Shown here: in pieces, positions 1 through 64,000 of the stretch | Position numbering within the stretch: position 1 is the stretch's first letter | How the letters are laid out: each line of letters starts with the position of its first letter | NCBI RefSeq assembly: GCF_007713685.1 | Contig: NZ_VMRJ01000004.1 | Location: forward strand, 717,700-781,699 | DNA from: Hymenobacter setariae | Lineage (GTDB): Bacteria > Bacteroidota > Bacteroidia > Cytophagales > Hymenobacteraceae | Direction of reading: 5' to 3' | Length of the DNA stretch: 64,000 nucleotides | The notes under the pieces: generated by a model | Database searches by the model: none | Told to the model about the DNA's origin: nothing | What the model saw: only the letters and a program-made list of their open reading frames with translations | Position numbers and translations under genes: made by a program

Positions 1-704
1 ATAGTTTCCTGCGCCTCCACGTCCTGCTTTTTAATCGTCTTCTGCTGGTCGCGCTGAATCTGGTTGGCCTGGATTTTCTGCTGCGAGGTCAGGGCAATAA
101 TTTTCTTGATACCCTCGGCGTCCAGAATATTATCCTGGTTAAGGGCCGCTAGTGGCGTTTGCTCTAGGTAGTCGATGGCGCAGTCGTCGAGCACGTAGCC
201 GTTGAGGTCGGTGCCGATAATGCGCAGAATCTCCTGCTTGAACTGTTCGCGCGAGTTGTATAATTCTATGAAATCAAAGTGCTTTCCCACGGTTTTCAAC
301 GCTTCCGAAAACTTGGCATCGAACAGCGCTTCGAGGGCGGCTGGGTCGGAGGCGCGGTGCGCACCGATACTTTGGGCCACGTTCACCACGTCATCGTGCG
401 TTTTATTAACCCGCACGAAGAAGTTCACTTTCACATCGGCCCGCAGGTTGTCTTTGCACACCAGGCCTTCGGCGCCCGAACGAGCAATAATGATGGTTTT
501 CAGCTTAATATCCATCACTTCCAGCTTGTGCAGCACCGGCACGATGAGGATGCCGGAGAAGGACACTTTGGTGTCGCCCATGCCGGTGCGCACCAGGGCC
601 TCGCCCTGCACCGCCTTCTGGTACATGCGCGCCACGATGGCAATGAACCCAATAAGTAAGAAGCCGAGCACGATTAAAACGGCCCAGGAAAGTTGCGCAA
701 GCAT
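1..704 (-). CDS. Flotillin-family membrane scaffold protein (3' end beyond window)
   Basis: The reverse strand is open from an ATG at 702-704 to the window edge, about 234 codons, so the C-terminus is missing. The protein starts with one hydrophobic segment (about residues 3-25). An SPFH/band-7 domain follows, with FSGILIVPVLHKLEVMDI near residue 50 and a start of the charged, Gln-rich coiled region (TSQQKIQANQIQRDQQ) at about 205-220. This order matches flotillins of the YuaG/YqiK type, which oligomerise in the inner membrane and organise fluid microdomains. The gene lies 51 bases downstream of a YqiJ-like gene on the same strand, the usual partner of YqiK. Plus-strand frames here are shadows. 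Family call is firm; full length and C-terminus cannot be judged. Confidence 0.9.
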   Translation of the reverse strand, partial: MLAQLSWAVLIVLGFLLIGFIAIVARMYQKAVQGEALVRTGMGDTKVSFSGILIVPVLHKLEVMDIKLKTIIIARSGAEGLVCKDNLRADVKVNFFVRVNKTHDDVVNVAQSIGAHRASDPAALEALFDAKFSEALKTVGKHFDFIELYNSREQFKQEILRIIGTDLNGYVLDDCAIDYLEQTPLAALNQDNILDAEGIKKIIALTSQQKIQANQIQRDQQKTIKKQDVEAQET

Positions 705-755
705 ACTAAGAAAGTAAAAATTACGAATAGGATTATGTTTTACTGAGCAGTAAAG

Positions 756-1382
756 CTACGACGCAGCGTAGGCTTCGATGAGGTAGCAGCGGCGTTGGGC
801 ATCGTAATCGATTACCAAGGCCGTTTCGCCTTTGCCGATAGGGCCGCTCAGGGCGCGCACGTTTAGCATGAGTGGTGCGCCGTCGATGCGCACAGAGGCT
901 TGCCCTAGGTGGTCGGGAGAGGTAGGCAGCAGCACAGTGCACACTTTGCCTAGGACCACTGCTCCGCCGTCGTGGTCTTTTTCGAGAGCCGTAAAGAGCT
1001 TGACGAAGGGCAAGGTGAGAAACTTCGCCAAAAAGATGCTGCCAACAAACAGTGGCAACAGGTACAGCAGCCCCGGCAGCAGGGTGGTATTGCCGGTGTA
1101 GTAGTTGGCCAGGATGCTGCCAACCCACAGCGGCAGCGCCACGAAGCTGAGAAACACCATCACCGGGATGCGGCCCAGGTTGAAAAACGCCAGTGCTCCG
1201 TTGAGCCACTCCGAGTCGGGGCTGTGCAGGTGGGCACCATCGTGGGCATCTACGTGCAGGTCAACGGTCTTAAAATCAAGCAGCCCAACAATAACCGTGA
1301 GCCAATACAGCAGCACGAACACCAGTAGCCCCGTGGCGGGCAGGTTGGGCGGCAGCACGGCGGCGCGGAGCAGGTCGGTCAT
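756..1382 (-). CDS. YqiJ-like inner-membrane protein with OB-fold tail, flotillin partner
   Basis: This 208-residue protein has hydrophobic segments at about residues 15-36, 70-90 and 95-120. A soluble C-terminal domain of about 70 residues follows (GKVCTVLLPTSPDHLGQASVRI onward), ending in a beta-rich ETALVIDYD stretch. That matches YqiJ (DUF1449), whose tail is an OB fold related to NfeD proteins. NfeD/YqiJ proteins work beside flotillins in membrane organisation and stress tolerance. The flotillin gene starts 51 bases after this stop on the same strand, so they probably form one transcript. The 180-base gap upstream of the start holds a dispersed hairpin repeat. The exact role in this organism is inferred from the pairing. 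Confidence 0.8.
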   Translation of the reverse strand: MTDLLRAAVLPPNLPATGLLVFVLLYWLTVIVGLLDFKTVDLHVDAHDGAHLHSPDSEWLNGALAFFNLGRIPVMVFLSFVALPLWVGSILANYYTGNTTLLPGLLYLLPLFVGSIFLAKFLTLPFVKLFTALEKDHDGGAVVLGKVCTVLLPTSPDHLGQASVRIDGAPLMLNVRALSGPIGKGETALVIDYDAQRRCYLIEAYAAS

Positions 1383-1429
1383 ATGCGGGTGTTTATCGGG
1401 GGAGGTGATAGAGCATTACAGATTTCTCT

Positions 1430-1524
1430 TGTCATGCAGCGCGCAGCGAAGCATTTCGCTCGCTTCGTTGTTGGCGTAAGGAGTTACTGCACCACATGAG
1501 ATGCTTCGCTGCGCTCCGCATGAC
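1430..1524. repeat. Intergenic inverted repeat, divergent member of the TGTCATGC hairpin family
   Basis: Arms of 24 bases at 1431-1454 and 1501-1524 pair with two mismatches around a loop of about 46 bases. The left arm begins GTCATGCAGCGCGCAGCG and the right arm ends GCGCTCCGCATGAC. It shares the GTCATGC ends and the GCGAAGCAT core with the copies at 34846, 57156 and 59053, but has a different middle. It sits between pspA and the yqiJ-like gene and has no coding capacity. This could be a REP- or MITE-like element; no transposase is visible nearby. Confidence 0.65.
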
Positions 1525-1538
1525 CGAATAGATAGTTT

Positions 1539-1557
1539 GTTCGGTCCTTAACCGAAC
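1539..1557 (-). terminator. Possible terminator hairpin after pspA
   Basis: GTTCGGT and ACCGAAC form a perfect 7-bp stem with a 5-base loop, starting 3 bases beyond the pspA stop on the minus strand. There is no U-run behind it, so termination strength is doubtful. Confidence 0.35.
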
Positions 1558-1559
1558 CA

Positions 1560-2267
1560 CTATTCCGCCAGCCCGAGCTTCGCCTTCAGCGCAGCTAGCT
1601 CCTCCCCCGCTTTGCCCACCCCGGCCCGGCCGATGGCTTTGTCAATCTCGGCGTCAATGCTTTTGCTTTCCTGCGCTATTTCGCCGTAAGCTTCCCCTAG
1701 GGCCTCCTGCGCGGCTACTTTTTCTTTCATGCGCTCTAGCAGCGCTACCGTACCCGACGAGTCGAGCTGCGCCAACTGCTTGTTGATGGTAGCGGTGGCA
1801 GTGCTCACCGTCACGCGGGCTTTCAGGGTTTTCAGCTCGTTTTCCCACTGGCTGATGGTGCTTTTGAGCGCCTGCACATTTTGGTCGAGCTGGGAGGCCG
1901 ATTGCTCAAACTTGGTCTGGTCTTGGGCCGAGCGAGTAGCGTGAGCTTCGTTTTCGGCTTTTTTGAGTAGGGCCTCGGTGGCGAGGCGGTCGGCCTCGGC
2001 GGCGCCTAGGTCACCTTTGTGGGCGCGCTGCAGCAGAAGCACAGCCTTGGTTTCGTAGTCGGCGGCTTTGGTACGGAAGCCTTCGGCTTCATTGCGGGCG
2101 CGGATGGCCATGGCTTTTACTTCGGCCAGGCCATGCAGGGCTTTGTCGAGGTCCTGGCGCAGGTCGCGCAGGCCTTGCTCTGTGAGCTTGATGGGGTCTT
2201 CGAGCTGATTAACAGCGGCGTGGGCTTCCGACTGCCCAATTTTGAAAAGACGATTCAGAATGTTCAT
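1560..2267 (-). CDS. pspA: PspA/IM30 family phage-shock protein
   Basis: The 235-residue protein is almost all alpha-helical and charged, with a short amphipathic N-terminus (MNILNRLFKIGQSEAHAAVNQLEDP). The PspA/IM30 signature follows: LEDPIKLTEQGLRDL near residue 22, then long heptad-rich helices to about residue 225. Length and layout match PspA/Vipp1 proteins, ESCRT-III-like peripheral membrane proteins that assemble on damaged inner membranes. The start codon overlaps the stop of the upstream YbjN-type gene (ATGA at 2267-2264), so the two are translationally coupled. The neighbouring flotillin and YqiJ genes also deal with membrane integrity. No PspF-type activator or PspBC pair is present. 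Confidence 0.9.
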   Translation of the reverse strand: MNILNRLFKIGQSEAHAAVNQLEDPIKLTEQGLRDLRQDLDKALHGLAEVKAMAIRARNEAEGFRTKAADYETKAVLLLQRAHKGDLGAAEADRLATEALLKKAENEAHATRSAQDQTKFEQSASQLDQNVQALKSTISQWENELKTLKARVTVSTATATINKQLAQLDSSGTVALLERMKEKVAAQEALGEAYGEIAQESKSIDAEIDKAIGRAGVGKAGEELAALKAKLGLAE

Positions 2268-2686
2268 GACGCGGAAGGGGCTGAAGGTGAAGGTTTAGAA
2301 AACTGAATCAACTCGTCGGCAAACTCGCTGAGCAGTAGCCCCAGTGAATTCACGCAGGCTTCGAGCTCGGGCAGGTCGAGGGTGTCGATTTGGAGCGTAT
2401 CGCGGAAGATGAGACGCCGGCCAGTGTCATCCAAGGCGAATGCGCCGTGGATGATGTCGCGATTCTTTTGTAGCAATTGCCGGTAGATGTCGAGCGAAGG
2501 CGCGGGCAGTTCCAGTAGATACTGCTCTAGTATTAGGAGCGGGTCGCCGCAGCCGATGACCAGATTGCGGATACCCAGTTCGGGCTTGTCGACTACCAGC
2601 AGGTTTTCCGCCTCCTCGGCGTGGCAGACGTCAAAGCCTAGCTCTAATAAGTAAGCTTTGATTTTATGGAAGTAGGATTGATTCAT
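2264..2686 (-). CDS. YbjN-domain / Tir-chaperone-like small protein
   Basis: The chosen start gives MNQSYFHKIKAYLLELGFD and 140 residues. An upstream in-frame start adds 13 residues without domain character and is less likely. The protein has the compact alpha/beta pattern of YbjN or type III secretion chaperone-like folds: an N-terminal helix, strands ENLLVVD and NLVIGCGDPLLILEQ, then long helices near ELEACVNSLGLLLSEFADEL. It ends in a Ser/Pro-rich tail. Its stop overlaps the pspA start by four bases. Bacteroidota often place such a gene with pspA, which suggests a chaperone or adaptor role for PspA; that is inference. Confidence 0.75.
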   Translation of the reverse strand: MNQSYFHKIKAYLLELGFDVCHAEEAENLLVVDKPELGIRNLVIGCGDPLLILEQYLLELPAPSLDIYRQLLQKNRDIIHGAFALDDTGRRLIFRDTLQIDTLDLPELEACVNSLGLLLSEFADELIQFSKPSPSAPSAS

Positions 2687-2855
2687 AGGCTCGGTGGTAA
2701 GGATATGGGGAGGCCGCAATGCCACCCTAGGTGCACCTGCTCAAAAAAATAGCCACTGCACAGCTAGCGTTCTGGTGCTGATAGTAAATTTACGCTACAA
2801 TCTTACGCAAGGTTCTTCAGATGCTCGTTCTTTGAGCATAAAATATTTTCCTAAC

Positions 2856-3647
2856 ATGTCCAACGTCGGCAAGAATATTCGCAAGCTGCGCACTGTTAAA
2901 AAGCTGAGTCAGGCTGCTTTTGCTGAATTATTTGGTCTGGCTCGGCCTAGTGTGGGCGCTTATGAGGAAGGTCGCTCGGAGCCGAAAATGGAAACGCTCA
3001 TTCAAATTGCTCAGCATTTTGGCTTATCTGTAGACTTGCTACTTACAAAAGAGCTGACAGTAAATGAGCTGTACCACTTTGATATTTTCAAGGAAAATGG
3101 CGCACCTGTGGCAGCGCCGAGCCCCGCTCCAGCAGCTAGTCTTCCAGCCGATGTAACGCCCCTGGTGCTGGGCAGCCGTGCCCCCGAATACATTGTGCGG
3201 CACCACGACCCCGGTTACCTCGCTACCCTACCCTGGCTCAAACTACCGCACCAGCTTAGTGGCCCCACGCGGGCCTTCGAAATACGCGGGGCCGAAATGC
3301 AGCTGCCCAAGCGCCAGGGCCTGCGCCACAAAGACACCGTGCTGTGCAGTCGCGTAGCCCCTACCCAGCCCAGCGTGCAAGTCGGCCGCATTTACGTGTT
3401 CGTGACGCCCGGCAAAATCTTGGTGCGCCGCGTGGCCGGCCTACTAAACGAAGGCCAGCGCCTCCAGCTCCGCGCTGACAACGCCGACTACAGCCCCCAG
3501 GAGCTAGAGCTAACCCAGGCGCTGGAGATATGGGAGGTGCAAGGTGTCTTCACCACACACCTACACACGCCCGCCCGCCTCGATGAGCGCGTGGCCACCC
3601 TAGAGCAGCAGGTAGCCGAACTGCTGGCGCGGGTGGGAAAAGCTTAA
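2856..3647 (+). CDS. XRE-family regulator with degenerate S24/LexA-like domain
   Basis: Translation from the ATG at 2856 gives 263 residues beginning MSNVGKNIRKLR. The open frame runs further upstream, but only through intergenic sequence. Residues about 5-65 are a Cro/C1-type helix-turn-helix (LSQAAFAELFGLARPSVGAYEEGRSEPK). A Pro/Ala linker leads to an S24-like beta domain at about 110-240, and residues 243-262 form a short coiled coil. In LexA/CI proteins the catalytic motifs are GDSM and a lysine before R/V. Here they read GAEM (in FEIRGAEMQLP) and VRRV, so both Ser and Lys appear to be lost and self-cleavage is unlikely. Targets are unknown; the adjacent genes are divergent stress genes and the PUL. 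Confidence 0.85.
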   Translation: MSNVGKNIRKLRTVKKLSQAAFAELFGLARPSVGAYEEGRSEPKMETLIQIAQHFGLSVDLLLTKELTVNELYHFDIFKENGAPVAAPSPAPAASLPADVTPLVLGSRAPEYIVRHHDPGYLATLPWLKLPHQLSGPTRAFEIRGAEMQLPKRQGLRHKDTVLCSRVAPTQPSVQVGRIYVFVTPGKILVRRVAGLLNEGQRLQLRADNADYSPQELELTQALEIWEVQGVFTTHLHTPARLDERVATLEQQVAELLARVGKA

Positions 3648-3814
3648 TGGGAGCGCTTCGTACCCACGCCACCCCACACAGGTCTGAGAGAGCTTCTATC
3701 AAGTACGCTAGCTTCTGCCACGAAGCCGAAGTGCTGCTTCTGCCTGCGCCTATGGATGCTTGCACGCCAAACAGCGCCCGAGCTCGACCTAGGGGCTTAG
3801 TAGAGTAAACCAAA

Positions 3815-3841
3815 ACGCTGGGCTCTACTTACGCCCAGCGT
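3815..3841 (+). terminator. Hairpin after the XRE gene, possible terminator
   Basis: ACGCTGGGC (3815-3823) and GCCCAGCGT (3833-3841) form a perfect 9-bp stem with a 9-base loop. No T-run follows. The stretch 3648-3939 has no convincing gene; besides this hairpin it holds two CCTAGG sites. Confidence 0.4.
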
Positions 3842-3939
3842 GATCAGGATGTCCTAGGTATGCTTTTTACTTAGGCTTTGAAATACATTGATGCCGTTTC
3901 TGCAAGAGCAAACAACTGCGACGAAGTGAATTTTTCGAA

Positions 3940-3968
3940 TTGTTATTTCGAATATTCTACTACCTTTG
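3940..3968 (+). promoter_or_regulatory. Bacteroidota-type promoter ahead of the PUL
   Basis: A TTG (-33 element) at 3940-3942 and the exact -7 consensus TAnnTTTG (TACCTTTG) at 3961-3968 are separated by 18 bases in a locally AT-rich stretch. This matches the known Bacteroidetes housekeeping promoter form. It would drive the first fucosidase gene, with a leader of about 220 bases. Confidence 0.65.
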
Positions 3969-4191
3969 ACGTATGCTGCTGAGGTTTCCACAGCAAGTAC
4001 AGAAAGCCATCATAACGGGACCCCTTGTCAACTGCCCGCGCGAGCAGGGAGGCCACTGCCCTCCGACAACCTCAACTGTCCTCGTTTCTCCTATATAATC
4101 AGGTCTCGGCCCGCAGCTTGCTGGCTAGCCGCTACTCGTAGCCCTGAGGCCAGGCAAGTACTAATACATCCACCTAGCGCTGTAACACATA
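3969..4191 (+). other. Untranslated leader of the first PUL gene
   Basis: Between the promoter and the first plausible start of the GH29 gene lie about 220 bases without a convincing ORF. The stretch includes a GGAGG/CCTCC hairpin around 4046-4064 (loop CCACTGC). I could not match it to any riboswitch class I know. It may simply be an untranslated leader. Confidence 0.35.
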
Positions 4192-5772
4192 GTGGAAGGC
4201 CACCTAACGGACTGTTTGCTCCCCCAAAACCGGCAGAAGCTGCCCTTGCTTCTCATGAGCTGTCTCTGGCTGGCGAAGCCGCTAGCCAGCGCGGCCCAAC
4301 TCTACGCCCCCGGCAGCTACGCCGCCATCCCGGCCGGCAGCTCGCCAGCTACCGTCATCCAGAAAGCGGCCCACGTAGTGCCCTCGCCGCGGCAACTGCG
4401 CTGGCAGCAGTTGGAGCTAACCGGCTTCCTGCACTTCGGGATGAATACGTTTACTAATAAGGAGTGGGGCGATGGCACAGAGAGCCCTTCTTTGTTTAAT
4501 CCTACTTCGCTCGATGCTGGGCAGTGGGTAAAAACGTGCAAAGACGGCGGCATCAAGCAAGTCATTATTACGGCCAAGCACCACGATGGCTTTTGCCTGT
4601 GGCCTAGCAAGTACACCGAGCACTCAGTAAAGAACAGCCCCTGGAAAGGTGGCAAGGGCGACGTAGTGCGCGAGGTAGCCGATGCCTGCCACGCCCAAGG
4701 CATGGGCTTCGGCGTGTACCTCTCGCCCTGGGACCGCAACTCGCCTTACTTCGGTGATTCGGCCAAGTACAACAACTATTTCGTTAACCAATTGACCGAG
4801 CTGCTGACCAACTACGGTCGGGTCGATGAAGTATGGTTTGATGGAGCCAATGGCGAAGGGCCCACTGGCAAAAAGCAGGTGTACGATTTCAACCGCTGGT
4901 ATGCCCTCATTCGCAAGCTGCAGCCCACGGCCGTGATTGCCGTGATGGGCCCCGACGTGCGCTGGGTAGGCACCGAATCGGGCTATGGCCGCGAAACCGA
5001 ATGGAGCGTGGTGCCCACCGAGGCCCAGCGCCAAGCCAACGTGGCGGCCAACTCGCAGAAGGAGGCGGCGTTTGCCCCTAAAAACATGATGGAGGACGAC
5101 CTAGGCAGCCGCGCCAAAATAAAAGATGCGCCGGCACTGGTCTGGTACCCGGCCGAAATTGACGTATCTATCCGGCCGGGTTGGTTTTATCACCCCACCG
5201 AAGACGATAAAGTAAAGACGCCGGCCAAACTGCTGGATATCTATAATAGCTCGGTGGGCCGCAACGGCGTGCTGCTGCTTAATATTCCGCCAGATAAGCG
5301 TGGCCTACTAGCCCAGGCTGATATTAACAGCCTCAAGGGATTTAGCAAGCTATTGACCGATACTTATGCTAATAACCTGCTCAAAGGCAGCAAAGTGAGC
5401 GGCCTAGGTGCCAGCCAAGCGACTGCGCTACTCGATACCAACTACCGCACCTACTGGACCACCACTGGCCGCGACACCACGGCCATACTCAGCTTCGCGC
5501 TACCTAAGTCGCAGATATTTAACGTACTGCAATTGCAGGAGAATATTACCCTAGGGCAGCGCATTGAAAGCTTTGTGCTCGAATACAAGAGCGGCGCGGA
5601 GTGGAAAACGGCTACTACTGGCACCACCGTTGGCTACAAGCGCATCCTCACGTTTGCGCCCGTGCAGGCCCAGCAAGTGCGGCTCCGCATCACCTCCTCA
5701 CGCCTCAACCCTATCCTCTCAGCCATCGGCCTCTACCAGCAGCCGGCCGAGGCGGCAGCCCCTAAGCAATAA
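4192..5772 (+). CDS. Secreted alpha-L-fucosidase, GH29 (first copy)
   Basis: This GH29 enzyme would cleave terminal alpha-L-fucose from glycans. There is no early ATG. The frame opens with GTG at 4192, but a TTG at 4216 would give the cleaner signal peptide (LPQNRQKLPLLLMSCLWLAKPLASA), so the start is uncertain. Residues about 60-370 form the catalytic barrel: LHFGMNTFTNKEWGDG, the sugar-binding KHHDGFCLWPS, and the nucleophile Asp217 in EVWFDGANGEG. A beta-sandwich tail follows (about 385-520), resembling an F5/8 type C (CBM32-like) domain. The domain order is that of GH29-B enzymes, often specific for alpha-1,3/1,4 fucose on branched (Lewis-type) structures; subfamily is inferred. A second GH29 gene starts 31 bases downstream. 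Confidence 0.92.
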   Translation: MEGHLTDCLLPQNRQKLPLLLMSCLWLAKPLASAAQLYAPGSYAAIPAGSSPATVIQKAAHVVPSPRQLRWQQLELTGFLHFGMNTFTNKEWGDGTESPSLFNPTSLDAGQWVKTCKDGGIKQVIITAKHHDGFCLWPSKYTEHSVKNSPWKGGKGDVVREVADACHAQGMGFGVYLSPWDRNSPYFGDSAKYNNYFVNQLTELLTNYGRVDEVWFDGANGEGPTGKKQVYDFNRWYALIRKLQPTAVIAVMGPDVRWVGTESGYGRETEWSVVPTEAQRQANVAANSQKEAAFAPKNMMEDDLGSRAKIKDAPALVWYPAEIDVSIRPGWFYHPTEDDKVKTPAKLLDIYNSSVGRNGVLLLNIPPDKRGLLAQADINSLKGFSKLLTDTYANNLLKGSKVSGLGASQATALLDTNYRTYWTTTGRDTTAILSFALPKSQIFNVLQLQENITLGQRIESFVLEYKSGAEWKTATTGTTVGYKRILTFAPVQAQQVRLRITSSRLNPILSAIGLYQQPAEAAAPKQ

Positions 5773-5802
5773 GCCCCTTTTTGGGATAATTAGTTAGCAG
5801 AC

Positions 5803-7245
5803 ATGAAGAAAGCTACCCTTGCCCTCGCCTTGCTGGCAGCGGCCAGTGCCCTCCCCACCTACGCCCAGCAGCAGGGCGTGCACCAGCAATCGACCGAGTA
5901 CGAAGCGCCCACCGACCCGCTGGTGGTACAGAAGCTAGACAAGTGGCGCGACCAAAAATTCGGCCTCATCCTGCACTGGGGCCTGTATGCCATCCCGGGC
6001 ATCATCGAGTCGTGGACTATCTGCTCGGAGGACTGGATTGAGCGCGACAGCACCATCGCCTACGAGGACTACAAGAAGCGCTATTGGGACTACAGCAAGC
6101 AGTTCAACCCAACCAAGTTCAACCCCGAGCAGTGGGCCAGCGTGGCCAAGAAGGCGGGCATGCGCTACCTGGTGTTTACGACCAAGCACCACGACGGCTA
6201 CAACATGTTCGACACCAAGCAGTCGGACTTTAAGATTAGCAGCGGGCCGTTCAAAAACGACCCTAGGGCCGACGTGGCCAAGTACGTGTTTGATGCGTTC
6301 CGCAAGCAGGACTTCATGATTGGGGCCTACTTCTCGAAGCCCGACTGGCACACGCAGGATTTCTGGTGGTCGAAGTACGCCACGCCCAACCGCAACGTCA
6401 ACTACGACATCAAAAAGTACCCGTGGCGCTGGAAAAAGTATCAGGACTTCACTTACAACCAGATAAGTGAGCTGATGCACAACTACGGGCGCATGGATAT
6501 TCTGTGGCTCGACGGCGGCTGGGTGCGGCCTAAGGAGACCGTGAACGCCGAGGTGCGCTCGTGGGGCGCGCCCATCCCCGAGTTTAGCCAGGATGTGAAC
6601 ATGCCGCGCATTGCTACCATGGCCCGCCAGGCACAGCCCGGCCTGCTAATGGTAGACCGCACCGTGCACGGCCCCTACGAAAACTACCAAACGCCCGAGC
6701 AAAAAGTACCTGACCACCAGCTGGCTAACCCCTGGGAAAGCTGCCTGACGCTGGCCAATAACTGGGGCTACGTGCCGAACGACGTATACAAGTCGCCCAC
6801 CAAAATCATCCACTCGTTGGTAGAAGTGGTGGCCAAAGGCGGCAGCCTGCTCCTAGGGGTAGGCCCCCGGCCCGACGGCACCCTCGACCAAGAAGCCGTG
6901 ACACGCCTCGAAGCCATTGGTAAGTGGCTGGATGTGAACGGCGCTGCCATCTATAGCACCCGCTCGACGCCCCTCTACCAGGACGGCAGCACCTACTTCA
7001 CGCAGGGCAAAAAGGGCACCCGCTACGCCATCGCCTGCCTGCCTGAAAACCAGGCTGCGCCAACTACTTTAACCTGGACCGGCAACGTGCCCAAGAAAGG
7101 CTCTAAGCTCACGCTGCTGCAAACCGGCAAGTCCGTGAAGTGGAGCGCCAGCGGTGATAAAGTGACGCTTACTATGCCGGCTGGTATGTCTACGCAAGCG
7201 GGCGCCTACCCAGCGCTGGCGTTTGCCTTCGTACCAGAGAAATAG
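5803..7245 (+). CDS. Secreted alpha-L-fucosidase, GH29 (second copy)
   Basis: The 480-residue protein starts with a clear signal peptide (MKKATLALALLAAASALPTYAQ). A GH29 barrel follows: FGLILHWGLYAIPGIIESW near 51-70, FTTKHHDGYNMFDT near 125-138, and the nucleophile Asp237 in MDILWLDGGW. A short C-terminal beta domain closes it. It is distinct from the preceding GH29 gene and lacks that enzyme's longer CBM32-like tail, so the two probably act on different fucose linkages. The layout resembles GH29-A enzymes with broad specificity (inference). It is co-directional and closely spaced with its neighbours, part of the PUL operon. Confidence 0.93.
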   Translation: MKKATLALALLAAASALPTYAQQQGVHQQSTEYEAPTDPLVVQKLDKWRDQKFGLILHWGLYAIPGIIESWTICSEDWIERDSTIAYEDYKKRYWDYSKQFNPTKFNPEQWASVAKKAGMRYLVFTTKHHDGYNMFDTKQSDFKISSGPFKNDPRADVAKYVFDAFRKQDFMIGAYFSKPDWHTQDFWWSKYATPNRNVNYDIKKYPWRWKKYQDFTYNQISELMHNYGRMDILWLDGGWVRPKETVNAEVRSWGAPIPEFSQDVNMPRIATMARQAQPGLLMVDRTVHGPYENYQTPEQKVPDHQLANPWESCLTLANNWGYVPNDVYKSPTKIIHSLVEVVAKGGSLLLGVGPRPDGTLDQEAVTRLEAIGKWLDVNGAAIYSTRSTPLYQDGSTYFTQGKKGTRYAIACLPENQAAPTTLTWTGNVPKKGSKLTLLQTGKSVKWSASGDKVTLTMPAGMSTQAGAYPALAFAFVPEK

Positions 7246-7263
7246 AACGTCACGCTGACGTGC

Positions 7264-7313
7264 GCGCCTCCCCCGACCCGCTCTCCTTTCTCGGGAAGGG
7301 GCCAGGGAGGCGC
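7264..7313 (+). other. Intercistronic hairpin between GH29 and GH35 genes
   Basis: GCGCCTCCC (7264-7272) and GGGAGGCGC (7305-7313) pair perfectly over 9 bp. The 32-base loop has further CCCGA/TCGGG pairing inside. No T-run follows, so it looks more like an mRNA-stabilising or processing element than a terminator. Confidence 0.4.
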
Positions 7314-7342
7314 CTACGCTTTGCTACAACTTGACTTGCTTC

Positions 7343-9205
7343 ATGCCTCCGTTTTCCTTCAAAAGCGCTGCCCTAGGCTTGCTGCTCACCACTAGCCTCA
7401 CCGCCCAGGCGCAGCAGAAACACACGTTTGAAATTAAAGACGGGCAGTTTCGCTACGACGGCCAACCGACCCAGATTCACTCGGGTGAAATGCACTACGC
7501 CCGCGTGCCGAAGGAATACTGGCGGCACCGGCTAAAGATGCTGAAGGCGATGGGTCTTAATACGGTAGCCACCTACGTATTCTGGAATTACCACCACCCC
7601 ACGCCGGGCACCTGGGACTTCAAAACAGGCAGCCACAACCTGCCTGAGTTTCTGAAAACGGCACAGGAGGAAGGGCTGTTCGTCATTTTGCGGCCGGGCC
7701 CCTACGCCTGCGCGGAGTGGGAGTTTGGGGGCTACCCGTGGTGGCTGCAGCAGAATAAGAACCTAGTAATCCGGGCTAACAACCAGCCGTTTCTGGATTC
7801 GTGCCGCGTGTACTTGCGCCACCTGGCCCAGCAGGTGAAGGGCTACCAGGTGAGCCACGGCGGGCCGGTTATCATGACCCAGGTTGAGAACGAGTTCGGG
7901 TCCTACGTATCGCAGCGCCCCGATGTGCCGCTGGCTGAGCACCGCCAATACAACGCCGCCATCCGGCAGCAGCTGGCCGAGGTGGGCTTCGAGGGGCCGT
8001 TTTTCACGTCCGATGCCTCCTCACTATTTGAGGGCGGCGCCACGCCGGGCGCCCTGCCCACCGCCAATGGCGAGGACAACGTGGAGCGATTGAAGAAGGC
8101 TGTAAATCAGTATCATAATAACCTAGGGCCCTATATGGTGGCCGAGTACTACCCTGGCTGGCTCGACCACTGGGGTGAGCCCTTCGTGCGCGTAGGCACC
8201 GAGCAGGTGGCCAAGCAGGTCGAAACCTACCTTAAAAACGACGTCAGCTTTAACTTCTACATGGTGCACGGAGGCACCAACTTTGGGTTTACAGCGGGCG
8301 CCAACTACGACGGGAAGCATGATATTCAGCCCGATATCACGAGCTACGACTACGACGCGCCCATCAGCGAGGCGGGCTGGGTGACGCCCAAGTACACTGC
8401 CATCCGCGAGCTGATGCAGCGCTACGTGAAGTACCCGGTGCCCGCCGTGCCGGCCCCCATTCTGGTTATTACCCTCCCCCCCATTGCGCTTAGCAAGGCG
8501 GTAAGCTTATTTGACTTCAAGCGCGACCTCAAGCCCGTAGTCAGCAGCACTCCGCTAACATTCGAGGACCTAGGGCAAGGCCACGGCTACGTGCTATATA
8601 GCAAGCGGTTTGTGCAGCCAGTGCAGGGTAAGCTACAAGTCAAGGGCCTGCGCGACTACGCCACGGTGTACGTGAACGGCAAGCTAGTAGGCGAGCTAAA
8701 CCGCCAGCAGAACAAGTACGAGCTCGACGTGCAAATCCCCGCCAACGGCACCCTAGAGCTGCTGGTCGAGAACATGGGTCGCATCAACTACGGCGCTGAC
8801 ATTGTGCATAATACAAAGGGCATCATCTCGCCAGTCGTCCTCAGCGGCGCCGACGTTACGGGCGATTGGCAGATGGTGAAGCTGCCCTTTGACCGCGTGC
8901 CCGACCTAGGGAAATACCCAGCTAAAAGCCAGGCCGGCCAGCCCACGCTCTACACGGGCACGTTCGAGGTGAAGCAAATTGGCGACACGTTCCTGGATAT
9001 GCGCGACTGGGGCAAGGGCATTGTGTTCGTGAACGGGCACCCCCTAGGGCGCTACTGGAAGGTGGGCCCGCAGCAGACGCTGTACCTGCCCGGCTGCTGG
9101 CTTACCAAAGGCAAAAACACCGTAGTGGTGCTAGAGCAGCAAAACGACGTATTGCATAAAGACTTAAAAACTACCGACAAGCCAATTTTAGACGCCCTGC
9201 GCTAG
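7343..9205 (+). CDS. Secreted beta-galactosidase, GH35
   Basis: The ATG at 7343 gives a normal signal peptide (MPPFSFKSAALGLLLTTSLTAQAQ); the frame also has a TTG four codons earlier. The 620-residue enzyme has the GH35 hallmarks: HSGEMHYARVPKEYWRHRL near 47-66, RPGPYACAEWEFGG near 113-126, the acid/base Glu184 in QVENEFGSY, and the nucleophile Glu268 in MVAEYYPGW. Two jelly-roll beta domains, typical of the family, fill the C-terminal 250 residues. It should release terminal beta-linked galactose in the periplasm or at the surface. In this locus it would expose GlcNAc for the GH20 enzymes. The GH3 gene starts 20 bases downstream. Confidence 0.94.
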   Translation: MPPFSFKSAALGLLLTTSLTAQAQQKHTFEIKDGQFRYDGQPTQIHSGEMHYARVPKEYWRHRLKMLKAMGLNTVATYVFWNYHHPTPGTWDFKTGSHNLPEFLKTAQEEGLFVILRPGPYACAEWEFGGYPWWLQQNKNLVIRANNQPFLDSCRVYLRHLAQQVKGYQVSHGGPVIMTQVENEFGSYVSQRPDVPLAEHRQYNAAIRQQLAEVGFEGPFFTSDASSLFEGGATPGALPTANGEDNVERLKKAVNQYHNNLGPYMVAEYYPGWLDHWGEPFVRVGTEQVAKQVETYLKNDVSFNFYMVHGGTNFGFTAGANYDGKHDIQPDITSYDYDAPISEAGWVTPKYTAIRELMQRYVKYPVPAVPAPILVITLPPIALSKAVSLFDFKRDLKPVVSSTPLTFEDLGQGHGYVLYSKRFVQPVQGKLQVKGLRDYATVYVNGKLVGELNRQQNKYELDVQIPANGTLELLVENMGRINYGADIVHNTKGIISPVVLSGADVTGDWQMVKLPFDRVPDLGKYPAKSQAGQPTLYTGTFEVKQIGDTFLDMRDWGKGIVFVNGHPLGRYWKVGPQQTLYLPGCWLTKGKNTVVVLEQQNDVLHKDLKTTDKPILDALR

Positions 9206-9224
9206 CGAATAATTACATCCCCTT

Positions 9225-11609
9225 ATGCCGAAGTATTTAGCCCTAGGGCTGTGCCTGCTGGGTGCCACCGCCACCTACGCCCAGTCGAAAAAGCCGTTGT
9301 ACCAGGACCGCACTGCGCCCACTGACGCCCGCGTGCAAGACCTACTGGCTCGCATGACGACCGAGGAAAAAGTGGGCCAGCTCTCGACCCTCCTAGGGTG
9401 GGAAATGTATCAGAAGGACGGCCAGAAGGTTAGCGCGAGCGCAGCGTACAAAAAGGCGGTAGATGAGCGCCACATCGGCGCGCTGTGGGCCACGCTGCGC
9501 GCTGACCCATGGACTAAGAAAACCCTGCTCACCGGCCTCAACCCCAAGCTAGCTGCTGAAGCCACCAACGCCCTGCAGAAATACGCTGTGGAGCACACGC
9601 GGCTGCATATTCCGCTGCTGTTGGCCGAGGAGTGCCCGCACGGCCACATGGCCATTGGCACCACGGTGTTTCCGACGTCCATCGGCCAAAGCAGCACTTG
9701 GGACCCGGCCCTGATTAAGCGCATGGCCACGGCCATTGCCCAGGAAGCGCGGGTGCAGGGCGCGCACATCGGCTACGGACCGGTGCTGGATTTAGCCCGT
9801 GAGCCGCGCTGGTCTAGGGTCGAGGAAACCTACGGCGAAGACCCTGTGCTCAACGGCCAGATGGGCGTGGCGATGGTGCAGGGCTTTCAGGGCAGCAGCC
9901 TGAAGAGCGGCGCTAATATCGTGTCTACGCTCAAGCACTTCACGGCCTACGGCGTGCCCGAAGGTGGCCACAACGGCGGCAGCATCAGCACCGGCCAGCG
10001 CGAACTGTTCCAGAGCTACTTACCCCCATTTCGGGCAGCGGTAAAGGCCGGGGCGCAGTCCATTATGACGGCATATAACTCCATCGATGGGGTGCCGTGC
10101 TCGGCCAATCCATACTTGCTCACCGATGTGCTACGCCAGCAGTGGGGTTTCCTGGGCTTCACGGTGTCGGACCTAGGGAGCATTTCGGGCCTGGTGGGCA
10201 ACCACCACGTGGCTGCCACGGCGCCCGAAGCCGCCGCCCTAGCCATCAACGCCGGCCTTGACGACGACCTCAGCGGCTACGGCTACGACAAGGATTTGCT
10301 GGCCGCTGTGCAGCAGAAGCTAGTTGCGCCCGAGGTGCTCGACCGCGCCGTGGGCCGCGTGCTACGGGTGAAGTTTGAAATGGGTCTTTTCGAAAATCCC
10401 TACGTAGACCCCGCCAAGGCGGTCAAGCAGGTACACACGCCCGCCAACGTGCAGCTGGCTAGGCAAGTAGCTCGCGAGTCGGTAGTGCTGCTGAAGAACG
10501 ACAACAACGCGCTGCCACTGGCCAAAACCTTGCAGCGCATCGCCGTTATCGGCCCTAACGCCGACAACATGTACAACCAGCTCGGCGACTACACCGCGCC
10601 CCAGCCCGAAAGCAACGTGGTAACGGTGCTCGAAGGCATCCGGGCCAAGCTGCCGGCCGCCCAGGTGACCTACGCCAAGGGCTGCGCCATACGCGACACT
10701 ACCAGCGCCAACATCGCCGAGGCCGTGGCCGCCGCCAAGCAGGCTCAGGTGGCGGTGGTGGTCCTAGGTGGCTCCAGCGCCCGCGACTTCAAAACCGAGT
10801 ACCAAAGCACTGGCGCGGCCACCGTTACGGCCGCCGCTAAAAATGAGGCTATCAGCGATATGGAGAGTGGCGAAGGCTACGACCGAGCTTCACTCGATTT
10901 ACTAGGCAAGCAGCAGCAATTGCTACAAGCCGTGGTGGCCACGGGCACACCGGTAGTGGTGGTGCTCATCAAAGGCCGGCCACTGAACCTCAACTGGATG
11001 GCTTCCCACGTGCCCGCCCTACTCGATGCCTGGTACCCCGGTCAGGAGGGCGGCCATGCCGTAGCCGACGTGCTTTTTGGCGACTATAACCCGGCTGGCC
11101 GCCTGCCTATCTCGGTAGCCAAAAGCGTGGGCCAGTTGCCGGTGTACTACAACGCTAAGCGTCCTGTCACCCACGGCTACGTCGAGATGGATAACAAACC
11201 ACTCTACAGCTTCGGTCATGGCTTGAGCTATAGTAAGTTCGAATACTCCGACCTGCAAGTAACTCCCACTGAAACCCAGGGCGCAGTGCAAGTAAAAGTG
11301 CAGTTTAAGGTCAAAAATACCAGCTCCCGAGCCGGCGACGAGGTAGCTCAGGTCTACCTAACCGACGATGTTAGCTCGGTGGTGACGCCGGTGAAGCAAC
11401 TCAAGAAATTTCAGCGCCTCACGCTTAAAGCTGGTGAGCAACAGGAAGTCGTATTCGAGCTAACAGCTGAAGACCTGATGCTGCTCAACGGCAGCCTGAA
11501 ATGGGTAGTGGAGCCGGGTACCTTCACGGCGCAAGTCGGCGCCTCTTCGGAGGACCTTCGGCTCAAGACGCAGTTCAACGTGGCGAAGGCGGTAGAGAAA
11601 GTGCAGTAG
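9225..11609 (+). CDS. Secreted GH3 beta-glycosidase (glucosidase/xylosidase type)
   Basis: The 794-residue protein has a signal peptide (MPKYLALGLCLLGATATYAQ). A GH3 N-terminal barrel follows at about 30-390, with the nucleophile Asp316 in GFTVSDLGSISG and the substrate-side motif STLKHFTAYGVPEGG. Next come the GH3 C-terminal alpha/beta domain (about 410-670) and a fibronectin III-like domain (about 690-785, ending DLRLKTQFNV). The architecture is that of BglX-like beta-glucosidases and beta-xylosidases. Sequence alone does not settle the sugar. In a PUL otherwise rich in N-glycan enzymes a beta-1,2-xylosidase role is attractive but unproven. A strong terminator follows, closing the first transcript. 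Confidence 0.92.
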   Translation: MPKYLALGLCLLGATATYAQSKKPLYQDRTAPTDARVQDLLARMTTEEKVGQLSTLLGWEMYQKDGQKVSASAAYKKAVDERHIGALWATLRADPWTKKTLLTGLNPKLAAEATNALQKYAVEHTRLHIPLLLAEECPHGHMAIGTTVFPTSIGQSSTWDPALIKRMATAIAQEARVQGAHIGYGPVLDLAREPRWSRVEETYGEDPVLNGQMGVAMVQGFQGSSLKSGANIVSTLKHFTAYGVPEGGHNGGSISTGQRELFQSYLPPFRAAVKAGAQSIMTAYNSIDGVPCSANPYLLTDVLRQQWGFLGFTVSDLGSISGLVGNHHVAATAPEAAALAINAGLDDDLSGYGYDKDLLAAVQQKLVAPEVLDRAVGRVLRVKFEMGLFENPYVDPAKAVKQVHTPANVQLARQVARESVVLLKNDNNALPLAKTLQRIAVIGPNADNMYNQLGDYTAPQPESNVVTVLEGIRAKLPAAQVTYAKGCAIRDTTSANIAEAVAAAKQAQVAVVVLGGSSARDFKTEYQSTGAATVTAAAKNEAISDMESGEGYDRASLDLLGKQQQLLQAVVATGTPVVVVLIKGRPLNLNWMASHVPALLDAWYPGQEGGHAVADVLFGDYNPAGRLPISVAKSVGQLPVYYNAKRPVTHGYVEMDNKPLYSFGHGLSYSKFEYSDLQVTPTETQGAVQVKVQFKVKNTSSRAGDEVAQVYLTDDVSSVVTPVKQLKKFQRLTLKAGEQQEVVFELTAEDLMLLNGSLKWVVEPGTFTAQVGASSEDLRLKTQFNVAKAVEKVQ

Positions 11610-11689
11610 ACCAGTAATCGGTAGGCCAGAATCGGCGAGATTATCTGTGCCGCCATACTGACTGAGTTTACTAGATGACACGATAGTGA

Positions 11690-11727
11690 ATGAGAGAACG
11701 AGCAGCTGTTCGTTCTCTCATTTTTTT
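11690..11727 (+). terminator. Rho-independent terminator after the GH3 gene
   Basis: TGAGAGAACGA (11691-11701) and TCGTTCTCTCA (11710-11720) pair perfectly, with a loop of 8 bases and seven T after the stem. It ends the GH29-GH29-GH35-GH3 unit and separates it from the ROK regulator. Confidence 0.9.
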
Positions 11728-11767
11728 ATGGTATAAGATAGACTTCTATAAAATTTTTATAAAAGTG

Positions 11768-11795
11768 TTTGCACTTCTCGAAAAAGATAACTTTA
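11768..11795 (+). promoter_or_regulatory. Promoter of the ROK regulator
   Basis: TTTG at 11768-11771 and TAACTTTA at 11788-11795 (7 of 8 to TAnnTTTG) are 16 bases apart in an AT-rich stretch, 25 bases before the start codon. The spacing is slightly short for the family. Confidence 0.5.
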
Positions 11796-11820
11796 TTTAC
11801 CGAAAATATAACCCCGCCAT

Positions 11821-13071
11821 ATGAGTTCATTATTAGCTCTAGAGGAAACTCACCTTGCGCGGCTCAATAATATTGAACGGCGCAAGCACATACAGAAGCT
11901 CAAGATTGTGAAGCATTTGTATGTAAAAGGGGCTAAGACGAACGCCGATATTTGCAGCCGCTTTAACATCAGTTCGCCTACTTCCATCGCCATACTGAAT
12001 GAGCTGGTAGCAGAAGGCTTGGTGGAGAAACAAGGTCGGGGTAAGTCGCTGGGAGGCCGCAAGCCAGAGCTTTACGGGCTGCGCGACGGGTCGCTGTTTG
12101 TGCTGAGTGTGCACATGGAGCAATTCAAGACCCGAATGGCCATCTTTGATAATAATAATCAGATTATCAATGGCGTGCACACCTTCAATATTGAGCTCAC
12201 GCCCGACTTAGGGGCACTGCCGCAACTGCACGCCCACGCTCAGGCGCTAATTGAAGCGTCGGGCATTGAGCTGAAAAAACTGGTTGGCGTGGGCATCAGC
12301 ATGCCAGGCCTAGTCGACTCGAAGGAGGGCAATAACCACACCTACCTGCTCACGACCGGCGAGCCGGAATCGCTGCAGCAACTGCTGGAGCAACAGTTTG
12401 GCAAGCCAGTTTTCTTGCAAAACGATGCCAAGAGCGCGGCCCTAGCCGAGTACCGCTTTGGCCTGGCGCACGGGCAGCGCGATGTGCTGGTACTGTCCAT
12501 GGACTGGGGCATCGGCATGGGCGTGATACTGGATGGCAAGCTCCGTAGCGGCGCCTCGGGCTTTGCCGGCGAGTTTGGCCACATTCCGCTTGTGGATGGC
12601 GGCGCGCTGTGCCACTGCGGCAAGCGCGGCTGCCTCGAAACGGTGGCCTCGGGCAGCGCCATTGTGCGCATTGCCAAGGCTGGCATTCAGGCGGGGCAGC
12701 ACACCATGCTAAGCCAGTTGCCAGCGCAGCAAGTAGCTAATCTACAGCCCGAACACGTGTACGAGGCTGCCCAGCAAGGCGACCAGTTTGCGATTAACAC
12801 GCTGGCCGAAGTGGGCACTAACCTTGGCAAGGGCATCGCCATTCTCACGCAGCTTTTCAACCCCGAGCTTATCATCTTGGGGGGCGAGGTGGCGCCGGCC
12901 AAGCAATTTATTCTGCCCAATATCCAGCAAGCCATCAATACCTACTGCATGGCGCAGCTCCGCGAGAGAACCAGCCTCGTGGTGTCGGAGCTGGGCAATA
13001 ACGCCGTGATTCTGGGCTCGGTAGCGACCGTGATGGAAAACATTTTTGAAAGCTACCTAGAGCTTGCCTGA
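11821..13071 (+). CDS. ROK-family transcriptional regulator (NagC/Mlc type)
   Basis: The 416-residue protein joins a winged helix-turn-helix (about residues 20-85: ILNELVAEGLVEKQGRGKSLGGRKP) to a ROK sugar-binding domain. The ROK part carries NDAKSAALAEYRFG, the GEFGHIP signature, and the full zinc-binding CHCGKRGCLE motif, followed by a second ROK half to the C-terminus. Such NagC/Mlc proteins repress sugar genes until a sugar or sugar phosphate binds. The gene is preceded by its own promoter and a terminator, and is followed by nagB and a ROK kinase. It is therefore the best candidate regulator of this PUL, probably sensing GlcNAc or GlcNAc-6-P; the ligand is inferred. Confidence 0.9.
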   Translation: MSSLLALEETHLARLNNIERRKHIQKLKIVKHLYVKGAKTNADICSRFNISSPTSIAILNELVAEGLVEKQGRGKSLGGRKPELYGLRDGSLFVLSVHMEQFKTRMAIFDNNNQIINGVHTFNIELTPDLGALPQLHAHAQALIEASGIELKKLVGVGISMPGLVDSKEGNNHTYLLTTGEPESLQQLLEQQFGKPVFLQNDAKSAALAEYRFGLAHGQRDVLVLSMDWGIGMGVILDGKLRSGASGFAGEFGHIPLVDGGALCHCGKRGCLETVASGSAIVRIAKAGIQAGQHTMLSQLPAQQVANLQPEHVYEAAQQGDQFAINTLAEVGTNLGKGIAILTQLFNPELIILGGEVAPAKQFILPNIQQAINTYCMAQLRERTSLVVSELGNNAVILGSVATVMENIFESYLELA

Positions 13072-13159
13072 GCTTACCCGCCCCATCGCTAGCCGCTTCA
13101 TCTACTTCATCTTACCTCTTTCACTTTAGCATTTTCGCAGCCTTACAAGCTTTGCCGCC

Positions 13160-15103
13160 ATGCAGAACGTTACCTTACCCATCACAACCCGCCTGAACCT
13201 CCTGGAGGAGACGCGCTTTGAAAAGCTGCCGGTGACCGTGTACCGCAACAAGCAGGTGGCTTCCGTGCAGGTAGCCGAGCGCATTGCCAACCTCATCAAA
13301 AGCAAGCAGCAGCAGGGCGAAAAAGCTGTCCTTGGGCTGGCTACCGGGGCCACGCCGGTAGGCGTGTACGAGGAGCTAGTGCGCATGCACCGCGAAGAAG
13401 GGTTGAGCTTTCGCAACGTGGTGACGTTCAACCTAGACGAGTACTACCCCATGCAGCCCACGTCGCCGCAGAGCTACGTGACGTTCATGAATGAAAACCT
13501 GTTCGACCACATTGATATCGAGCGGCAGAACGTGCACATCCCGGATGGTACGCTGGCCCCCGATGAAGTGGCGGCCTTCTGCGTCAACTACGAGCGCCAG
13601 ATTGAGGAGCACGGCGGGCTGGACTTGCAAATTCTAGGTATCGGCCGCACCGGCCACGTGGGCTTCAACGAGCCGGGCTCGGCGCCCAACTCAGGCACGC
13701 GCCTCGTGACGCTAGATGACCTCACGCGCCGCGACGCCTCGCGCGATTTTGGCGGCAAGGAAAACGTGCCGACCAAGGCTATCACGATGGGCATCGGCAC
13801 CATCTTCAAAGCACACGAAATTGTATTGATGGCTTGGAGCGGCAATAAGGCGCCCATCATCAAAAAGGCCGTGGAGGGCGAGGTATCGAGCGAGGTGCCA
13901 GCCACTTACTTGCAGCTGGCCGACAATGTGGATTTTGTGCTGGATGAGGCCGCGGCGGCCGAACTCACACGCTTCGACACCCCTTGGCTGGTGAAGGACT
14001 GCGAGTGGGACGAGCAGCTGATTAAGAAGGCCGTTATCTGGCTGTCGAACACCCTAGGCAAGCCCATTCTGAAGCTGACCGAGGACGACTACAACAGCAA
14101 CGGCATGGCCCAGCTGGCCACCGAGCGCGGCCCGGTATACAACATCAACATTCACATCTTCAACAAGCTACAGCATACCATTACGGGTTGGCCGGGCGGC
14201 AAGCCCGGTGCCGATGACTCGCAGCGCCCCGAGCGCGCCCTACCCGAAAAGAAGAACGTAATCATCTTCTCGCCTCACCCCGACGACGATGTAATCTCGA
14301 TGGGCGGCACGTTTATCCGCCTCATCGACCAGGGCCACAACGTGCACGTGGCTTATCAAACCTCGGGGAACACGGCCGTGTGGGACGACGACGTGCTGCG
14401 CTACGTGGAGTTTGCTATTGACTTCGACCGGAGCCTAGGTAAGGATACCAGCCAGCTGCAGGGCGTGTACGATGGCATGCGCCAGTTCATCCAGCACAAG
14501 CAGCCCAACCAGCCTGACAGCCAAGAAATTCGCAATGTAAAGAGCTTCATTCGCAAGAGCGAGGCCATTGCGGGGGCGCGCTACGCCGGGCTGAGCGATG
14601 ACCACATTCACTTCCAGGCGCTGCCCTTCTACGAGTCGGGCCGGACGGCAAAGCTCTCGGTGACGGACAAGGACATCGAGCTGACGATGGACCTGCTCCA
14701 GCAGGTGAAGCCGCAGCAAGTGTTCGTGGCCGGCGACTTTGCCGACCCCAATGGCACGCACATCGTGTGCTTCAACATCGTGATTGAGGCGCTGCGCCGC
14801 TTGCGCCAGACCGAGGCCTGGGTAGAGGAATGCTGGGTGTGGATGTACCGCGGCGCATGGCACGAGTTCAAGCCCTACGAGATTGAGATGGCCGTGCCGC
14901 TGTCGCCGCAGGAAGTGCTGCGCAAGCGCAACGCCATCTTCAAGCACCAGAGCCAGAAGGATACGCCGGTGTTCCCCGGCGACGATGCCCGCGAGTTCTG
15001 GGTGCGCGCCGAGCACCGCAACCACGAAACGGCCCAGCAATACGACCGCCTGGGCATGGCCAATTACGAGGCCATGGAAGCCTTTGTGCGCTACAAGTTT
15101 TAA
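13160..15103 (+). CDS. nagB: Glucosamine-6-phosphate deaminase fused to LmbE/PIG-L domain
   Basis: The 647-residue protein has two modules. Residues about 20-290 are NagB: LGLATGATPVGVYEEL, NLDEYYPM, and the catalytic region LGIGRTGHVGFNEPGS. It converts glucosamine-6-phosphate to fructose-6-phosphate and ammonia. Residues about 370-640 form a LmbE/PIG-L-like domain with the metal-binding motif FSPHPDDDVISMGG, the signature of GlcNAc de-N-acetylases. This fused form is common in Bacteroidota nagB genes. The second domain might deacetylate GlcNAc-6-P or a related sugar, letting one protein do two steps, since no nagA is in the window. That activity is inference. No signal peptide: cytoplasmic. 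Confidence 0.92.
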   Translation: MQNVTLPITTRLNLLEETRFEKLPVTVYRNKQVASVQVAERIANLIKSKQQQGEKAVLGLATGATPVGVYEELVRMHREEGLSFRNVVTFNLDEYYPMQPTSPQSYVTFMNENLFDHIDIERQNVHIPDGTLAPDEVAAFCVNYERQIEEHGGLDLQILGIGRTGHVGFNEPGSAPNSGTRLVTLDDLTRRDASRDFGGKENVPTKAITMGIGTIFKAHEIVLMAWSGNKAPIIKKAVEGEVSSEVPATYLQLADNVDFVLDEAAAAELTRFDTPWLVKDCEWDEQLIKKAVIWLSNTLGKPILKLTEDDYNSNGMAQLATERGPVYNINIHIFNKLQHTITGWPGGKPGADDSQRPERALPEKKNVIIFSPHPDDDVISMGGTFIRLIDQGHNVHVAYQTSGNTAVWDDDVLRYVEFAIDFDRSLGKDTSQLQGVYDGMRQFIQHKQPNQPDSQEIRNVKSFIRKSEAIAGARYAGLSDDHIHFQALPFYESGRTAKLSVTDKDIELTMDLLQQVKPQQVFVAGDFADPNGTHIVCFNIVIEALRRLRQTEAWVEECWVWMYRGAWHEFKPYEIEMAVPLSPQEVLRKRNAIFKHQSQKDTPVFPGDDAREFWVRAEHRNHETAQQYDRLGMANYEAMEAFVRYKF

Positions 15104-15118
15104 GCTACCCGAGTGCCC

Positions 15119-15146
15119 TACCCCACCCCGACTCCTGGGTGGGGTA
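15119..15146 (+). other. Intercistronic hairpin between nagB and ROK kinase genes
   Basis: TACCCCACCC (15119-15128) and GGGTGGGGTA (15137-15146) pair perfectly over 10 bp with an 8-base loop. Only ATTCCC follows, so a U-tract is missing. It could be a weak terminator, an attenuator or a 3' end stabiliser. Confidence 0.5.
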
Positions 15147-15171
15147 ATTCCCTTTAGCATATTCTAACTAC

Positions 15172-16053
15172 ATGACCAGCAACAAGTACCTAGGCGTCGA
15201 TATTGGCGGAACGAAAATTCAGGTGGGCATCGTGCAAGAAGGCGAGCTTATCCAGGAGGTTCGTTTTGAAACCTCGGCCACCGCTTCCAAAGAGCAGATT
15301 CTGGCCGAGCTGGCGCACAATCTAGCGCCGCTAGTCACGGCCGATGTGGTGGGCATTGGCATCGGCGTGCCCGGGCTGGTAGATGAGGAAGAAGGCATTG
15401 TGCACAACGTGCAGAACATTCCGTCGTGGCGCGAGGTGCACTTGAAGCAGCACTTAGCCATTTACTTCGACAAGCCAGTGTACCTCACCAACGACGCCAA
15501 CGCGTTTGCTATCGGCGAGAAAATGTACGGCCAGGGCCGGCCCTATGCCAACCTAGTGGGCCTAGCCCTAGGTACCGGTTTGGGAGCAGGCATTGTGATT
15601 AACCACCAGGTGTACTCGGGCACGCTATCGAGCGCTGGCGAGTTTGGCATGATTCCGTATCTCGACAAGACCATCGAGGACTACTGCAGCGGCAAGTTTT
15701 TCAGCCAGCGCACGGGCCGGGTGGGCGCCGAGTGGCACGCCCTCGCCCAGCAGGGCGATGCAGAAGCCCTAGCCCTCTATGATGAGCTAGGGCGGCACCT
15801 AGGGCGGGCGCTGCACATTATCCTGTATGCCATTGCCCCTGAGGCTATTTTCCTGGGTGGCTCAGTAAGCCAGGGCTACGAGTTTTTCCGCGATGGCTTG
15901 TACGAAACCTTGGGCGCTTTCCCATTCCGTCAAGTCACTGACCGCTTAGTGGTAGCCCCTTCGCTCTTAGGCAACGCGGCGGTACTTGGGGCAGCGGCCC
16001 TCTGCCACATGAAGCAAGCCACCCCTCACGCGCAACCTGCCCTGGCTCTATGA
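15172..16053 (+). CDS. ROK-family sugar kinase (glucokinase / GlcNAc kinase type)
   Basis: The 293-residue protein is a stand-alone ROK kinase without a DNA-binding domain. It shows the phosphate-binding GVDIGGTKIQVG at the N-terminus, the catalytic aspartate in YLTNDANAFA, and LGTGLGAGIV. The usual GE(I/F)GH motif reads GEFGMIPY, and the CxCGxxGCxE cluster is absent, so the ROK zinc site is lost. Such zinc-less ROK kinases exist in Bacteroidota. In this locus, between nagB and a hexosaminidase gene, phosphorylation of GlcNAc, glucosamine or mannose is most likely; the substrate is inferred. Its stop overlaps the start of the GH20 gene (ATGA at 16050-16053), so the two are coupled. Confidence 0.88.
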   Translation: MTSNKYLGVDIGGTKIQVGIVQEGELIQEVRFETSATASKEQILAELAHNLAPLVTADVVGIGIGVPGLVDEEEGIVHNVQNIPSWREVHLKQHLAIYFDKPVYLTNDANAFAIGEKMYGQGRPYANLVGLALGTGLGAGIVINHQVYSGTLSSAGEFGMIPYLDKTIEDYCSGKFFSQRTGRVGAEWHALAQQGDAEALALYDELGRHLGRALHIILYAIAPEAIFLGGSVSQGYEFFRDGLYETLGAFPFRQVTDRLVVAPSLLGNAAVLGAAALCHMKQATPHAQPALAL

Positions 16054-18380
16054 AAAGGAAACTATGGGCCGTTGCGGCCGCCATCTTAAGCTTAGGCTGG
16101 AGCGCACCGGCCGCTGCCCAGCAGGCTCCTACTAGCCCACGTGCTATCGCGGTTATTCCACAGCCCGTGCGGCTGGTGCCCGGCACCGGTAGCTTCGCTA
16201 TCACGGCGTCCACTAAGATTTACGTCGGCCCCAAAAACGACGAACTGCGCCGCATTGGGCAGTCGCTGAGCCAGGAGATAGCGCGTGCCACCGGCGTGCA
16301 GCCCGCTGTGGTGCCCACTGCGCCGGGCAAGCAGCAGGCAGGCTCTATCTACCTGAAGCTAACGGCCTCTGCCGATACCCTAGGCGCCGAGGGCTACACG
16401 CTCAGCGTGCAGCCGACGCAGGTGGTACTGGCTGCCAACCAGCCACAGGGTCTGTTCCTAGGTACCCAAACCATCCGGCAATTGCTGCCTGCCCAGCGCA
16501 CGGTGGGCGCCAGCCTACCAGTCATGGAGGTGGCTGATAAGCCGCGCTACCAGTGGCGCGGCATGCACCTCGACGTGAGCCGCCACTTCTTCCCGACCGA
16601 GTTCGTGAAGCAGTATATCGACTATCTGGCGCTGCACAAAATGAACACCTTCCACTGGCATCTGACCGATGACCAGGGCTGGCGCATCGAAATCAAGAAA
16701 TACCCTAAGCTGACCACGCTGGGCGGCTTCCGCGAGGGCACCCTCATTGGGCACTACGGCGCCAAGGTGCCGGAGTACGACAACGTGCGCTACGGCGGCT
16801 TCTACACCCAGGAGCAGATAAAGGAGGTCGTGAAGTACGCGCAAGACCGCTACATCACGGTGGTGCCCGAAATCGAGATGCCCGGCCACGCGCTGGCGGC
16901 TCTCACGGCCTATCCCGAGCTTTCGTGCACCGGCGGGCCGTTTAAAGTAGGCCAGACCTGGGGCGTGTACGACGACATTTTTTGTGCCGGCAACGAGCAG
17001 ACGTTCGCTTTTCTGCAGGACGTGCTGACGGAGGTAATGCCGCTGTTTCCGAGCAAGACCGTGCACATTGGGGGCGACGAAGCACCTAAGACCCGCTGGA
17101 AAGTCTGCCCCAAGTGCCAGGCCCGCATCAAGGCCGAGCACCTCAAAGACGAGCACGAGTTACAGAGCTACTTCGTGCAGCGCATGGAGAAATTCGTGAA
17201 TAGCAGGGGCAAAACCATCATGGGCTGGGATGAAATCCTGGAGGGTGGCCTGGCTCCTAATGCCGCCGTGATGTCGTGGCGCGGCATGGAAGGCGGCATG
17301 GCCGCCGCCAAGCAAAAGCACCAGGTGGTCATGACGCCCGGCGAGTTTGTGTACTTCGACCACGCTCAGGGTGAAGCCAGCTTGGAGCCGCTCAACATTG
17401 GCGGCTACCTGCCCTTGGAAAAAGTCTATTCCTTCGAGCCTACTCCTTCGGAGCTAAGCGCTGACGAAAAGAAATACATCCTAGGTGCCCAGGCCAACCT
17501 CTGGACCGAATATATCCCCACCACGCAGCAAGTCGAGTACATGGTGCTGCCCCGCATGTCGGCTCTGGCCGAAGTGCTCTGGACGCCCGCCCGCCAGAAA
17601 GACTGGGAGAGCTTCAAAGTGCGCATGCAGCCGCAATACCAGCGCTTCGCGGCCCTAGATGCCAACTACGCCAAAAGCGCCTTCAACGTGCGCCAGCAGT
17701 TCGCACCCGACACCACCAAAGGCGGCGACATGGTAAGCCTGCTACTCGACGCCACCGGTCCGCAGATTACATACACGCTCGACGGCACAGCGCCTACGCC
17801 AGCCTCTACTGCCTACACAGGGCCATTTGCTCTTACCACCTCGGCTACTGTGAAAGCGGCCTCGTTTGAGAAGGGGCAGCCAGCAGGCAAAATGACTAGC
17901 ACCGACGTGCTCGCGCACAAAGCGTTTGCCATCCCTACCAAGCTGGCCGCCGCGCCCCACAAAAACTATCGGGGCACCGGCGCACTTACGCTGGTCGATG
18001 GCCTGAAAGGCTCGCGCAGCCACACCGATGGGCACTGGCTCGGGTTCCTAGGCGATAACTTAGCGGCGACGCTCGACTTGAAGAAAGCCACCGAAATCAG
18101 CTCCGTACGCAGCACTTTTTTGCAAAAGCCTGAAGACAAAATCCTCTTGCCGACCACTTTGGAAGTAGCCGTGTCGACCGATGGGCGCACCTACAAAACG
18201 GTGTACTCGGCACCCGTAGCAGCGGCCCAGCCCGGCACAGGCATCAGCGAGGTGAAGGCTGAATGGAAAAAAACCAAAGCCCGCTTCGTGCGAGTTACCG
18301 CTAAAAATGCCCAGCCGGCAGCAGCCAATCAGCAGGCACCCGACACCTGGCTGTTTGCCGATGAGTTGGTGGTGCAGTAA
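16050..18380 (+). CDS. Secreted beta-N-acetylhexosaminidase, GH20 (with CBM-like tail)
   Basis: The 776-residue protein begins with a signal peptide (MKRKLWAVAAAILSLGWSAPAAAQ). It then has a GH20b N-terminal domain (about 30-165) and a GH20 barrel (about 170-530) with WRGMHLDVSRHF, WHLTDDQGWRIEI and the catalytic Asp343-Glu344 pair in HIGGDEAPKTRW. The last 240 residues carry a chitobiase-type C-terminal domain (ITYTLDGTAPTPAS) and an F5/8 type C-like sandwich. It releases terminal beta-linked GlcNAc or GalNAc by substrate-assisted catalysis. It starts inside the ROK kinase stop codon. A second GH20 lies at 22483 with a different tail. Confidence 0.94.
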   Translation: MKRKLWAVAAAILSLGWSAPAAAQQAPTSPRAIAVIPQPVRLVPGTGSFAITASTKIYVGPKNDELRRIGQSLSQEIARATGVQPAVVPTAPGKQQAGSIYLKLTASADTLGAEGYTLSVQPTQVVLAANQPQGLFLGTQTIRQLLPAQRTVGASLPVMEVADKPRYQWRGMHLDVSRHFFPTEFVKQYIDYLALHKMNTFHWHLTDDQGWRIEIKKYPKLTTLGGFREGTLIGHYGAKVPEYDNVRYGGFYTQEQIKEVVKYAQDRYITVVPEIEMPGHALAALTAYPELSCTGGPFKVGQTWGVYDDIFCAGNEQTFAFLQDVLTEVMPLFPSKTVHIGGDEAPKTRWKVCPKCQARIKAEHLKDEHELQSYFVQRMEKFVNSRGKTIMGWDEILEGGLAPNAAVMSWRGMEGGMAAAKQKHQVVMTPGEFVYFDHAQGEASLEPLNIGGYLPLEKVYSFEPTPSELSADEKKYILGAQANLWTEYIPTTQQVEYMVLPRMSALAEVLWTPARQKDWESFKVRMQPQYQRFAALDANYAKSAFNVRQQFAPDTTKGGDMVSLLLDATGPQITYTLDGTAPTPASTAYTGPFALTTSATVKAASFEKGQPAGKMTSTDVLAHKAFAIPTKLAAAPHKNYRGTGALTLVDGLKGSRSHTDGHWLGFLGDNLAATLDLKKATEISSVRSTFLQKPEDKILLPTTLEVAVSTDGRTYKTVYSAPVAAAQPGTGISEVKAEWKKTKARFVRVTAKNAQPAAANQQAPDTWLFADELVVQ

Positions 18381-18435
18381 GCTGTGCCGTGCAGTTCCTT
18401 AGTCTTATTCCCATCCTAGTTCTATTCCCCGTAGT

Positions 18436-19731
18436 ATGCCGAAAGTAGCTCCTCCAACCAGCGCAAACACGCTGCCTCCCCCGGCCAGCAGTCAGCAAAA
18501 CCGCTCGATTGTCATTATCGGGGCGCTGTTTTTCATCTTCGGGTTCGTTACCTGGCTCAACTCGGTACTGATTCCGTACCTGAAAATTTCCTGCGAGCTG
18601 ACCAACTTCGAAGCGTACCTGGTTACGTTCGCTTTCTACATCTCGTACCTAGTGATGGCCATTCCATCGGCCTGGGTGCTCAAAGTCACGGGCTTTAAGA
18701 AAGGGATGTCGGCCGGGTTGCTGGTAATGGGCGTCGGGGCACTGTTGTTTGTGCCAGCAGCCCTCACGCGCACCTACGGGCTGTTCTTGCTGGGTTTGTT
18801 TGTGCAAGGCACTGGCTTGGCCGTGCTGCAAACGGCCGCTAATCCTTACATCACCATCCTAGGTCCCCGCGAAAGCGCCGCCAAGCGCATCAGCATCATG
18901 GGCATCTGCAATAAGGTAGCCGGAGCACTAGCGCCAGTAGCCCTAGGTGCCGTGGCCCTTAAAGACGCCGATGCCCTCGTGAAGCGCCTAGGCAGCATGG
19001 ACCCTGCCGCTAAAGCCACCGAGCTCGACGCCCTAGCCGCCCGCGTGGTTACGCCCTACCTGCTCATGCTGGGCGTGCTGGTGCTACTAGCCGTGCTCAT
19101 CTACTTCTCGTCGCTGCCCGAAATCGACACCGACCACGAAGACGAAGCCGTAGCCGCTGCCAACACCAACAAGTCGAGCGTCTTTCATTTTCCGCACCTG
19201 ATACTAGGCGCGCTGGCCATGTTCTTTTACGTGGGTGTAGAAGTAATTGCGGGCGACACCATCATTAGCTACGGCGCCTCGCAGGGCATTGCGCTCAGCA
19301 CTGCCAAGTTCTTCACCACGTGCACGCTAATAGCCATGATTGTGGGCTACGGCGTGGGTATTGTGGCCATTCCGCGGCTCATTTCGCAGGAGAAAGCATT
19401 GCAGGTTTCGGCCGTTACGGGGGTGCTGTTTGCCCTAGGTGCCCTTTTCACTCACGGCTACACGTCGGTGTTATTCATCTCGCTGCTGGGCTTGGCCAAT
19501 TCGCTCATCTTCCCGGCCATCTGGCCGCTGGCCATTGAGGGGCTGGGGCGCTTTACCAAGCTGGGCTCGTCGCTGCTGATTATGGCCATTGCTGGGGGTG
19601 CGGTGCTGCCGCCCTTGTATGGGCTATTGGCCGACCATTCTTCGCCCCAACACGCTTACTGGCTGGTAGTTCCGTGTTACTTATTTCTGCTGTTCTACGG
19701 CGTGGCTGGGCATAAAGTCCGGCGCGCCTAA
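18436..19731 (+). CDS. Sugar:cation MFS transporter, FucP/GluP/NagP type
   Basis: The 431-residue protein has about twelve hydrophobic segments. It carries FucP-family marks: FIFGFVTWLNSVLIPYLK in the first segment, GTGLAVLQTAANPYITILGP near 125-145, and GVEVIAGDTIISYG near 262. FucP-family proteins move fucose, glucose/galactose or GlcNAc across the inner membrane with cations. Placement between two hexosaminidases and next to nagB favours GlcNAc (NagP), but fucose from the GH29 enzymes is a reasonable alternative. No fucose isomerase or fuculokinase is in the window. A perfect hairpin follows directly after the stop. Confidence 0.9.
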   Translation: MPKVAPPTSANTLPPPASSQQNRSIVIIGALFFIFGFVTWLNSVLIPYLKISCELTNFEAYLVTFAFYISYLVMAIPSAWVLKVTGFKKGMSAGLLVMGVGALLFVPAALTRTYGLFLLGLFVQGTGLAVLQTAANPYITILGPRESAAKRISIMGICNKVAGALAPVALGAVALKDADALVKRLGSMDPAAKATELDALAARVVTPYLLMLGVLVLLAVLIYFSSLPEIDTDHEDEAVAAANTNKSSVFHFPHLILGALAMFFYVGVEVIAGDTIISYGASQGIALSTAKFFTTCTLIAMIVGYGVGIVAIPRLISQEKALQVSAVTGVLFALGALFTHGYTSVLFISLLGLANSLIFPAIWPLAIEGLGRFTKLGSSLLIMAIAGGAVLPPLYGLLADHSSPQHAYWLVVPCYLFLLFYGVAGHKVRRA

Positions 19732-19733
19732 GT

Positions 19734-19766
19734 GCTTGCTCCAAAGATTAAATCTTTGGAGCAAGC
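19734..19766 (+). other. Perfect 15-bp hairpin between MFS and GH2 genes
   Basis: GCTTGCTCCAAAGAT (19734-19748) pairs without mismatch with ATCTTTGGAGCAAGC (19752-19766) around the loop TAA. It begins three bases after the transporter stop and lies 19 bases before the GH2 start. CTCGTTTACT follows, so the U-tract is weak. It could terminate part of the transcripts or protect the upstream mRNA end. Confidence 0.6.
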
Positions 19767-19785
19767 TCGTTTACTCTCCTTCCGA

Positions 19786-22458
19786 ATGACAAGATTTCGC
19801 TACCTGCTTTTTCTTCTTGCGCTAGCCAGCATCTCTCCGCTGGCTGCCCAGCAACGCTACGAGCTGAACTCCGGCTGGGTGGCCCAGCCCATCAGCAAAG
19901 TCACGGTTACGGGCGCGCAGCTTTCGCAGCCCGGCTATGCCCTAGGGGGCTGGCAGCCGGCCGTGGTGCCGGGCACCGTGCTCACTACCCAACTGACTAA
20001 CAAGCAGGTGCCCGACCCATTCTTTGGGATGAACAACGAGCGCATCCCGGATATCTACAAAACTGGGCGCGACTATTATACCTACTGGTTTGTCAAGGAC
20101 TTCCAGGAGGCACCAGCCACTGGCGACGGCCAGGTGTGGCTGCACCTGCGCGGTGTGAACTACAGCTGCGAGGTGTATTTGAACGGGCAGAAGCTCAACA
20201 AAAAGACGCACCACGGCATGTTCTTGCGGCAGGCCTACAACATCACGCCTTACCTAGCCAAGAGCGGCCGCAACCGCCTGGCCGTGGTGGTGTACCCGCC
20301 CGACCCCGTAGGCAACCCTAACGGCGGCCAAGGCGGCGACGGCACCATTGCCCGCAACGTGAGCACGCAGTACACGGCCGGCTGGGACTGGATTCGGCCC
20401 ATCCGCGACCGCAACACGGGCATCTGGGACAAGGTAACGATTGAGAAAACGCGGGCTATCAATGTCAAAAACCCGCACGTAATAACCCGCGTGCCCGGCG
20501 TGCGTCTGCCTAAAGGCCCGCAGGCACCGGCCACCATCCAGGTAACGACCGAGCTAGAAAACCCGACCGCCAAGCCGGTGGCCGGCGTGGTGCAGTACAC
20601 CCTAGGGGGCCAAGTGGTGAAGCAGGCCGTGACAGTGCCCGCCCGCAGCACCAAGCAGGTGAGCTTGCCTGCCCTTACGCTCCAGAATCCTAAGCTGTGG
20701 TGGCCCAGCGGCTACGGTCCGCAAAATCTGTACCCCTCCAAGGTACAATTCCTGACGGGCGGTAAAACCGTGTCGGATGAGGAAACTATGCAAGTGGGCG
20801 TACGAGAAATCCAGCACCACTGGAACAGCAAAACCGAGAGCATGCAGGTGCTGGTGAACGGTCAGAAGCTGTTTATCAAGGGCGGCAACTGGATTATCTC
20901 CGACGCCATGCTGCGCTTCACGAAGGCGCGCTACGATGCCGAAATCCGGTTTCACCGCGACATGAACCTCAACCTGATTCGGGTGTGGGGTGGGGCGCTG
21001 GTCGAGCGCCCCGAGTTTTACGAGGCCTGCGACAAGTACGGGATGCTCGTGATGCAGGACTTCTGGATGAGCGGCGATGCTAACGGCCGTTGGGTAGACC
21101 CCATGAAGCTGGAGGACCAGTACACTCGTCGCAAGTACCCCAACGACCACCGCCTGTTCGTGAACTCGGTGGCCGACCAACTCAAGCTGGTGCGTAACTA
21201 CCCCTCACTGGCCATTTGGTGCGGTGGCAACGAGATTACGCCACCTAAGGACATTCTGGCGGCTATGCAGGACACGCTGCTGCCCCGCCTCGACGGTACG
21301 CGTTGGTTTATCCCGTTCTCCAACTCCGACAGCATGTCGTACAACAACCTAGGTGGCAACGGCGATGGCCCCTATGGTATTCAGCCGATTAGTACCTTCT
21401 GGGGGCACCGCACTTTTCCCTTTAACTCGGAAGTGGGCTCGGTAGGCGTGGGCGATGCAGAGTCGCTGGAGCGCTTCCTGCTGCCCGCCAATATGGTGCC
21501 GCCGCGCTACCTAGGGCCGCGCACCGCCAGCAGCAAGGGCGATACCCCCACCGAGCAGGTAGACTCGGTGTGGACCTACCACACCTACATCGGCTACGAG
21601 CAGTACCTGCTGCCCTACGGCGCGCCCAAAGACATTCGCGACTTCGGCCTGAAGGCTCAACTCGTGAACTACGACCAGTACCGCGCCCTCATGGAAGGCT
21701 TTAGCTCGCACATGTGGGACTGGTACACGGGCAGCATCATCTGGAAAACGCAGAACCCCTGGACCGCCCTACGCGGCCAGATGTACGACTACTACCTCGA
21801 CCCCAACGCCTGCCTCTACGGCCTGCGCACCGGCAGCGAACCGCTGCACGTGATGTACAACCCCGTGGACAGCATGGTGACGCTCGTCAACAACGGCTTC
21901 GAGGTGAAGCGCGACATGATGCTGGTGGTAGACGCCTACGACATGGCCGGCAAGAAAACGCCCGTGACGCAGGTAATCGTCGAAATCAACCCCTCGTCCT
22001 CTAAACGCTACCTACCCATCAACGGGTTGGTACGGAAGCTAGGCCAGCAGCAAGGCATGTTCTTGTCGCTGCAATTGCAGGACTTCGATAAAAAGGTCAT
22101 CAGCAATAATTTCTACTGGCTGCCCGATGCTAAAGGCGAGTACTCAGGGCTAAAAGGCATGGGTAAAGCGAGCCCTAGGGTAACTACCCGGCAAGTAGCC
22201 GCCGGCAAGCTGGAAGTCACGCTCAGCAACCCGGCCGGCGCGCCAGTGGCCTTCTTCAACCGCGTGGCCCTGGTAAACCCTACCACGCAGAAGCGCATCC
22301 TACCGGTGTTTTACAGCGACAACTACGTGTCGGTGCTGCCGGGTGGTAGCCAGACCGTGACGCTCGACTATACGCCCTCGCCTAACGTGCCCACCCCCGT
22401 GGTGTCGGTAGAGGGCTGGAATGTGACCAAGCAGCTTGTGCCCGTAGCCGGTAAGTAA
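19786..22458 (+). CDS. Secreted GH2 exo-glycosidase (beta-mannosidase / exo-glucosaminidase type)
   Basis: The ATG at 19786 gives a proper signal peptide (MTRFRYLLFLLALASISPLAAQ); a longer frame begins inside the preceding hairpin and is rejected. The 890-residue protein has the GH2 order: sugar-binding jelly roll (about 30-200), immunoglobulin-like domain (about 230-340), TIM barrel (about 345-660) and C-terminal beta domains. The acid/base is Glu483 in WCGGNEITPP and the likely nucleophile is Glu549 in FNSEVGSVG. The DPFFGMNN and HLRGVNYSCEVYLNG regions resemble exo-beta-D-glucosaminidases and beta-mannosidases of GH2. Which sugar it cleaves cannot be fixed from sequence. A beta-mannosidase would act on the N-glycan core; an exo-glucosaminidase on chitosan-like ends. 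Confidence 0.9.
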   Translation: MTRFRYLLFLLALASISPLAAQQRYELNSGWVAQPISKVTVTGAQLSQPGYALGGWQPAVVPGTVLTTQLTNKQVPDPFFGMNNERIPDIYKTGRDYYTYWFVKDFQEAPATGDGQVWLHLRGVNYSCEVYLNGQKLNKKTHHGMFLRQAYNITPYLAKSGRNRLAVVVYPPDPVGNPNGGQGGDGTIARNVSTQYTAGWDWIRPIRDRNTGIWDKVTIEKTRAINVKNPHVITRVPGVRLPKGPQAPATIQVTTELENPTAKPVAGVVQYTLGGQVVKQAVTVPARSTKQVSLPALTLQNPKLWWPSGYGPQNLYPSKVQFLTGGKTVSDEETMQVGVREIQHHWNSKTESMQVLVNGQKLFIKGGNWIISDAMLRFTKARYDAEIRFHRDMNLNLIRVWGGALVERPEFYEACDKYGMLVMQDFWMSGDANGRWVDPMKLEDQYTRRKYPNDHRLFVNSVADQLKLVRNYPSLAIWCGGNEITPPKDILAAMQDTLLPRLDGTRWFIPFSNSDSMSYNNLGGNGDGPYGIQPISTFWGHRTFPFNSEVGSVGVGDAESLERFLLPANMVPPRYLGPRTASSKGDTPTEQVDSVWTYHTYIGYEQYLLPYGAPKDIRDFGLKAQLVNYDQYRALMEGFSSHMWDWYTGSIIWKTQNPWTALRGQMYDYYLDPNACLYGLRTGSEPLHVMYNPVDSMVTLVNNGFEVKRDMMLVVDAYDMAGKKTPVTQVIVEINPSSSKRYLPINGLVRKLGQQQGMFLSLQLQDFDKKVISNNFYWLPDAKGEYSGLKGMGKASPRVTTRQVAAGKLEVTLSNPAGAPVAFFNRVALVNPTTQKRILPVFYSDNYVSVLPGGSQTVTLDYTPSPNVPTPVVSVEGWNVTKQLVPVAGK

Positions 22459-22482
22459 CCCCTCCCCTAGCCCCCAGCCGCC

Positions 22483-24777
22483 GTGTCAATCAAACCACTC
22501 CTTTGTTTAGTTGGATGCCTGCTGGTGGGGCGGGTGGCAGGCGCGCAGTCGGCGGGCGCAGCCTACCCCCTGATTCCGTACCCGACTTCGCTGGTGCCGG
22601 CCAGCGGTAGTTTCGCCGTCACGGGGGCTACCCGCTTGGCGCTACCAGTTGGGGACAAGTTCGCGCAGGAGGGCCAGCAGCTACAGCACCTGCTGGCCAA
22701 CGGCCTGGGCAAGCCGCTGCCGACCGCTAAGCTGGCCACTGCCAACAGCATCGCGCTAGTGTACGACCCGGCCATTACGGCGCCCGAGGGCTACCGCCTC
22801 ACCATCACGCCCCAACGCGTGACGCTGGCGGCCAAGGAACCAGCTGGCATGTTCCGGGCGGTGCAAACGGTGCGGCAGTTGCTGCCTCCCACCATCGAGA
22901 AGCTAGGTAAGGCCACTACTTTGCGCCTGCCCGCCGTGCAGATTCAAGACCAGCCGGCCTATAGCTGGCGCGGCATGCACCTCGACGTATCGCGCCATTT
23001 TTTCTCGGTCGAGTACCTCAAAAAGTACCTCGACCTACTGGCGCTCTACAAGTTCAACAAGCTGCACCTGCACCTGACCGACGACCAGGGCTGGCGCATC
23101 GAGATTAAGAAATACCCCGAGCTAACCACCCTAGGAGGCTGGCGCACGCTCAATAACCAGGATTCGGCCTGCATCAAGAAATCGAAGGATAACCCCGATT
23201 TCGCTCTCGACCTCAAGCACCTGCGCCAGCGCAACGGCCGCACCGAGTACGGCGGCTTTTACACCCAGCAGCAGCTCAAAGACATCATTGCCTTCGCGGC
23301 GGCGCGGCACATCGAAATCATCCCCGAAATCGACATGCCCGGCCACATGATGGCCGCCCTGCGCGCCTACCCCGCTCTGAGCTGCACCGGCACCGCTACC
23401 TGGGGCAAGGAGTTTTCGGTGCCGCTGTGCCCTTGCAACGAGGGCACCTACGAGTTTGCCCAAAACGTGCTGAGCGAGGTGGCCGCCCTCTTCCCGAGCC
23501 GCTACGTGCATATCGGCGCCGACGAGGTGGAAAAAACCACCTGGGCCCAGGCCGGCGCCTGTACTGAGTTGATGCAAAAAGAAGGCCTCAAGAACGTGAA
23601 TGAGCTGCAGAGCTACTTCGTGCGCCGCATCGAGCGCTTTTTGCAGAGTAAGGGCAAAAAGATGATAGGCTGGGATGAGGTGCTCGACGGCGGCGTAGAT
23701 GCCTCGGCTACCGTGATGTATTGGCGCACCTGGGTGCCCGACGCGCCGCTGCGCGCTGCCCGCAACGGCAACCAGGTCGTAATGACCCCCAACAATCCGC
23801 TGTACTTCGACTACCTACCCGATAAAAACTCGCTGGCCCAGGTTTACCAGCTCCAGCCTACCCCCCCAGCGCTGCTGGGCACCGACGCCGCGAAAGCCAT
23901 CCTAGGTGCCCAGGCCAACCTCTGGACCGAGCAAGTGCCCACCGAAAACCGCGCCGATTATATGGTGCTGCCCCGCATGACGGCCCTAGCCGAAGTGGTG
24001 TGGACCAACAAGCCCGACTTCGCGGCCTACCAGCGGCGCCTGAAAGCGCACTACCCTCGCCTAGGCAAGTTGGGAGTGCACTATCGCGTGCCCGACCTAG
24101 GTGGTTTCGTCGAGGAAAGCGTCTTCACGACCAGCACCCAGCTAGCGGTGCAAAAGCCGCTCGACAACCTGACGCTGCGCTACACCACCGACGGCAGCGT
24201 GCCCACCGCCGCTTCTCCGGTGCTGGCCAAGCCCCTAGCCATTAGCCAGCCCACGACCATCAAGCTGGCCGCCTACACCCCCGAGGGTCTGAAAGGCGAC
24301 ACCTACACCATTAATTACAAACAGCAGAACTACGCTGAACCGGCGCGCACCCAAGCAGCTAATGCTGGCCTCATGGCCACCTATTTCGACGGCTATTTCC
24401 CAAAGTCGGCCGCGATGCAGCAGGCCACGGCCAAGGGCAGCACTGTAGTAAACGCCGTAGCCGTGCCCATGCAGGCCGAGACTGATAAATTCGGGGTGCA
24501 GTTCCGCGGCTACCTCGACGTACCGACTACTGGCATCTACACCTTCTACCTGACCTGTGACGACGGTGGCGTACTACGCATTGCTGACCGCATGGTGGTG
24601 GATAACGGCGGCCTGCACTCAGCCATTGAGAAGAGCGGCCAAGTGGCCTTGGCCCAAGGTTTGCAGCCCTTCGCGCTCGACTTCGTGGAGGGCGGCGGCG
24701 GGTATTCGCTCCTTCTGAAATACAGCCTTAACGGCAGCGCACCACAGCCCTTGCCAGCCGGCTGGCTCCGACATTAA
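22483..24777 (+). CDS. Secreted beta-N-acetylhexosaminidase, GH20, with C-terminal PA14 domain
   Basis: Translation starts at GTG 22483, 24 bases after the GH2 stop, and gives a signal peptide (MSIKPLLCLVGCLLVGRVAGAQ). Of 764 residues, about 28-160 form the GH20b domain and 165-530 the catalytic barrel. The barrel has HLTDDQGWRIEI and the catalytic Asp347-Glu348 in HIGADEVEKTTW. Then comes a chitobiase C-like region (LRYTTDGSVPTAAS). Residues about 630-760 are a PA14-type beta barrel: GLMATYFDGYFP, VQFRGYLDVPTTGIYTFYL, DDGGVLRIADRMVVDNGG. The PA14 module probably binds glycan. The first GH20 lacks it, so the two hexosaminidases likely differ in substrate. Confidence 0.94.
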   Translation: MSIKPLLCLVGCLLVGRVAGAQSAGAAYPLIPYPTSLVPASGSFAVTGATRLALPVGDKFAQEGQQLQHLLANGLGKPLPTAKLATANSIALVYDPAITAPEGYRLTITPQRVTLAAKEPAGMFRAVQTVRQLLPPTIEKLGKATTLRLPAVQIQDQPAYSWRGMHLDVSRHFFSVEYLKKYLDLLALYKFNKLHLHLTDDQGWRIEIKKYPELTTLGGWRTLNNQDSACIKKSKDNPDFALDLKHLRQRNGRTEYGGFYTQQQLKDIIAFAAARHIEIIPEIDMPGHMMAALRAYPALSCTGTATWGKEFSVPLCPCNEGTYEFAQNVLSEVAALFPSRYVHIGADEVEKTTWAQAGACTELMQKEGLKNVNELQSYFVRRIERFLQSKGKKMIGWDEVLDGGVDASATVMYWRTWVPDAPLRAARNGNQVVMTPNNPLYFDYLPDKNSLAQVYQLQPTPPALLGTDAAKAILGAQANLWTEQVPTENRADYMVLPRMTALAEVVWTNKPDFAAYQRRLKAHYPRLGKLGVHYRVPDLGGFVEESVFTTSTQLAVQKPLDNLTLRYTTDGSVPTAASPVLAKPLAISQPTTIKLAAYTPEGLKGDTYTINYKQQNYAEPARTQAANAGLMATYFDGYFPKSAAMQQATAKGSTVVNAVAVPMQAETDKFGVQFRGYLDVPTTGIYTFYLTCDDGGVLRIADRMVVDNGGLHSAIEKSGQVALAQGLQPFALDFVEGGGGYSLLLKYSLNGSAPQPLPAGWLRH

Positions 24778-24865
24778 GTTGCTTACTACTTGTTCATTAT
24801 CCCCTAGGCCCTCCTAACTAGGCTTTGCTCTCCCCCTCTCCGCTTCAGTTGATTTTGTGCGTTTT

Positions 24866-27169
24866 ATGAAGTTCTACCCCACCCAATTTCATTTTTCAGC
24901 AGCCGCGTTGGCTTGCAGCATTGCGGCCTTAACCGCCGCGGCTGGCACCCCGCCGCGCAAGGCACCGCGCCCAGCCCCGGCGGCCGGTCTCACGCAGTAT
25001 GTGGACCCCTATATCGGCACTGGGTTTCACGGCCACGTGTTTCTAGGGGCCAATGTGCCATTTGGGGGGGTGCAGCTCGGTCCGGTTAACCGCTCGGAGG
25101 GCTGGGATTGGTGCTCGGGCTATCATTACTCGGATTCTACCATCGTGGGCTTTTCGCACACGCACCTTAGCGGCACCGGTATCGGCGACCTAGGCGATGT
25201 AGCCGTGATGCCCACCACCGGCGAAGTACGAGTAGTAAAAGGCACTCCTAAAAATCCGCAGAAGGGTTTCATTTCGCTGTTTTCGCATAAAGAGGAGCAG
25301 GTGCGCCCCGGCTACTACAGCGTGCGCCTCAAGCGCTACAACATTAAGGCCGAGCTGACGGCCACAGAGCGGGTGGGTTTCCACCAGTACACTTTCCCTA
25401 AGTCTGACGCGGCGCACTTCGTGTTCGACTTGCAGCAGGGCATCGGCTGGGACCTAGCTACCGATACCCACATCGAAAAGCTCAACGACAGCACCCTGGT
25501 AGGCTACCGCTTCTCCAAGGGCTGGGCCAAGGACCAACGCCTGTACTTCGCGGCCGTCTTGTCGAAGCCCATCCGCGAGTTCACCAGCTTGCAGGTAACG
25601 GATAGTCTAGGCAATACCACGCCTGCTGCTAGCGGCAACCGGCTAAAAGGCGTCGTCACGTTCACTACCAAAGAAGGCGAAGTAGTGAAGCTAAAAGTCG
25701 GCATCTCGCCCGTGAGCACTACGGGCGCGCTAGCCAACATCCGGGCCGAACTACCGGGCTGGAACTTCACCAAAACCGTAGCCCAGGCCGACGCAGCCTG
25801 GAACCAGGAGCTGCAAAAGGTGCGCATTCAGGCCGACCCAGCCCGCATGAAGACCTTCTACACGGCGCTCTACCACACGATGGTAGCTCCGTCTATCTTC
25901 AACGACCACAACGGTGATTACTGGGGCACTGATAAGAAGGTGCACACCAATCCCGGCTTCACCAACCTCACTACCTTCTCGCTCTGGGATACCTACCGGG
26001 CAGCACACCCGCTGTTAACCCTGCTCCAGCCCAAGCGCGTCAACGACATGGTGCAGAGTATGCTGGCTATCTACCAGCAGCAGGGCAAGCTGCCCGTGTG
26101 GCACCTTATGGCCAACGAAACCAACTGCATGGTCGGCTACAGCGCCGTGCCGGTAGTGGTCGATGCCTACATGAAAGGCTTTAAAGGCTTCGACGCTAAC
26201 CTAGCCTACGAGGCCGTGAAAGCCACTGCCATGGGCGACGAGTTCGGCTTGAAGTCGGTAAAGGCCCTAGGGTTCATTCCGGCCGACAGCGAGGTCGAGA
26301 ACGTGTCGAAAGGTCTCGAATATGCCATCGACGACTGGTGCATCGCACAGATGGCCAAGAAGATGGGCAAGGCCGACGACTACGCCTACTTCAGCAAGCG
26401 CGCCAAAAACTACCAGAACTACTTCGACAAGCGCGTGGGCTTCATGCGCGGCCGCGTGTCCCAGACCGAGTGGCGCACGCCGTTTAGCCCGTTCTCGTCG
26501 GTGCACATGAAAAGCGACTTCACCGAGGGCAACGCCTGGCAGTACACTTGGCTAGTGCCGCAAGACGTGGAAGGCCTCATCGGCCTCCTAGGGGGCGAAA
26601 AGCGCTTTACCCAAAAGCTTGATTCGCTGTTCACGGTGAAGGGCGACATGGGTGCCGAGGCTTCGCCCGATATCTCGGGTCTTATCGGTATGTATGCGCA
26701 CGGCAACGAGCCGGGCCACCACATCACTTACCTCTACAGCTACGTAGGCCAGCCTTGGAAGACGGCCGAAAAGGTCCGCTTCATCACCGATAACTTCTAT
26801 ACTACCAAGCCCGACGGTATCATCGGCAACGAAGACGTAGGCCAAATGTCGGCTTGGCACGTGCTCTCGACCCTAGGCTTCTACCAGCCCAACCCGGCTA
26901 ACGGCAACTTCGTCTTCGGCAGCCCCTCGGTCAATCAGGCTATCATTGCCCTGGGCGGTGGCAAAACGCTAACCATCAACGCAAAGAATAACAGTACCGC
27001 CAACAAGTACATTCAGCGCGTGACGCTCAATGGCAAGCCTTACAGCAAGTCCTACATCCGGCACCAAGACCTACTGCAAGGTGGCACACTAGTGATGGAG
27101 ATGGGCCCCAAGCCTAGTCCTACCTGGGGCGTGGCTCCGGCCGACCGGCCCAAGTCGATGATGAATTAA
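24866..27169 (+). CDS. Secreted alpha-mannosidase, GH92
   Basis: The ATG at 24866 is preferred to an in-frame GTG three codons upstream. The 767-residue protein has a signal sequence and then the GH92 opening VDPYIGTGFHGHVFLGANVPFGGVQLGP. Further GH92 marks are GWDWCSGYHYSDSTIVGFSHTHLSGTG (about 75-100), LWDTYRAAHPL (about 375) and GNEDVGQMSAWHVLSTLGFY (about 655). The GNEDxGQMS motif holds the calcium-site and catalytic residues of the family. GH92 enzymes are calcium-dependent exo-alpha-mannosidases, mostly alpha-1,2 or alpha-1,3, acting on N-glycans. It is the last enzyme before the SusC gene. A 660-base gap follows. Confidence 0.93.
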   Translation: MKFYPTQFHFSAAALACSIAALTAAAGTPPRKAPRPAPAAGLTQYVDPYIGTGFHGHVFLGANVPFGGVQLGPVNRSEGWDWCSGYHYSDSTIVGFSHTHLSGTGIGDLGDVAVMPTTGEVRVVKGTPKNPQKGFISLFSHKEEQVRPGYYSVRLKRYNIKAELTATERVGFHQYTFPKSDAAHFVFDLQQGIGWDLATDTHIEKLNDSTLVGYRFSKGWAKDQRLYFAAVLSKPIREFTSLQVTDSLGNTTPAASGNRLKGVVTFTTKEGEVVKLKVGISPVSTTGALANIRAELPGWNFTKTVAQADAAWNQELQKVRIQADPARMKTFYTALYHTMVAPSIFNDHNGDYWGTDKKVHTNPGFTNLTTFSLWDTYRAAHPLLTLLQPKRVNDMVQSMLAIYQQQGKLPVWHLMANETNCMVGYSAVPVVVDAYMKGFKGFDANLAYEAVKATAMGDEFGLKSVKALGFIPADSEVENVSKGLEYAIDDWCIAQMAKKMGKADDYAYFSKRAKNYQNYFDKRVGFMRGRVSQTEWRTPFSPFSSVHMKSDFTEGNAWQYTWLVPQDVEGLIGLLGGEKRFTQKLDSLFTVKGDMGAEASPDISGLIGMYAHGNEPGHHITYLYSYVGQPWKTAEKVRFITDNFYTTKPDGIIGNEDVGQMSAWHVLSTLGFYQPNPANGNFVFGSPSVNQAIIALGGGKTLTINAKNNSTANKYIQRVTLNGKPYSKSYIRHQDLLQGGTLVMEMGPKPSPTWGVAPADRPKSMMN

Positions 27170-27251
27170 GGTTGAGCTAGATAAGCAAGTTCAGCTAGCG
27201 CAGCTCTTACTCAAGGCAGGTTAAATTAGTACCAATTCTCGCTAGTTTCTC

Positions 27252-27268
27252 TCTCGGCTGGGCCGAGA
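27252..27268 (+). terminator. Possible terminator after the GH92 gene
   Basis: TCTCGGC (27252-27258) and GCCGAGA (27262-27268) form a perfect 7-bp stem with loop TGG; CACCTTTT follows about ten bases later. The distance to the T-run makes termination uncertain. Confidence 0.35.
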
Positions 27269-27364
27269 CGAGTACTCACCTTTTAAACACGGCACTGTTT
27301 GGTTGCTAAGGGTTATAGGCTAGTTGCTTAATTTGGACCTCAAAGCTGAGTATGAAATAATTAA

Positions 27365-27396
27365 TTTGTTTTATAACAGACCCCTGATTACTTTTG
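27365..27396 (+). promoter_or_regulatory. Bacteroidota consensus promoter far upstream of susC
   Basis: TTTG at 27365-27368 and TACTTTTG at 27389-27396 both match the Bacteroidetes -33/-7 consensus exactly and are 20 bases apart, inside the most AT-rich stretch of the window. No gene starts nearby, so the transcript would carry a leader of about 430 bases to the SusC start codon. Confidence 0.7.
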
Positions 27397-27828
27397 AGTT
27401 AATTTTTTATCAATTTTTTAAATTGATATTAGAAGTTGACACAAAGAGTATTACCTTGACGCATTCAGCTTACCGCACACTTAAAGCACCCCTAGGTTTA
27501 CGGGGTAATGGAGTAGTGCCAAGTGTCTTGGCCCAAGCTTGTTCCTCCCGTAAAATTTATATTTATGAAGTAGTGCGTCAGAGGCCTGCTTTACTAATAT
27601 GATGCACTTGAAGGCACTACGTTGAGAACGATACTTCTCGCAGCGTTTTCTTATTTCCTGGTTAATTCTCCGCTTGCATCTGGCACCAATGAAGCTTAGT
27701 GTCAGCGTCGAGCAGTGCTTTTTCTTCGATAAGCTGCCATTTCCTTCCCACCACCGGTTCGCTACCGGTTGCCTCTCGTTCCACCAGTTCAATTTACCCC
27801 ACATTTCCCTCACCTTACCCAACCTGCC
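27397..27828 (+). other. Long untranslated leader of the SusC/SusD transcript
   Basis: About 430 bases lie between the consensus promoter and the SusC ATG. No ORF here has coding character. Local pairings can be seen, such as ACCCC/GGGGT around a CCTAGG site at 27488-27506, and GTGC/GCAC elements further on. Long leaders with regulatory RNAs are known from some Bacteroides PULs; whether this one is such a case cannot be read from the sequence alone. Confidence 0.4.
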
Positions 27829-30800
27829 ATGAGAAGAACCATACATTTACTTGTCCTACTCTTGCTGCTTTGTCAAGGCTATGCCTATGCCCAAGCCAGC
27901 AAGGTTTCTGGTAAGATAACCAGTGCCACCAATGAGCCCCTGATTGGGGTGAGCATCTTGGTAAGTGGTACCACCCAGGGCACCACGTCGGATGTGGACG
28001 GCAACTACGCCGTGAACGTACCTGGCGATGCCACGCTGGTGTTTTCCTACGTGGGCTACGTAAGCCAGACCGTAGAAGTGAAAGGCCGCTCCTCCATCAA
28101 CGTGATTATGGCCGTTGATAATAAGGAGCTCGGCGAGGTCGTAGTAACGGCCCTAGGTATCAAAAAGGACGAGCGTAAAATCGGTTACGCCGTTACGAAA
28201 GTAGATGGCGGCCTGCTCAACGTAGCGCGCGAAACCAACGTGGCCAACTCGCTGCAAGGCCGCGTAGCCGGCCTGAACGTGGCAGGCGCCAGCGGTGGCC
28301 CCGGCTCGTCGGCTCGTCTCAACATCCGGGGCGTAACGTCCTTCTCGGGCACGTCGTCGCCGCTGATTGTTATCAACGGGGTGCCGATGGATAATACCGT
28401 GCGAGGCAGTGCCGGCGAGTGGGGCGGCGCCGACCTAGGCGACGGTATCAGCAACATCAACCCTGATGATATCGAAACGGTGACGGTGCTAAAGGGCTCG
28501 ACGGCTTCGGCTCTGTATGGCGCCCGGGCCGCCAACGGCGTGATTCAAATCACGACCAAGAGCGGCTCGCGTACCAAAACCACGATTGAGTACAACACCA
28601 ACTTCCAGTTTGACCGCGCTGTTGACAACACCAACTTCCAAGACCAGTACGGCCAAGGCAGCCAGAACCTGCGCCCCACCGACAAGGCCTCGGCTATTGT
28701 ATCGGGCAACACGGCTTGGGGTGCCCGCCTAGATGGCGCGCCCACCATCGGTATCGATGGCCAGCAGCACGCTTACTCTAAGGTAAAAGGCAACATCAAC
28801 AACTTCTACCGCACCGCGCCTTCGTGGACTAATACGGTAGCAGTTTCGGGTGGCGGCGAGAAAGGCACCTACCGCCTATCGCTGTCGAATCTAGACAGCA
28901 AGTCTATCCTGCGCAACAGCGGCTTGACGCGTCGCACGATTAACTTCAACACAAACTACGACCTGACTACAAAGCTGAGCTTCAACCTGACCGCCAGCTA
29001 CATCGACCAGCAGGACAAAAACCGCGCGCAACTAAGCGATTCGCCGCTGAACGCTAACAATATCCTGTTCTTGTCGCCCAACATCGACCAGGCAACCTTG
29101 TCGCCCGGCTACGACCCCAACAACAACGGCCTCGAAACCGCTTGGAACTCGGACAGCTACGCTACTAACCCCTGGTTTGTAGTGAACCAGTTTGTGAATG
29201 ACGTGTCGCGCAAGCGCCTCATCAGCTCGCTCTCGGCTCGCTACCAGTTCACCGACTACCTCTCGCTGCTGGGCCGCATCGGCTACGACTACTCTAGCGA
29301 CCGTCGCTTTGGCGTGACGCCCTATGGCACGCTGTACTCGAACGCTGGCGAAGGTGGCCTCGACAACCTGACCCTAGGCAGCCGCCTGGAGATGAACTCT
29401 GACGCTCTCTTGTCGTTCAGCAAGAGCCTGAACCAGGACTTCTCTATCAGCGCCAGCGTAGGTGCCAACTACCGCCGCAACAAGTTCGAGAGCAGCCGCT
29501 TGTACGGCGGGAACTTCATCGTACCTTACCTGTACACGCCCACCAACCTACGTACTCGCAACCTAGAGTACCAGTCGACGGAGCTCGTTACGCCTTCGCT
29601 GTACTACACTGCCGACTTCACGTACAAGTTCTTGACGCTGAGCACCACCGGCCGCTACGACCGTTTCTCGTCGCTGCCCAATGGCAACCGCAGCATCTTT
29701 ACGCCATCGGTAGCTGGTAGCTTCATCTTCTCGGACCTGCTAGACTCTCCGGCCCTGAGCTACGGCAAGCTGCGTGCTTCCTACGCCAAGACCAGCGGCG
29801 AGGCCGCTAACCCTTACTTGACCGACCTGTACTACAACATCGGCAACCCCATCAATGGTGTACCGCGTGCTTCGTACAGCTCGACGCTGCCCAACGCCAA
29901 CCTGCGCCCCTACAACCTGCGCGAGTTTGAAATTGGTACCGAGTTGAAGTTCCTCAACAACCGTATTGGCTTGGACGTGGCGTACTTCAACCGTAAGACC
30001 ACCGGTGAAATTGTAAACGCGGCCTTGTCGGTATCTACGGGCTACGAGGGCACTACCGTGAACCTAGGCTCGACCCTGAACCGCGGTGTAGAACTGGCCC
30101 TGAACGTAGTGCCCATCAAGCGTGGCGCCTTCACCTGGTCGTCGACTTTCAACTTCACCAAGCTGCACAACGAGGTACTGGACATCGACGGCGGCGCCAA
30201 CAACCCGCTGCAAACCGGTACCTACCGCCCCATGAACGGCAACATTGGCATCGTAAAGGGCCTGGCTATCTCGCAGGTGCGGGCCTACGACTACAAGCGC
30301 GATGCTAGCGGCAACGTGATTGTGGGTAGCGATGGCGTGCCGCTGCGCGGCGACTTGAAGCCTATGGGCTCGGGTATTGCTAACCTATTCGGCGGCTGGA
30401 ACAACGATTTCAACTTCGGGAACTTCAGCTTGTCGGCGTTGATTGACTACAAGTTCAACAACAAGATTTTGTCGGCTACCGAGTACTACTCTTACAACCG
30501 TGGCCTCAACCAGGCTACCCTAGTAGGCCGCGAAAGCGGTGTAGTTGCCGAAGGTGTGAAGGAAAACGGTCAGCGCAACGACATCGTGGTACCCGCTTAT
30601 GAGTACTACCCGAAACTGGCTACCAACGTGTCGGCTATCTCGGTGCTCGATGGTAGCTTCATCAAGTTCCGTCAGCTCACGTTTGGCTACACCTTCAACC
30701 AAGCGCTGCTAGCCCGCACGCCGTTCCAGGCCATCACCCTGTCGCTGGTAGGCCGCAACCTGTTCACCATCATGAAGCGCACCGACAACATCGACCCGGA

Positions 30801-30900
30801 AAACACCATCTCGCCCCTGGTTTCTTATGCTGGGGTAGAGGGCGGCTCGCTGCCTTTCACCCGCACGTATGGTGTTACCCTCAATGTTAAATTCAAATAA
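27829..30900 (+). CDS. SusC/RagA-family TonB-dependent outer-membrane transporter
   Basis: The ATG at 27829 gives a signal peptide (MRRTIHLLVLLLLLCQGYAYAQ) and 1023 residues; the frame is open upstream but only through leader sequence. Residues about 27-105 are the carboxypeptidase-regulatory-like domain (SGKITSATNEPLIGVSILVSG), followed by a plug domain (LNIRGVTSFSGTSSPLIVINGVP) and a beta barrel ending in VTLNVKFK. There is no STN domain, so signalling to an anti-sigma factor is not expected. With the adjacent SusD lipoprotein it would form a pedal-bin importer for oligosaccharides, powered by TonB. It sits after, not before, the enzyme genes. Confidence 0.95.
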   Translation: MRRTIHLLVLLLLLCQGYAYAQASKVSGKITSATNEPLIGVSILVSGTTQGTTSDVDGNYAVNVPGDATLVFSYVGYVSQTVEVKGRSSINVIMAVDNKELGEVVVTALGIKKDERKIGYAVTKVDGGLLNVARETNVANSLQGRVAGLNVAGASGGPGSSARLNIRGVTSFSGTSSPLIVINGVPMDNTVRGSAGEWGGADLGDGISNINPDDIETVTVLKGSTASALYGARAANGVIQITTKSGSRTKTTIEYNTNFQFDRAVDNTNFQDQYGQGSQNLRPTDKASAIVSGNTAWGARLDGAPTIGIDGQQHAYSKVKGNINNFYRTAPSWTNTVAVSGGGEKGTYRLSLSNLDSKSILRNSGLTRRTINFNTNYDLTTKLSFNLTASYIDQQDKNRAQLSDSPLNANNILFLSPNIDQATLSPGYDPNNNGLETAWNSDSYATNPWFVVNQFVNDVSRKRLISSLSARYQFTDYLSLLGRIGYDYSSDRRFGVTPYGTLYSNAGEGGLDNLTLGSRLEMNSDALLSFSKSLNQDFSISASVGANYRRNKFESSRLYGGNFIVPYLYTPTNLRTRNLEYQSTELVTPSLYYTADFTYKFLTLSTTGRYDRFSSLPNGNRSIFTPSVAGSFIFSDLLDSPALSYGKLRASYAKTSGEAANPYLTDLYYNIGNPINGVPRASYSSTLPNANLRPYNLREFEIGTELKFLNNRIGLDVAYFNRKTTGEIVNAALSVSTGYEGTTVNLGSTLNRGVELALNVVPIKRGAFTWSSTFNFTKLHNEVLDIDGGANNPLQTGTYRPMNGNIGIVKGLAISQVRAYDYKRDASGNVIVGSDGVPLRGDLKPMGSGIANLFGGWNNDFNFGNFSLSALIDYKFNNKILSATEYYSYNRGLNQATLVGRESGVVAEGVKENGQRNDIVVPAYEYYPKLATNVSAISVLDGSFIKFRQLTFGYTFNQALLARTPFQAITLSLVGRNLFTIMKRTDNIDPENTISPLVSYAGVEGGSLPFTRTYGVTLNVKFK

Positions 30901-30909
30901 GCTAGCGCG

Positions 30910-32505
30910 ATGAGAAAGACAGTTATCTACGCGGCTTTGACGGCCGCCACCTTGTTCAGCACCTCCTGTTCGGAGAAGTATCTGGACGATGTAAACACCA
31001 ACCCTAACGCCGCCTCGGCCACTACCCTAAACCCGAACTACCTGCTTACCGATGGCCAACTGACGTTTGCCAACACGGGGTATGGCGAGCTGCTGTACCC
31101 GGCCCCAGCCATTCAGGCGCTGGCCAGCACGTTCAACTACTACGGCAACGGTGACAAGTACACCAACTCGGGCGGCTTCACGGGCTACCAAGCGTTGCTC
31201 TTCAGCCAAGGCTACACGGCGCTGAGCCGTCTGCAGCAGGCTATCACCGTAGCAAATGCCCAGGGAGCCTCGCGCTACACCAACGTGATTGCCATCAGCA
31301 ATATCATGAGAATCATGATAGTTCAGCGCATCACTGATGCCTACGGCGACGTTCCGTTCTCGCAGGCATTGATGGCCTCGCAGGGCATTACCACGCCCCA
31401 GTACGACAAGCAGCAGGATATTTATCCGGCCATGCTGACGCAGCTTGAAACAGCCATCGCTAGCCTTAGCGCGACGGGCGACAAAGCCTCGGGCGACTTG
31501 CTCTACGGCGGCGACGTGACCCAGTGGAAAAAGCTAGGTTACTCGCTAATGGTGCGCGTGGCCATGCGCATGACTAAGGTGAATCCTACCCTGGCCAAAA
31601 CCTATACGGAGAAGGCCGCGGCTGCTGGTACCATGACCAGCTATACCGATAATGCTGTTGTGCGCGGTGACATTGCCTTCGGCGACACGCAGAATGCGAC
31701 CACTAACGCCCTGCTCACCACCGACGATTTCCGGGAAGTGAAGTGGAGCAAGACCCTTATTGACTACCTGCGCACTACCAATGACCCCCGCCTGGGGGCC
31801 ATTGCCGAAATTCCGGCGGCGGGTGCTACCAACAACGCCAATCAGGCGCTGGTGGGTGACAACACCCCTGCGCTGCAGCGCGGCTTGCCCAATGGCTATG
31901 ACCTGACGGGCGGCACGTTTGACATTCGCAAGCGCACCGATTACCCTGGTGCCACTGGCACTGGTGCCGATGCAGCTCCACTCGGCAACTACTCGCGGCC
32001 CCGTATCGCGGTGTACATTCAGCGCGCGGCTCCCAATTTCCTGCTGACCTACGCCGAAACCGAGCTTCTGCTGGCCGAAGCCGCCAACCGCGGCTGGAGC
32101 GTAGGCGCCAACGCCGCCACGCACTACGCCAACGGCGTGCGCGGGGCGATGCTGTCGCTGTCGCAGTTTGGCACGGCCGGGGCCATAAGCCAAGGCACTA
32201 TCGATGCCTACGTACTGGCCAATCCCCTAGGTGCTACCAACCAGCTCAAGCAAATCAACGAGCAGTATTGGCTGGAAACGTCCACGACCTTCAACTTCAT
32301 TGAGGGCTGGAACAACTGGCGCCGGTCGGGCTACCCCGAGCTGACGCCCGTGAACTACCCCGGCAACGTAACTGGTGGCACTATTCCACGCCGCCTGATT
32401 TACCCGGTTACAGAAGTATCGAACAACCCAGCCGGCTACGCGTCGGGGGTTGCCAGCCTCACCGGCGGCGACCTGCTGACTTCGCGCGTGTGGTGGGATA
32501 AGTAA
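30910..32505 (+). CDS. SusD-like surface glycan-binding lipoprotein
   Basis: The 531-residue protein starts 10 bases after the SusC stop. It has a lipoprotein signal (TLFSTSCSEKYLDDVN) with the lipid-bearing cysteine near residue 20. The SusD mark NTNPNAAS follows, then the helical TPR-like core typical of the SusD-like family (MRIMIVQRITDAYGDVPFSQAL; NFLLTYAETELLLAEAANRGW). The C-terminal part carries WLETSTTFNFIEGWNNWRRSGYP. It caps the SusC barrel and binds the imported glycan. Sequence does not reveal which glycan. A strong terminator follows, so SusC and SusD are the last genes of their transcript. Confidence 0.94.
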   Translation: MRKTVIYAALTAATLFSTSCSEKYLDDVNTNPNAASATTLNPNYLLTDGQLTFANTGYGELLYPAPAIQALASTFNYYGNGDKYTNSGGFTGYQALLFSQGYTALSRLQQAITVANAQGASRYTNVIAISNIMRIMIVQRITDAYGDVPFSQALMASQGITTPQYDKQQDIYPAMLTQLETAIASLSATGDKASGDLLYGGDVTQWKKLGYSLMVRVAMRMTKVNPTLAKTYTEKAAAAGTMTSYTDNAVVRGDIAFGDTQNATTNALLTTDDFREVKWSKTLIDYLRTTNDPRLGAIAEIPAAGATNNANQALVGDNTPALQRGLPNGYDLTGGTFDIRKRTDYPGATGTGADAAPLGNYSRPRIAVYIQRAAPNFLLTYAETELLLAEAANRGWSVGANAATHYANGVRGAMLSLSQFGTAGAISQGTIDAYVLANPLGATNQLKQINEQYWLETSTTFNFIEGWNNWRRSGYPELTPVNYPGNVTGGTIPRRLIYPVTEVSNNPAGYASGVASLTGGDLLTSRVWWDK

Positions 32506-32526
32506 GCCTAGTACACCTAGGTAATA

Positions 32527-32574
32527 AGAGAGGCTTTACGCTGGGCAAACCTGGGGTAAAGCCTCTCTTTTTTT
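32527..32574 (+). terminator. Rho-independent terminator after SusD
   Basis: AGAGAGGCTTTAC (32527-32539) pairs perfectly with GTAAAGCCTCTCT (32556-32568), followed by a run of T to 32574. It closes the SusC/SusD transcript. Confidence 0.9.
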
Positions 32575-32605
32575 GTAGTAATTTTTCGGTAGCATACCGG
32601 CTTAG

Positions 32606-33724
32606 ATGACACTATCACGTTCCTTTTTCAGACGGCCCTTCACCGGCCTATTACCGCTATTCCTTGGCCTAGGGGCCGCTACTCCTGTGCTGGCGCAAGC
32701 GCCCTTTGCTGGGCTAGAGGAGCTCTTTACCCCGCCCAAAGGCTACGTGGTGCAGCACACTAGCCAGCCGCTCACGATGGACGGCAACCTGCAAGAGAGC
32801 GACTGGCAAAAAGCCGCCTGGACCACAGACTTCGTAGACATCGAAGGCGCCAAAAAGCCGCTTCCTACATACCAGACGCGCGTGAAAATGCTCTGGAACG
32901 ACTCGACGCTATTTATCGCCGCCACTTTACAGGAGCCGCAGATTTGGGCGTACCAGACGCACCACGACGATATTATTTATAAAGATAACGACTTCGAAGT
33001 CTTTATTGACCCAGATAATAACGCTCACCAGTATTTTGAAGTTGAGGTCAACGCCATCAACAAGATTTTTGACCTGTACCTGCCCAAGCCCTACCGCGAC
33101 AAGGGCGATGCACTCATTAGCTGGGATGTGGCCGGGCTGCGGTCAGGCGTGGCTATCAATGGCACCCTCAACCAACCCCAGGACCAAGACAAGAGCTGGA
33201 CGGTCGAGATGGCCATCCCACTGAAGGCAGTGCGCATGGGCTTTCCGTGGCAGCCCCCCACCGAGGGTACGCTGTGGCGCATCAACTTCTCGAGGGTAGA
33301 GTGGGACACAAAGGCCGAGGGCGATAAAAACGTGAAATTGCAAGATGCCGCCGGCAAAGACCTACCCGAGCACAACTGGGTATGGTCGCCGCAGGGGGTC
33401 ATCAACATGCACTACCCCGAGCGCTGGGGCTACTTGCAGTTTACGCGCCAGGCCAACACCACTTGGCAGATGCCGCAGGCTGAGTTGCGCAAGCAATACC
33501 TATGGCTGGTGTACTACCGCCAGCAAGAGTTTCGGAAAAAGACTGGCAAGTATGCCGCTACCTTGGCCGAACTGAAAATCAAGCCCCAGACCACCGTTGG
33601 CAAGCAGGCCAATCAGCTACAGCTGGCAGCCACACCTTACCAGTTCACTGCCACCATCACGGCAGCCGGCAGCGCTGCCATCCGCATCAACGACGAAGGA
33701 CTAATCGAAACGCTGAAACCATGA
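32606..33724 (+). CDS. Secreted CBM9-like carbohydrate-binding protein
   Basis: The 372-residue protein has a signal peptide (FTGLLPLFLGLGAATPVLAQ). A CBM9-like beta sandwich spans about residues 45-280: LTMDGNLQESDWQKAAWT, VKMLWNDSTLFIAATLQEP, NDFEVFIDPDNNAHQYFEVEVNA, then WTVEMAIPLKAV. The last 80 residues are a separate module (LRKQYLWLVYYRQQEFRKKTGKYAATLAELK). Stand-alone CBM9-like proteins of this type occur near Bacteroidota sugar loci. Its stop overlaps the start of the next gene (ATGA at 33721-33724), so the two products are probably made together. No catalytic residues are recognised; a binding role is inferred. Confidence 0.85.
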   Translation: MTLSRSFFRRPFTGLLPLFLGLGAATPVLAQAPFAGLEELFTPPKGYVVQHTSQPLTMDGNLQESDWQKAAWTTDFVDIEGAKKPLPTYQTRVKMLWNDSTLFIAATLQEPQIWAYQTHHDDIIYKDNDFEVFIDPDNNAHQYFEVEVNAINKIFDLYLPKPYRDKGDALISWDVAGLRSGVAINGTLNQPQDQDKSWTVEMAIPLKAVRMGFPWQPPTEGTLWRINFSRVEWDTKAEGDKNVKLQDAAGKDLPEHNWVWSPQGVINMHYPERWGYLQFTRQANTTWQMPQAELRKQYLWLVYYRQQEFRKKTGKYAATLAELKIKPQTTVGKQANQLQLAATPYQFTATITAAGSAAIRINDEGLIETLKP

Positions 33725-34815
33725 CGAGCCGCCGCAAATTCATTCAAACCAGTGCTGTGCTGGGCCTAGGTGCCCCGCTCCTACCCGGCGCCGCGCAAGC
33801 TGCCCTACCCGCCGCACCCAAAGCTGGCTGGAAGCACTGGGTCTGGACCAACCCTAACCAGAAAGACACGGAGGCCGAGCTGGCTACCCGCTACCGCAAG
33901 TACTACGAAGCTGGCGTGCGCGGCATCTTCTTCGAAGCTGATAGTGAGCGGCACTTCCGCGCTGCCAAGGCGCAGAAGCTCGAAGCCCACCGCTGGATTT
34001 GGACCATGAACCGCGGCGAGAAGTCGCTGCTGGCCGCCCACCCCGAGTGGTATGCCGTGAGCCGCAAGGGCGAGTCGTGCGCCACACACCCGCCTTACGT
34101 GGACTACTACCGCTGGCTGTGCCCCTCGCGCGAGGAGGTAAAGCAGTACCTAGAGCAGGACTATGCCGCCGCGCTTAAGAAAGACTACATCGACGGTATT
34201 CACTTGGACTACGTGCGGTTTTGCGACGTGATTTTGCCCGTGAACCTGTGGGCGAAGTATGGCATTGTGCAAACCAGCGAGCTGCCTGAATACGATTTTT
34301 GCTACTGCCCGGTGTGCAAAGCCGCCTACAAAGCTGAGTACGGCCAGGACATCGACACCGTGCAGTATCCTGAGGCTAGCCCTTCGTGGCGGGCCTTCCG
34401 CTACCAGCGCGTGAACGAGGTAGTGCGCCGGCTCACCAACGTAGCTAAGCAATACCGCAAGCCCATCACGGCTGCCGTGTTCCCGACTCCCGATATTGCC
34501 CACCGCAACGTGAAGCAAGACTGGGTGAATTGGAACATCAGCGGCGTGTGCCCCATGATTTACCACGGCTTCTACAAGGAGAACGTGACCTGGATTGGCC
34601 AAGCCGTGAAGGAAGGTGTGCAGGCCCTGAACGGTAAATTCCCGCTATACGCTGGCCTGTTCTTACCCGATTTTAAAAACGACACCGAAATACAGCAGGG
34701 CATCGAAAACGCGCTTCGCAACGGTGCCGCCGGTGTTTCGCTCTTCGGCGACGTCTCGGATGGCGCGCTAGCCGCGCTCAAAACTGCCTCGGCAAAAAGC
34801 AGCCAGGCGAAGTAA
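33721..34815 (+). CDS. Tat-exported putative glycoside hydrolase (TIM-barrel type)
   Basis: The start at 33721 overlaps the stop of the CBM9-like gene; the frame runs on upstream only inside that gene. The 364-residue protein begins with a twin-arginine signal (MTSRRKFIQTSAVLGLGAP). The mature part resembles the GHL10-like (DUF4985/GH10-like) uncharacterised hydrolases: KHWVWTNPNQKD, GVRGIFFEAD, DYIDGIHLDYVRFCD, then SGVCPMIYHGFYKENVTW. The acidic HLDYVRF strand end is where such barrels carry catalytic acids. A CYCPVCKAAY stretch near 197-206 has two CxxC-like cysteines, unusual for a glycosidase. Tat export suggests folding, or cofactor loading, before secretion. Substrate unknown. Confidence 0.75.
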   Translation: MTSRRKFIQTSAVLGLGAPLLPGAAQAALPAAPKAGWKHWVWTNPNQKDTEAELATRYRKYYEAGVRGIFFEADSERHFRAAKAQKLEAHRWIWTMNRGEKSLLAAHPEWYAVSRKGESCATHPPYVDYYRWLCPSREEVKQYLEQDYAAALKKDYIDGIHLDYVRFCDVILPVNLWAKYGIVQTSELPEYDFCYCPVCKAAYKAEYGQDIDTVQYPEASPSWRAFRYQRVNEVVRRLTNVAKQYRKPITAAVFPTPDIAHRNVKQDWVNWNISGVCPMIYHGFYKENVTWIGQAVKEGVQALNGKFPLYAGLFLPDFKNDTEIQQGIENALRNGAAGVSLFGDVSDGALAALKTASAKSSQAK

Positions 34816-34845
34816 AAGCATAACTCAAAATCAATAGAAATCTTA

Positions 34846-34923
34846 TGTCATGCTGAGCTTGCAAAGCATCCCTCGTGTCATTCAGCGATGCGTGCGAGAT
34901 ACTTAACCAAGCTCAGCATGACT
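34846..34923. repeat. Intergenic inverted repeat of the TGTCATGCTGAGC family (copy A)
   Basis: TCATGCTGAGCTT (34848-34860) and AAGCTCAGCATGA (34909-34921) are perfect 13-base arms around about 48 bases. Related elements lie at 57156-57230 and 59053-59130. It lies in the 220-base gap before the FG-GAP gene. Also in that gap, TATCTTTT at 34975 is a weak match to the -7 box. Confidence 0.75.
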
Positions 34924-35037
34924 TTCTTTTAAATCTCTAACTACGTGATAAGAAAGTCCTGTAGTATCTTTTAACCAGCAAAGCTTTGCTGCTGCCTCTT
35001 GATTTAGTTTTTACGCGCTTTCTGTCACCTTTTATTC

Positions 35038-38000
35038 ATGCAAACTCGCTGCGCCGTAGTTAGTTGCCGTTTCTTGCTCACACTTGCTTTCCTAGGGCTA
35101 GCCTTAGGCAGTAAGGCACAGCAGCCGCTATTTAGTTTGCTTAGCGCACAGGAAACGGGTATCAGTTTTAATAATGCTGTTAGTGAAAACGAGGCACTCA
35201 ATATTCTATCCTACGAGTACTTCTACAACGGCGGCGGAGTGGCAGTCGGCGACATCAACGGCGACGGCTTAGCTGACCTGTTCTTCACGGGCAATATGCG
35301 TCCTAATCGGCTGTACCTCAACCTAGGCGGCTGCAAGTTCAAGGACATTACCGACCAAGCCGCGCCGGGCCTAGGCGGGCGCAAAGATGGCTGGAAAACC
35401 GGCGTGACGATGGCCGACGTGAACGGCGACGGCCTGCTGGATATCTACGTGTGCTACTCCGGCAAAAAGGCGGAGGAAGTGCGCCGCAACCAGCTATTCA
35501 TCAACCTAGGGAACAGCAAGTTTCAGGAAGAAGCCAAGAGCTACGGCCTCGATGACCCCGGCTACAGCACGCAGGCCGCCTTCTTCGACTATGACAATGA
35601 CGGCGACCTCGACATGTTTTTGCTCAATCACAATATCAAAAAGATTGACAACATGGAGTTTGCCAGCCACAAAAACGAAGTGGACGCCCTAGCTGGCAAC
35701 AAGCTGTTTAAGAACGATAACGGGCACTTCACTGACGTATCAAAAACGGCTGGCATTGTGCAAAGTCCGCTGACGTTTGGCCTAGGTATCGCCGTGGCCG
35801 ACATCAATAAAGATGGCTGGCAGGACATCTACGTGACCAACGATTATAATGAGCCCGACTACCTATACCTAAATAATAAAAACGGCACGTTCAGCGACCA
35901 CTCCAAGCAAATGCTGCGGCACCATTCGCACTTTTCGATGGGCGTGGATATTGCTGATTTTAACAACGATACGCAGCCCGACATTTTCACTCTCGATATG
36001 CTGCCGGCGGACAACCACCGCCAAAAATCGCTGCAATTGCAGGAAAACTACGAGACGTTTGAACTGCTGCGCCAGCAGGAGCTGTACCCGCAGTACATGC
36101 GCAACATGCTGCACCTCAACAACGGTGATGGCACGTTTAGCGAAATCGGGCAGCTGGCGGGCGTGTCGAAAACCGACTGGAGTTGGTGCCCGCTCATTGC
36201 TGATTTTGACAACGATGGCTACAAAGACATTTACATCAGCAACGGCTATTTGCGCGACTACACCAACAAGGATTTTTTGCGCTACTGGGGCGACTACAAA
36301 ATCAAGAAAGCGATGGCCAAGGAGCCCTTTCTGCTGATGGATTTGGTAACGGCGATGCCCTCGACCTCGGTGCCCGATTACATTTTCAAAAACGAGCACA
36401 ACCTGACGTTTTCGAATAAGCAGAAAGAGTGGGGCCTGAACCAAACCAACATGTCGAACGGCGCGATTTATGCCGACCTCGACAATGATGGCGATTTGGA
36501 CTTGGTGGTGAATACCATCAACCAGCCGGCCAGCATCTACCGCAACCACAGCACCGATGCGAACCACACGGCCTACCTAGGGCTAAAGCTGCAAGGCACC
36601 GACAAAAACACCCAGGCTGTAGGCGCCAAGGTCTTTGTGTACACGCCCGGCCAAGTGCAGTATCAGGAGGTAAACCCCAACCGCGGCTACTTGTCGTGCG
36701 TGTCTACGGTGCTGAATTTTGGTCTAGGCACCAACCAGAAGGTCGATTCGGTACGCGTCATTTGGCCCAACCAAACCTCACAACTGCTCACGGGGGTAAA
36801 GGCCAACCAGCTGCTTCAGCTTACGGGCAAGCCAACTGGCAAGCTTGTAGCCAAAGCAGCGTCCGCTACCCCAAAGCAAGTATTTAAGCCCAGCGCGCCG
36901 CTGTTCGATTTCAAGCCCGAGGAAGTGGCCTTGAACGACTTCAAGCGCCAGCTGCTCATGCTGTTCATGTACTCTAAAACTGCGCCGGTGATGGTAAAAG
37001 CCGATGTAAACAAGGACGGCCTGGACGACTTGTTTGTGAGCGGTGCCAAAGACGAAGTAGGCAAGCTCTACCTCCAGCAGCCGGGCGCCAAGTTCGTAGA
37101 AGCTCCCCTAGGTCGCTCCACCAGCTTGCCAATGGGCACCGTGGCGGCCGCGGCGTTTTTCGACGCTACCGGCGACGGCTATCCCGACCTGTACGTGGCC
37201 AAGGGCGGCTACTCGCTCTACGAAGCCGGGCAAGACGACTTGCAGGACGAGTTTTATATCAACGATGGCAAGGGGCATTTTACCTTGTCTACTACGGCCT
37301 TACCCCAGCTCAATGCGAGCAGCAAAAGCTGCGTGCGGGCGGCCGATGCCGACAACGACGGCGATTTGGATATTTTCGTGGGCGGCCGCGTGATACCGGG
37401 CCGCTATCCTATGCCCCCTACCAGCTACCTGCTGCTGAATGACGGCAAAGGCAAGTTTACGGCCGCTACCGTGCCCTTTGCTCAGGCGGGTATGGTCACG
37501 GATGCGCAATGGGTTGACCTGAACAAAGACGGCCGCAAGGACCTCGTGCTGTGCGGCGAAATGATGCCCCTGACCGTGTGGGCTAACACGCCCCAAGGCT
37601 TTAAGGACCAAACCAGCACCTATTTCACCACCCCCCAAACCGGCTTCTGGTTTAGCCTGCACGTGGCCGATGTCAACGCTGATGGACAGCCCGACCTCAT
37701 TGCCGGCAACCTAGGGCTGAACAGCCAACTGCGGGCCACCGCCCAGGAGCCGGCCGCCCTGTACTATGCTGACTTTGACAACAATGGCTCCATCGACCCC
37801 TTCCTGAACTTCTACGTGGATGGCAAAAGCTACCCGTTTGTGAGCCGCGACGAACTGAACGAAGTGATATACCCCATGCGCCGCCGCTTCACCTCTTATA
37901 AGGCCTACGCCGACGCGGTGATGACTGATATTTTTAGCAGCGAGGACCTAGGCAAGGCCGGCAAGCTAGAAGCTACCGAGCTGCGCACCACGCTGTTTCT

Positions 38001-38340
38001 GAATAACAAAGGCACCTTCACTTCCACCGAGCTGCCCGTGGAAGCCCAGTTTTCGATGGTCACTCAGATTACGAGCGGCGACTACAACCACGACGGCCAC
38101 CGCGACTTATTGCTGCTCGGCAACCACACCGACAACCGCCTGAAACTAGGCAGCATGGACGCCAACTATGGCTGCCTGCTGCAGGGCGATGGCAAGGGAC
38201 ACTTCAGCTATGTCAAGCAGCCAGCGGCGGGCATTTGCGTGCTCGGCGACGTGAAGTCGGTAAGCGAAATCACTGTGAATAAGCAGCCTTACTTAGTGGT
38301 AGGCGTGAGCAATGGCCCCGTACAATTTTACAAAGAATAA
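35038..38340 (+). CDS. Large FG-GAP/VCBS repeat protein with ASPIC/UnbV domain
   Basis: The 1100-residue secreted protein has a signal peptide (LLTLAFLGLALGSKAQ). It carries many calcium-binding FG-GAP/VCBS repeats, seen as DxNxDGxxDxF motifs: GDINGDGLADLFFTG, ADVNGDGLLDIYV, FDYDNDGDLDMFLLN, ADINKDGWQDIYV and, in a second set after residue 650, ADVNKDGLDDLFVSG and ADADNDGDLDIFVGG. Between the sets (about 510-590) is an ASPIC/UnbV-type stretch: LKLQGTDKNTQAVGAKVFVY, NPNRGYLSC, VRVIWPNQTSQLL. The repeats predict integrin-alpha-like beta-propellers. Role unknown; probably a surface adhesin or scaffold. The haloperoxidase-like gene starts two bases after its stop, so the pair is one unit. Confidence 0.9.
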   Translation: MQTRCAVVSCRFLLTLAFLGLALGSKAQQPLFSLLSAQETGISFNNAVSENEALNILSYEYFYNGGGVAVGDINGDGLADLFFTGNMRPNRLYLNLGGCKFKDITDQAAPGLGGRKDGWKTGVTMADVNGDGLLDIYVCYSGKKAEEVRRNQLFINLGNSKFQEEAKSYGLDDPGYSTQAAFFDYDNDGDLDMFLLNHNIKKIDNMEFASHKNEVDALAGNKLFKNDNGHFTDVSKTAGIVQSPLTFGLGIAVADINKDGWQDIYVTNDYNEPDYLYLNNKNGTFSDHSKQMLRHHSHFSMGVDIADFNNDTQPDIFTLDMLPADNHRQKSLQLQENYETFELLRQQELYPQYMRNMLHLNNGDGTFSEIGQLAGVSKTDWSWCPLIADFDNDGYKDIYISNGYLRDYTNKDFLRYWGDYKIKKAMAKEPFLLMDLVTAMPSTSVPDYIFKNEHNLTFSNKQKEWGLNQTNMSNGAIYADLDNDGDLDLVVNTINQPASIYRNHSTDANHTAYLGLKLQGTDKNTQAVGAKVFVYTPGQVQYQEVNPNRGYLSCVSTVLNFGLGTNQKVDSVRVIWPNQTSQLLTGVKANQLLQLTGKPTGKLVAKAASATPKQVFKPSAPLFDFKPEEVALNDFKRQLLMLFMYSKTAPVMVKADVNKDGLDDLFVSGAKDEVGKLYLQQPGAKFVEAPLGRSTSLPMGTVAAAAFFDATGDGYPDLYVAKGGYSLYEAGQDDLQDEFYINDGKGHFTLSTTALPQLNASSKSCVRAADADNDGDLDIFVGGRVIPGRYPMPPTSYLLLNDGKGKFTAATVPFAQAGMVTDAQWVDLNKDGRKDLVLCGEMMPLTVWANTPQGFKDQTSTYFTTPQTGFWFSLHVADVNADGQPDLIAGNLGLNSQLRATAQEPAALYYADFDNNGSIDPFLNFYVDGKSYPFVSRDELNEVIYPMRRRFTSYKAYADAVMTDIFSSEDLGKAGKLEATELRTTLFLNNKGTFTSTELPVEAQFSMVTQITSGDYNHDGHRDLLLLGNHTDNRLKLGSMDANYGCLLQGDGKGHFSYVKQPAAGICVLGDVKSVSEITVNKQPYLVVGVSNGPVQFYKE

Positions 38341-38342
38341 CG

Positions 38343-39686
38343 ATGAAGCGCAGTAGTCTGATAGGCCTAGCCCTCGTAGCGCTGACTAGCGGTAAGCTGC
38401 AGGCGCATAACCCACGCCTGGCCGAGCAGCTCGACCCTGGCAAGGCTTTGAATGTCATTAATATGACTATGGTCCACGACGTGGTGAGCCCCCCAGTGGC
38501 GGCCCGCTACTACGCCTACAGCATGCTAGGGGCCTACAGCATCGTGGCAGCGCACACCACGCGCCTGCCCGCACCGCAGCAGCTAGTAAAAGCTTACACT
38601 ACTGACCTGCGCCTCGACACCGTGAAGGCGGCCTACGACTATCAGATTGCCGCTTACTACAGCATCCTCGAAACGGCCCGCCTGCTGCTGCCCTCCGGCG
38701 AGACCCTAGTGGATGAGGAGCAGGATTTTTTGCAATTGCTGACCAAGCAGGGTATTAAGCCCGGTGTGCTGAGCCAATCGGTGCGGGTAGGCAAACTGGC
38801 TGCCGCCGCCGTGGTAAAATTCTCCAAATCTGACAATTACGGGAAGCTGAGCGCGCTCAAGCGCTATACCCCAGTAAAAACAGAGGGCAGTTGGTACCCC
38901 ACGCCCCCCGCCTATCTCGAAGCGGTGGAGCCTAACTGGAAAACCATCCGCCCGCTGCTGATAGACTCGGCCAGCGCCTTCCGGCCGGTGGCGCCTTACC
39001 CTTTTAGCAAGGATACGACCTCGGCCTTTTACCGGGAGGTGTTGGCGGTGTACAAGATTTCGAAGAAGCTGACGCCCGACCAAGTCGAGATAACCCAGTT
39101 TTGGGATTGCAATCCATTTGCCGTCAATACGTCGGGGCACATGTCCATTGGCTTCAAAAAAATCAGCCCCGGCGGGCACTGGATGAATATTGCCGCCTTG
39201 GTAGCCAAACAGCAGAAAGTAGGATTTGACAAAACGGTGTACGTACTCTGCGCCGAAGGCATCACGCTCATGGATGCTTTCATTAGCACCTGGGAAGCCA
39301 AATATGCCACCAACCGCATTCGGCCCGAAACCTACATCAACCGGCACCTAGACGTGAAGTGGCAGCCCGCGCTACAAACGCCGCCTTTCCCTGAGTACAC
39401 CAGCGGGCACGCCGTGGTGTCGAGCGCCTCAGCCGAGGTACTGAGTTATCTGCTAGGCGATAAGGTGGCGTATGTCGATGATACCGAAATTCCCTTTGGC
39501 AGCGGCAAGCGGTCATTTACTTCGTTCCGGCAGGCAGCGGCTGAAGCCTCCATTTCGCGCTTCTACGGCGGCATTCACTACCTCGAAAGCTGCACCAACG
39601 GCAATGCCCAGGGGCAGCGCCTAGGTCGCCACATCGTGTCCGTATTGCGAAAGGCGTCGAGCAAGTCGCTTAGCGTTGCCAAGTAG
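38343..39686 (+). CDS. Vanadium-dependent haloperoxidase / PAP2 superfamily protein
   Basis: The 447-residue protein has a signal peptide (MKRSSLIGLALVALTSGKLQA). It carries the full vanadate/phosphate-binding set: Lys320 and Arg327 in KYATNRIRP, Ser354-Gly355-His356 in FPEYTSGHAV, and Arg406 and His412 in SRFYGGIH. Spacing matches fungal vanadium chloroperoxidase, including a Phe five residues before the Ser. Differences are Thr instead of Pro before SGH, and Ser in place of the final Asp of the PAP2 motif. It could be a true haloperoxidase, or a phosphatase with the same fold. Bacteroidota often pair this gene with an FG-GAP/ASPIC gene, as here (gap of two bases). Function of the pair is unknown. 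Confidence 0.88.
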   Translation: MKRSSLIGLALVALTSGKLQAHNPRLAEQLDPGKALNVINMTMVHDVVSPPVAARYYAYSMLGAYSIVAAHTTRLPAPQQLVKAYTTDLRLDTVKAAYDYQIAAYYSILETARLLLPSGETLVDEEQDFLQLLTKQGIKPGVLSQSVRVGKLAAAAVVKFSKSDNYGKLSALKRYTPVKTEGSWYPTPPAYLEAVEPNWKTIRPLLIDSASAFRPVAPYPFSKDTTSAFYREVLAVYKISKKLTPDQVEITQFWDCNPFAVNTSGHMSIGFKKISPGGHWMNIAALVAKQQKVGFDKTVYVLCAEGITLMDAFISTWEAKYATNRIRPETYINRHLDVKWQPALQTPPFPEYTSGHAVVSSASAEVLSYLLGDKVAYVDDTEIPFGSGKRSFTSFRQAAAEASISRFYGGIHYLESCTNGNAQGQRLGRHIVSVLRKASSKSLSVAK

Positions 39687-39709
39687 CTGAGGCAACCTGT
39701 AGCAACTCC

Positions 39710-39717
39710 TACCTTTG
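39710..39717 (+). promoter_or_regulatory. -7 box ahead of the NtrC-type regulator
   Basis: TACCTTTG matches TAnnTTTG exactly and lies 25 bases before the GTG start. No TTG is found at the right distance upstream, so only half of the promoter is supported. Confidence 0.45.
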
Positions 39718-39742
39718 AGCACTTAGCTACCCCTTCGACCCA

Positions 39743-41092
39743 GTGCCCACCGGAACCCTGCTCCTCATCGACGACGAAGCGCGCCTGCGCCAATTGCTGG
39801 CGCAAGTATTGGAGCTGGAAGGCTACACCGTGCTGCAAGCCCCCGACGCCTACCGGGGCCTGGCACTGCTGGGGCAGCACGCCGCCGAAGTGCTAGTGGT
39901 GCTAAGCGACGTAAAGCTGCCCGACGCCCACGGCGTAGACCTACTACCCCGCTTCAAGGCACTGGCGCCTGAGGCTGAGGTGGTGCTGCTCACAGCCTTC
40001 GGCACCATCCCCGACGGGGTGCGGGCCATGAAGCAGGGCGCGTTTGACTATCTTACCAAGGGCGATTTTGAGCAGCAATTGGTGGTAGTAGTGGAGCGCG
40101 CCGCCGAGAAGGCCCGCCTGCGCCACCGCGTGGCCGAGCTTGAAAAGCGCATGAGCCAGGGCCATACCTTCGACTCCATGATAGGCGAAGCGCCCGCCCT
40201 GCGCCGCGCCCAAACCCTAGCCCGCCAGGTGGCACCCACCGACAGCACTGTGCTGCTCGAAGGCCCTACTGGCGCGGGCAAGGAGCTATTTGCCCAAGCC
40301 CTGCACCAAGCTAGTGGGCGCAAAACCAAGCCTTTTGTGGCCGTCAACTGCTCGGCCTTCCCTAAAGACTTGCTCGAAAGTGAGCTTTTCGGCTACAAGA
40401 AAGGCGCCTTCACGGGCGCGCTGTCCGATAAGAAAGGCTTGCTCGAAGAAGCCAACGGCGGCACGCTCTTCCTAGATGAAATCGGCGAACTAGAGCTAAA
40501 CGTGCAAGCTAAGTTTCTGCGGGTGCTCGAGCTGCAGCAGTTCACCAAGCTCGGCGATACCAAGCCGACCAAAGTGGACGTGCGCCTAGTGGCGGCTACC
40601 AACCGCAACCTCAAGCAAGAGGCGGCACTAGGTCACTTCCGGCCCGACCTGTACTACCGGCTCTCGGTATTCACCATCGTAGTGCCGCCCCTCGCCGACC
40701 GCCGCACTGATGTGCCATTACTAGCCGCGTTTTTCTTAAAGCATTTCGCCGCTCGGCTGGCCAAGCGCCTGCCTGGCTTCGAGCCCGAAACCCTAGAACT
40801 GCTACAGCGCTACCCCTGGCCCGGCAATGTGCGCGAACTCAAAAATGTGCTCGAGCGTGCTGCCATCCTGGCCCCAGCCGGCGAGCTTTTAGCTCCAGCT
40901 TACTTGCCCGATGAGTTTCACGGTGTAGCTGCCCGCCCAGCCGCCGATGATGAAAGCTTGCGCGGGCTGGAAGCGCGGCACATTCAGCGGCTGATGGGCG
41001 AGCTATTGGGCAATAAACCTGAGGTAGCTAAGCGCCTAGGTATCGGCCTGACGACACTATATCGCAAGCTCCAGGAGTACGGCGTAGAGTAG
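39743..41092 (+). CDS. Sigma-54-dependent response regulator (NtrC family)
   Basis: Translation starts at GTG 39743 (449 residues). A receiver domain at about 5-118 has IDDEARL, the phospho-acceptor Asp56 in VVLSDVKLP, and DYLTKGDF. The AAA+ domain (about 150-380) carries Walker A GPTGAGKE, the sigma-54 contact loop GAFTGA, and Walker B GGTLFLDEIGE. A Fis-type helix-turn-helix closes the protein (EVAKRLGIGLTTLYRKLQE). It should activate sigma-54 promoters when phosphorylated. The histidine kinase at 41902 is the likely partner, with a RibD-like gene inserted on the other strand between them. Confidence 0.93.
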   Translation: MPTGTLLLIDDEARLRQLLAQVLELEGYTVLQAPDAYRGLALLGQHAAEVLVVLSDVKLPDAHGVDLLPRFKALAPEAEVVLLTAFGTIPDGVRAMKQGAFDYLTKGDFEQQLVVVVERAAEKARLRHRVAELEKRMSQGHTFDSMIGEAPALRRAQTLARQVAPTDSTVLLEGPTGAGKELFAQALHQASGRKTKPFVAVNCSAFPKDLLESELFGYKKGAFTGALSDKKGLLEEANGGTLFLDEIGELELNVQAKFLRVLELQQFTKLGDTKPTKVDVRLVAATNRNLKQEAALGHFRPDLYYRLSVFTIVVPPLADRRTDVPLLAAFFLKHFAARLAKRLPGFEPETLELLQRYPWPGNVRELKNVLERAAILAPAGELLAPAYLPDEFHGVAARPAADDESLRGLEARHIQRLMGELLGNKPEVAKRLGIGLTTLYRKLQEYGVE

Positions 41093-41100
41093 ATTCAGCT

Positions 41101-41130
41101 AGTAGCTCGAACTACAAAGTCCGAGCTACT
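41101..41130. terminator. Bidirectional terminator between convergent genes
   Basis: AGTAGCTCG (41101-41109) and CGAGCTACT (41122-41130) form a perfect 9-bp stem between the 3' ends of the NtrC gene and the minus-strand RibD-like gene. It overlaps the stop of the latter. T-rich bases follow on the plus side only loosely. Confidence 0.5.
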
Positions 41131-41821
41131 TCTTTACCTCGTAGCGCATCCACACCACATCGTGCGGGCGCTGCTCCACGGATAGCAGCCGCAGGTGTGG
41201 GGCGGGGCCAGGCGCGTCGCCCTCCTCAAACACAGCCGCTGATGCCGCTGCGCCGTCAATAACGGGTATGTGTAGTAAGCTCAATTCATCTATCAGGCCG
41301 GCCTTGAGCAGCGAGCCATTGATATGTCCGCCACCTTCGAGCAAGATGGTTTGGATAGGAAAGAGGCGAGCCAGCTTGTCGAGCACCACGGCAAAATCGA
41401 GGCTTTCGGCGCCCCCGAACACGTAGGAGATACCTAGGCGCCGCAGATAAGCCAAATACTCGTCAGAAACTTGCTCGGTGAGCACTTCGATGAGGTGCTC
41501 ACCGTCGATGTCGGCCGTTTCCCAGCCGAGCTTGCCGTGGGCATCGACAGCTACAACGAAGGAGTCAGCCTCGTGCTCGGCCACGAAATCGGTGCGGTCG
41601 AGGGGCGCAGTTACGGGCTGTAAATCGGGTTGGCGGCCTTTGGTGAAATCCTTTTCCATAGTCACGCGGCCGCAAAGCCAGGCCTGAGACTCGAAGGTGG
41701 CAGCGGTGGCTTCGTACTCGTCGCGGCCGGGCACGTCGTCGCCCCAGCGCTGCACAATGATGCGGCCATCGAGCGAGCTCATCATGTGGCAGATAACGCG
41801 GGGCTTTTGTAATGCGGACAT
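41126..41821 (-). CDS. RibD C-terminal / dihydrofolate-reductase-like protein
   Basis: The 231-residue protein is a single RibD-C/DHFR-fold reductase domain: PRVICHMMSSLDGRI at the N-terminus, WLCGRVTMEKDF near 50-60, GISYVFGGAESLDF near 128-142, and ILLEGGGHINGSLLKAGLIDELSLLHIPVI near 158-190. These are the NADPH- and substrate-binding blocks of the riboflavin reductase family. The deaminase half of RibD is absent and no other riboflavin gene is nearby, so a stand-alone NADPH reductase of unknown substrate is more likely than a role in riboflavin synthesis. It lies opposite to the regulator genes on both sides. Confidence 0.88.
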   Translation of the reverse strand: MSALQKPRVICHMMSSLDGRIIVQRWGDDVPGRDEYEATAATFESQAWLCGRVTMEKDFTKGRQPDLQPVTAPLDRTDFVAEHEADSFVVAVDAHGKLGWETADIDGEHLIEVLTEQVSDEYLAYLRRLGISYVFGGAESLDFAVVLDKLARLFPIQTILLEGGGHINGSLLKAGLIDELSLLHIPVIDGAAASAAVFEEGDAPGPAPHLRLLSVEQRPHDVVWMRYEVKK

Positions 41822-41901
41822 AGGGAGGGTTGATTAATTGAAAAGAGCTACTTCAAAGCGCCGGCCGGGGTTGCGTACCGCCGGGGCAGTTACTTCGCGC
41901 C

Positions 41902-43362
41902 ATGTCCTTAAAAACCCAAATCCGCCTCGGCGTTTTCATCATGCTGGGGCTGCTGCTGAGCCTGGGCGGCTACGTTATTTTCACGATTTACCGGCTCGAA
42001 ACGGAGGCACCCGCCGTGCAGGCATCCAATGCCCGCATGGCGCAGCACGCGGTGTATTTATTCTTGGGCGTCAGCACTTTACTGGGCATTGTCCTGATGG
42101 TGCGACTGCCGCGCCTGGTAGTGCGCCCGCTGCACCGCCTCACCGCCGATGTGGAGCGCGTGGCCGGCCCCGGCCCCGCCACCCGCGTGGCCGTAGCCAA
42201 AAACAACGAAGTGGGCACCGTGGCCGCCGCCGTTAACCGCGTGCTGCGGCAGGCCGAAGACGAGCGCCGCGCCACGCTGGCCGAGCTCATTACCCAGCGC
42301 AACCGCACCGACAGCCTAGTCCGCAGCCTCGACGAGGGCTTGCTGCTCATTGACCAGCAGGGCATTATCGTGCTGGCCAACCCCGTGGCCTGCCTGCTGC
42401 TGGGTGGCGCTTCGGCCAAGGACCTACTGGGTCGGCCCGCCGAGCAAGTAGCCCAGCACAACGATATGCTGCGCGAGTGGCTCACGATGCTGCACACGCC
42501 TCACCCGGCCGAAAGCAGCAGCCTAGGGCCAACGTTTTTGATGCGGCCGCACGGCGAAAACTTGCACTACCAGCTCACTGTCACGCCGATTGAGGCATTC
42601 AACGAAGACCTGAAAAAGAGTGAGCCCGCCGGGCACGTACTCTGCCTGCGCAACGTGTCGGACTTCAAAAACCTCGACCAGCTGAAATCGACTTTCCTAG
42701 CCACAATTTCGCACGAGCTGAAAACGCCGTTGGCCAGCATCAACCTCAGCCTGATGCTGTTGCGCGACGAGCGGCTCGACGCGGCCAAACGCCAGGAAAT
42801 TGCCGACGGGATTCGCTCCGAAACCCAGCGCCTACTGGGCCTGGTGGGCCAGCTTATCGAGGTGGCGCGCCTCGACGCGGGCGGCGCGCTCAAGCTGAAC
42901 CTACAACAGGTGCCTCTGCCCGAAGTAGTGCGCTACGCCACCGAAACCATTAAGGCCCAGCTCAATGATAAAGACCTGAACCTGCGCGTGCAGCTAGCCG
43001 AGCCGCTGCCCGCCGCTCAGGCTGACCTTGAAAAAACCACCTGGGTGCTCATCAACTTGCTGTCCAACGCCATCCGCTATTCGCCGCACGGGGCCAACCT
43101 CACCATTAAAGCCAAGCCCTGGGGCGAAATGGTACAATTGAGTGTAGAGGACGAGGGGCCGGGTATTCCAAAAGAGTACCACATTCGCATCTTCCAGCGC
43201 TTTGCGGGCGGACCTAGGGCGGCCGGCATGCCGGGCGGTGGCTCGGGGCTGGGCCTCAGCATCAGCCGCGAGTTTATCACGGCGCAGGGCGGGCAGCTGT
43301 GGGTCGAGAGTCAGCCCGGCCAGGGCAGCTGCTTCACCTTCACGCTGCCGGCGGTGGCATAG
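41902..43362 (+). CDS. Membrane sensor histidine kinase with HAMP and PAS domains
   Basis: The 486-residue protein has two membrane segments at about residues 9-29 and 50-70. Only a 20-residue loop lies between them, so sensing is probably in the membrane or cytoplasm. A HAMP linker (about 70-125), a PAS domain (about 140-250: LLLIDQQGIIVLANPVACLLLGG) and a HisKA domain with His271 in ATISHELKTPLAS follow. The ATPase domain has the N box INLLSNAIRYSP and G boxes DEGPGIP and GSGLGLSIS. The layout resembles KinB-type partners of NtrC regulators, so the protein at 39743 is its likely cognate regulator. Its 3' end overlaps a gene on the opposite strand by 23 bases. Confidence 0.92.
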   Translation: MSLKTQIRLGVFIMLGLLLSLGGYVIFTIYRLETEAPAVQASNARMAQHAVYLFLGVSTLLGIVLMVRLPRLVVRPLHRLTADVERVAGPGPATRVAVAKNNEVGTVAAAVNRVLRQAEDERRATLAELITQRNRTDSLVRSLDEGLLLIDQQGIIVLANPVACLLLGGASAKDLLGRPAEQVAQHNDMLREWLTMLHTPHPAESSSLGPTFLMRPHGENLHYQLTVTPIEAFNEDLKKSEPAGHVLCLRNVSDFKNLDQLKSTFLATISHELKTPLASINLSLMLLRDERLDAAKRQEIADGIRSETQRLLGLVGQLIEVARLDAGGALKLNLQQVPLPEVVRYATETIKAQLNDKDLNLRVQLAEPLPAAQADLEKTTWVLINLLSNAIRYSPHGANLTIKAKPWGEMVQLSVEDEGPGIPKEYHIRIFQRFAGGPRAAGMPGGGSGLGLSISREFITAQGGQLWVESQPGQGSCFTFTLPAVA

Positions 43363-43795
43363 CGCCGGCCTGCGCCAAAGTTTCGCTACTACGGTGCTGG
43401 CACTGGAGCAGCCAAGCCGTGAGTGGGCCTTCCTCCGAAAAGAAAGCTAAGTGCGCCGCACTGCCCGCAGGAGCTGCCATTTGCTGCAATAAACTGGGCG
43501 GCAGCAGGTAGGCCAAGCACACAGGTTCAGGCAGACGCAATGCCAGCTCGGGCAGAAAGCGCTGCAGCAGCCAGCGCCGCGTATCGTCGTCGGGCAGGGC
43601 CCCGCGCCCACGCAGGTCGAGCTGCCAGTAGGGGCAATTGACCTGGCGGGCGAGGCGCAGCATAGCGCGGTAGCCCTGCCGAAACTCGGCCGCCGACACT
43701 GGCCGTTGCCAGCGGCCCACTAGCAGGTGCAAGTCGGGGCGGTAGCGCAAGACGAGGTAATCGGTCTGGGGCAGGACAACGGTGAGCGCACGCAT
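43340..43795 (-). CDS. Small SpoIIAA/STAS-like protein, unknown function
   Basis: The 151-residue frame has no strong family motif, but its pattern looks real: TDYLVLRYRPDLHLLVGRW, then YRAMLRLARQVNCPYWQLDLRGR, a long helix, and LPEPVCLAYLLPP. That alternation of strands and helices resembles SpoIIAA/STAS-like single domains known from small Hymenobacter-type proteins. No signal peptide or membrane segment is seen. The last 23 bases overlap the 3' end of the histidine kinase gene on the other strand, so the two are convergent. It may have its own promoter in the 309-base gap upstream. Function unknown. Confidence 0.65.
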   Translation of the reverse strand: MRALTVVLPQTDYLVLRYRPDLHLLVGRWQRPVSAAEFRQGYRAMLRLARQVNCPYWQLDLRGRGALPDDDTRRWLLQRFLPELALRLPEPVCLAYLLPPSLLQQMAAPAGSAAHLAFFSEEGPLTAWLLQCQHRSSETLAQAGAMPPPAA

Positions 43796-44104
43796 GGCAA
43801 ACCAGAATTAAGCCAAAAAATGAGAAAAAGCTAGTAGGAATTCAGCATGCGAGAGCGGCGGTGAGCGGGCGTAGCAGAGCGAGATTATAAGGCCGGCAAG
43901 ATGCGGCGCGGAGTATGACTTATCCGTGAAATCCTGAGTTTAATTTAAGCAGTATGGACAGCTAGCTTACTGGGTGATGAGTCCGCAAAGGTGGCCGAGC
44001 GTTGCCTGGCTAGGCGGCACTATCGGCCAGTGCAGGCGGTTTCCAGACTAATACCCCGATTGCATCGGGCAAACCAGCCGGGGCTCTGGCCCGAACTTTG
44101 AAAA
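43796..44104. other. Divergent intergenic region, no gene recognised
   Basis: This 309-base gap separates the divergent SpoIIAA-like and pullulanase genes. It holds a small hairpin (CCCGAT/ATCGGG at 44055-44069) and GAACTTTG at 44093-44100, one base short of the -7 consensus and just before the pullulanase ATG. The bases GAACTTTG recur upstream of the DUF92 gene. No ORF or RNA gene is supported. Confidence 0.4.
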
Positions 44105-46108
44105 ATGACTCGCCTTTTGCTGCTGTTTTTTGTGCTGACCACTCTCCCCTTCGCTCACGCTCAGAAGAGCAAGGCCGACCCCTTCTCGCAAAACCAATAC
44201 CCCGTTTACAATGGCCCCGGCCTAGGGCTGACGTTTGACCGCACCGGGCGCGGCACTTTGCGTGTGTGGGCGCCTACCGCCGAGGCGCTGCACCTGCGCC
44301 TGTACGCGGCCGGCCAGGGTGGTCCGGCCACTGCTACGCACGCCATGCAGCGCAGCACCGCTGGCACCTGGACACTAGCGCTGCCCGCTGGCACCACAGG
44401 CTTCTACACGGTGCAGGCCACTATAGCGGGCAAGGCGATGGCCGAGGTGTGCGAGCCCTACGCCCGCGCCGTGGGTGTGAACGGCCACCGGGCCGCCTGG
44501 CTCGACCCCGCCACCGCCGCGCCCACCAGCTGGGCCGACGACCTGCGCCCCAAGCCCGGCGCTCCCACCGACATTGTGGTGGGCGAAGGGAGCGTGCGCG
44601 ACCTTTCGGCCGCACCTACTTCGGGCATTCAGCACAAAAGCAAGTACCTAGGGCTAACCGAGCTGGGCACCACTGGGCCAAGCGGCGTGCGCACCGGCCT
44701 AGGTCACCTGCTGGAGCTGGGCATCACGCACGTGCACCTGCTACCGACCTATGATTTTGCGGCCATTGATGAGAGCCTGCCACCCTCGTCCACGCGCTAC
44801 AGCTGGGGCTACGACCCGGTGAATTATTTCGTACCTGAAGGCTCGTACGCTACTGATGCACTCGACCCCGCGGTGCGCATTCGGGAGTATAAGCAGCTGG
44901 TGCAGACGCTACACGACCACCAGTTGCGCGTGATTTCTGATGTGGTCTTCAACCACGTGGCCGATGCGGGCACCAGCGCCTTCGAGCAATTGGTACCGGG
45001 CTACTATTTCCGCCACAACGCCGATGGCTCGTACTCCAACGCCACCGCCTGCGGCAACGAGGTAGCCTCCGAGCGGCCGATGGTGCGCAAGCTCATCGTG
45101 GACTGCGTGAGCTACTGGGCGCGGGAGTACCACGTCGATGGCTTCCGCTTCGACCTGATGGGTGTGCTCGACCTAGAGACGATGCGCGCCGTGCGCGTGG
45201 CCCTCGACCAGCAAGACCACAGCATTTTTGTGTACGGCGAAGGCTGGGCCGCTGGCCCTAGCCCCCTACCCGAGGCCCAGCGTGCCGTGAAGGCCAATGT
45301 GAGCAAACTGCCCCGCATTGCTGCCTTCGGCGACGAGCTACGCGATGGCGTGAAGGGCCACTACGCCCACCAGGCCGAAGGCGGCTTTGCGGGCGGCCAG
45401 CCAGGGCTGGAGGAAAGCGTCAAATTTGGTATTGTGGCCGCCACGCAGCACCTGCAACTCGACTACGCCAAAGTCAATTACAGTAAAGCGCCCTGGGCCA
45501 GCCAGCCCAGCCAAGCCATTAGCTACGTGTCGTGCCACGACGATAGAATCTTGTGGGACAAGCTCGCCGTGGCCCACCCTACTCTCTCGGAAGCGGACTT
45601 AATCAAGCTCGACGTATTGAGCAACACCATCGTCTTTACCTCGCAGGGCGTGCCCTTTCTGCCCCTAGGCGACGAGTTTCTGCGCACCAAGAAAGGCGCC
45701 AGCAACTCTTACAACCTACCCGACAGCATCAACCAGCTCGACTGGGCCCGCAAGGCGAAGTACCGGCCCGTTTTTAATTTTTACCGCCAGCTGCTGGCCT
45801 TACGCAAGGCACACCCAGCCTTCCGTCTACCTAGCCAGGAGTTGATTGCGCAGCACCTAAAATTCTTGCCCGGCACGCCCGCCGGCACCATCGGCTACCA
45901 GCTAGTGGAGCACGCGGGCGGTGATACCTGGCAGACTATTACAGTGCTATTCAACGGCACCGGGCAAGCGGCGAGCCTGCCCGTACCAATTGGGAAGTAC
46001 TCAGCAGTGTTGCGAGGAATGGAAATCAACCAGCACGGCCTAGGTCCAATAATGAGCAGCGGCACGGTGGAGGTGCCAGGGTACTCGGCGCTGGTACTGG
46101 TGCAGTAA
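44105..46108 (+). CDS. pulA: Secreted type I pullulanase, GH13 with CBM48
   Basis: The 667-residue protein has a signal peptide (MTRLLLLFFVLTTLPFAHAQ) and a CBM48-type N-terminal domain (about 40-125: FDRTGRGTLRVWAPTAEAL). A GH13 barrel follows, with the pullulanase signature YSWGYDPVNYF near 235, the nucleophile Asp350 in DGFRFDLMG, acid/base Glu379 in VYGEGWA, and the third acid in YVSCHDDRI. It debranches alpha-1,6 links in pullulan, starch or glycogen. In this family the barrel usually starts with YExHVRD; here the stretch reads GEGSVRD, an unusual loss of the Tyr and His. It stands alone, with no other starch genes nearby. Confidence 0.92.
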   Translation: MTRLLLLFFVLTTLPFAHAQKSKADPFSQNQYPVYNGPGLGLTFDRTGRGTLRVWAPTAEALHLRLYAAGQGGPATATHAMQRSTAGTWTLALPAGTTGFYTVQATIAGKAMAEVCEPYARAVGVNGHRAAWLDPATAAPTSWADDLRPKPGAPTDIVVGEGSVRDLSAAPTSGIQHKSKYLGLTELGTTGPSGVRTGLGHLLELGITHVHLLPTYDFAAIDESLPPSSTRYSWGYDPVNYFVPEGSYATDALDPAVRIREYKQLVQTLHDHQLRVISDVVFNHVADAGTSAFEQLVPGYYFRHNADGSYSNATACGNEVASERPMVRKLIVDCVSYWAREYHVDGFRFDLMGVLDLETMRAVRVALDQQDHSIFVYGEGWAAGPSPLPEAQRAVKANVSKLPRIAAFGDELRDGVKGHYAHQAEGGFAGGQPGLEESVKFGIVAATQHLQLDYAKVNYSKAPWASQPSQAISYVSCHDDRILWDKLAVAHPTLSEADLIKLDVLSNTIVFTSQGVPFLPLGDEFLRTKKGASNSYNLPDSINQLDWARKAKYRPVFNFYRQLLALRKAHPAFRLPSQELIAQHLKFLPGTPAGTIGYQLVEHAGGDTWQTITVLFNGTGQAASLPVPIGKYSAVLRGMEINQHGLGPIMSSGTVEVPGYSALVLVQ

Positions 46109-46115
46109 AGGTTAT

Positions 46116-46673
46116 TCAGTCATGAATTTCAGCATATAGGCCCCTGTCGTCAATCATAACGCCTTCTTCTTCCTGCGACTCGACCCACGTTATTATAGCT
46201 TTAATATCCTTTTCCGATAGCTGCGAAAAAGACGGCATCTGTTGCTTGCCATAATCATCGAAAAGCTTCACAGCGTAAGCATCTCCATTGGCAATAACCT
46301 TGGCTGGGTTGTGCACCCATGATACAATCCAGGAGGCAGGACGACGCTCAGTGATACCGGCTAATGCTGGCCCTACTACTTTTTCATGGACGGCGTGACA
46401 TTGGGTGCAATTGGCTTTAAATAGTGCGTCGCCAGCCACAACGGCGGCCTCTTCACTCGGGGTAAGCAGCTTTTTAGCTTTCGCGGAAGCGAGTACAACA
46501 GTCGAATCCTTCGGGGCTATCGAGCTGCCTTTATCAGCTGGCTGCTCTGTTTGGGTGTCCTCATCGGCCGAGAAGCCGACTAAGCCGGTGGCACTTAGAC
46601 CCAGGAACCCTAGCATCAGGACGATGAGAGCCATGCCCACGGTTAGGGCGAAGCTAGTTGAATTTGTACGCAT
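46116..46673 (-). CDS. Membrane-anchored monohaem cytochrome c
   Basis: The 185-residue protein has one N-terminal membrane segment (LTVGMALIVLMLGFLGLSATGLVGF) and then a Ser/Thr/Gln-rich linker. A small class I cytochrome c domain follows, with CTQCH near residues 89-93 and the likely axial Met in QQMPSFSQL near 144. The hydrophobic segment lacks a cleavage site, so it is probably an anchor. It would carry electrons in the periplasm, for example to a terminal oxidase or peroxidase. No respiratory gene is adjacent. It converges on the pullulanase gene, 8 bases from its stop. Confidence 0.88.
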   Translation of the reverse strand: MRTNSTSFALTVGMALIVLMLGFLGLSATGLVGFSADEDTQTEQPADKGSSIAPKDSTVVLASAKAKKLLTPSEEAAVVAGDALFKANCTQCHAVHEKVVGPALAGITERRPASWIVSWVHNPAKVIANGDAYAVKLFDDYGKQQMPSFSQLSEKDIKAIITWVESQEEEGVMIDDRGLYAEIHD

Positions 46674-46923
46674 ACCACAAGTAGTTAAGTGAGCAATACG
46701 CTTCTGCTATATAGTAACCGGCAACGAGGCAATATGCTTAACGGTTTTTCATTTTTTATATCGATTTAGCGGGGCTAGGCGGAGCCTTTTCTATGGGCTG
46801 GCTTTGCGGCGGGGTAACACGCCATTGCTCACTGCCCTGATTTTATTCAATAGGAGCCTAATTTTTACAATTAGCATTTTGCCGCAAAAGGGACGAACTT
46901 CGCGCCGTTAACGTTTCTTTCTC

Positions 46924-48009
46924 ATGGCAACATCCACACTCACCGGCCTGCGCGCCGGCGTTCTGCACGGCGACGAAGTGCAGGCCCTCTTCCAGCACGC
47001 CAAGGCTAATGGTTACGCCCTACCGGCCGTCAACGTAACTGGTACCGACACCGTGAATGCCGTACTCGAAGCGGCCCGCGACCTCAACTCGCCGGTTATC
47101 ATCCAATTCTCGAATGGCGGCGCTCAGTTCTTCGCCGGCAAAGGCCTGCCCAACGACAAGCAGCAAGCCAGCATCGCGGGCGGCATTTCGGGCGCACACC
47201 ACGTGCACCTGATGGCCGAAGCCTACGGTGTACCCGTGATTTTGCACACCGACCACGCTGCCAAAAAGCTGCTCCCTTGGATTGATGGCTTGCTCGAAGC
47301 CGGCGAGAAATTCTTTGCCGAGCGCGGCCAGCCGCTGTTCAGCTCGCACATGCTCGACTTGTCGGAGGAGCCAATTGAGGAGAACATCGAAACCTGCGTA
47401 AAATACCTGGAGCGCATGGCCAAAATCGGCATGACGCTCGAAATCGAGCTAGGCGTGACCGGCGGCGAAGAAGACGGCGTAGACAACTCGGACGTTGATT
47501 CGAGCAAGCTTTACACCCAGCCTGAGGAAGTGGCCTACGCCTACGAGCACCTCAGCGCCGTGAGCCCCCGCTTCACTATCGCCGCTGCTTTCGGCAACGT
47601 GCACGGCGTGTACAAGCCCGGCAACGTGAAGCTGGAGCCCAAGATTTTGCACAACTCGCAGGAGTTCCTGCGCCAGAAGCACAACATTGAGGAGGCGCTG
47701 CCTATCAATTTCGTATTCCACGGCGGCTCGGGTTCGAGCCAGGAGGAAATCCGCGAGGCCATCAGCTACGGTGCCATCAAGATGAACATCGACACTGACT
47801 TGCAGTGGGCGTTCTGGGAAGGCATTCAGAAATACTACGTGAAAAACGAAGGCTTCCTCCAAGGCCAAATCGGCAACCCCAACGGTCCCGACTCGCCTAA
47901 TAAGAAATACTACGACCCCCGCGTGTGGCTGCGCAAAGGCGAAGAAACCTTCGTAGCGCGTTTGAAAATCGCATTCGAAGACCTCAACGCCGTAAACCGC
48001 CGGCCCTAG
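46924..48009 (+). CDS. fbaA: Class II fructose-bisphosphate aldolase
   Basis: The 361-residue cytoplasmic protein matches the zinc-dependent FbaA class in length and sequence. Marks are VIIQFSNGGAQFFAGKGL, the zinc-ligand region HTDHAAKK, ELGVTGGEEDGVDNSD, AAFGNVHGVYKPGNV and FHGGSGSSQEEI. It cleaves fructose-1,6-bisphosphate in glycolysis and makes it in gluconeogenesis. It is monocistronic: its own upstream gap of 250 bases, and a terminator directly behind. Upstream GAACTTCG resembles sequences before other genes here but is not a clear -7 box. Confidence 0.96.
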   Translation: MATSTLTGLRAGVLHGDEVQALFQHAKANGYALPAVNVTGTDTVNAVLEAARDLNSPVIIQFSNGGAQFFAGKGLPNDKQQASIAGGISGAHHVHLMAEAYGVPVILHTDHAAKKLLPWIDGLLEAGEKFFAERGQPLFSSHMLDLSEEPIEENIETCVKYLERMAKIGMTLEIELGVTGGEEDGVDNSDVDSSKLYTQPEEVAYAYEHLSAVSPRFTIAAAFGNVHGVYKPGNVKLEPKILHNSQEFLRQKHNIEEALPINFVFHGGSGSSQEEIREAISYGAIKMNIDTDLQWAFWEGIQKYYVKNEGFLQGQIGNPNGPDSPNKKYYDPRVWLRKGEETFVARLKIAFEDLNAVNRRP

Positions 48010-48043
48010 GTATTAACCTCACGCTAGAATATGGTTCCAGCTT

Positions 48044-48079
48044 AAAAGCCCTGCGCCCTACTCGGGCGCGGGGCTTTTT
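48044..48079 (+). terminator. Rho-independent terminator after fbaA
   Basis: AAAAGCCCTGCGCCC (48044-48058) pairs with GGGCGCGGGGCTTTT (48064-48078) with one G-T pair, loop TACTC, followed by T. It separates fbaA from the two-component system. Confidence 0.85.
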
Positions 48080-48086
48080 ACTTTTG
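48079..48086 (+). promoter_or_regulatory. Possible -7 box of the OmpR-type regulator gene
   Basis: TACTTTTG matches TAnnTTTG exactly, 30 bases before the start codon. It begins at the T tail of the terminator and has no clear -33 element, so it may be a chance match. Confidence 0.35.
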
Positions 48087-48115
48087 TACCCGGCTTTCCT
48101 TACTCAGCCTCCTCT

Positions 48116-48793
48116 ATGAAAATCCTGCTAGTCGAAGACGAGCCCAAGCTAGCTTCTTTCATCAAGAAAGGGCTGACCAGCGAAGGCTACGACCTGCTCA
48201 TTGCCTACGACGGGCAAATGGGCCTGTCGCTGGCCCAGCAGCAGCCCTTCGACCTGATTATTCTTGACGTCAACCTGCCGCTGCTCAATGGGTTTGAGCT
48301 GTGCCGCCGCATCCGGGCCGACTACCCGCACGTGCCCGTTATCTTTTTAACGGCTTTTGACAGCCTGGAAGACAAGGTGTTGGGGTTTGAGGCCGGGGCC
48401 GATGACTACTTAGTAAAGCCGTTCGCCTTTCAGGAATTATTGCTGCGGGTGCGGGCCCTAGGTCGCCGCCAGGCAGCCGTGGAGGCTACGCGCCACGTTA
48501 TCCGCTTGGCTGACCTAGAGCTGAACCTCGACGCCAAGGTGGTGACCCGCGCTGGGCAACGCATTGACCTCACTACCAAAGAATACGCCTTGCTCGAATA
48601 TTTGCTTCTTAATCAGGGCCGCATCATCTCGCGGGTGGCGATAGCCGAGCACGTGTGGGACGTAAATTTTGACACCAACACCAACTTGGTAGATGTGTAC
48701 GTGAGCTACTTGCGCAAGAAGCTCGACCGTGGGTTTTCGCCCAAGCTTATCCATACCGTGGTGGGTATGGGCTACGTGATGCGGGCCGAGTAA
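48116..48793 (+). CDS. OmpR/PhoB-family response regulator
   Basis: The 225-residue protein has a receiver domain (about 1-118) with EDEPKLASF, the phospho-acceptor Asp51 in IILDVNLPLLNG, and the lysine in DYLVKPFAF. A winged-helix DNA-binding domain follows (about 130-222: TTKEYALLEYLLLNQGRIISR, VDVYVSYLRKKLD, HTVVGMGYVMRAE). It is followed after 60 bases by its histidine kinase and then the RND pump genes. Control of the pump in response to metal or toxic stress is likely, as in CusRS-type systems; the signal is not visible. Confidence 0.94.
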   Translation: MKILLVEDEPKLASFIKKGLTSEGYDLLIAYDGQMGLSLAQQQPFDLIILDVNLPLLNGFELCRRIRADYPHVPVIFLTAFDSLEDKVLGFEAGADDYLVKPFAFQELLLRVRALGRRQAAVEATRHVIRLADLELNLDAKVVTRAGQRIDLTTKEYALLEYLLLNQGRIISRVAIAEHVWDVNFDTNTNLVDVYVSYLRKKLDRGFSPKLIHTVVGMGYVMRAE

Positions 48794-48808
48794 ACACCAC
48801 TTTATATT

Positions 48809-48837
48809 AGTCACGCTGCGCTGCGCGCTGCATGACT
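48809..48837. repeat. Short degenerate inverted repeat between regulator and kinase
   Basis: AGTCACGCTGCGC and GCGCTGCATGACT are imperfect arms meeting in the middle. The ends and GC-rich core resemble the larger TGTCATGC repeats (closest to the one at 1430), so this may be a decayed or minimal copy. Confidence 0.4.
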
Positions 48838-48853
48838 GAACAGCTACAACCCT

Positions 48854-50155
48854 ATGCTCATCCGCACCAAGCTCATCCTGCGCTTTACCATTCTTGTGGC
48901 GGGGCTGCTGGTGGCGTTTTCGGCATTTGTCTACTACTTCCAGGCGGCGGCGCGGCGGCAACGCTTTGTGCACCGCATGGAAGCCAGCGCACTGCTGGCG
49001 GCGCGGGTGCTTATCAGGAGCGGGCACCCGGCGGGGCCAGTGCACCCACGCGACCTGCTGATGATGACCGGTGAGCGCCTGCGCATCGTAAGTCCAACAG
49101 GGCAAACCTTGTTTGCCGAAGCCGCCTCGGTGCCGCCCGACCTAGCCGACCAACTTGAAAGCACCCGCGTGCGCTACAAGTCGCAAGGCATTACGTATCA
49201 AGTAGAAGTATCGGCTATCGACCGCCTAGGTCACTCGCAGCTCGACACACTGCGCCTTATACTAGTGGTGGGCAATGTGGGCACGCTGCTGCTCATCATC
49301 CTGGCCGGGTGGGTGCTGGCCAATCAGTTTTTGCAGCCCATCGCCCGCGTGGTCGAGCAGGTAGAGCAAATCACCGCCTCCAACCTCAGCCAGCGGGTAG
49401 ACGAGGGCAACCGGCGCGACGAAATAGCGCGCCTTGCCCTCACCTTCAACCAGATGCTGGCGGGCGTGGAACAGGCCTTTGAGGCCCAGAAAAGCTTTTT
49501 GTCGCACGCCTCGCACGAGCTGCGCACGCCGCTGGCCACGCTGCTAGGCACGCTTGAAACCTCGCTGGCCTACGACGACACTCTAGACGAAAGTAAGGAA
49601 AGCATCACCTCGGGCCTCGAAGACGTGCGCCACCTTATCGCCCTCACCAACGGCCTGCTCACATTGGCCCGGGCCGATGCGCCCTCGCCGCGCCTGCTTC
49701 CCGTGCGCCTCGATGAGTGCCTCACCACGGCCCTAGGTTATGCCCAGGCCAAGTACCCCAGCCGCGACGTGCAGCTTAGCATCGGCCCGGTACCCGCGGC
49801 CGCATCGGCCGAGCCTTTCAGTCTGCCTGGCAATGCCGAGCTACTGACCACGGCTCTTTTCAACTTGCTAGATAATGCCTGCAAATACTCGCAAGCCGCT
49901 GTAAACGTGACCTTAAGCTATCCCGACTCTAATACCCTGCAAGTGAGCGTGCAGGACAGCGGCCCCGGCATTGCACCCGCCGACCAGGCGCGGCTGTTCG
50001 AGCCACTATTTCGGGCGCGCAGCGCGGCCGGGCGGCCGGGCTTTGGCCTAGGGCTGCCACTAACGCAAAAGGTAGTGCGCCTGCACGGCGGGCAACTGGC
50101 GATAGAGTCGGCGGCGGGCGAAGGCACTACGGCCACGGTGCGGCTGCCAGTGTAG
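48854..50155 (+). CDS. Membrane sensor histidine kinase (HAMP type)
   Basis: The 433-residue protein has membrane segments at about 10-32 and 135-157, leaving a periplasmic sensor loop of about 100 residues. A HAMP domain (about 158-212), HisKA with His221 in SHASHELRTPLA, and an ATPase domain follow. The ATPase has N box LFNLLDNACKYS and G boxes DSGPGIAP and GFGLGLPL. It is the partner of the regulator just upstream and belongs to the group that often controls RND efflux. The sensor loop has no cysteine or histidine cluster that would point to a metal. Confidence 0.93.
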   Translation: MLIRTKLILRFTILVAGLLVAFSAFVYYFQAAARRQRFVHRMEASALLAARVLIRSGHPAGPVHPRDLLMMTGERLRIVSPTGQTLFAEAASVPPDLADQLESTRVRYKSQGITYQVEVSAIDRLGHSQLDTLRLILVVGNVGTLLLIILAGWVLANQFLQPIARVVEQVEQITASNLSQRVDEGNRRDEIARLALTFNQMLAGVEQAFEAQKSFLSHASHELRTPLATLLGTLETSLAYDDTLDESKESITSGLEDVRHLIALTNGLLTLARADAPSPRLLPVRLDECLTTALGYAQAKYPSRDVQLSIGPVPAAASAEPFSLPGNAELLTTALFNLLDNACKYSQAAVNVTLSYPDSNTLQVSVQDSGPGIAPADQARLFEPLFRARSAAGRPGFGLGLPLTQKVVRLHGGQLAIESAAGEGTTATVRLPV

Positions 50156-50229
50156 CCCCTATTAATAAGTTTAATCTATTCTAATACCGTTCTCAGACGG
50201 TTTTAATGTCGGCGGGGGTGCTTTGCACT

Positions 50230-50508
50230 ATGAATCGCCCCCTTCCTTTTGCCGATACCCGCTACCGCGTGCTGGCTGCGCTGCTGGCCGTGGCCCTGCT
50301 GCTGTCGGGGGCGCTCAATTGCTTTTTGCTGAGCCGCACCGATGGCCTGACGGCTTACTCCTCGCTACTCGACGATGACGACGATGCCGAGGACCTCATC
50401 GCCACCCGGGCCGAACTCACCCTTACTCAAACTATGCTGGCCCGCTGCCAGGCCGCCAGCCTGCGCCGCGACTCCACTAACCTAGCCGCCCATTCGCCGG
50501 AGCGCTAA
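50230..50508 (+). CDS. Small membrane-anchored protein, unknown function
   Basis: The ATG at 50230 gives 92 residues; a longer in-frame start adds eight unlikely residues. One hydrophobic segment (about 16-38: LAALLAVALLLSGALNCFLL) is followed by an acidic patch of five Asp in SLLDDDDDAEDL and a helical, Ser/Arg-containing tail. It may be an anchor with a periplasmic acidic tail. No family is recognised. It lies in a run of co-directional genes, 74 bases after the kinase and 55 bases before the preferred start of the RND adaptor, so it may be part of the same pump system. A role in sensing or pump assembly is speculation. Confidence 0.6.
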   Translation: MNRPLPFADTRYRVLAALLAVALLLSGALNCFLLSRTDGLTAYSSLLDDDDDAEDLIATRAELTLTQTMLARCQAASLRRDSTNLAAHSPER

Positions 50509-50563
50509 CGTGCGCCCGGCGTTTGCGTACTATCCTAAATTCACAAATTATACACCTTACCAA

Positions 50564-51736
50564 GTGTCTCTTTTTCAAGACAAAATAGCGGGCCACGGCA
50601 CCCTTTTGGCTAGCCTGACCGCGGGCCTACTGCTACTGAGCAGCTGCGGCAAGGACGACGACGAAACCGCTAAAAAGGAAGAGTCGGCCCCGCCCCAGGT
50701 GCCCGTGGTAGCCCTGCGCACCACCGACCAGCGCCTCTACCACGAGCATGTGGCCGACATTCAGGCCGAGCGCAACGTGGAGGTGCGGGCCAAAGTGCGC
50801 GGCTTTCTCGAGCACATTTATGTGGACGAGGGAAAGTTTGTGAAGAAAGGTCAGCCGCTGTTCCGCATTCAGCCCAGCGAATACCAAAACCAGTTGGCCC
50901 GCGCCAAAGCTGCCGAAACCGCTGCCGAGGCGGAGGTGGCCTCGGCTAAGGTGCAGCTAGAGCGCGTGCAGCTGCTAGTAAATAAAAACATCATCGCTAA
51001 GACCGAGACCGACTTGGCGCGAGCCAACCTGCGCACGGCGCAGTCGCACGTGGCCGAGGCGCAAGCTCGCCAAAGCACGGCTCGCCTCAACCTAGACTAC
51101 ACGCTAGTACGGGCGCCCTTCGACGGCATCATCAACCGCATTCCGCTCAAGGTGGGTAGCCTGATTGAGGAAACCACGTTGCTCACTACGGTGTCGGACC
51201 TCAGCCAAGTATTCGCCTACTTCGAAATACCTGAAAACGAGTACCTAGAGCTGATGCGCCTGCGCCAAGAGCACCCCGAGCGCAGCAACTCTGATACGAT
51301 AGCCTTGGTGCTGGCTGACAATAGCCGCTACCCCTACCCTGGCTACATCGAAACCTCGGAAGGCGAGATTGACGAAAACACCGGCTCCATCGCCTTCCGC
51401 GCCCGCTTCGACAACCCGCAGCACCTGCTCAAGCACGGTGCTACCGGCCGCGTGCGCCTCACCAATGTAGTGTCTGATGCCCTGCTAGTGCCACAAAAGG
51501 CCGTGTTCGAGATTCAGGACAAGAGCTACGTATATGTGCTTGACAGCAACAACGTTGCTCATACCCGCAGCTTTGTGCCTGGCACCCGCACTGGCAGCGA
51601 CTACGTGGTAAAAAGTGGCCTCAAACGCGGTGAGCGCGTGGTATACGAAGGCACACAGGAGGTCAAAGACGGCCTAAAGGTGGTGCCGCGCAAAGCAGAA
51701 ATTCCGCCGGCGACAGACGTGGCCAAAGTGCGGTAG
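50564..51736 (+). CDS. RND efflux periplasmic adaptor (membrane fusion lipoprotein)
   Basis: The preferred start is GTG 50564, giving MSLFQDKIAGHGTLLASLTAGLLLLSSC; an in-frame GTG at 50510 adds residues over an AT-rich, promoter-like stretch. The lipobox LLLSSCGKD marks a lipoprotein. The rest is a typical HlyD/AcrA adaptor: barrel-sandwich/lipoyl half (VEVRAKVRGFLEHIYVDEGKFVKKGQPLF), coiled-coil hairpin (about 80-160), second lipoyl half (RLNLDYTLVRAPFDGIINRIPLKVGSLI), beta barrel and membrane-proximal domain. It links the inner-membrane pump to the outer-membrane channel. Its genes follow in order (pump at 51830, channel at 55079). Confidence 0.93.
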   Translation: MSLFQDKIAGHGTLLASLTAGLLLLSSCGKDDDETAKKEESAPPQVPVVALRTTDQRLYHEHVADIQAERNVEVRAKVRGFLEHIYVDEGKFVKKGQPLFRIQPSEYQNQLARAKAAETAAEAEVASAKVQLERVQLLVNKNIIAKTETDLARANLRTAQSHVAEAQARQSTARLNLDYTLVRAPFDGIINRIPLKVGSLIEETTLLTTVSDLSQVFAYFEIPENEYLELMRLRQEHPERSNSDTIALVLADNSRYPYPGYIETSEGEIDENTGSIAFRARFDNPQHLLKHGATGRVRLTNVVSDALLVPQKAVFEIQDKSYVYVLDSNNVAHTRSFVPGTRTGSDYVVKSGLKRGERVVYEGTQEVKDGLKVVPRKAEIPPATDVAKVR

Positions 51737-51829
51737 CCGCTGTTGGGCGGACTTTATAAGCCGCAAATCCACAGTTGCTTCTAACTGGCCTACCCAAACA
51801 CAGACTACAGATTCCGCGCAACCTATCCT

Positions 51830-54800
51830 ATGTTCGATATCTTCATTCGCCGCCCGGTCCTCTCGCTGGTTATCTCCTTATTGATAACCTTGTTAGGTGG
51901 CCTAGCGCTGTTTCAGCTGCCCATCACGCAGTTTCCCGACATCGTACCGCCCTCGGTGACCGTGACGGCGCACTACACCGGAGCCAATGCCGAGGTGTGC
52001 GCCAAGGCCGTAGCCACGCCGCTGGAGCGCGCCATCAATGGTGTGCCGGGCATGACGTCGATGACGTCGGTAAACAGCAATGACGGCACTACGCTCATCG
52101 AGGTGTTCTTTCAGGTGGGCACCGACCCCGACCTAGCGGCCGTGGCCGTGCAGGGCCGCGTGCAAACCGTAATTGATGAGCTGCCCGAAGAGGTAATTAA
52201 GGCTGGTGTGACGGCCGAAAAGGAGGTAAACTCCATGCTGCTCTATCTCAACATCACGAGCACCGACAAGGCCGCGGGCGAGAAGTTCATCTACAACTTC
52301 GCCGATATCAACATCTTGCAGGAGCTCAAGCGCATCAACGGGGTGGGCCTGGCCGAGATTATGGGCGCCCGCGAATACTCGATGCGCGTGTGGCTGAAAC
52401 CCGACCGTATGGCCGCCTACAACGTGGGCACCGAGGACGTGGTGGCCGCCATCCGGGCCGAAAACGTGGAGGCTGCCCCTGGCAAATCGGGCGAAAGCTC
52501 GGGCCGCCAAGCCCATGACCTGCAATACGTGCTGCGCTACACCGGCAAAATGTTCAAGCCTGAGCAGTACCGCAACATCGTACTGCGCGCCAACCCCGAC
52601 GGCTCGGTGCTCAAGCTCAAGGAAGTAGCTGACATCGAGTTTGGCTCGCTCACCTACGGCATGGTGTCGAAGGAAGACGGGCGGCCTTCAGCGGCCATCA
52701 TGCTCAAGCAGCGCCCTGGCTCTAATGCCAGCGAGGTTATCGCGGGCGTAAAGGAGCGCATGGCCGAGCTAAAAGCCACCAGCTTCCCGCCCGGCATGAC
52801 CTACAGCATCGCCTACGACGTGTCGCGCTTCCTCGATGCCAGTATCCATGAGGTACTCAAGACGTTAGTGGAAGCCTTTATCCTAGTGTTTATCGTGGTG
52901 TTCCTGTTTTTGCAGGATTTCCGTTCCACACTTATTCCAGCCCTGGCAGTGCCGGTGGCGCTTATCGGCACGTTGTTTATTATGAGCCTCCTAGGGTTCA
53001 GTATCAACCTGCTGACGCTCTTTGCCTTGGTGCTCGCCATTGGTATCGTGGTCGATGATGCTATTGTGGTGGTCGAGGCGGTGCACGCCAAGATGCACAA
53101 CGAGCACTTAGCGCCCCGTGCGGCCACCTTCGCGGCCATGCACGAAATCAGCGGGGCCATCGTGGCTATTACCTTGGTAATGACAGCGGTATTCGTGCCC
53201 ACGTCGTTTTTGAGCGGGCCGGTGGGCGTGTTTTACCGGCAGTTTTCGCTCACGCTAGCCTCGGCCATTTTGATTTCGGCCGTGAATGCCTTGACCCTAA
53301 CGCCGGCTTTGTGCTCGCTGCTGCTTAAGCCGGTAGAGCACAACGAGAAGCCGGGCCTGATGGGCCGCTTTTTCAACTGGTTTAATGCCCGCTACGACAG
53401 CTTGGCCGACGGCTATAAAAAGGTACTGGGTGTGGTGGCGCACCGCCGCGTCATTACCCTAGGTGCCTTACTGGTGTTCATCGGGCTGGCCTACGGCACG
53501 AGCCAGATTCTGCCCGCCGGCTTCATTCCGACCGAAGACCAGGGCATGATTTACGTGAACGTGACTACGCCCGCCGGGGCCACGGTAGAGCGTACCGAGG
53601 AAGTGCTTGACCAGATTCAGAAAGTAGCGGCTAAACTCAAGCCTGTGGAGTCGGTATCGACCCTGGCCGGTTATAGCCTACTCAACGACGTGGCGGGCTC
53701 GACCTACGGCATGGGCATGATAAACCTGTCCGCTTGGGAAGGCCGCGAGCAGTCGGTAGATGACCTCATTACTGAATTGCGCGAAAAAACCAAGGGCATT
53801 TCTGATGCTAGCATCGAGTTCTTCCCGCCGCCTGCGGTGCCGGGCTTTGGTAATGCCAGCGGCGTGGAGCTGCGCGTGCTCGATAAGTCGGGCACTGGTG
53901 ACCTGCAGCGCACGGCTGATGTCACCAAAGACTTCATTTTGGCCCTCGATAAGTCGCCGGCTATCAGCTCGGCATTTACTAACTACGACGCCAATTTCCC
54001 GCAGTACCTCATCCACGTTGACCAGGAGCAGGCCGCTAAAAAAGGCGTGACTGTAGACGCGGCCATGAGCACCCTGCAAACATTGATTGGCAGCTACTAC
54101 GCTTCCAACTTCATCCGTTTCGGCCAGCTCTACAAGGTGATGGTGCAGGCCGGTCCCGAGTACCGCACCAACCCCGAAGACCTACTGAAGCTGTACGTGA
54201 AAAACAACCGCGGCGAGCTAGTACCCTATTCGACCTTTGTGCGGCTGGAACGCGTGTACGGTCCCGACCAGCTTACGCGCTACAACATGTACACCTCGGC
54301 TATGGTGAGCAGCGACGCGGCGCCCGGCCACAGCACCGGCGATGTTATCAAGACCGTTGAGGAAACCGCTAAGAAGGTGCTGCCCAAGGGTTACAGCTTT
54401 GAGTGGAGCGGCATGACCCGCGAGCAGGTGCTGTCGGGCAACCAGGCTATCTACATTTTTGCGCTGGTTATCGTGTTCGTGTACCTCATTCTGGCCGCGC
54501 AGTATGAGAGCTTTTTGTTGCCGCTACCGGTGCTATTGAGCTTGCCTACGGGCATTTTCGGGGCCTTCCTGTTCCTGAAAGTCCTAGGTCTCGAAAACAA
54601 CATCTATGCCCAGGTAGCGCTGGTAATGCTCATTGGCCTGTTGGGCAAAAATGCCATCCTGGTAATTGAAGTGGCTGAGCAGCGACGCCGCGCCGGGGCC
54701 TCGGTTTTCGACGCCGTTATCGAGGGTACGCTCTCGCGCCTGCGGCCGATTTTGATGACTTCGTTCGCCTTCATTCTGGGCTTGATGCCGCTGGTAGTAG

Positions 54801-55003
54801 CGCACGGTGCGGGCGCCCTAGGCAACCGCAGCATCGGCACGGCGGCAGCAGGCGGTATGCTGGTGGGCACGGCTTTCGGGCTGCTGCTGGTGCCGGGCCT
54901 CTACGTCATTTTCGCGGGCATGATACCCAAGGAGGATAAAGACGAGGAAGAGCCAGCTACCGAAGCGGTGGAAGAAGAAATGGAAGAGCCGGCACACGCC
55001 TAG
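51830..55003 (+). CDS. RND multidrug efflux pump subunit (AcrB/HAE1 type)
   Basis: The 1057-residue inner-membrane protein has the 12-segment RND layout with two large periplasmic loops. The start MFDIFIRRPVLSLVISLLITLLGG and the motif PLERAINGVPGMTSMTSVNSND are typical of HAE1 pumps. The proton-relay pair of aspartates is present in LAIGIVVDDAIVVVEA near residue 408. GFIPTEDQGMIYVNVTTPAGAT marks the second half. The C-terminus is an acidic tail (EEPATEAVEEEMEEPAHA). It exports hydrophobic or toxic compounds using proton flow. HAE1 character, not the metal (HME) type, is indicated by the sequence. It starts 93 bases after the adaptor gene. Confidence 0.95.
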   Translation: MFDIFIRRPVLSLVISLLITLLGGLALFQLPITQFPDIVPPSVTVTAHYTGANAEVCAKAVATPLERAINGVPGMTSMTSVNSNDGTTLIEVFFQVGTDPDLAAVAVQGRVQTVIDELPEEVIKAGVTAEKEVNSMLLYLNITSTDKAAGEKFIYNFADINILQELKRINGVGLAEIMGAREYSMRVWLKPDRMAAYNVGTEDVVAAIRAENVEAAPGKSGESSGRQAHDLQYVLRYTGKMFKPEQYRNIVLRANPDGSVLKLKEVADIEFGSLTYGMVSKEDGRPSAAIMLKQRPGSNASEVIAGVKERMAELKATSFPPGMTYSIAYDVSRFLDASIHEVLKTLVEAFILVFIVVFLFLQDFRSTLIPALAVPVALIGTLFIMSLLGFSINLLTLFALVLAIGIVVDDAIVVVEAVHAKMHNEHLAPRAATFAAMHEISGAIVAITLVMTAVFVPTSFLSGPVGVFYRQFSLTLASAILISAVNALTLTPALCSLLLKPVEHNEKPGLMGRFFNWFNARYDSLADGYKKVLGVVAHRRVITLGALLVFIGLAYGTSQILPAGFIPTEDQGMIYVNVTTPAGATVERTEEVLDQIQKVAAKLKPVESVSTLAGYSLLNDVAGSTYGMGMINLSAWEGREQSVDDLITELREKTKGISDASIEFFPPPAVPGFGNASGVELRVLDKSGTGDLQRTADVTKDFILALDKSPAISSAFTNYDANFPQYLIHVDQEQAAKKGVTVDAAMSTLQTLIGSYYASNFIRFGQLYKVMVQAGPEYRTNPEDLLKLYVKNNRGELVPYSTFVRLERVYGPDQLTRYNMYTSAMVSSDAAPGHSTGDVIKTVEETAKKVLPKGYSFEWSGMTREQVLSGNQAIYIFALVIVFVYLILAAQYESFLLPLPVLLSLPTGIFGAFLFLKVLGLENNIYAQVALVMLIGLLGKNAILVIEVAEQRRRAGASVFDAVIEGTLSRLRPILMTSFAFILGLMPLVVAHGAGALGNRSIGTAAAGGMLVGTAFGLLLVPGLYVIFAGMIPKEDKDEEEPATEAVEEEMEEPAHA

Positions 55004-55078
55004 GCTCAACGAGCGCCAACTCCGAGCAATCAGCTTGCCCCTGGTGCCCTAGCCCCTTCACTCGCGGAAGGGAGCTAG

Positions 55079-56683
55079 ATGATTACTGAATTTGAACTAC
55101 AATCTCTGATGTATTTAGCTAGGTTTTTTGCTTCTGTTTTCACTAAACCACGGGCCGTTCGGCTTCCCTCTGCTCAAGAACTCTGCGCGTCGAGTGCAGT
55201 AGGACCGGGGGCAGGGTCGCGCGCCCGGCGAGCCTGCACTGCCTTGCTAGCAACATCTTTAGTAGCCCTAGGTGCCTGCCAAATCACCGCGCCCCGCTCC
55301 TACCCTGCTGCCACCCCGCTACCCACCACCTACGGCTACCCAGCGCCCAACGACAGCACCAGCATTGGCGACCTGGCGTGGAATCAGTTCTTTGCCGATA
55401 AAACCCTCATTGGGCTCATTGACACGGCTTTGCAGCAAAACCTTGACCTGCGCCAAGCCAGTCAGCGCGTAGAGCAAGCCCGTGCTGCTGTGCTAGAACG
55501 CCGCGGAGCACTGCTGCCCAGCGTGAATGCCACCGGCACGGCGGGCTTCGACCGCTACGGGCGCTACACCCTTAATGGTGTGGGCAACTTCGACACCAAC
55601 TTGTCGCAAAACATCGACGCGAACCAAGTGGTGCCGACTGGCTTCACACCCGACTATTTCTTAGGGCTGCGCAGCACCTGGGAGGTAGACCTGTGGGGCC
55701 GCCTGCGCAGCCTGCGCAACGCGGCGCAGGGGCGCTTGCTCGCCACTGAACAAGGGCGGCGCTTGGTAATCACAAGTGTGATTGCCGAAGTAGCCAACAA
55801 TTACTACGAACTACTGACCCTTGACAACCAGCTAGCTACCTTGCAGCGCAACTTATTACTGCAAGAGCGGGCCCTCGAAATAACCAAGGTGCAGAAGCTA
55901 GCCGGCCGCGCCACCGAGCTGGCCGTGCAGCAGTTTCAGGCGCAGGTGCTGCGCACCCGCAGCCTGGCCTATGAGACCAAGCAGCGCATCGTAGAAAACG
56001 AAACCCAACTCAATCAGCTCATGGGCCGCTACCCGCGCCGCATTGCGCGGCCCGCCGAGCTGGCCGAGGTGCAAGTACCTAAGCGCCTGCTGGCCGGCGT
56101 GCCCTCCCGCTTGGTGCTGCGCCGCCCCGATGTGCGCCAGGCCGAGCTAAACCTAGCCGCCAATGGTGCCGACCTCGACGCCGCCCGGGCTGCCTTTTTG
56201 CCGGCACTCACACTCACGCCCTATGTGGGAGTTAATGCGTTCCGGTCGTCGCTGCTGTTTCAGCCGGGTTCGGTGGTGGCGGGCATCCTAGGAGGCCTGA
56301 GCGCGCCCATTCTGAACCGCCGTGCGCTGCGCGCCGAGCGCAACCGCGCCACCGCCGCTAGCCTTGAAACGTACTACGCGTACCAACAAACCCTGCAAAC
56401 CAGCGTGCGCGAGGTCACAAACACCCTGCGCGGCGTGGCCAACTACGACAGCGCCCTCACCCTGCGCCGCCAGGAAGTAGTGACCCTGCGCCGGGCCGTG
56501 GACATTGCTACCGACCTGCAATACACTGGCTACGCTACGTATCTGGAAATCATTACGGCCCAGCGCAGCGTGCTCGATGCCGAACTGAGCCTGGCCGAGC
56601 TGCGCCGCACGCAGCTGCTGCAAGCCGTGGCTCTGTACCGCGCCCTAGGTGGCGGCTGGAACACGCCCGTGCGCCAGCAGTAG
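55079..56683 (+). CDS. Outer-membrane efflux channel lipoprotein (TolC/NodT family)
   Basis: The 534-residue frame begins at ATG 55079. The lipoprotein signal (RRACTALLATSLVALGACQIT) comes only at about residues 49-69, so the N-terminal extension is odd and the true start may be later, although no ATG or GTG precedes the signal closely. The first 30 codons are AT-rich, as if promoter sequence had been included. After the cysteine comes the outer-membrane-factor pattern: LAWNQFFADKTLIGLIDTALQQN, two long helical hairpins, the repeated LVLRRPDVRQAELNLAANGADLDAARAAFLP block, and a second half with TRSLAYETKQRIVENETQL. It forms the exit duct of the RND pump upstream. Confidence 0.88.
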   Translation: MITEFELQSLMYLARFFASVFTKPRAVRLPSAQELCASSAVGPGAGSRARRACTALLATSLVALGACQITAPRSYPAATPLPTTYGYPAPNDSTSIGDLAWNQFFADKTLIGLIDTALQQNLDLRQASQRVEQARAAVLERRGALLPSVNATGTAGFDRYGRYTLNGVGNFDTNLSQNIDANQVVPTGFTPDYFLGLRSTWEVDLWGRLRSLRNAAQGRLLATEQGRRLVITSVIAEVANNYYELLTLDNQLATLQRNLLLQERALEITKVQKLAGRATELAVQQFQAQVLRTRSLAYETKQRIVENETQLNQLMGRYPRRIARPAELAEVQVPKRLLAGVPSRLVLRRPDVRQAELNLAANGADLDAARAAFLPALTLTPYVGVNAFRSSLLFQPGSVVAGILGGLSAPILNRRALRAERNRATAASLETYYAYQQTLQTSVREVTNTLRGVANYDSALTLRRQEVVTLRRAVDIATDLQYTGYATYLEIITAQRSVLDAELSLAELRRTQLLQAVALYRALGGGWNTPVRQQ

Positions 56684-56762
56684 AACCACCGCCGAGCCTA
56701 CTGCGTAATTACAGCCTGGCACCATGGCGGCGGGTGCCGGAACTATCCGCCCGCCGCGTGGG

Positions 56763-56770
56763 TATTTTTG
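56763..56770 (+). promoter_or_regulatory. -7 box immediately before a start codon
   Basis: TATTTTTG matches TAnnTTTG exactly and ends four bases before the ATG at 56775. If used, the transcript would start at or next to the ATG, giving a leaderless mRNA. No clear -33 element is visible. Confidence 0.4.
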
Positions 56771-56774
56771 TCCT

Positions 56775-57041
56775 ATGGAAGTTGGTTGCTACACTTTAGC
56801 GGAGGCCACTACGGCTGCTCCTTTTCTTGACTACGCCGTGTGCCTCGATGACTCTGCCCGCCCCGCCAACCATAGCGGCGACTGGCCAGTGCAGGGCCAA
56901 GTTTACCCCGTGCGCGTGGTAGACAGCCGCCTCGAAGGCATTCCGCTGGTGCACGTGCTCACCTTTATGGGTGAGGCGCCTTACTATAATGCGTTCGCGC
57001 CGCACCGTTTTCAAATCACGCACCGCCTGTATCTCAATTAA
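56775..57041 (+). CDS. Small hypothetical protein
   Basis: The ATG at 56775 gives 88 residues (MEVGCYTLAEATTAAPFLDY); a longer frame upstream runs through GC-rich intergenic sequence. The protein is cytoplasmic, with a beta-rich middle (WPVQGQVYPVRVVDSRLEGIPLVHVLTFMG) and a basic end (FAPHRFQITHRLYLN). Short conserved Hymenobacter-like proteins of this kind are common, but I recognise no family. Its 3' side carries a strong terminator, and a -7 box lies just before the start, so it is probably transcribed alone. Confidence 0.6.
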   Translation: MEVGCYTLAEATTAAPFLDYAVCLDDSARPANHSGDWPVQGQVYPVRVVDSRLEGIPLVHVLTFMGEAPYYNAFAPHRFQITHRLYLN

Positions 57042-57072
57042 GTAATACACCTAGGCGCGTTAAACACGAAAA

Positions 57073-57128
57073 AGCCGCTTGGTTGGCTACGTTGGAATCT
57101 GATTCCTAGCGTAGCCAGCCAAGCGGCT
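57073..57128. terminator. Bidirectional terminator
   Basis: A 19-base stem with one G-T pair joins 57073-57091 (AGCCGCTTGGTTGGCTACG) and 57110-57128, flanked by A-run on the left and T on the right. It lies between the convergent small gene (plus) and SDR gene (minus) and suits both directions. Confidence 0.85.
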
Positions 57129-57155
57129 CTTTAATTACAACTTCTACCCGCATCT

Positions 57156-57230
57156 TGTCATGCTGAGCCTGCGAAGCATCTCTATCGCTTCAGCAGTGCA
57201 GTAGAGAGGCTTCGCAAGCTCAGCATGACA
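57156..57230. repeat. Intergenic inverted repeat of the TGTCATGCTGAGC family (copy B)
   Basis: TGTCATGCTGAGCCTGCGAAGC at 57156 pairs with its near-perfect complement ending TCAGCATGACA at 57230; one mismatch in about 22 bases. The loop of about 30 bases includes TCTCTATCGC. It lies just beyond the terminator and 30 bases before the SDR stop codon. Confidence 0.8.
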
Positions 57231-57259
57231 AATACGGGGCAGCTACTCTTAACTCGTTT

Positions 57260-58135
57260 CTAGCCTTTAGGCATGCCGCCAGTTACTTCGAGTAGGCTGC
57301 CGGTCGAGTAGCTGCCATCTTGCGAGGCGAAGTACACGTAGGATGGCGCTAATTCCTCGGGCTGACCGGGGCGACCGAGCATAGTTTCGTCACCAAATTT
57401 GTCTAGGTCCTCTTGAAGCATGGTACCGGGGATGAGCGGCGTCCAGATGGGGCCAGGCAGCACGGCATTCACCCGAATTTTCTTTTCGCCTAGGTAGGCG
57501 GCTAGGCTCTTGGTGAAGGTGTGGATGGCGCCCTTGGTAGAGGCATAGTCTACCTGATGCTGATTGCCGACAATGCCCGCGATGCTACCGGTATTGATGA
57601 TGGCGTCGCCTTCTTTCAGAAAGGGAATGGCGGCCTGGGCCATAAAGATGTAGCCCTTGATATTGGTATCGAAGGTGCGGTGGATGTTCTCCTCCGGGAT
57701 GGTTTCGAAGTGCTCGTAGCCCTTTTGGTAAGCGGCGTTGTTCACCAAGATGTTGAAGCCGCCCAGCTCGGCGTGGGTGCGGCGCACGGCCTCGCGGCAC
57801 TCAGTAGCCGAACGCACGTCGGCCTGAATGGCGAGGAACTTACGTCCCTGAGCCTCCACGGCCTTGCCGACCACGGCGGCGTCTTCAGCATTAGATTGGT
57901 ACACGATGGCTATGTCGGCGCCTTCCATGGCGTAGGCCAGGGCCACGGCTCTCCCGATACCCGAGTCGCCGCCCGTAATGAGGGCTACCTTGCCGGTGAG
58001 CTTGCCCGCCGGCTTGTAGTTCGACATATCCCAATCGGGCTGCTCCTTCATGTTCTCCTCGCTCGTAGGATAGCCCATGGGCTTGGGGCTGATTTCGCTG
58101 TTGGTTGGGCGCGGTTCGTTTTGTTCAGTGCTCAT
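57260..58135 (-). CDS. Short-chain dehydrogenase/reductase (general-stress type)
   Basis: The 291-residue protein has an unusual hydrophilic N-terminal extension of about 45 residues (MSTEQNEPRPTNSE). A classical SDR domain follows: nucleotide motif TGGDSGIGRAV, NNAA in NILVNNAAYQKG, the serine in INTGSIAG, and the catalytic YASTK. The closing block PGPIWTPL and EVTGGMPKG is typical of the GSP39/YhdF group of SDRs, which Bacteroidota and Bacilli carry as stress-related oxidoreductases. The substrate is unknown. Start and direction are clear; the gene appears monocistronic. Confidence 0.92.
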   Translation of the reverse strand: MSTEQNEPRPTNSEISPKPMGYPTSEENMKEQPDWDMSNYKPAGKLTGKVALITGGDSGIGRAVALAYAMEGADIAIVYQSNAEDAAVVGKAVEAQGRKFLAIQADVRSATECREAVRRTHAELGGFNILVNNAAYQKGYEHFETIPEENIHRTFDTNIKGYIFMAQAAIPFLKEGDAIINTGSIAGIVGNQHQVDYASTKGAIHTFTKSLAAYLGEKKIRVNAVLPGPIWTPLIPGTMLQEDLDKFGDETMLGRPGQPEELAPSYVYFASQDGSYSTGSLLEVTGGMPKG

Positions 58136-58232
58136 TAGTGCTAGGTTAGGTGCAAAAACAATACGGCCGCCAGCAAGCCAGGGCTGGCAAATACCCGAAT
58201 TATGTAAGTACCAACCTAGGTACCGGCCGAGC

Positions 58233-58955
58233 TTACCTGAGGGGCCACACAGCAGATAAGCCCGCCGCTACCAGCGCTCCAATAAGCGTGTTCAAGAAGT
58301 TGACACCATCGTTAGGCAAGTAGTGGCGCCGCTCTAGCGTGGCACCCAGCAGCGAGTCGCCTAGGTTGCCCGCCGTGCCAGCCAGCAGCAAGATGCCGAA
58401 GGCCGGGTACCAGCCCTCGGCTACGCAGTACACACTGGCTAGCACTGCACTGCCCGCCAGCCCCAGCAGCGTCCCTTCGGCACTAATAACGCCATCCAAG
58501 CCGCGCTGGTCAGGCTTGAAGGTCAAAATATTGACATAGCGCCGGCCGTAGATATTGCCTAACTCAGAAGCCAGCGTATCGGCCGTGGCGGCGGCAAAGC
58601 CGCCCGCCAGCATGAGGCGGCCCAGCGGCGCAAACGATGGCAGCAGCCACGCAGCTAAACCTAGCAGGCCAGCCAGGCCGGCATTAGCGAGCACCTGCCC
58701 AGCCGTGCGACGGCCTTTGTTGGCTTCGGCCAGCCCTAGGCGGCGCTTATCGGAAACGCGCCACGCCGAGGCCGCCGTGCCCAGGCCAAAAAACGTGGCC
58801 AGCAGACCCAGGCCCATAAAGCCGGCCCCTAGGTAGATGCACACGCCCAGTACCCCACCCGTCCACACGGCCGGAATGGTAAGCTTACCTGCCCGTGCGC
58901 TGTAAGCCATGCCCAGGGCCAGCAGAAGAATAACAAGACCTAGGCGAAGCAGCAT
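58233..58955 (-). CDS. DUF92 / TMEM19-like membrane protein
   Basis: The 240-residue protein is hydrophobic with about six membrane segments. It carries the DUF92 signature: LAEANKGRRTAGQVLANAG, FAAATADTLASELGNIYGRR, ILTFKPDQRGLDGVISAEGT and GTAGNLGDSLLGATLERR. The family includes TMEM19 and the plant VTE6 phytyl-phosphate kinase, suggesting a CTP-dependent polyprenyl phosphate kinase activity; bacterial members are not well characterised. GAACTTTG upstream (58989-58996, minus sense) recurs before the pullulanase gene. The gap between its start and the next gene holds repeat copy C. Confidence 0.88.
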   Translation of the reverse strand: MLLRLGLVILLLALGMAYSARAGKLTIPAVWTGGVLGVCIYLGAGFMGLGLLATFFGLGTAASAWRVSDKRRLGLAEANKGRRTAGQVLANAGLAGLLGLAAWLLPSFAPLGRLMLAGGFAAATADTLASELGNIYGRRYVNILTFKPDQRGLDGVISAEGTLLGLAGSAVLASVYCVAEGWYPAFGILLLAGTAGNLGDSLLGATLERRHYLPNDGVNFLNTLIGALVAAGLSAVWPLR

Positions 58956-59052
58956 AATGACAGAGGCGGGCGAGCCACCAAAGTTCGGGCTGAGTTCTTA
59001 GCGAGCGTACTTAAAGCCCATTTTATATTTTATCAGAAAGCCCCTTCCCACC

Positions 59053-59130
59053 TGTCCTGCTAAGCTTGCGAAGCATCTCTACCATACCGTTGAAGGAAGT
59101 AGTAGAGAGCTTCGCAAGCTCAGCAGGACA
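59053..59130. repeat. Intergenic inverted repeat of the TGTCATGCTGAGC family (copy C)
   Basis: TGTCCTGCTAAGCTTGCGAAGC at 59053 pairs with GCTTCGCAAGCTCAGCAGGACA ending 59130, with one mismatch. Both arms carry the same A-to-C change (TCCTGC, GCAGGA) relative to copies A and B, a compensatory change that keeps pairing. Confidence 0.8.
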
Positions 59131-59167
59131 GGCGGCAAGGGGCTTGTAATTTATCGCTGCTAAACGT

Positions 59168-60193
59168 TTAGTATTTAGTCGCCAGCTCGGGCAGCAAGCG
59201 GTTGATAACGCTGTAATTCAACCCCGTCCAGTACTCGGAGCGGGCCACGTCTACAAAAGTGGCTTCGTCGGCCGCGATGGTGCGGTACTCGTCGCTCACT
59301 AGGTAATCTTCCACGTCGTTCATGCTGGCAAAGGCAAGCACCGAAATCGCATCAATCAGCTCCCCTTCCGGGTCGGGCTGCTGCGACGAGCCAATGTTGT
59401 GCAATTGGGCGTAGCGACGCACGTAGGTGTGCGTGGCGGGCTGGGCCAGCACCAACGGCGCGTGCTGCCGCAGCAGACGCTCCTGAAACGCTTCGCGGCT
59501 CAACTCGGGCCGGCGGTGGTGGATTTTGACTAGGCTAATCGGGTCGCGGTGCTGCGCGCTAGGCAGCAAAATGTACTCGCGGGTAATCTCACGCGTCACC
59601 AAGCGGAAGACCGTTTGCTCGTCGGCAATAATGCGCTTGGCATACTGCTCCTGCTTCAGCACTCGGTTGATATCGGCCTCTGCCGCGTAGGCGATGTAGG
59701 CAAAGCCATCAAAGCGCGGGCGCTGGTAGGCGGGCACCCGAGCATAGGGGTCATCCACAAGCTTGCCGTTTTCTTGGGTCATGGCCCGGTAGGGCGGCTG
59801 AAAAAACGACGACGGCCCAGCCGCCACACGGTGCACCTGGTCGTAGCGCAGCACCAGCTCGTTGTCGGTGCCCGGCTCCTCATACGCGAACTTGGGGCCG
59901 TGCACCTTGCGCCAGTACTCATCCCAATGCTCAAAATCGAGGTTAGGGTTGAGCTCTAGCGCAATTTCGGCGGGCTCGGCATCGGGGTTCTCGATACCCT
60001 CGCCGCGGCGGTCGCGGGTCGAGTTTTCGTCTTGCAGCCGCTCGGTGCGGGGCGTGGCATCGGCCCGCGTCAGGAAGGTGGGCGTGACGATGAGCGGCGC
60101 CGTAGTAGTGTGGTAGCTGGTGAGCGCGGGCGGCCGGTGGCCATTGTCAGCGCGGTCGTCGGCGGCAGCTAGGCTGTTGGGTTGGGTTGACAT
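59168..60193 (-). CDS. Tandem EthD-domain protein
   Basis: The 341-residue protein has a disordered N-terminus of about 95 residues. Two EthD-like (dimeric alpha/beta barrel) modules follow. The first (about 95-215) has LDFEHWDEYWRKVHGPKFAY and FDGFAYIAYAAEADI. The second (about 215-335) has PISLVKIHHRRPELSREAFQ and DAISVLAFASMNDVEDYLVS. EthD proteins often support oxidoreductases that break down ethers or similar compounds. It lies 17 bases downstream of a PRISE-type reductase gene on the same strand, so the two are likely one operon under the AraC regulator. The two-module form is unusual and the substrate unknown. Confidence 0.8.
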   Translation of the reverse strand: MSTQPNSLAAADDRADNGHRPPALTSYHTTTAPLIVTPTFLTRADATPRTERLQDENSTRDRRGEGIENPDAEPAEIALELNPNLDFEHWDEYWRKVHGPKFAYEEPGTDNELVLRYDQVHRVAAGPSSFFQPPYRAMTQENGKLVDDPYARVPAYQRPRFDGFAYIAYAAEADINRVLKQEQYAKRIIADEQTVFRLVTREITREYILLPSAQHRDPISLVKIHHRRPELSREAFQERLLRQHAPLVLAQPATHTYVRRYAQLHNIGSSQQPDPEGELIDAISVLAFASMNDVEDYLVSDEYRTIAADEATFVDVARSEYWTGLNYSVINRLLPELATKY

Positions 60194-60210
60194 AGCAGGA
60201 AGAAAGTAGG

Positions 60211-61278
60211 TTACGGAATCAGCCGGTCGGAGCGCAGCTGGGCAAATAGGTCAAAAAATGACTCTTCGCTGCGCTGGTACACGTGGAAGCCCGCTTGGCG
60301 GCTCTTCGACATGTCGGTCATCACTTCGATGGGGCGCCCTAGGTCGAGGTCAGTGTGCCAGGGCGAGGCCAGCCGGTCGAGGTCGGCTTCGGCCAAGTTG
60401 TAGCGCGCGGCCATGTCGCGCCACAGCGGCGCGTCGCCAGCCATAGCCTCTTCCAGCGAGTGCACAGTTCCATCGAAGCCCGCGGCCTCGATGCCAAACC
60501 AAGCGGCCAGCCGTGGCCACAGCCAGCTCCAGCGGAAGTAGTCGCCATTGGTGATATTAAAGGCCTCATTGCGGGCTGCCTCGGCCGTAGCAGCCCAAGC
60601 CAACTGCTTGGCAATCACGCGGGCATCGGTCACGTCCGACAAGCCTTCCCACTGTGCCTGCGAGCCGGGCCACTGGAAGGGCCGGCCAGTTTCTTTGCAA
60701 ATGCTGGCGTACACGGCCAGCGTGCTGCCCATGTTCATGAGGTTGCCCACGGCCTTGCCAATAATGGTGTGGGGGCGGTGGATGCTCCAGGTAAAGCCAT
60801 CGCGCTCGGCGGCAGCGTACACTTCATCTTCCTGGGCGTAGTAAAAATTGGCGACGTCGAGCCGGGGCATTTCTTCGCGCACTGGCGTGGGCGGCAGCGC
60901 ACCGGCCCGGGCATACGAGTCAAACGGCCCTAGGTAGTGTTTGAGGCCTGTGACGAGGGCCACGTGCTGCACCGACTTTTTGGGGCTGAGCGCGGCCAGC
61001 AGGTTGCGCACCATACCGCCGTTCACACGAATGTTCTCAGCCTCGGTGTCATTGCGCAGCCAGCTGGTCAAGAACACGTGCGTGGGGTTAATATCGGCCA
61101 GGGCCGCGTCGAGGCTGGCGGGGTCGAGTAGGTCGGCCGCCACGGGGTGCAGGCCGGCTACATCGGTTTGGGGGCGGCGGGCCAGGCCGTAGGTCGTCCA
61201 GCCTGTGGCAATGAGCTCGTGGGCCAGGTTGCTGCCAATAATGCCGCTGGCTCCTACTATAAGCGCGATTTTTTCCAT
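60211..61278 (-). CDS. PRISE-type NAD(P)-dependent reductase (progesterone 5-beta-reductase/iridoid synthase-like)
   Basis: The 355-residue protein has a Rossmann N-terminus (IVGASGIIGSNLAHEL). Its catalytic blocks match the PRISE family of enone reductases: the lysine in VTGLKHYLGPF near residue 112 and the tyrosine in NFYYAQEDEV near 146. WSIHRPHTIIGKAVGNLMN and FNITNGDYFRWSWLW follow as in that family. Such enzymes reduce activated C=C bonds using NADPH and are well known from plants. Bacterial members have poorly known substrates. It is followed by the EthD gene and preceded by an AraC regulator gene on the same strand. Two palindromes lie directly upstream of the start. Confidence 0.88.
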   Translation of the reverse strand: MEKIALIVGASGIIGSNLAHELIATGWTTYGLARRPQTDVAGLHPVAADLLDPASLDAALADINPTHVFLTSWLRNDTEAENIRVNGGMVRNLLAALSPKKSVQHVALVTGLKHYLGPFDSYARAGALPPTPVREEMPRLDVANFYYAQEDEVYAAAERDGFTWSIHRPHTIIGKAVGNLMNMGSTLAVYASICKETGRPFQWPGSQAQWEGLSDVTDARVIAKQLAWAATAEAARNEAFNITNGDYFRWSWLWPRLAAWFGIEAAGFDGTVHSLEEAMAGDAPLWRDMAARYNLAEADLDRLASPWHTDLDLGRPIEVMTDMSKSRQAGFHVYQRSEESFFDLFAQLRSDRLIP

Positions 61279-61307
61279 TGAAGTACGTACAAAAAAGAGT
61301 GGCTGCG

Positions 61308-61353
61308 GGGCGCCCTAGGGCGCCCCTGCCAGGTGAGCGATGCCCTAGGGCAC
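61308..61353. repeat. Two perfect palindromes centred on CCTAGG, upstream of the PRISE gene
   Basis: A 20-base perfect palindrome (61308-61327) and a 12-base palindrome TGCCCTAGGGCA (61342-61353) are 14 bases apart, both centred on CCTAGG. They lie between the AraC stop and the PRISE start. They could be operator half-sites, or the first may fold as a terminator stem after araC, with TTTTTT about ten bases later on the minus strand. Confidence 0.6.
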
Positions 61354-61407
61354 CTATCGGCAAAGCTACCGGGCTCACCCAGCGTCCTCTTTGTACGAAA
61401 TGCCGAA

Positions 61408-62307
61408 TTACTTGTACGTCGTGAATTGTGCCCGATACGCCGATGGCGCCTGCCCCACCGCCTGCCGAAACCAGCGCGAGAAGTGCGCCGCGTCGTAAAA
61501 CGTGAGCCGGTAGGCAATGTCGCTGATGGGTAGCTGCGTACCCGTCAGCAGCACCCTAGCCTCCGTGGCTACCTTCTCTTTGAGCAAGTTAGCCGCGCTT
61601 TGGCCAGTAGCTTGGCGGCATAATGCGCTCAGCTGTTTCGGCGTTAGGCAGAGGTCAGCGGCGTAGGCGTCCAGGGTCAATACCGGCTCGGTAGCTGCCG
61701 CCAAGCGCACCGCTATCAATTGCAAAAACTGCTGCACCACTGGCGTCTGGGCGGTAGCTGAGGCGATGGGTCGCTCCCACTCGCGCACATCGGCCAGTAG
61801 CAGGCGCAGGTGGTGGCGGGCCTTTTCGAGGTGGGCCTGCTGGGCGTAAAGCTGCTCGCCGCTCTGGGCCAGCGTGGCGTACTCGGCTGGCGAGGCGGCA
61901 TGGTACACGTAGGGCGCGCCGCCCGCCAGCATGGCCCCAAGCTGGTAGCCGGGTAGCAAGCCAGCGTTGTAAAAATCGGGCGAGAAAAAGCAGTACAGCC
62001 CCGTTTGTGGGCCCTCGTGTAGGCGCCAGCTCAGGGCGGTGCCGGGCGGCACCAGCAAGATGGACCTAGGCGCCACGGCTACTACCTCACTATCTAGCGT
62101 GAAGTCTCCTCCACCTTCCGCTATCAGCGAGAGCTTATAAAAAGCGCGTCGATGCAGCTCGATGTGCTGGCGGCACGTGGCAAACCGCTCTTCGCGCCGA
62201 TATACCACTAGCTGCTCCAGGGCCTCAGTGGGAGGCTTAGGGTGCAGTAGCTCGGCCGTTTGGGGGTAGGCGTCGAAGCCAAAAGTGGGCAGCGCGGGCG
62301 TTTCCAT
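61408..62307 (-). CDS. AraC-family transcriptional regulator
   Basis: The 299-residue protein has an N-terminal cupin-like sensor half (about 30-150: RAFYKLSLIAEGGGDFTLDSEVVAVAPRSILLVPP). Its C-terminal AraC helix-turn-helix pair is at about 195-295: LTLDAYAADLCLTPKQLSALCRQATGQ, then PISDIAYRLTFYDAAHFSRWFRQAVGQAPSAYR. It lies upstream of, and on the same strand as, the PRISE and EthD genes, with paired palindromes between, so it is probably their activator. The ligand cannot be guessed. Confidence 0.93.
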   Translation of the reverse strand: METPALPTFGFDAYPQTAELLHPKPPTEALEQLVVYRREERFATCRQHIELHRRAFYKLSLIAEGGGDFTLDSEVVAVAPRSILLVPPGTALSWRLHEGPQTGLYCFFSPDFYNAGLLPGYQLGAMLAGGAPYVYHAASPAEYATLAQSGEQLYAQQAHLEKARHHLRLLLADVREWERPIASATAQTPVVQQFLQLIAVRLAAATEPVLTLDAYAADLCLTPKQLSALCRQATGQSAANLLKEKVATEARVLLTGTQLPISDIAYRLTFYDAAHFSRWFRQAVGQAPSAYRAQFTTYK

Positions 62308-62348
62308 CGCTTGTTAACCCTTGGGCCACGCAATGGTTGCGGCCGCCC

Positions 62349-62537
62349 CTAGGCAGCATTGCCCAGCGGGGCGGCTGGGTTTGCCGGCTTGCTTAGGGCA
62401 GCCTGCTCCTCCTGGGTGCGCTTGCGGGCCTGAGCCGCAATAAACTCCAGAAATTCCTCGTCTGAGTAGAGCGGTGTGGGCGGTATCACCACGGGTTTCG
62501 GCGTAAACATGGCCCGCATTTTATCAAATAATTTCAT
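62349..62537 (-). CDS. Small hypothetical protein
   Basis: The ATG at 62537 gives 62 residues; a TTG two codons upstream is the other possible start. The protein has a basic, amphipathic N-terminus (MKLFDKMRAMFTPKPVVIPP), a helical acidic middle (YSDEEFLEFIAAQARKRTQEEQ) and an Ala/Pro-rich end. It lacks a signal peptide or membrane segment. No family is recognised. It lies 41 bases upstream of the AraC gene on the same strand, behind a locally AT-rich stretch that may be its promoter. Confidence 0.5.
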   Translation of the reverse strand: MKLFDKMRAMFTPKPVVIPPTPLYSDEEFLEFIAAQARKRTQEEQAALSKPANPAAPLGNAA

Positions 62538-62616
62538 GGTCAAATAGGATTAAAATAATTTCCTATTTAAAACGTATTGACCACCTTATTTAGTGCGCAG
62601 CAACCTGGCGACCGGC

Positions 62617-62946
62617 TTATTGCCCTTTTACCAACACTAGGGTGCTCTGGCCGCCCTCACTGCCACTAAAGGAGCTTTTGATGGCATAGCCCTGCTGGTA
62701 GAGCCCCGTTAACACCTCCTGTATTTTTTCAGCCGAATCCCGCATGAGCTTGGCTTCGTCGCTAGCCATGTTAGGCTTCACTTCTGTTTCGTCGGCAAAG
62801 CCTCGGCTGCGCGCTACCACGATGCGGGTGCCAAGCCGAGACTCCAGCACCTTCATCACTACAATATCGGCTTGACTAGTTTGAGCCTTGGCTGGCTGAG
62901 CGGCGAAGGCCCACAGGTACCCACCCAAAAGAAGAAGTTTTTTCAT
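62617..62946 (-). CDS. Small secreted protein, unknown function
   Basis: The 109-residue protein has a clear signal peptide (MKKLLLLGGYLWAFAAQPAKA, cleaved before QTSQ). The mature 87 residues show a strand-helix pattern: ADIVVMKVLESRLGTRIVVARS, EAKLMRDSAEKIQEVLTGLYQQGYAIKSSFSG and STLVLVKGQ. No cysteines or recognised domain. Likely periplasmic. Just upstream of the start, TAGTAG and CTACTA form a 17-base inverted repeat (62946-62962) that might be an operator. Nothing else nearby points to a role. Confidence 0.7.
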   Translation of the reverse strand: MKKLLLLGGYLWAFAAQPAKAQTSQADIVVMKVLESRLGTRIVVARSRGFADETEVKPNMASDEAKLMRDSAEKIQEVLTGLYQQGYAIKSSFSGSEGGQSTLVLVKGQ

Positions 62947-63135
62947 AGTAGCTAGCCTACTACAAGTGCCGTGCCGCGCACGTAGCTAAGACTGACTAAA
63001 ATCAATCGCCAACAGGAATAATATCAGTAATTATATTATTAAATTTAAGTAGCCGTAGTCAAAACAGTCCCCGCGGCTTTTAACTTCAAGCTGTGATTGA
63101 CTCAGTTTTGCTTTCCTATAACTAGTCCCTCCCGT

Positions 63136-63282
63136 ATGACTCGCAGCCCTACTCTCAACGCTAGAAAACGCCGACGCTCGCGCAAAAACGAGTATACCAA
63201 ACCTTTCAATTACAATATACTAGCTTGGGTATTATTAGCTATGCTAGCTCTTTTTGTGCTAGCGGTAAAAGCCTTTTGGTAG
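63136..63282 (+). CDS. Small basic single-span membrane protein
   Basis: The ATG at 63136 gives 48 residues; the frame runs further upstream without likely coding sequence. A very basic N-terminus (NARKRRRSRKNEYTKPF) is followed by one hydrophobic segment (ILAWVLLAMLALFVLAVKAFW) to the end. By the positive-inside rule the N-terminus is cytoplasmic. No family is recognised. It is divergent from the secreted protein gene at 62946, with an AT-rich gap that may hold promoters for both. Real but unproven. Confidence 0.45.
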   Translation: MTRSPTLNARKRRRSRKNEYTKPFNYNILAWVLLAMLALFVLAVKAFW

Positions 63283-64000
63283 GCAGCGCTACGATAGCTG
63301 TAGGCGCCGGCTCGCCTACCTAGGGCTAGGCAACTGCAACGTGTCACCAGCTAGCTCCACTGGCTTTTCTGCCAATTAGCTGCTCTAAATATTTGTGCAG
63401 CTGCCCAGCCAGCACCACCACCCCTGGCAGCATCCTCGCTAGCAACACGCGCTTTTATACGCGCCCACCTAAGTGCTGCAGTACAAGGCAACCCATGTTG
63501 TGGTGCAATAGGTACATAGAGACATAAGCCACCCCGCCGCTATTAAGTATGTCGTCCCATCTGGCCGGAACCCGCGGGCAGTAAGGAGTAGCATGTCTAA
63601 TTGGAGCAGCAGTCTTGCAGTGACACGCCGAAGAGCAGCGGCTAACCTGCGGCCACGTAGGCTGGCCGGCGCTGGTGCATCACCGCAGAGCGAGCACGCC
63701 GCCTAGTAGGGTCTGGACGGGTATGGGCACCGCCCCCTGGACACAAAGAATTGACCTGGCGTTTTGCCTTGTGCGCTATGCAAAATGACGTAGCCGCTAA
63801 TCAGGAAAAAACAGCTTGCTGCCTAGGGTACACACACGTCTTATGGCAGGGCAGCTTAGGGGCCCAGGTTGCCCTTATACCAGTGGAGGTAGGCCTAGTG
63901 GTAGAGCACTACAGCCACCGCTACTATAAAGCGAAGCAAGTCGATTCATAGTAGCAAGTGAGGTGATGAAGGGCGGTTGCTGTATGCAGCAATAGTAGTT
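63283..64000. other. Terminal stretch without a supported gene
   Basis: About 720 bases to the window end lack a convincing ORF. The longest plus frame (63751-63951, starting TTG) has no recognisable features. On the minus strand a 29-codon frame around 63346-63435 has protein-like character (LPGVVVLAGQLHKYLEQLIGRK) but is too short to call. No tRNA, RNase P, tmRNA or 6S pattern was seen. It could contain gene remnants or an unrecognised RNA. Confidence 0.4.

Follow-up and report, generated by a model that had tools for sequence, protein, structure and literature searches.

Two adjacent genes of the window, a 64,000-nucleotide stretch of the Hymenobacter setariae genome, probably encode an exported iodide (halide) peroxidase module, in which an FG-GAP/ASPIC protein is the usual partner of a vanadium haloperoxidase of the zgVIPO1 type (Table 1). 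Both open reading frames were confirmed, as was the start of the haloperoxidase gene two bases after the stop of its neighbour. Judged by eye, both proteins begin with a signal-peptide-like stretch, which in the haloperoxidase has no lipobox. The enzyme itself is of an already known kind.

Table 1. Genes of the window that make up the glycan locus and the haloperoxidase pair.
Feature	Position	Strand	Basis
Two GH29 alpha-L-fucosidases	4192..7245 (4192-5772, 5803-7245)	+	profile match
GH35 beta-galactosidase	7331..9205	+	profile match
GH3 enzyme	9225..11609	+	profile match
GH20 beta-hexosaminidase	16050..18380	+	profile match
GH2 enzyme with exo-glucosaminidase-type Ig domain	19732..22458	+	profile match
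GH20 beta-hexosaminidase	22483..24777	+	profile match
GH92 alpha-mannosidase	24857..27169	+	profile match
SusC/RagA TonB-dependent outer-membrane receptor	27769..30900	+	TIGR04056 above cut-off
SusD-like_2 protein of SusC/D pair	30910..32505	+	PF12771, E 5e-75
CBM9-like protein	32606..33724	+	PF06452
GHL10-like protein	33721..34815	+	profile match
FG-GAP repeat / UnbV_ASPIC protein, 1100 aa	35038..38340	+	Pfam domains, fold
zgVIPO1-type vanadium haloperoxidase, 447 aa	38343..39686	+	homology, fold, ligands

The 447-amino-acid protein has a sole strong sequence match in the PDB, the vanadium iodoperoxidase zgVIPO1 of Zobellia galactanivorans (4CIT, 4USZ; E 1.6e-105, with the next match at E 0.85), with which it shares full-length homology, fold, vanadate ligands and ligand spacing. 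zgVIPO1 is also the top fold match (Z 51.8 over 408 residues, 39% identity), and the stretch from Lys320 to His412 aligns with it without a gap. The preliminary description had listed Lys320, Arg327, Ser354-Gly355-His356, Arg406 and His412 as a complete vanadate site with a phenylalanine five residues before the serine; all of these are present, the phenylalanine being Phe349. Its comparison with the vanadium chloroperoxidase of Curvularia inaequalis held in part. The ligands, the spacing inside the motifs and the fold agree (Z about 28, zgVIPO1 being far closer), but the two enzymes differ in size and in the spacing between motifs: R360, H404 and H496 of the chloroperoxidase, as given in the titles of mutant PDB entries, lie 44 and 92 residues apart, compared with 29 and 56 for R327, H356 and H412 here. 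Among 157 aligned homologues the Lys, the Arg and the SGH histidine are kept in all, and the final Arg and His ligands in 156, the remaining one ending at a contig edge; 10 homologues carry another residue in place of the Ser or Gly of SGH. The window enzyme differs from zgVIPO1 in its Hymenobacter-like source, its signal-like N-terminus, an activity that is predicted, and Phe259 at the place aligned with a tyrosine. Pfam yields PAP2 only and NCBIfam gave no family at E <= 0.01, so the name of the enzyme rests on the PDB match. The vanadate site alone is common to phosphatases, yet a haloperoxidase is the better reading of this sequence because its nearest solved relative is zgVIPO1.

Iodide would be a likelier substrate than chloride or bromide, because among characterised enzymes the closest is an iodoperoxidase, reportedly with strict iodide specificity. 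Habitat speaks against an iodide-oxidising enzyme: land and fresh water, where species of the close clade are mostly at home, offer little iodide. Passages of PMC10427571 describe ZgvIPO1, used there as a control, as having iodoperoxidase activity only, and according to passages of PMC13198595 the residues that choose the halide are largely unknown, so no residue-based prediction of the halide was made.

The description of the partner as a calcium-binding repeat protein was borne out as to its repeats and calcium-loop motifs. PF07593 and FG-GAP repeats score above cut-off, a single UnbV_ASPIC domain (residues 527-593) lies between two propellers (about 29-505 and 612-1100), and 14 motifs of the calcium-loop type D-x-[DNT]-x-[DN]-x3-D are predicted to bind the metal. 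CRTAC1 (cartilage acidic protein 1, PDB 9ETN), which likewise combines an FG-GAP propeller with ASPIC, is both the best PDB sequence match and a fold match over residues 29-599 (Z 44.0), and the second propeller sets the partner apart from it. Kinship of that second propeller with LGI1 or aldos-2-ulose dehydratase was considered and rejected, Z values of about 29-31 at 10-11% identity reflecting generic propeller similarity. The open-licence papers searched yielded no FG-GAP, VCBS or ASPIC/UnbV protein coupled with a haloperoxidase, no haloperoxidase with SusD and polysaccharide utilization, and no CRTAC1 with ASPIC in a bacterial context.

The pair closes an N-glycan-type locus, whose tandem susC/susD genes and glycoside hydrolases are those by which a polysaccharide utilisation locus is recognised. 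It had been described as following a glycan-uptake locus, and SusC and SusD do lie upstream, but the pair is no loose neighbour, standing directly behind both in many relatives. For the GHL10-like gene, whose product has a weak twin-arginine signal match slightly below cut-off, the start at 33721, overlapping the stop of the CBM9 gene, was chosen, the listed frame running from 33502. Among the window frames scanned with Pfam, a subset of all, neither an oxidase that could supply H2O2 nor a PNGase was recognised. In passages of PMC9522356, plant N-glycan loci of Bacteroides have SusC/D with GH92, GH29 and GH3 neighbours, as here, and GH20 and GH2 appear in the discussion of them; FG-GAP and PAP2 are absent from the main text of that paper. 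With queries taken mostly from the window, 20 control SusC loci hand-chosen from 56 rows, and some control and test stretches shortened by contig ends, one or more of six hydrolase types turned up in 29 of 80 loci of the family (the best 80 of at least 587 matches) versus 2 of 20 controls (p 0.03), and at least two types in 11 of these 80 versus 1 of 20 (p 0.45). The 13 loci of the close clade gave 6 with at least one type (p 0.035) and 5 with at least two (p 0.025). A link to N-glycans that is general to the whole clade is weakly supported.

To see how widely the two genes occur together, we examined the best 80 of at least 587 confirmed matches to the haloperoxidase; in this set the partner lies immediately upstream in 76 loci, 51 of these 76 pairs are separated by -4 to +5 bases, and SusC stands three genes upstream in 45 of the 80. 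A phylum sample of 296 genomes gave 77 main-clade loci, with up to five candidates scored per genome and the clade defined by profiles built from paired loci; the partner is immediately upstream in 44 of the 77, other genes, including GH65-type and GH116/MGH1-type hydrolases, intervene in 12, and in 20 the four genes upstream include no partner, so that the partner seems dispensable for some enzymes. Eleven further loci outside the main clade were hand-picked, and genes and lipoboxes were called in these surveys by crude scripts. Across 61 genomes, our own included, the partner is present in 10 of the 11 that match the haloperoxidase and in 7 of the 50 that do not, and numbers at most seven genes per genome at E <= 1e-50; because 7 of the 17 partner-bearing genomes have no haloperoxidase match, it appears to have other work too. 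Over 47 loci, partner distances and enzyme distances correlate at r 0.90 (the top of 999 permutations being 0.15) and at 0.70 when SusC is allowed for, and by these sequence distances partner and enzyme are co-inherited. In 61 of 65 pairs both proteins have the same type of signal. Directly upstream of a 98% copy of zgVIPO1 there is also an FG-GAP/ASPIC gene, several partner genes standing there in a row compared with one in the window. The preliminary description had made its reading depend on pairing in relatives being other than random, and both gene order and co-inheritance are non-random.

The two kinds of domain are also found in one chain. Of the full-length loci retrieved from one bacterial family, all 20 (L272-L291) encode FG-GAP repeats and a haloperoxidase in a single polypeptide; L247, from another family, adds ASPIC and a Por_Secre_tail sorting domain of a secretion system to such a fusion, and a long frame in L187 is matched by the profiles of both haloperoxidase and partner. 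The fused proteins are members of a distant subfamily that resembles chloroperoxidase (DUF6851, VCPO_2nd) and in which 2 of 20 proteins from the phylum sample are fused. They share with the window pair both domain kinds and the motifs K-x6-RP, SGH and R-x5-H, and differ in being single polypeptides of another subfamily, with the C-terminal part alone matching the profile of the window clade. Their existence suggests that haloperoxidase and FG-GAP domains cooperate outside the cell. Long frames in L188, L198 and L199 were examined as well and are not fused; in L198 a 613-residue FG-GAP/ASPIC gene follows directly.

The fold and site of the enzyme also bear on whether it might instead be an exported PAP2-superfamily phosphatase that dephosphorylates a glycan, glycoprotein or lipid, with any haloperoxidase activity arising as a by-product once vanadate occupies the site; we regard this as unlikely. 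Vanadate-loaded phosphatases can show peroxidase activity outside their role, and this counts against the module proposed here. Class A acid phosphatases (PhoN, PhoC) share the C-terminal bundle and the motif with the window enzyme and carry an aspartate after the ligand histidine; their fold scores of about 16 stand against the 51.8 of zgVIPO1. The PAP2-type aspartate four residues beyond the ligand histidine (R-x5-H-x3-D) is missing from the window enzyme, which has Ser416 there, as it is from zgVIPO1; all eight motif-bearing PAP2 proteins of the same genome have it, versus one of 156 clade members. In favour of a phosphatase, besides the Pfam assignment, are ligand motifs common to both activities (passages of PMC4859513), a phosphate intermediate trapped in chloroperoxidase (title of 3bb0), and the inclusion of a mannose-phosphate-mannose mannosidase in family GH92 (passages of PMC9522356).

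An enzyme for iodine uptake or peroxide removal with no connection to glycans seems less probable still. Iodine uptake by Arenibacter C-21, which has at least five zgVIPO1 homologues, requires glucose, oxygen and calcium, and the glucose can be replaced by a system that generates H2O2 or oxidises iodide (PMC5064120); passages of PMC9296495 also report Zobellia vIPO3 to be higher on brown alga than on alginate. Such a role would, however, leave the SusC/D and hydrolase neighbours unexplained, along with the species of land and fresh water. The rearrangement catalyst NapH3 (8cxl) is among the fold matches (Z 29.3), so the fold has been reused, but an enzyme of different chemistry is improbable given that no vanadate ligand has been lost and that, among relatives of solved structure, an iodoperoxidase is the nearest. 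Chance neighbours within a gene-rich uptake locus, for which the 20 loci lacking a nearby partner might speak, are scarcely credible: genomes hold so few partner genes, yet one lies directly upstream in 44 of 77 loci, and the surveys already contradict chance through overlapping reading frames, co-inheritance, agreeing signals and fusions.

Returning to the halide peroxidase module, vanadate would bind His412 and be secured by Lys320, Arg327, Ser354-Gly355 and Arg406, and after taking up H2O2 it would turn iodide, and perhaps bromide, into hypohalous acid. The calcium-stabilised double beta-propeller probably keeps the enzyme at the cell surface, or presents its target; placed there, in many species beside the SusC/D uptake complex, the enzyme would make hypohalous acid close to a glycan or glycoprotein. 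The halide, the peroxide source, physical contact within the pair, the target and the benefit are what we infer here. Possible, though doubtful, is a broader Bacteroidota surface haloperoxidase system, laid out as SusC, SusD, FG-GAP/ASPIC protein and haloperoxidase in a row or as a single fusion; the propeller would anchor the vanadium enzyme, and hypohalous acid at the mouth of the uptake complex would loosen or strip glycoproteins for feeding. If so, the system would assist glycan use by oxidation, much as copper monooxygenases do in the decay of cellulose. Such a partner, found with the enzyme across Bacteroidota, next to a near-identical copy of the crystallised zgVIPO1 and, in a distant subfamily, joined to a haloperoxidase in one chain, offers a direct handle on the role of bacterial vanadium iodoperoxidases. 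Were the pair to act at SusC/D complexes, glycan uptake would include an oxidative step that relies on halogens, and halogen chemistry would have an overlooked source in bacteria from outside the sea.

The pair of genes named in the preliminary description, one for an FG-GAP/ASPIC protein (here the partner) and one for an enzyme of the PAP2 fold, is real: both open reading frames are present, two bases separate the stop of one from the start of the other, and they are conserved together in relatives. The window is part of one contig of a 6.1-Mb genome, a search of which (E <= 0.001) returned one match to the enzyme, and one full-length match to the partner plus two further matches that were weak and partial. 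Another genome of the host's genus has a 98% copy of the enzyme; among the named matches listed, its closest relatives by identity come from Hymenobacter telluris (74%) and H. polaris (69%).

Coordinates of the paired genes in the window
Feature	Position	Strand	Description
Partner	35038-38340	+	ORF, 1100 aa
Enzyme	38343-39686	+	ORF, 447 aa

Pfam assigns the enzyme to PAP2 only. When it was compared with the PDB using phmmer, the Zobellia iodoperoxidase zgVIPO1 (4CIT/4USZ) was recovered at 1.6e-105, with the next match at 0.85. An AlphaFold2 model (28 sequences as input, mean pLDDT 86.5) matched 4USZ with a Z score of 51.8 (408 residues, rmsd 2.2). Bacterial and fungal chloroperoxidases scored lower (Z ~30 and ~28), as did algal bromoperoxidases (Z ~18) and acid phosphatases (Z ~13 to 16), and Foldseek likewise placed 4USZ on top and chloroperoxidases ahead of phosphatases. 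All the residues picked out earlier (Lys320, Arg327, Ser354-Gly355-His356, Arg406, His412 and Phe349) were found, while the claimed chloroperoxidase spacing holds inside the motifs but not between them. Across 157 aligned sequences, Lys320, Arg327 and His356 are invariant and Arg406 and His412 are absent only from one sequence that is cut by its contig; all seven ligand-motif positions are identical in 146, and in the rest Ser or Gly is changed in ten and one sequence is truncated. The enzyme adds a new member to a family already known.

The intact vanadate site had been read as the mark of a haloperoxidase. The site is indeed intact, but to take it alone as proof is an over-reading: the available text of PMC4859513 describes the ligand set as common to peroxidases and phosphatases and, because both activities have it, it is no proof of a peroxidase. 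As a discriminator we used the residue four after the ligand His, taken from the PAP2 proteins of the host genome itself, in which motifs were located by the pattern S[GS]H then R-x5-H. This genome has 14 PAP2 matches including the window enzyme; eight others show the motif and five have no usable one (one of these matched only in another short frame). Asp occupies His+4 in all eight. In phosphatases, this Asp polarises the catalytic His. In the zgVIPO1 clade, 155 of 156 sequences have Ala, Ser or Gly at this position and one has Asp. Together with the modelled fold, the His+4 residue favours a peroxidase over a phosphatase, without proving it.

In the partner, Pfam identified FG-GAP repeats and one UnbV_ASPIC domain, and 14 calcium-loop motifs are present. 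By sequence, its top match in the PDB was Cartilage acidic protein 1 (CRTAC1, 2.9e-18); in its model (mean pLDDT 81.1), residues 29-599 match CRTAC1 with Z 44.0, and residues 612-1100 match many propellers at Z ~31 or less.

A survey of how often the two genes co-occur, as had been suggested, revealed a non-random association. The named set comprises the best 80 of 587 loci confirmed in GTDB genomes and is therefore biased to close relatives. In it, the partner lies directly upstream of the enzyme in 76; the exceptions are two Cyclobacterium loci (L082 and L089), L110, and L105, whose contig ends 700 bases upstream of the enzyme. With crude start calling, 36 of the 76 junctions overlap by -4 or -1, and 51 fall between -4 and +5. 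A less biased set comprised 80 non-own matches listed at E <= 1e-50 from 296 phylum genomes (up to five candidates scored per genome), of which profile scores placed 77 in the main clade. Here the partner is adjacent in 44/77 (43 by gene calling, plus L031 by tblastn), within four genes in 12, absent in 20 and at the edge in one; outside the main clade it is directly upstream in 1/14 (3 from the phylum list, 11 hand-picked). The partner was found in 17 of 61 genomes searched at E <= 1e-50, with at most 7 copies each: in 10/11 with the enzyme but also in 7/50 without it (Fisher 2e-6), so that the enzyme is tied to the partner more closely than the partner is to the enzyme. Of 120 genomes in the host genus, 60 match the enzyme at all and 16, the host's among them, have a close copy (68-100%); all nine other close loci fetched have the partner, as do 13/13 close-clade loci, from genomes in part the same.

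In one branch of the haloperoxidase clade (L157, L189, L190 and similar loci), a hydrolase stands between partner and enzyme, GH65-like in the two tested of 674-680 aa and GH116/MGH1-like in the one tested of 881 aa. Four loci (L136, L137, L142, L148) carry two different haloperoxidases (~440-450 and 513-535 aa) with one or two genes between; the 310-aa gene between those of L136 has no Pfam match.

Kinship among loci inflates the statistics of co-inheritance, in which distance correlations over 47 loci with SusC were 0.90 for partner-enzyme, 0.82 for partner-SusC and 0.80 for enzyme-SusC, the first being 0.70 after allowing for SusC, against a highest value of 0.15 among 999 permutations; over all 72 full pairs, the partner-enzyme r was 0.87. 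In six comparisons of duplicate pairs inside one genome, both genes had diverged to a similar degree. Signal types, whose agreement is inflated in the same way, were both lipoprotein-like in 26, neither in 35 and mixed in 4 of 65 pairs of plausible length, and agreed in 64/76 by a cruder pattern. By eye, neither of the two window proteins shows a lipobox. Judging from their sequences, enzyme and partner are apparently both exported.

The pair often occurs near SusC/D. In the named set (best 80 of 587), SusC lies three genes ahead of the enzyme in 45 loci, always in the same orientation and with the partner lying between them, and somewhere in the fetched stretch in 59; the gene after SusC in the 45 is labelled SusD in 27 and is unlabelled, 551-659 aa, in 18. 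In the window, SusC, SusD, CBM9-like and GHL10-like genes precede the pair, with two GH29, GH35, GH3, ROK, NagB/PIG-L, ROK, GH20, MFS, GH2, GH20 and GH92 further upstream, a set resembling the enzymes for plant N-glycans (GH92, GH29, GH3, GH2, GH20) in the available text of PMC9522356. N-glycan-type hydrolases near the pair are only modestly enriched relative to control SusC loci; an Asparaginase_2-type gene lies beside or near the pair in some relatives. A 14-base inverted repeat occurs at 34848-34921, in the 222-base gap ahead of the FG-GAP gene, and at 57158-57228, near 57.2 kb (allowing up to 1 mismatch, the window has 5 matches against 0.02 expected). It resembles a dispersed intergenic palindrome and may divide the pair from the SusC/D transcript.

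The partner also precedes a near-identical copy of zgVIPO1. One genome (G182) encodes a protein ~98% identical to 4CIT and is for that reason very probably a Zobellia; as in the window, FG-GAP/ASPIC genes lie upstream, namely one for a partner of 1101 aa that shares 37% identity with that of the window, another of 1119 aa and a third frame reaching the edge of the fetched stretch. Near the zgVIPO1-type locus, at L114 1192-2394, a phage-defence type gene encodes an HD + PycTM protein, the Pfam name coming from a Pycsar effector. In several flavobacterial-type loci, a ~300-aa gene directly follows the enzyme (L114 7072-7971; L018 2723-3637), GyrI-like in L114 and just below the cut-off in L018.

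The same two kinds of domain also occur as natural fusions. A weak phylum match, L187 in genome G045, is a single 1157-aa frame with N-terminal FG-GAP repeats and, behind them, DUF6851 and VCPO_2nd, the latter just under its cut-off. In G045's bacterial family, 96/101 genomes match it (E <= 1e-20), many to the haloperoxidase half alone, and 22 listed rows from 22 genomes match nearly the full chain. Twenty of the 22 were fetched (L272-L291, with L272 from G045 itself). In each, the front 480 residues contain about eight calcium-loop motifs and match the partner profile, while the haloperoxidase half contains K-x6-RP, SGH and R-x5-H. A further fusion from another family, L247 (G226), combines FG-GAP, UnbV_ASPIC, DUF6851, a sub-threshold VCPO_2nd and Por_Secre_tail. 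Por_Secre_tail, a sorting domain of type IX secretion, suggests that L247 is destined for the cell surface. In a phylum sample of the long DUF6851-type subfamily, 2/20 viewed loci are fused (L242, L247) and 5/20 have a same-strand partner-like frame nearby (L251, L253, L254, L255, L271). One DUF6851-type haloperoxidase, L252 (G064), ends, from residue 647 on, in repeats of the putative metal-binding motif PF11617, Cu-binding_MopE. FG-GAP propellers are thus associated with two distant haloperoxidase subfamilies, and this makes it likelier that the proteins co-operate physically than that they are merely co-regulated.

We propose that peroxide on bound vanadate would oxidise iodide, possibly bromide, and that the partner would localise this reaction either to the surface or to the uptake complex. 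Iodine uptake by Arenibacter C-21, a strain with at least five zgVIPO1 homologues, requires calcium, oxygen and glucose (PMC5064120); such a requirement would agree with a calcium-dependent partner, but does not count as evidence for one. Our search of the open-licence literature found no published account of such a pairing or fusion. The enzyme is an intact zgVIPO1-type protein with a conserved partner, often behind SusC/D, and the interest of the finding lies in this conserved pairing, and fusion, of haloperoxidases with FG-GAP/ASPIC propellers.
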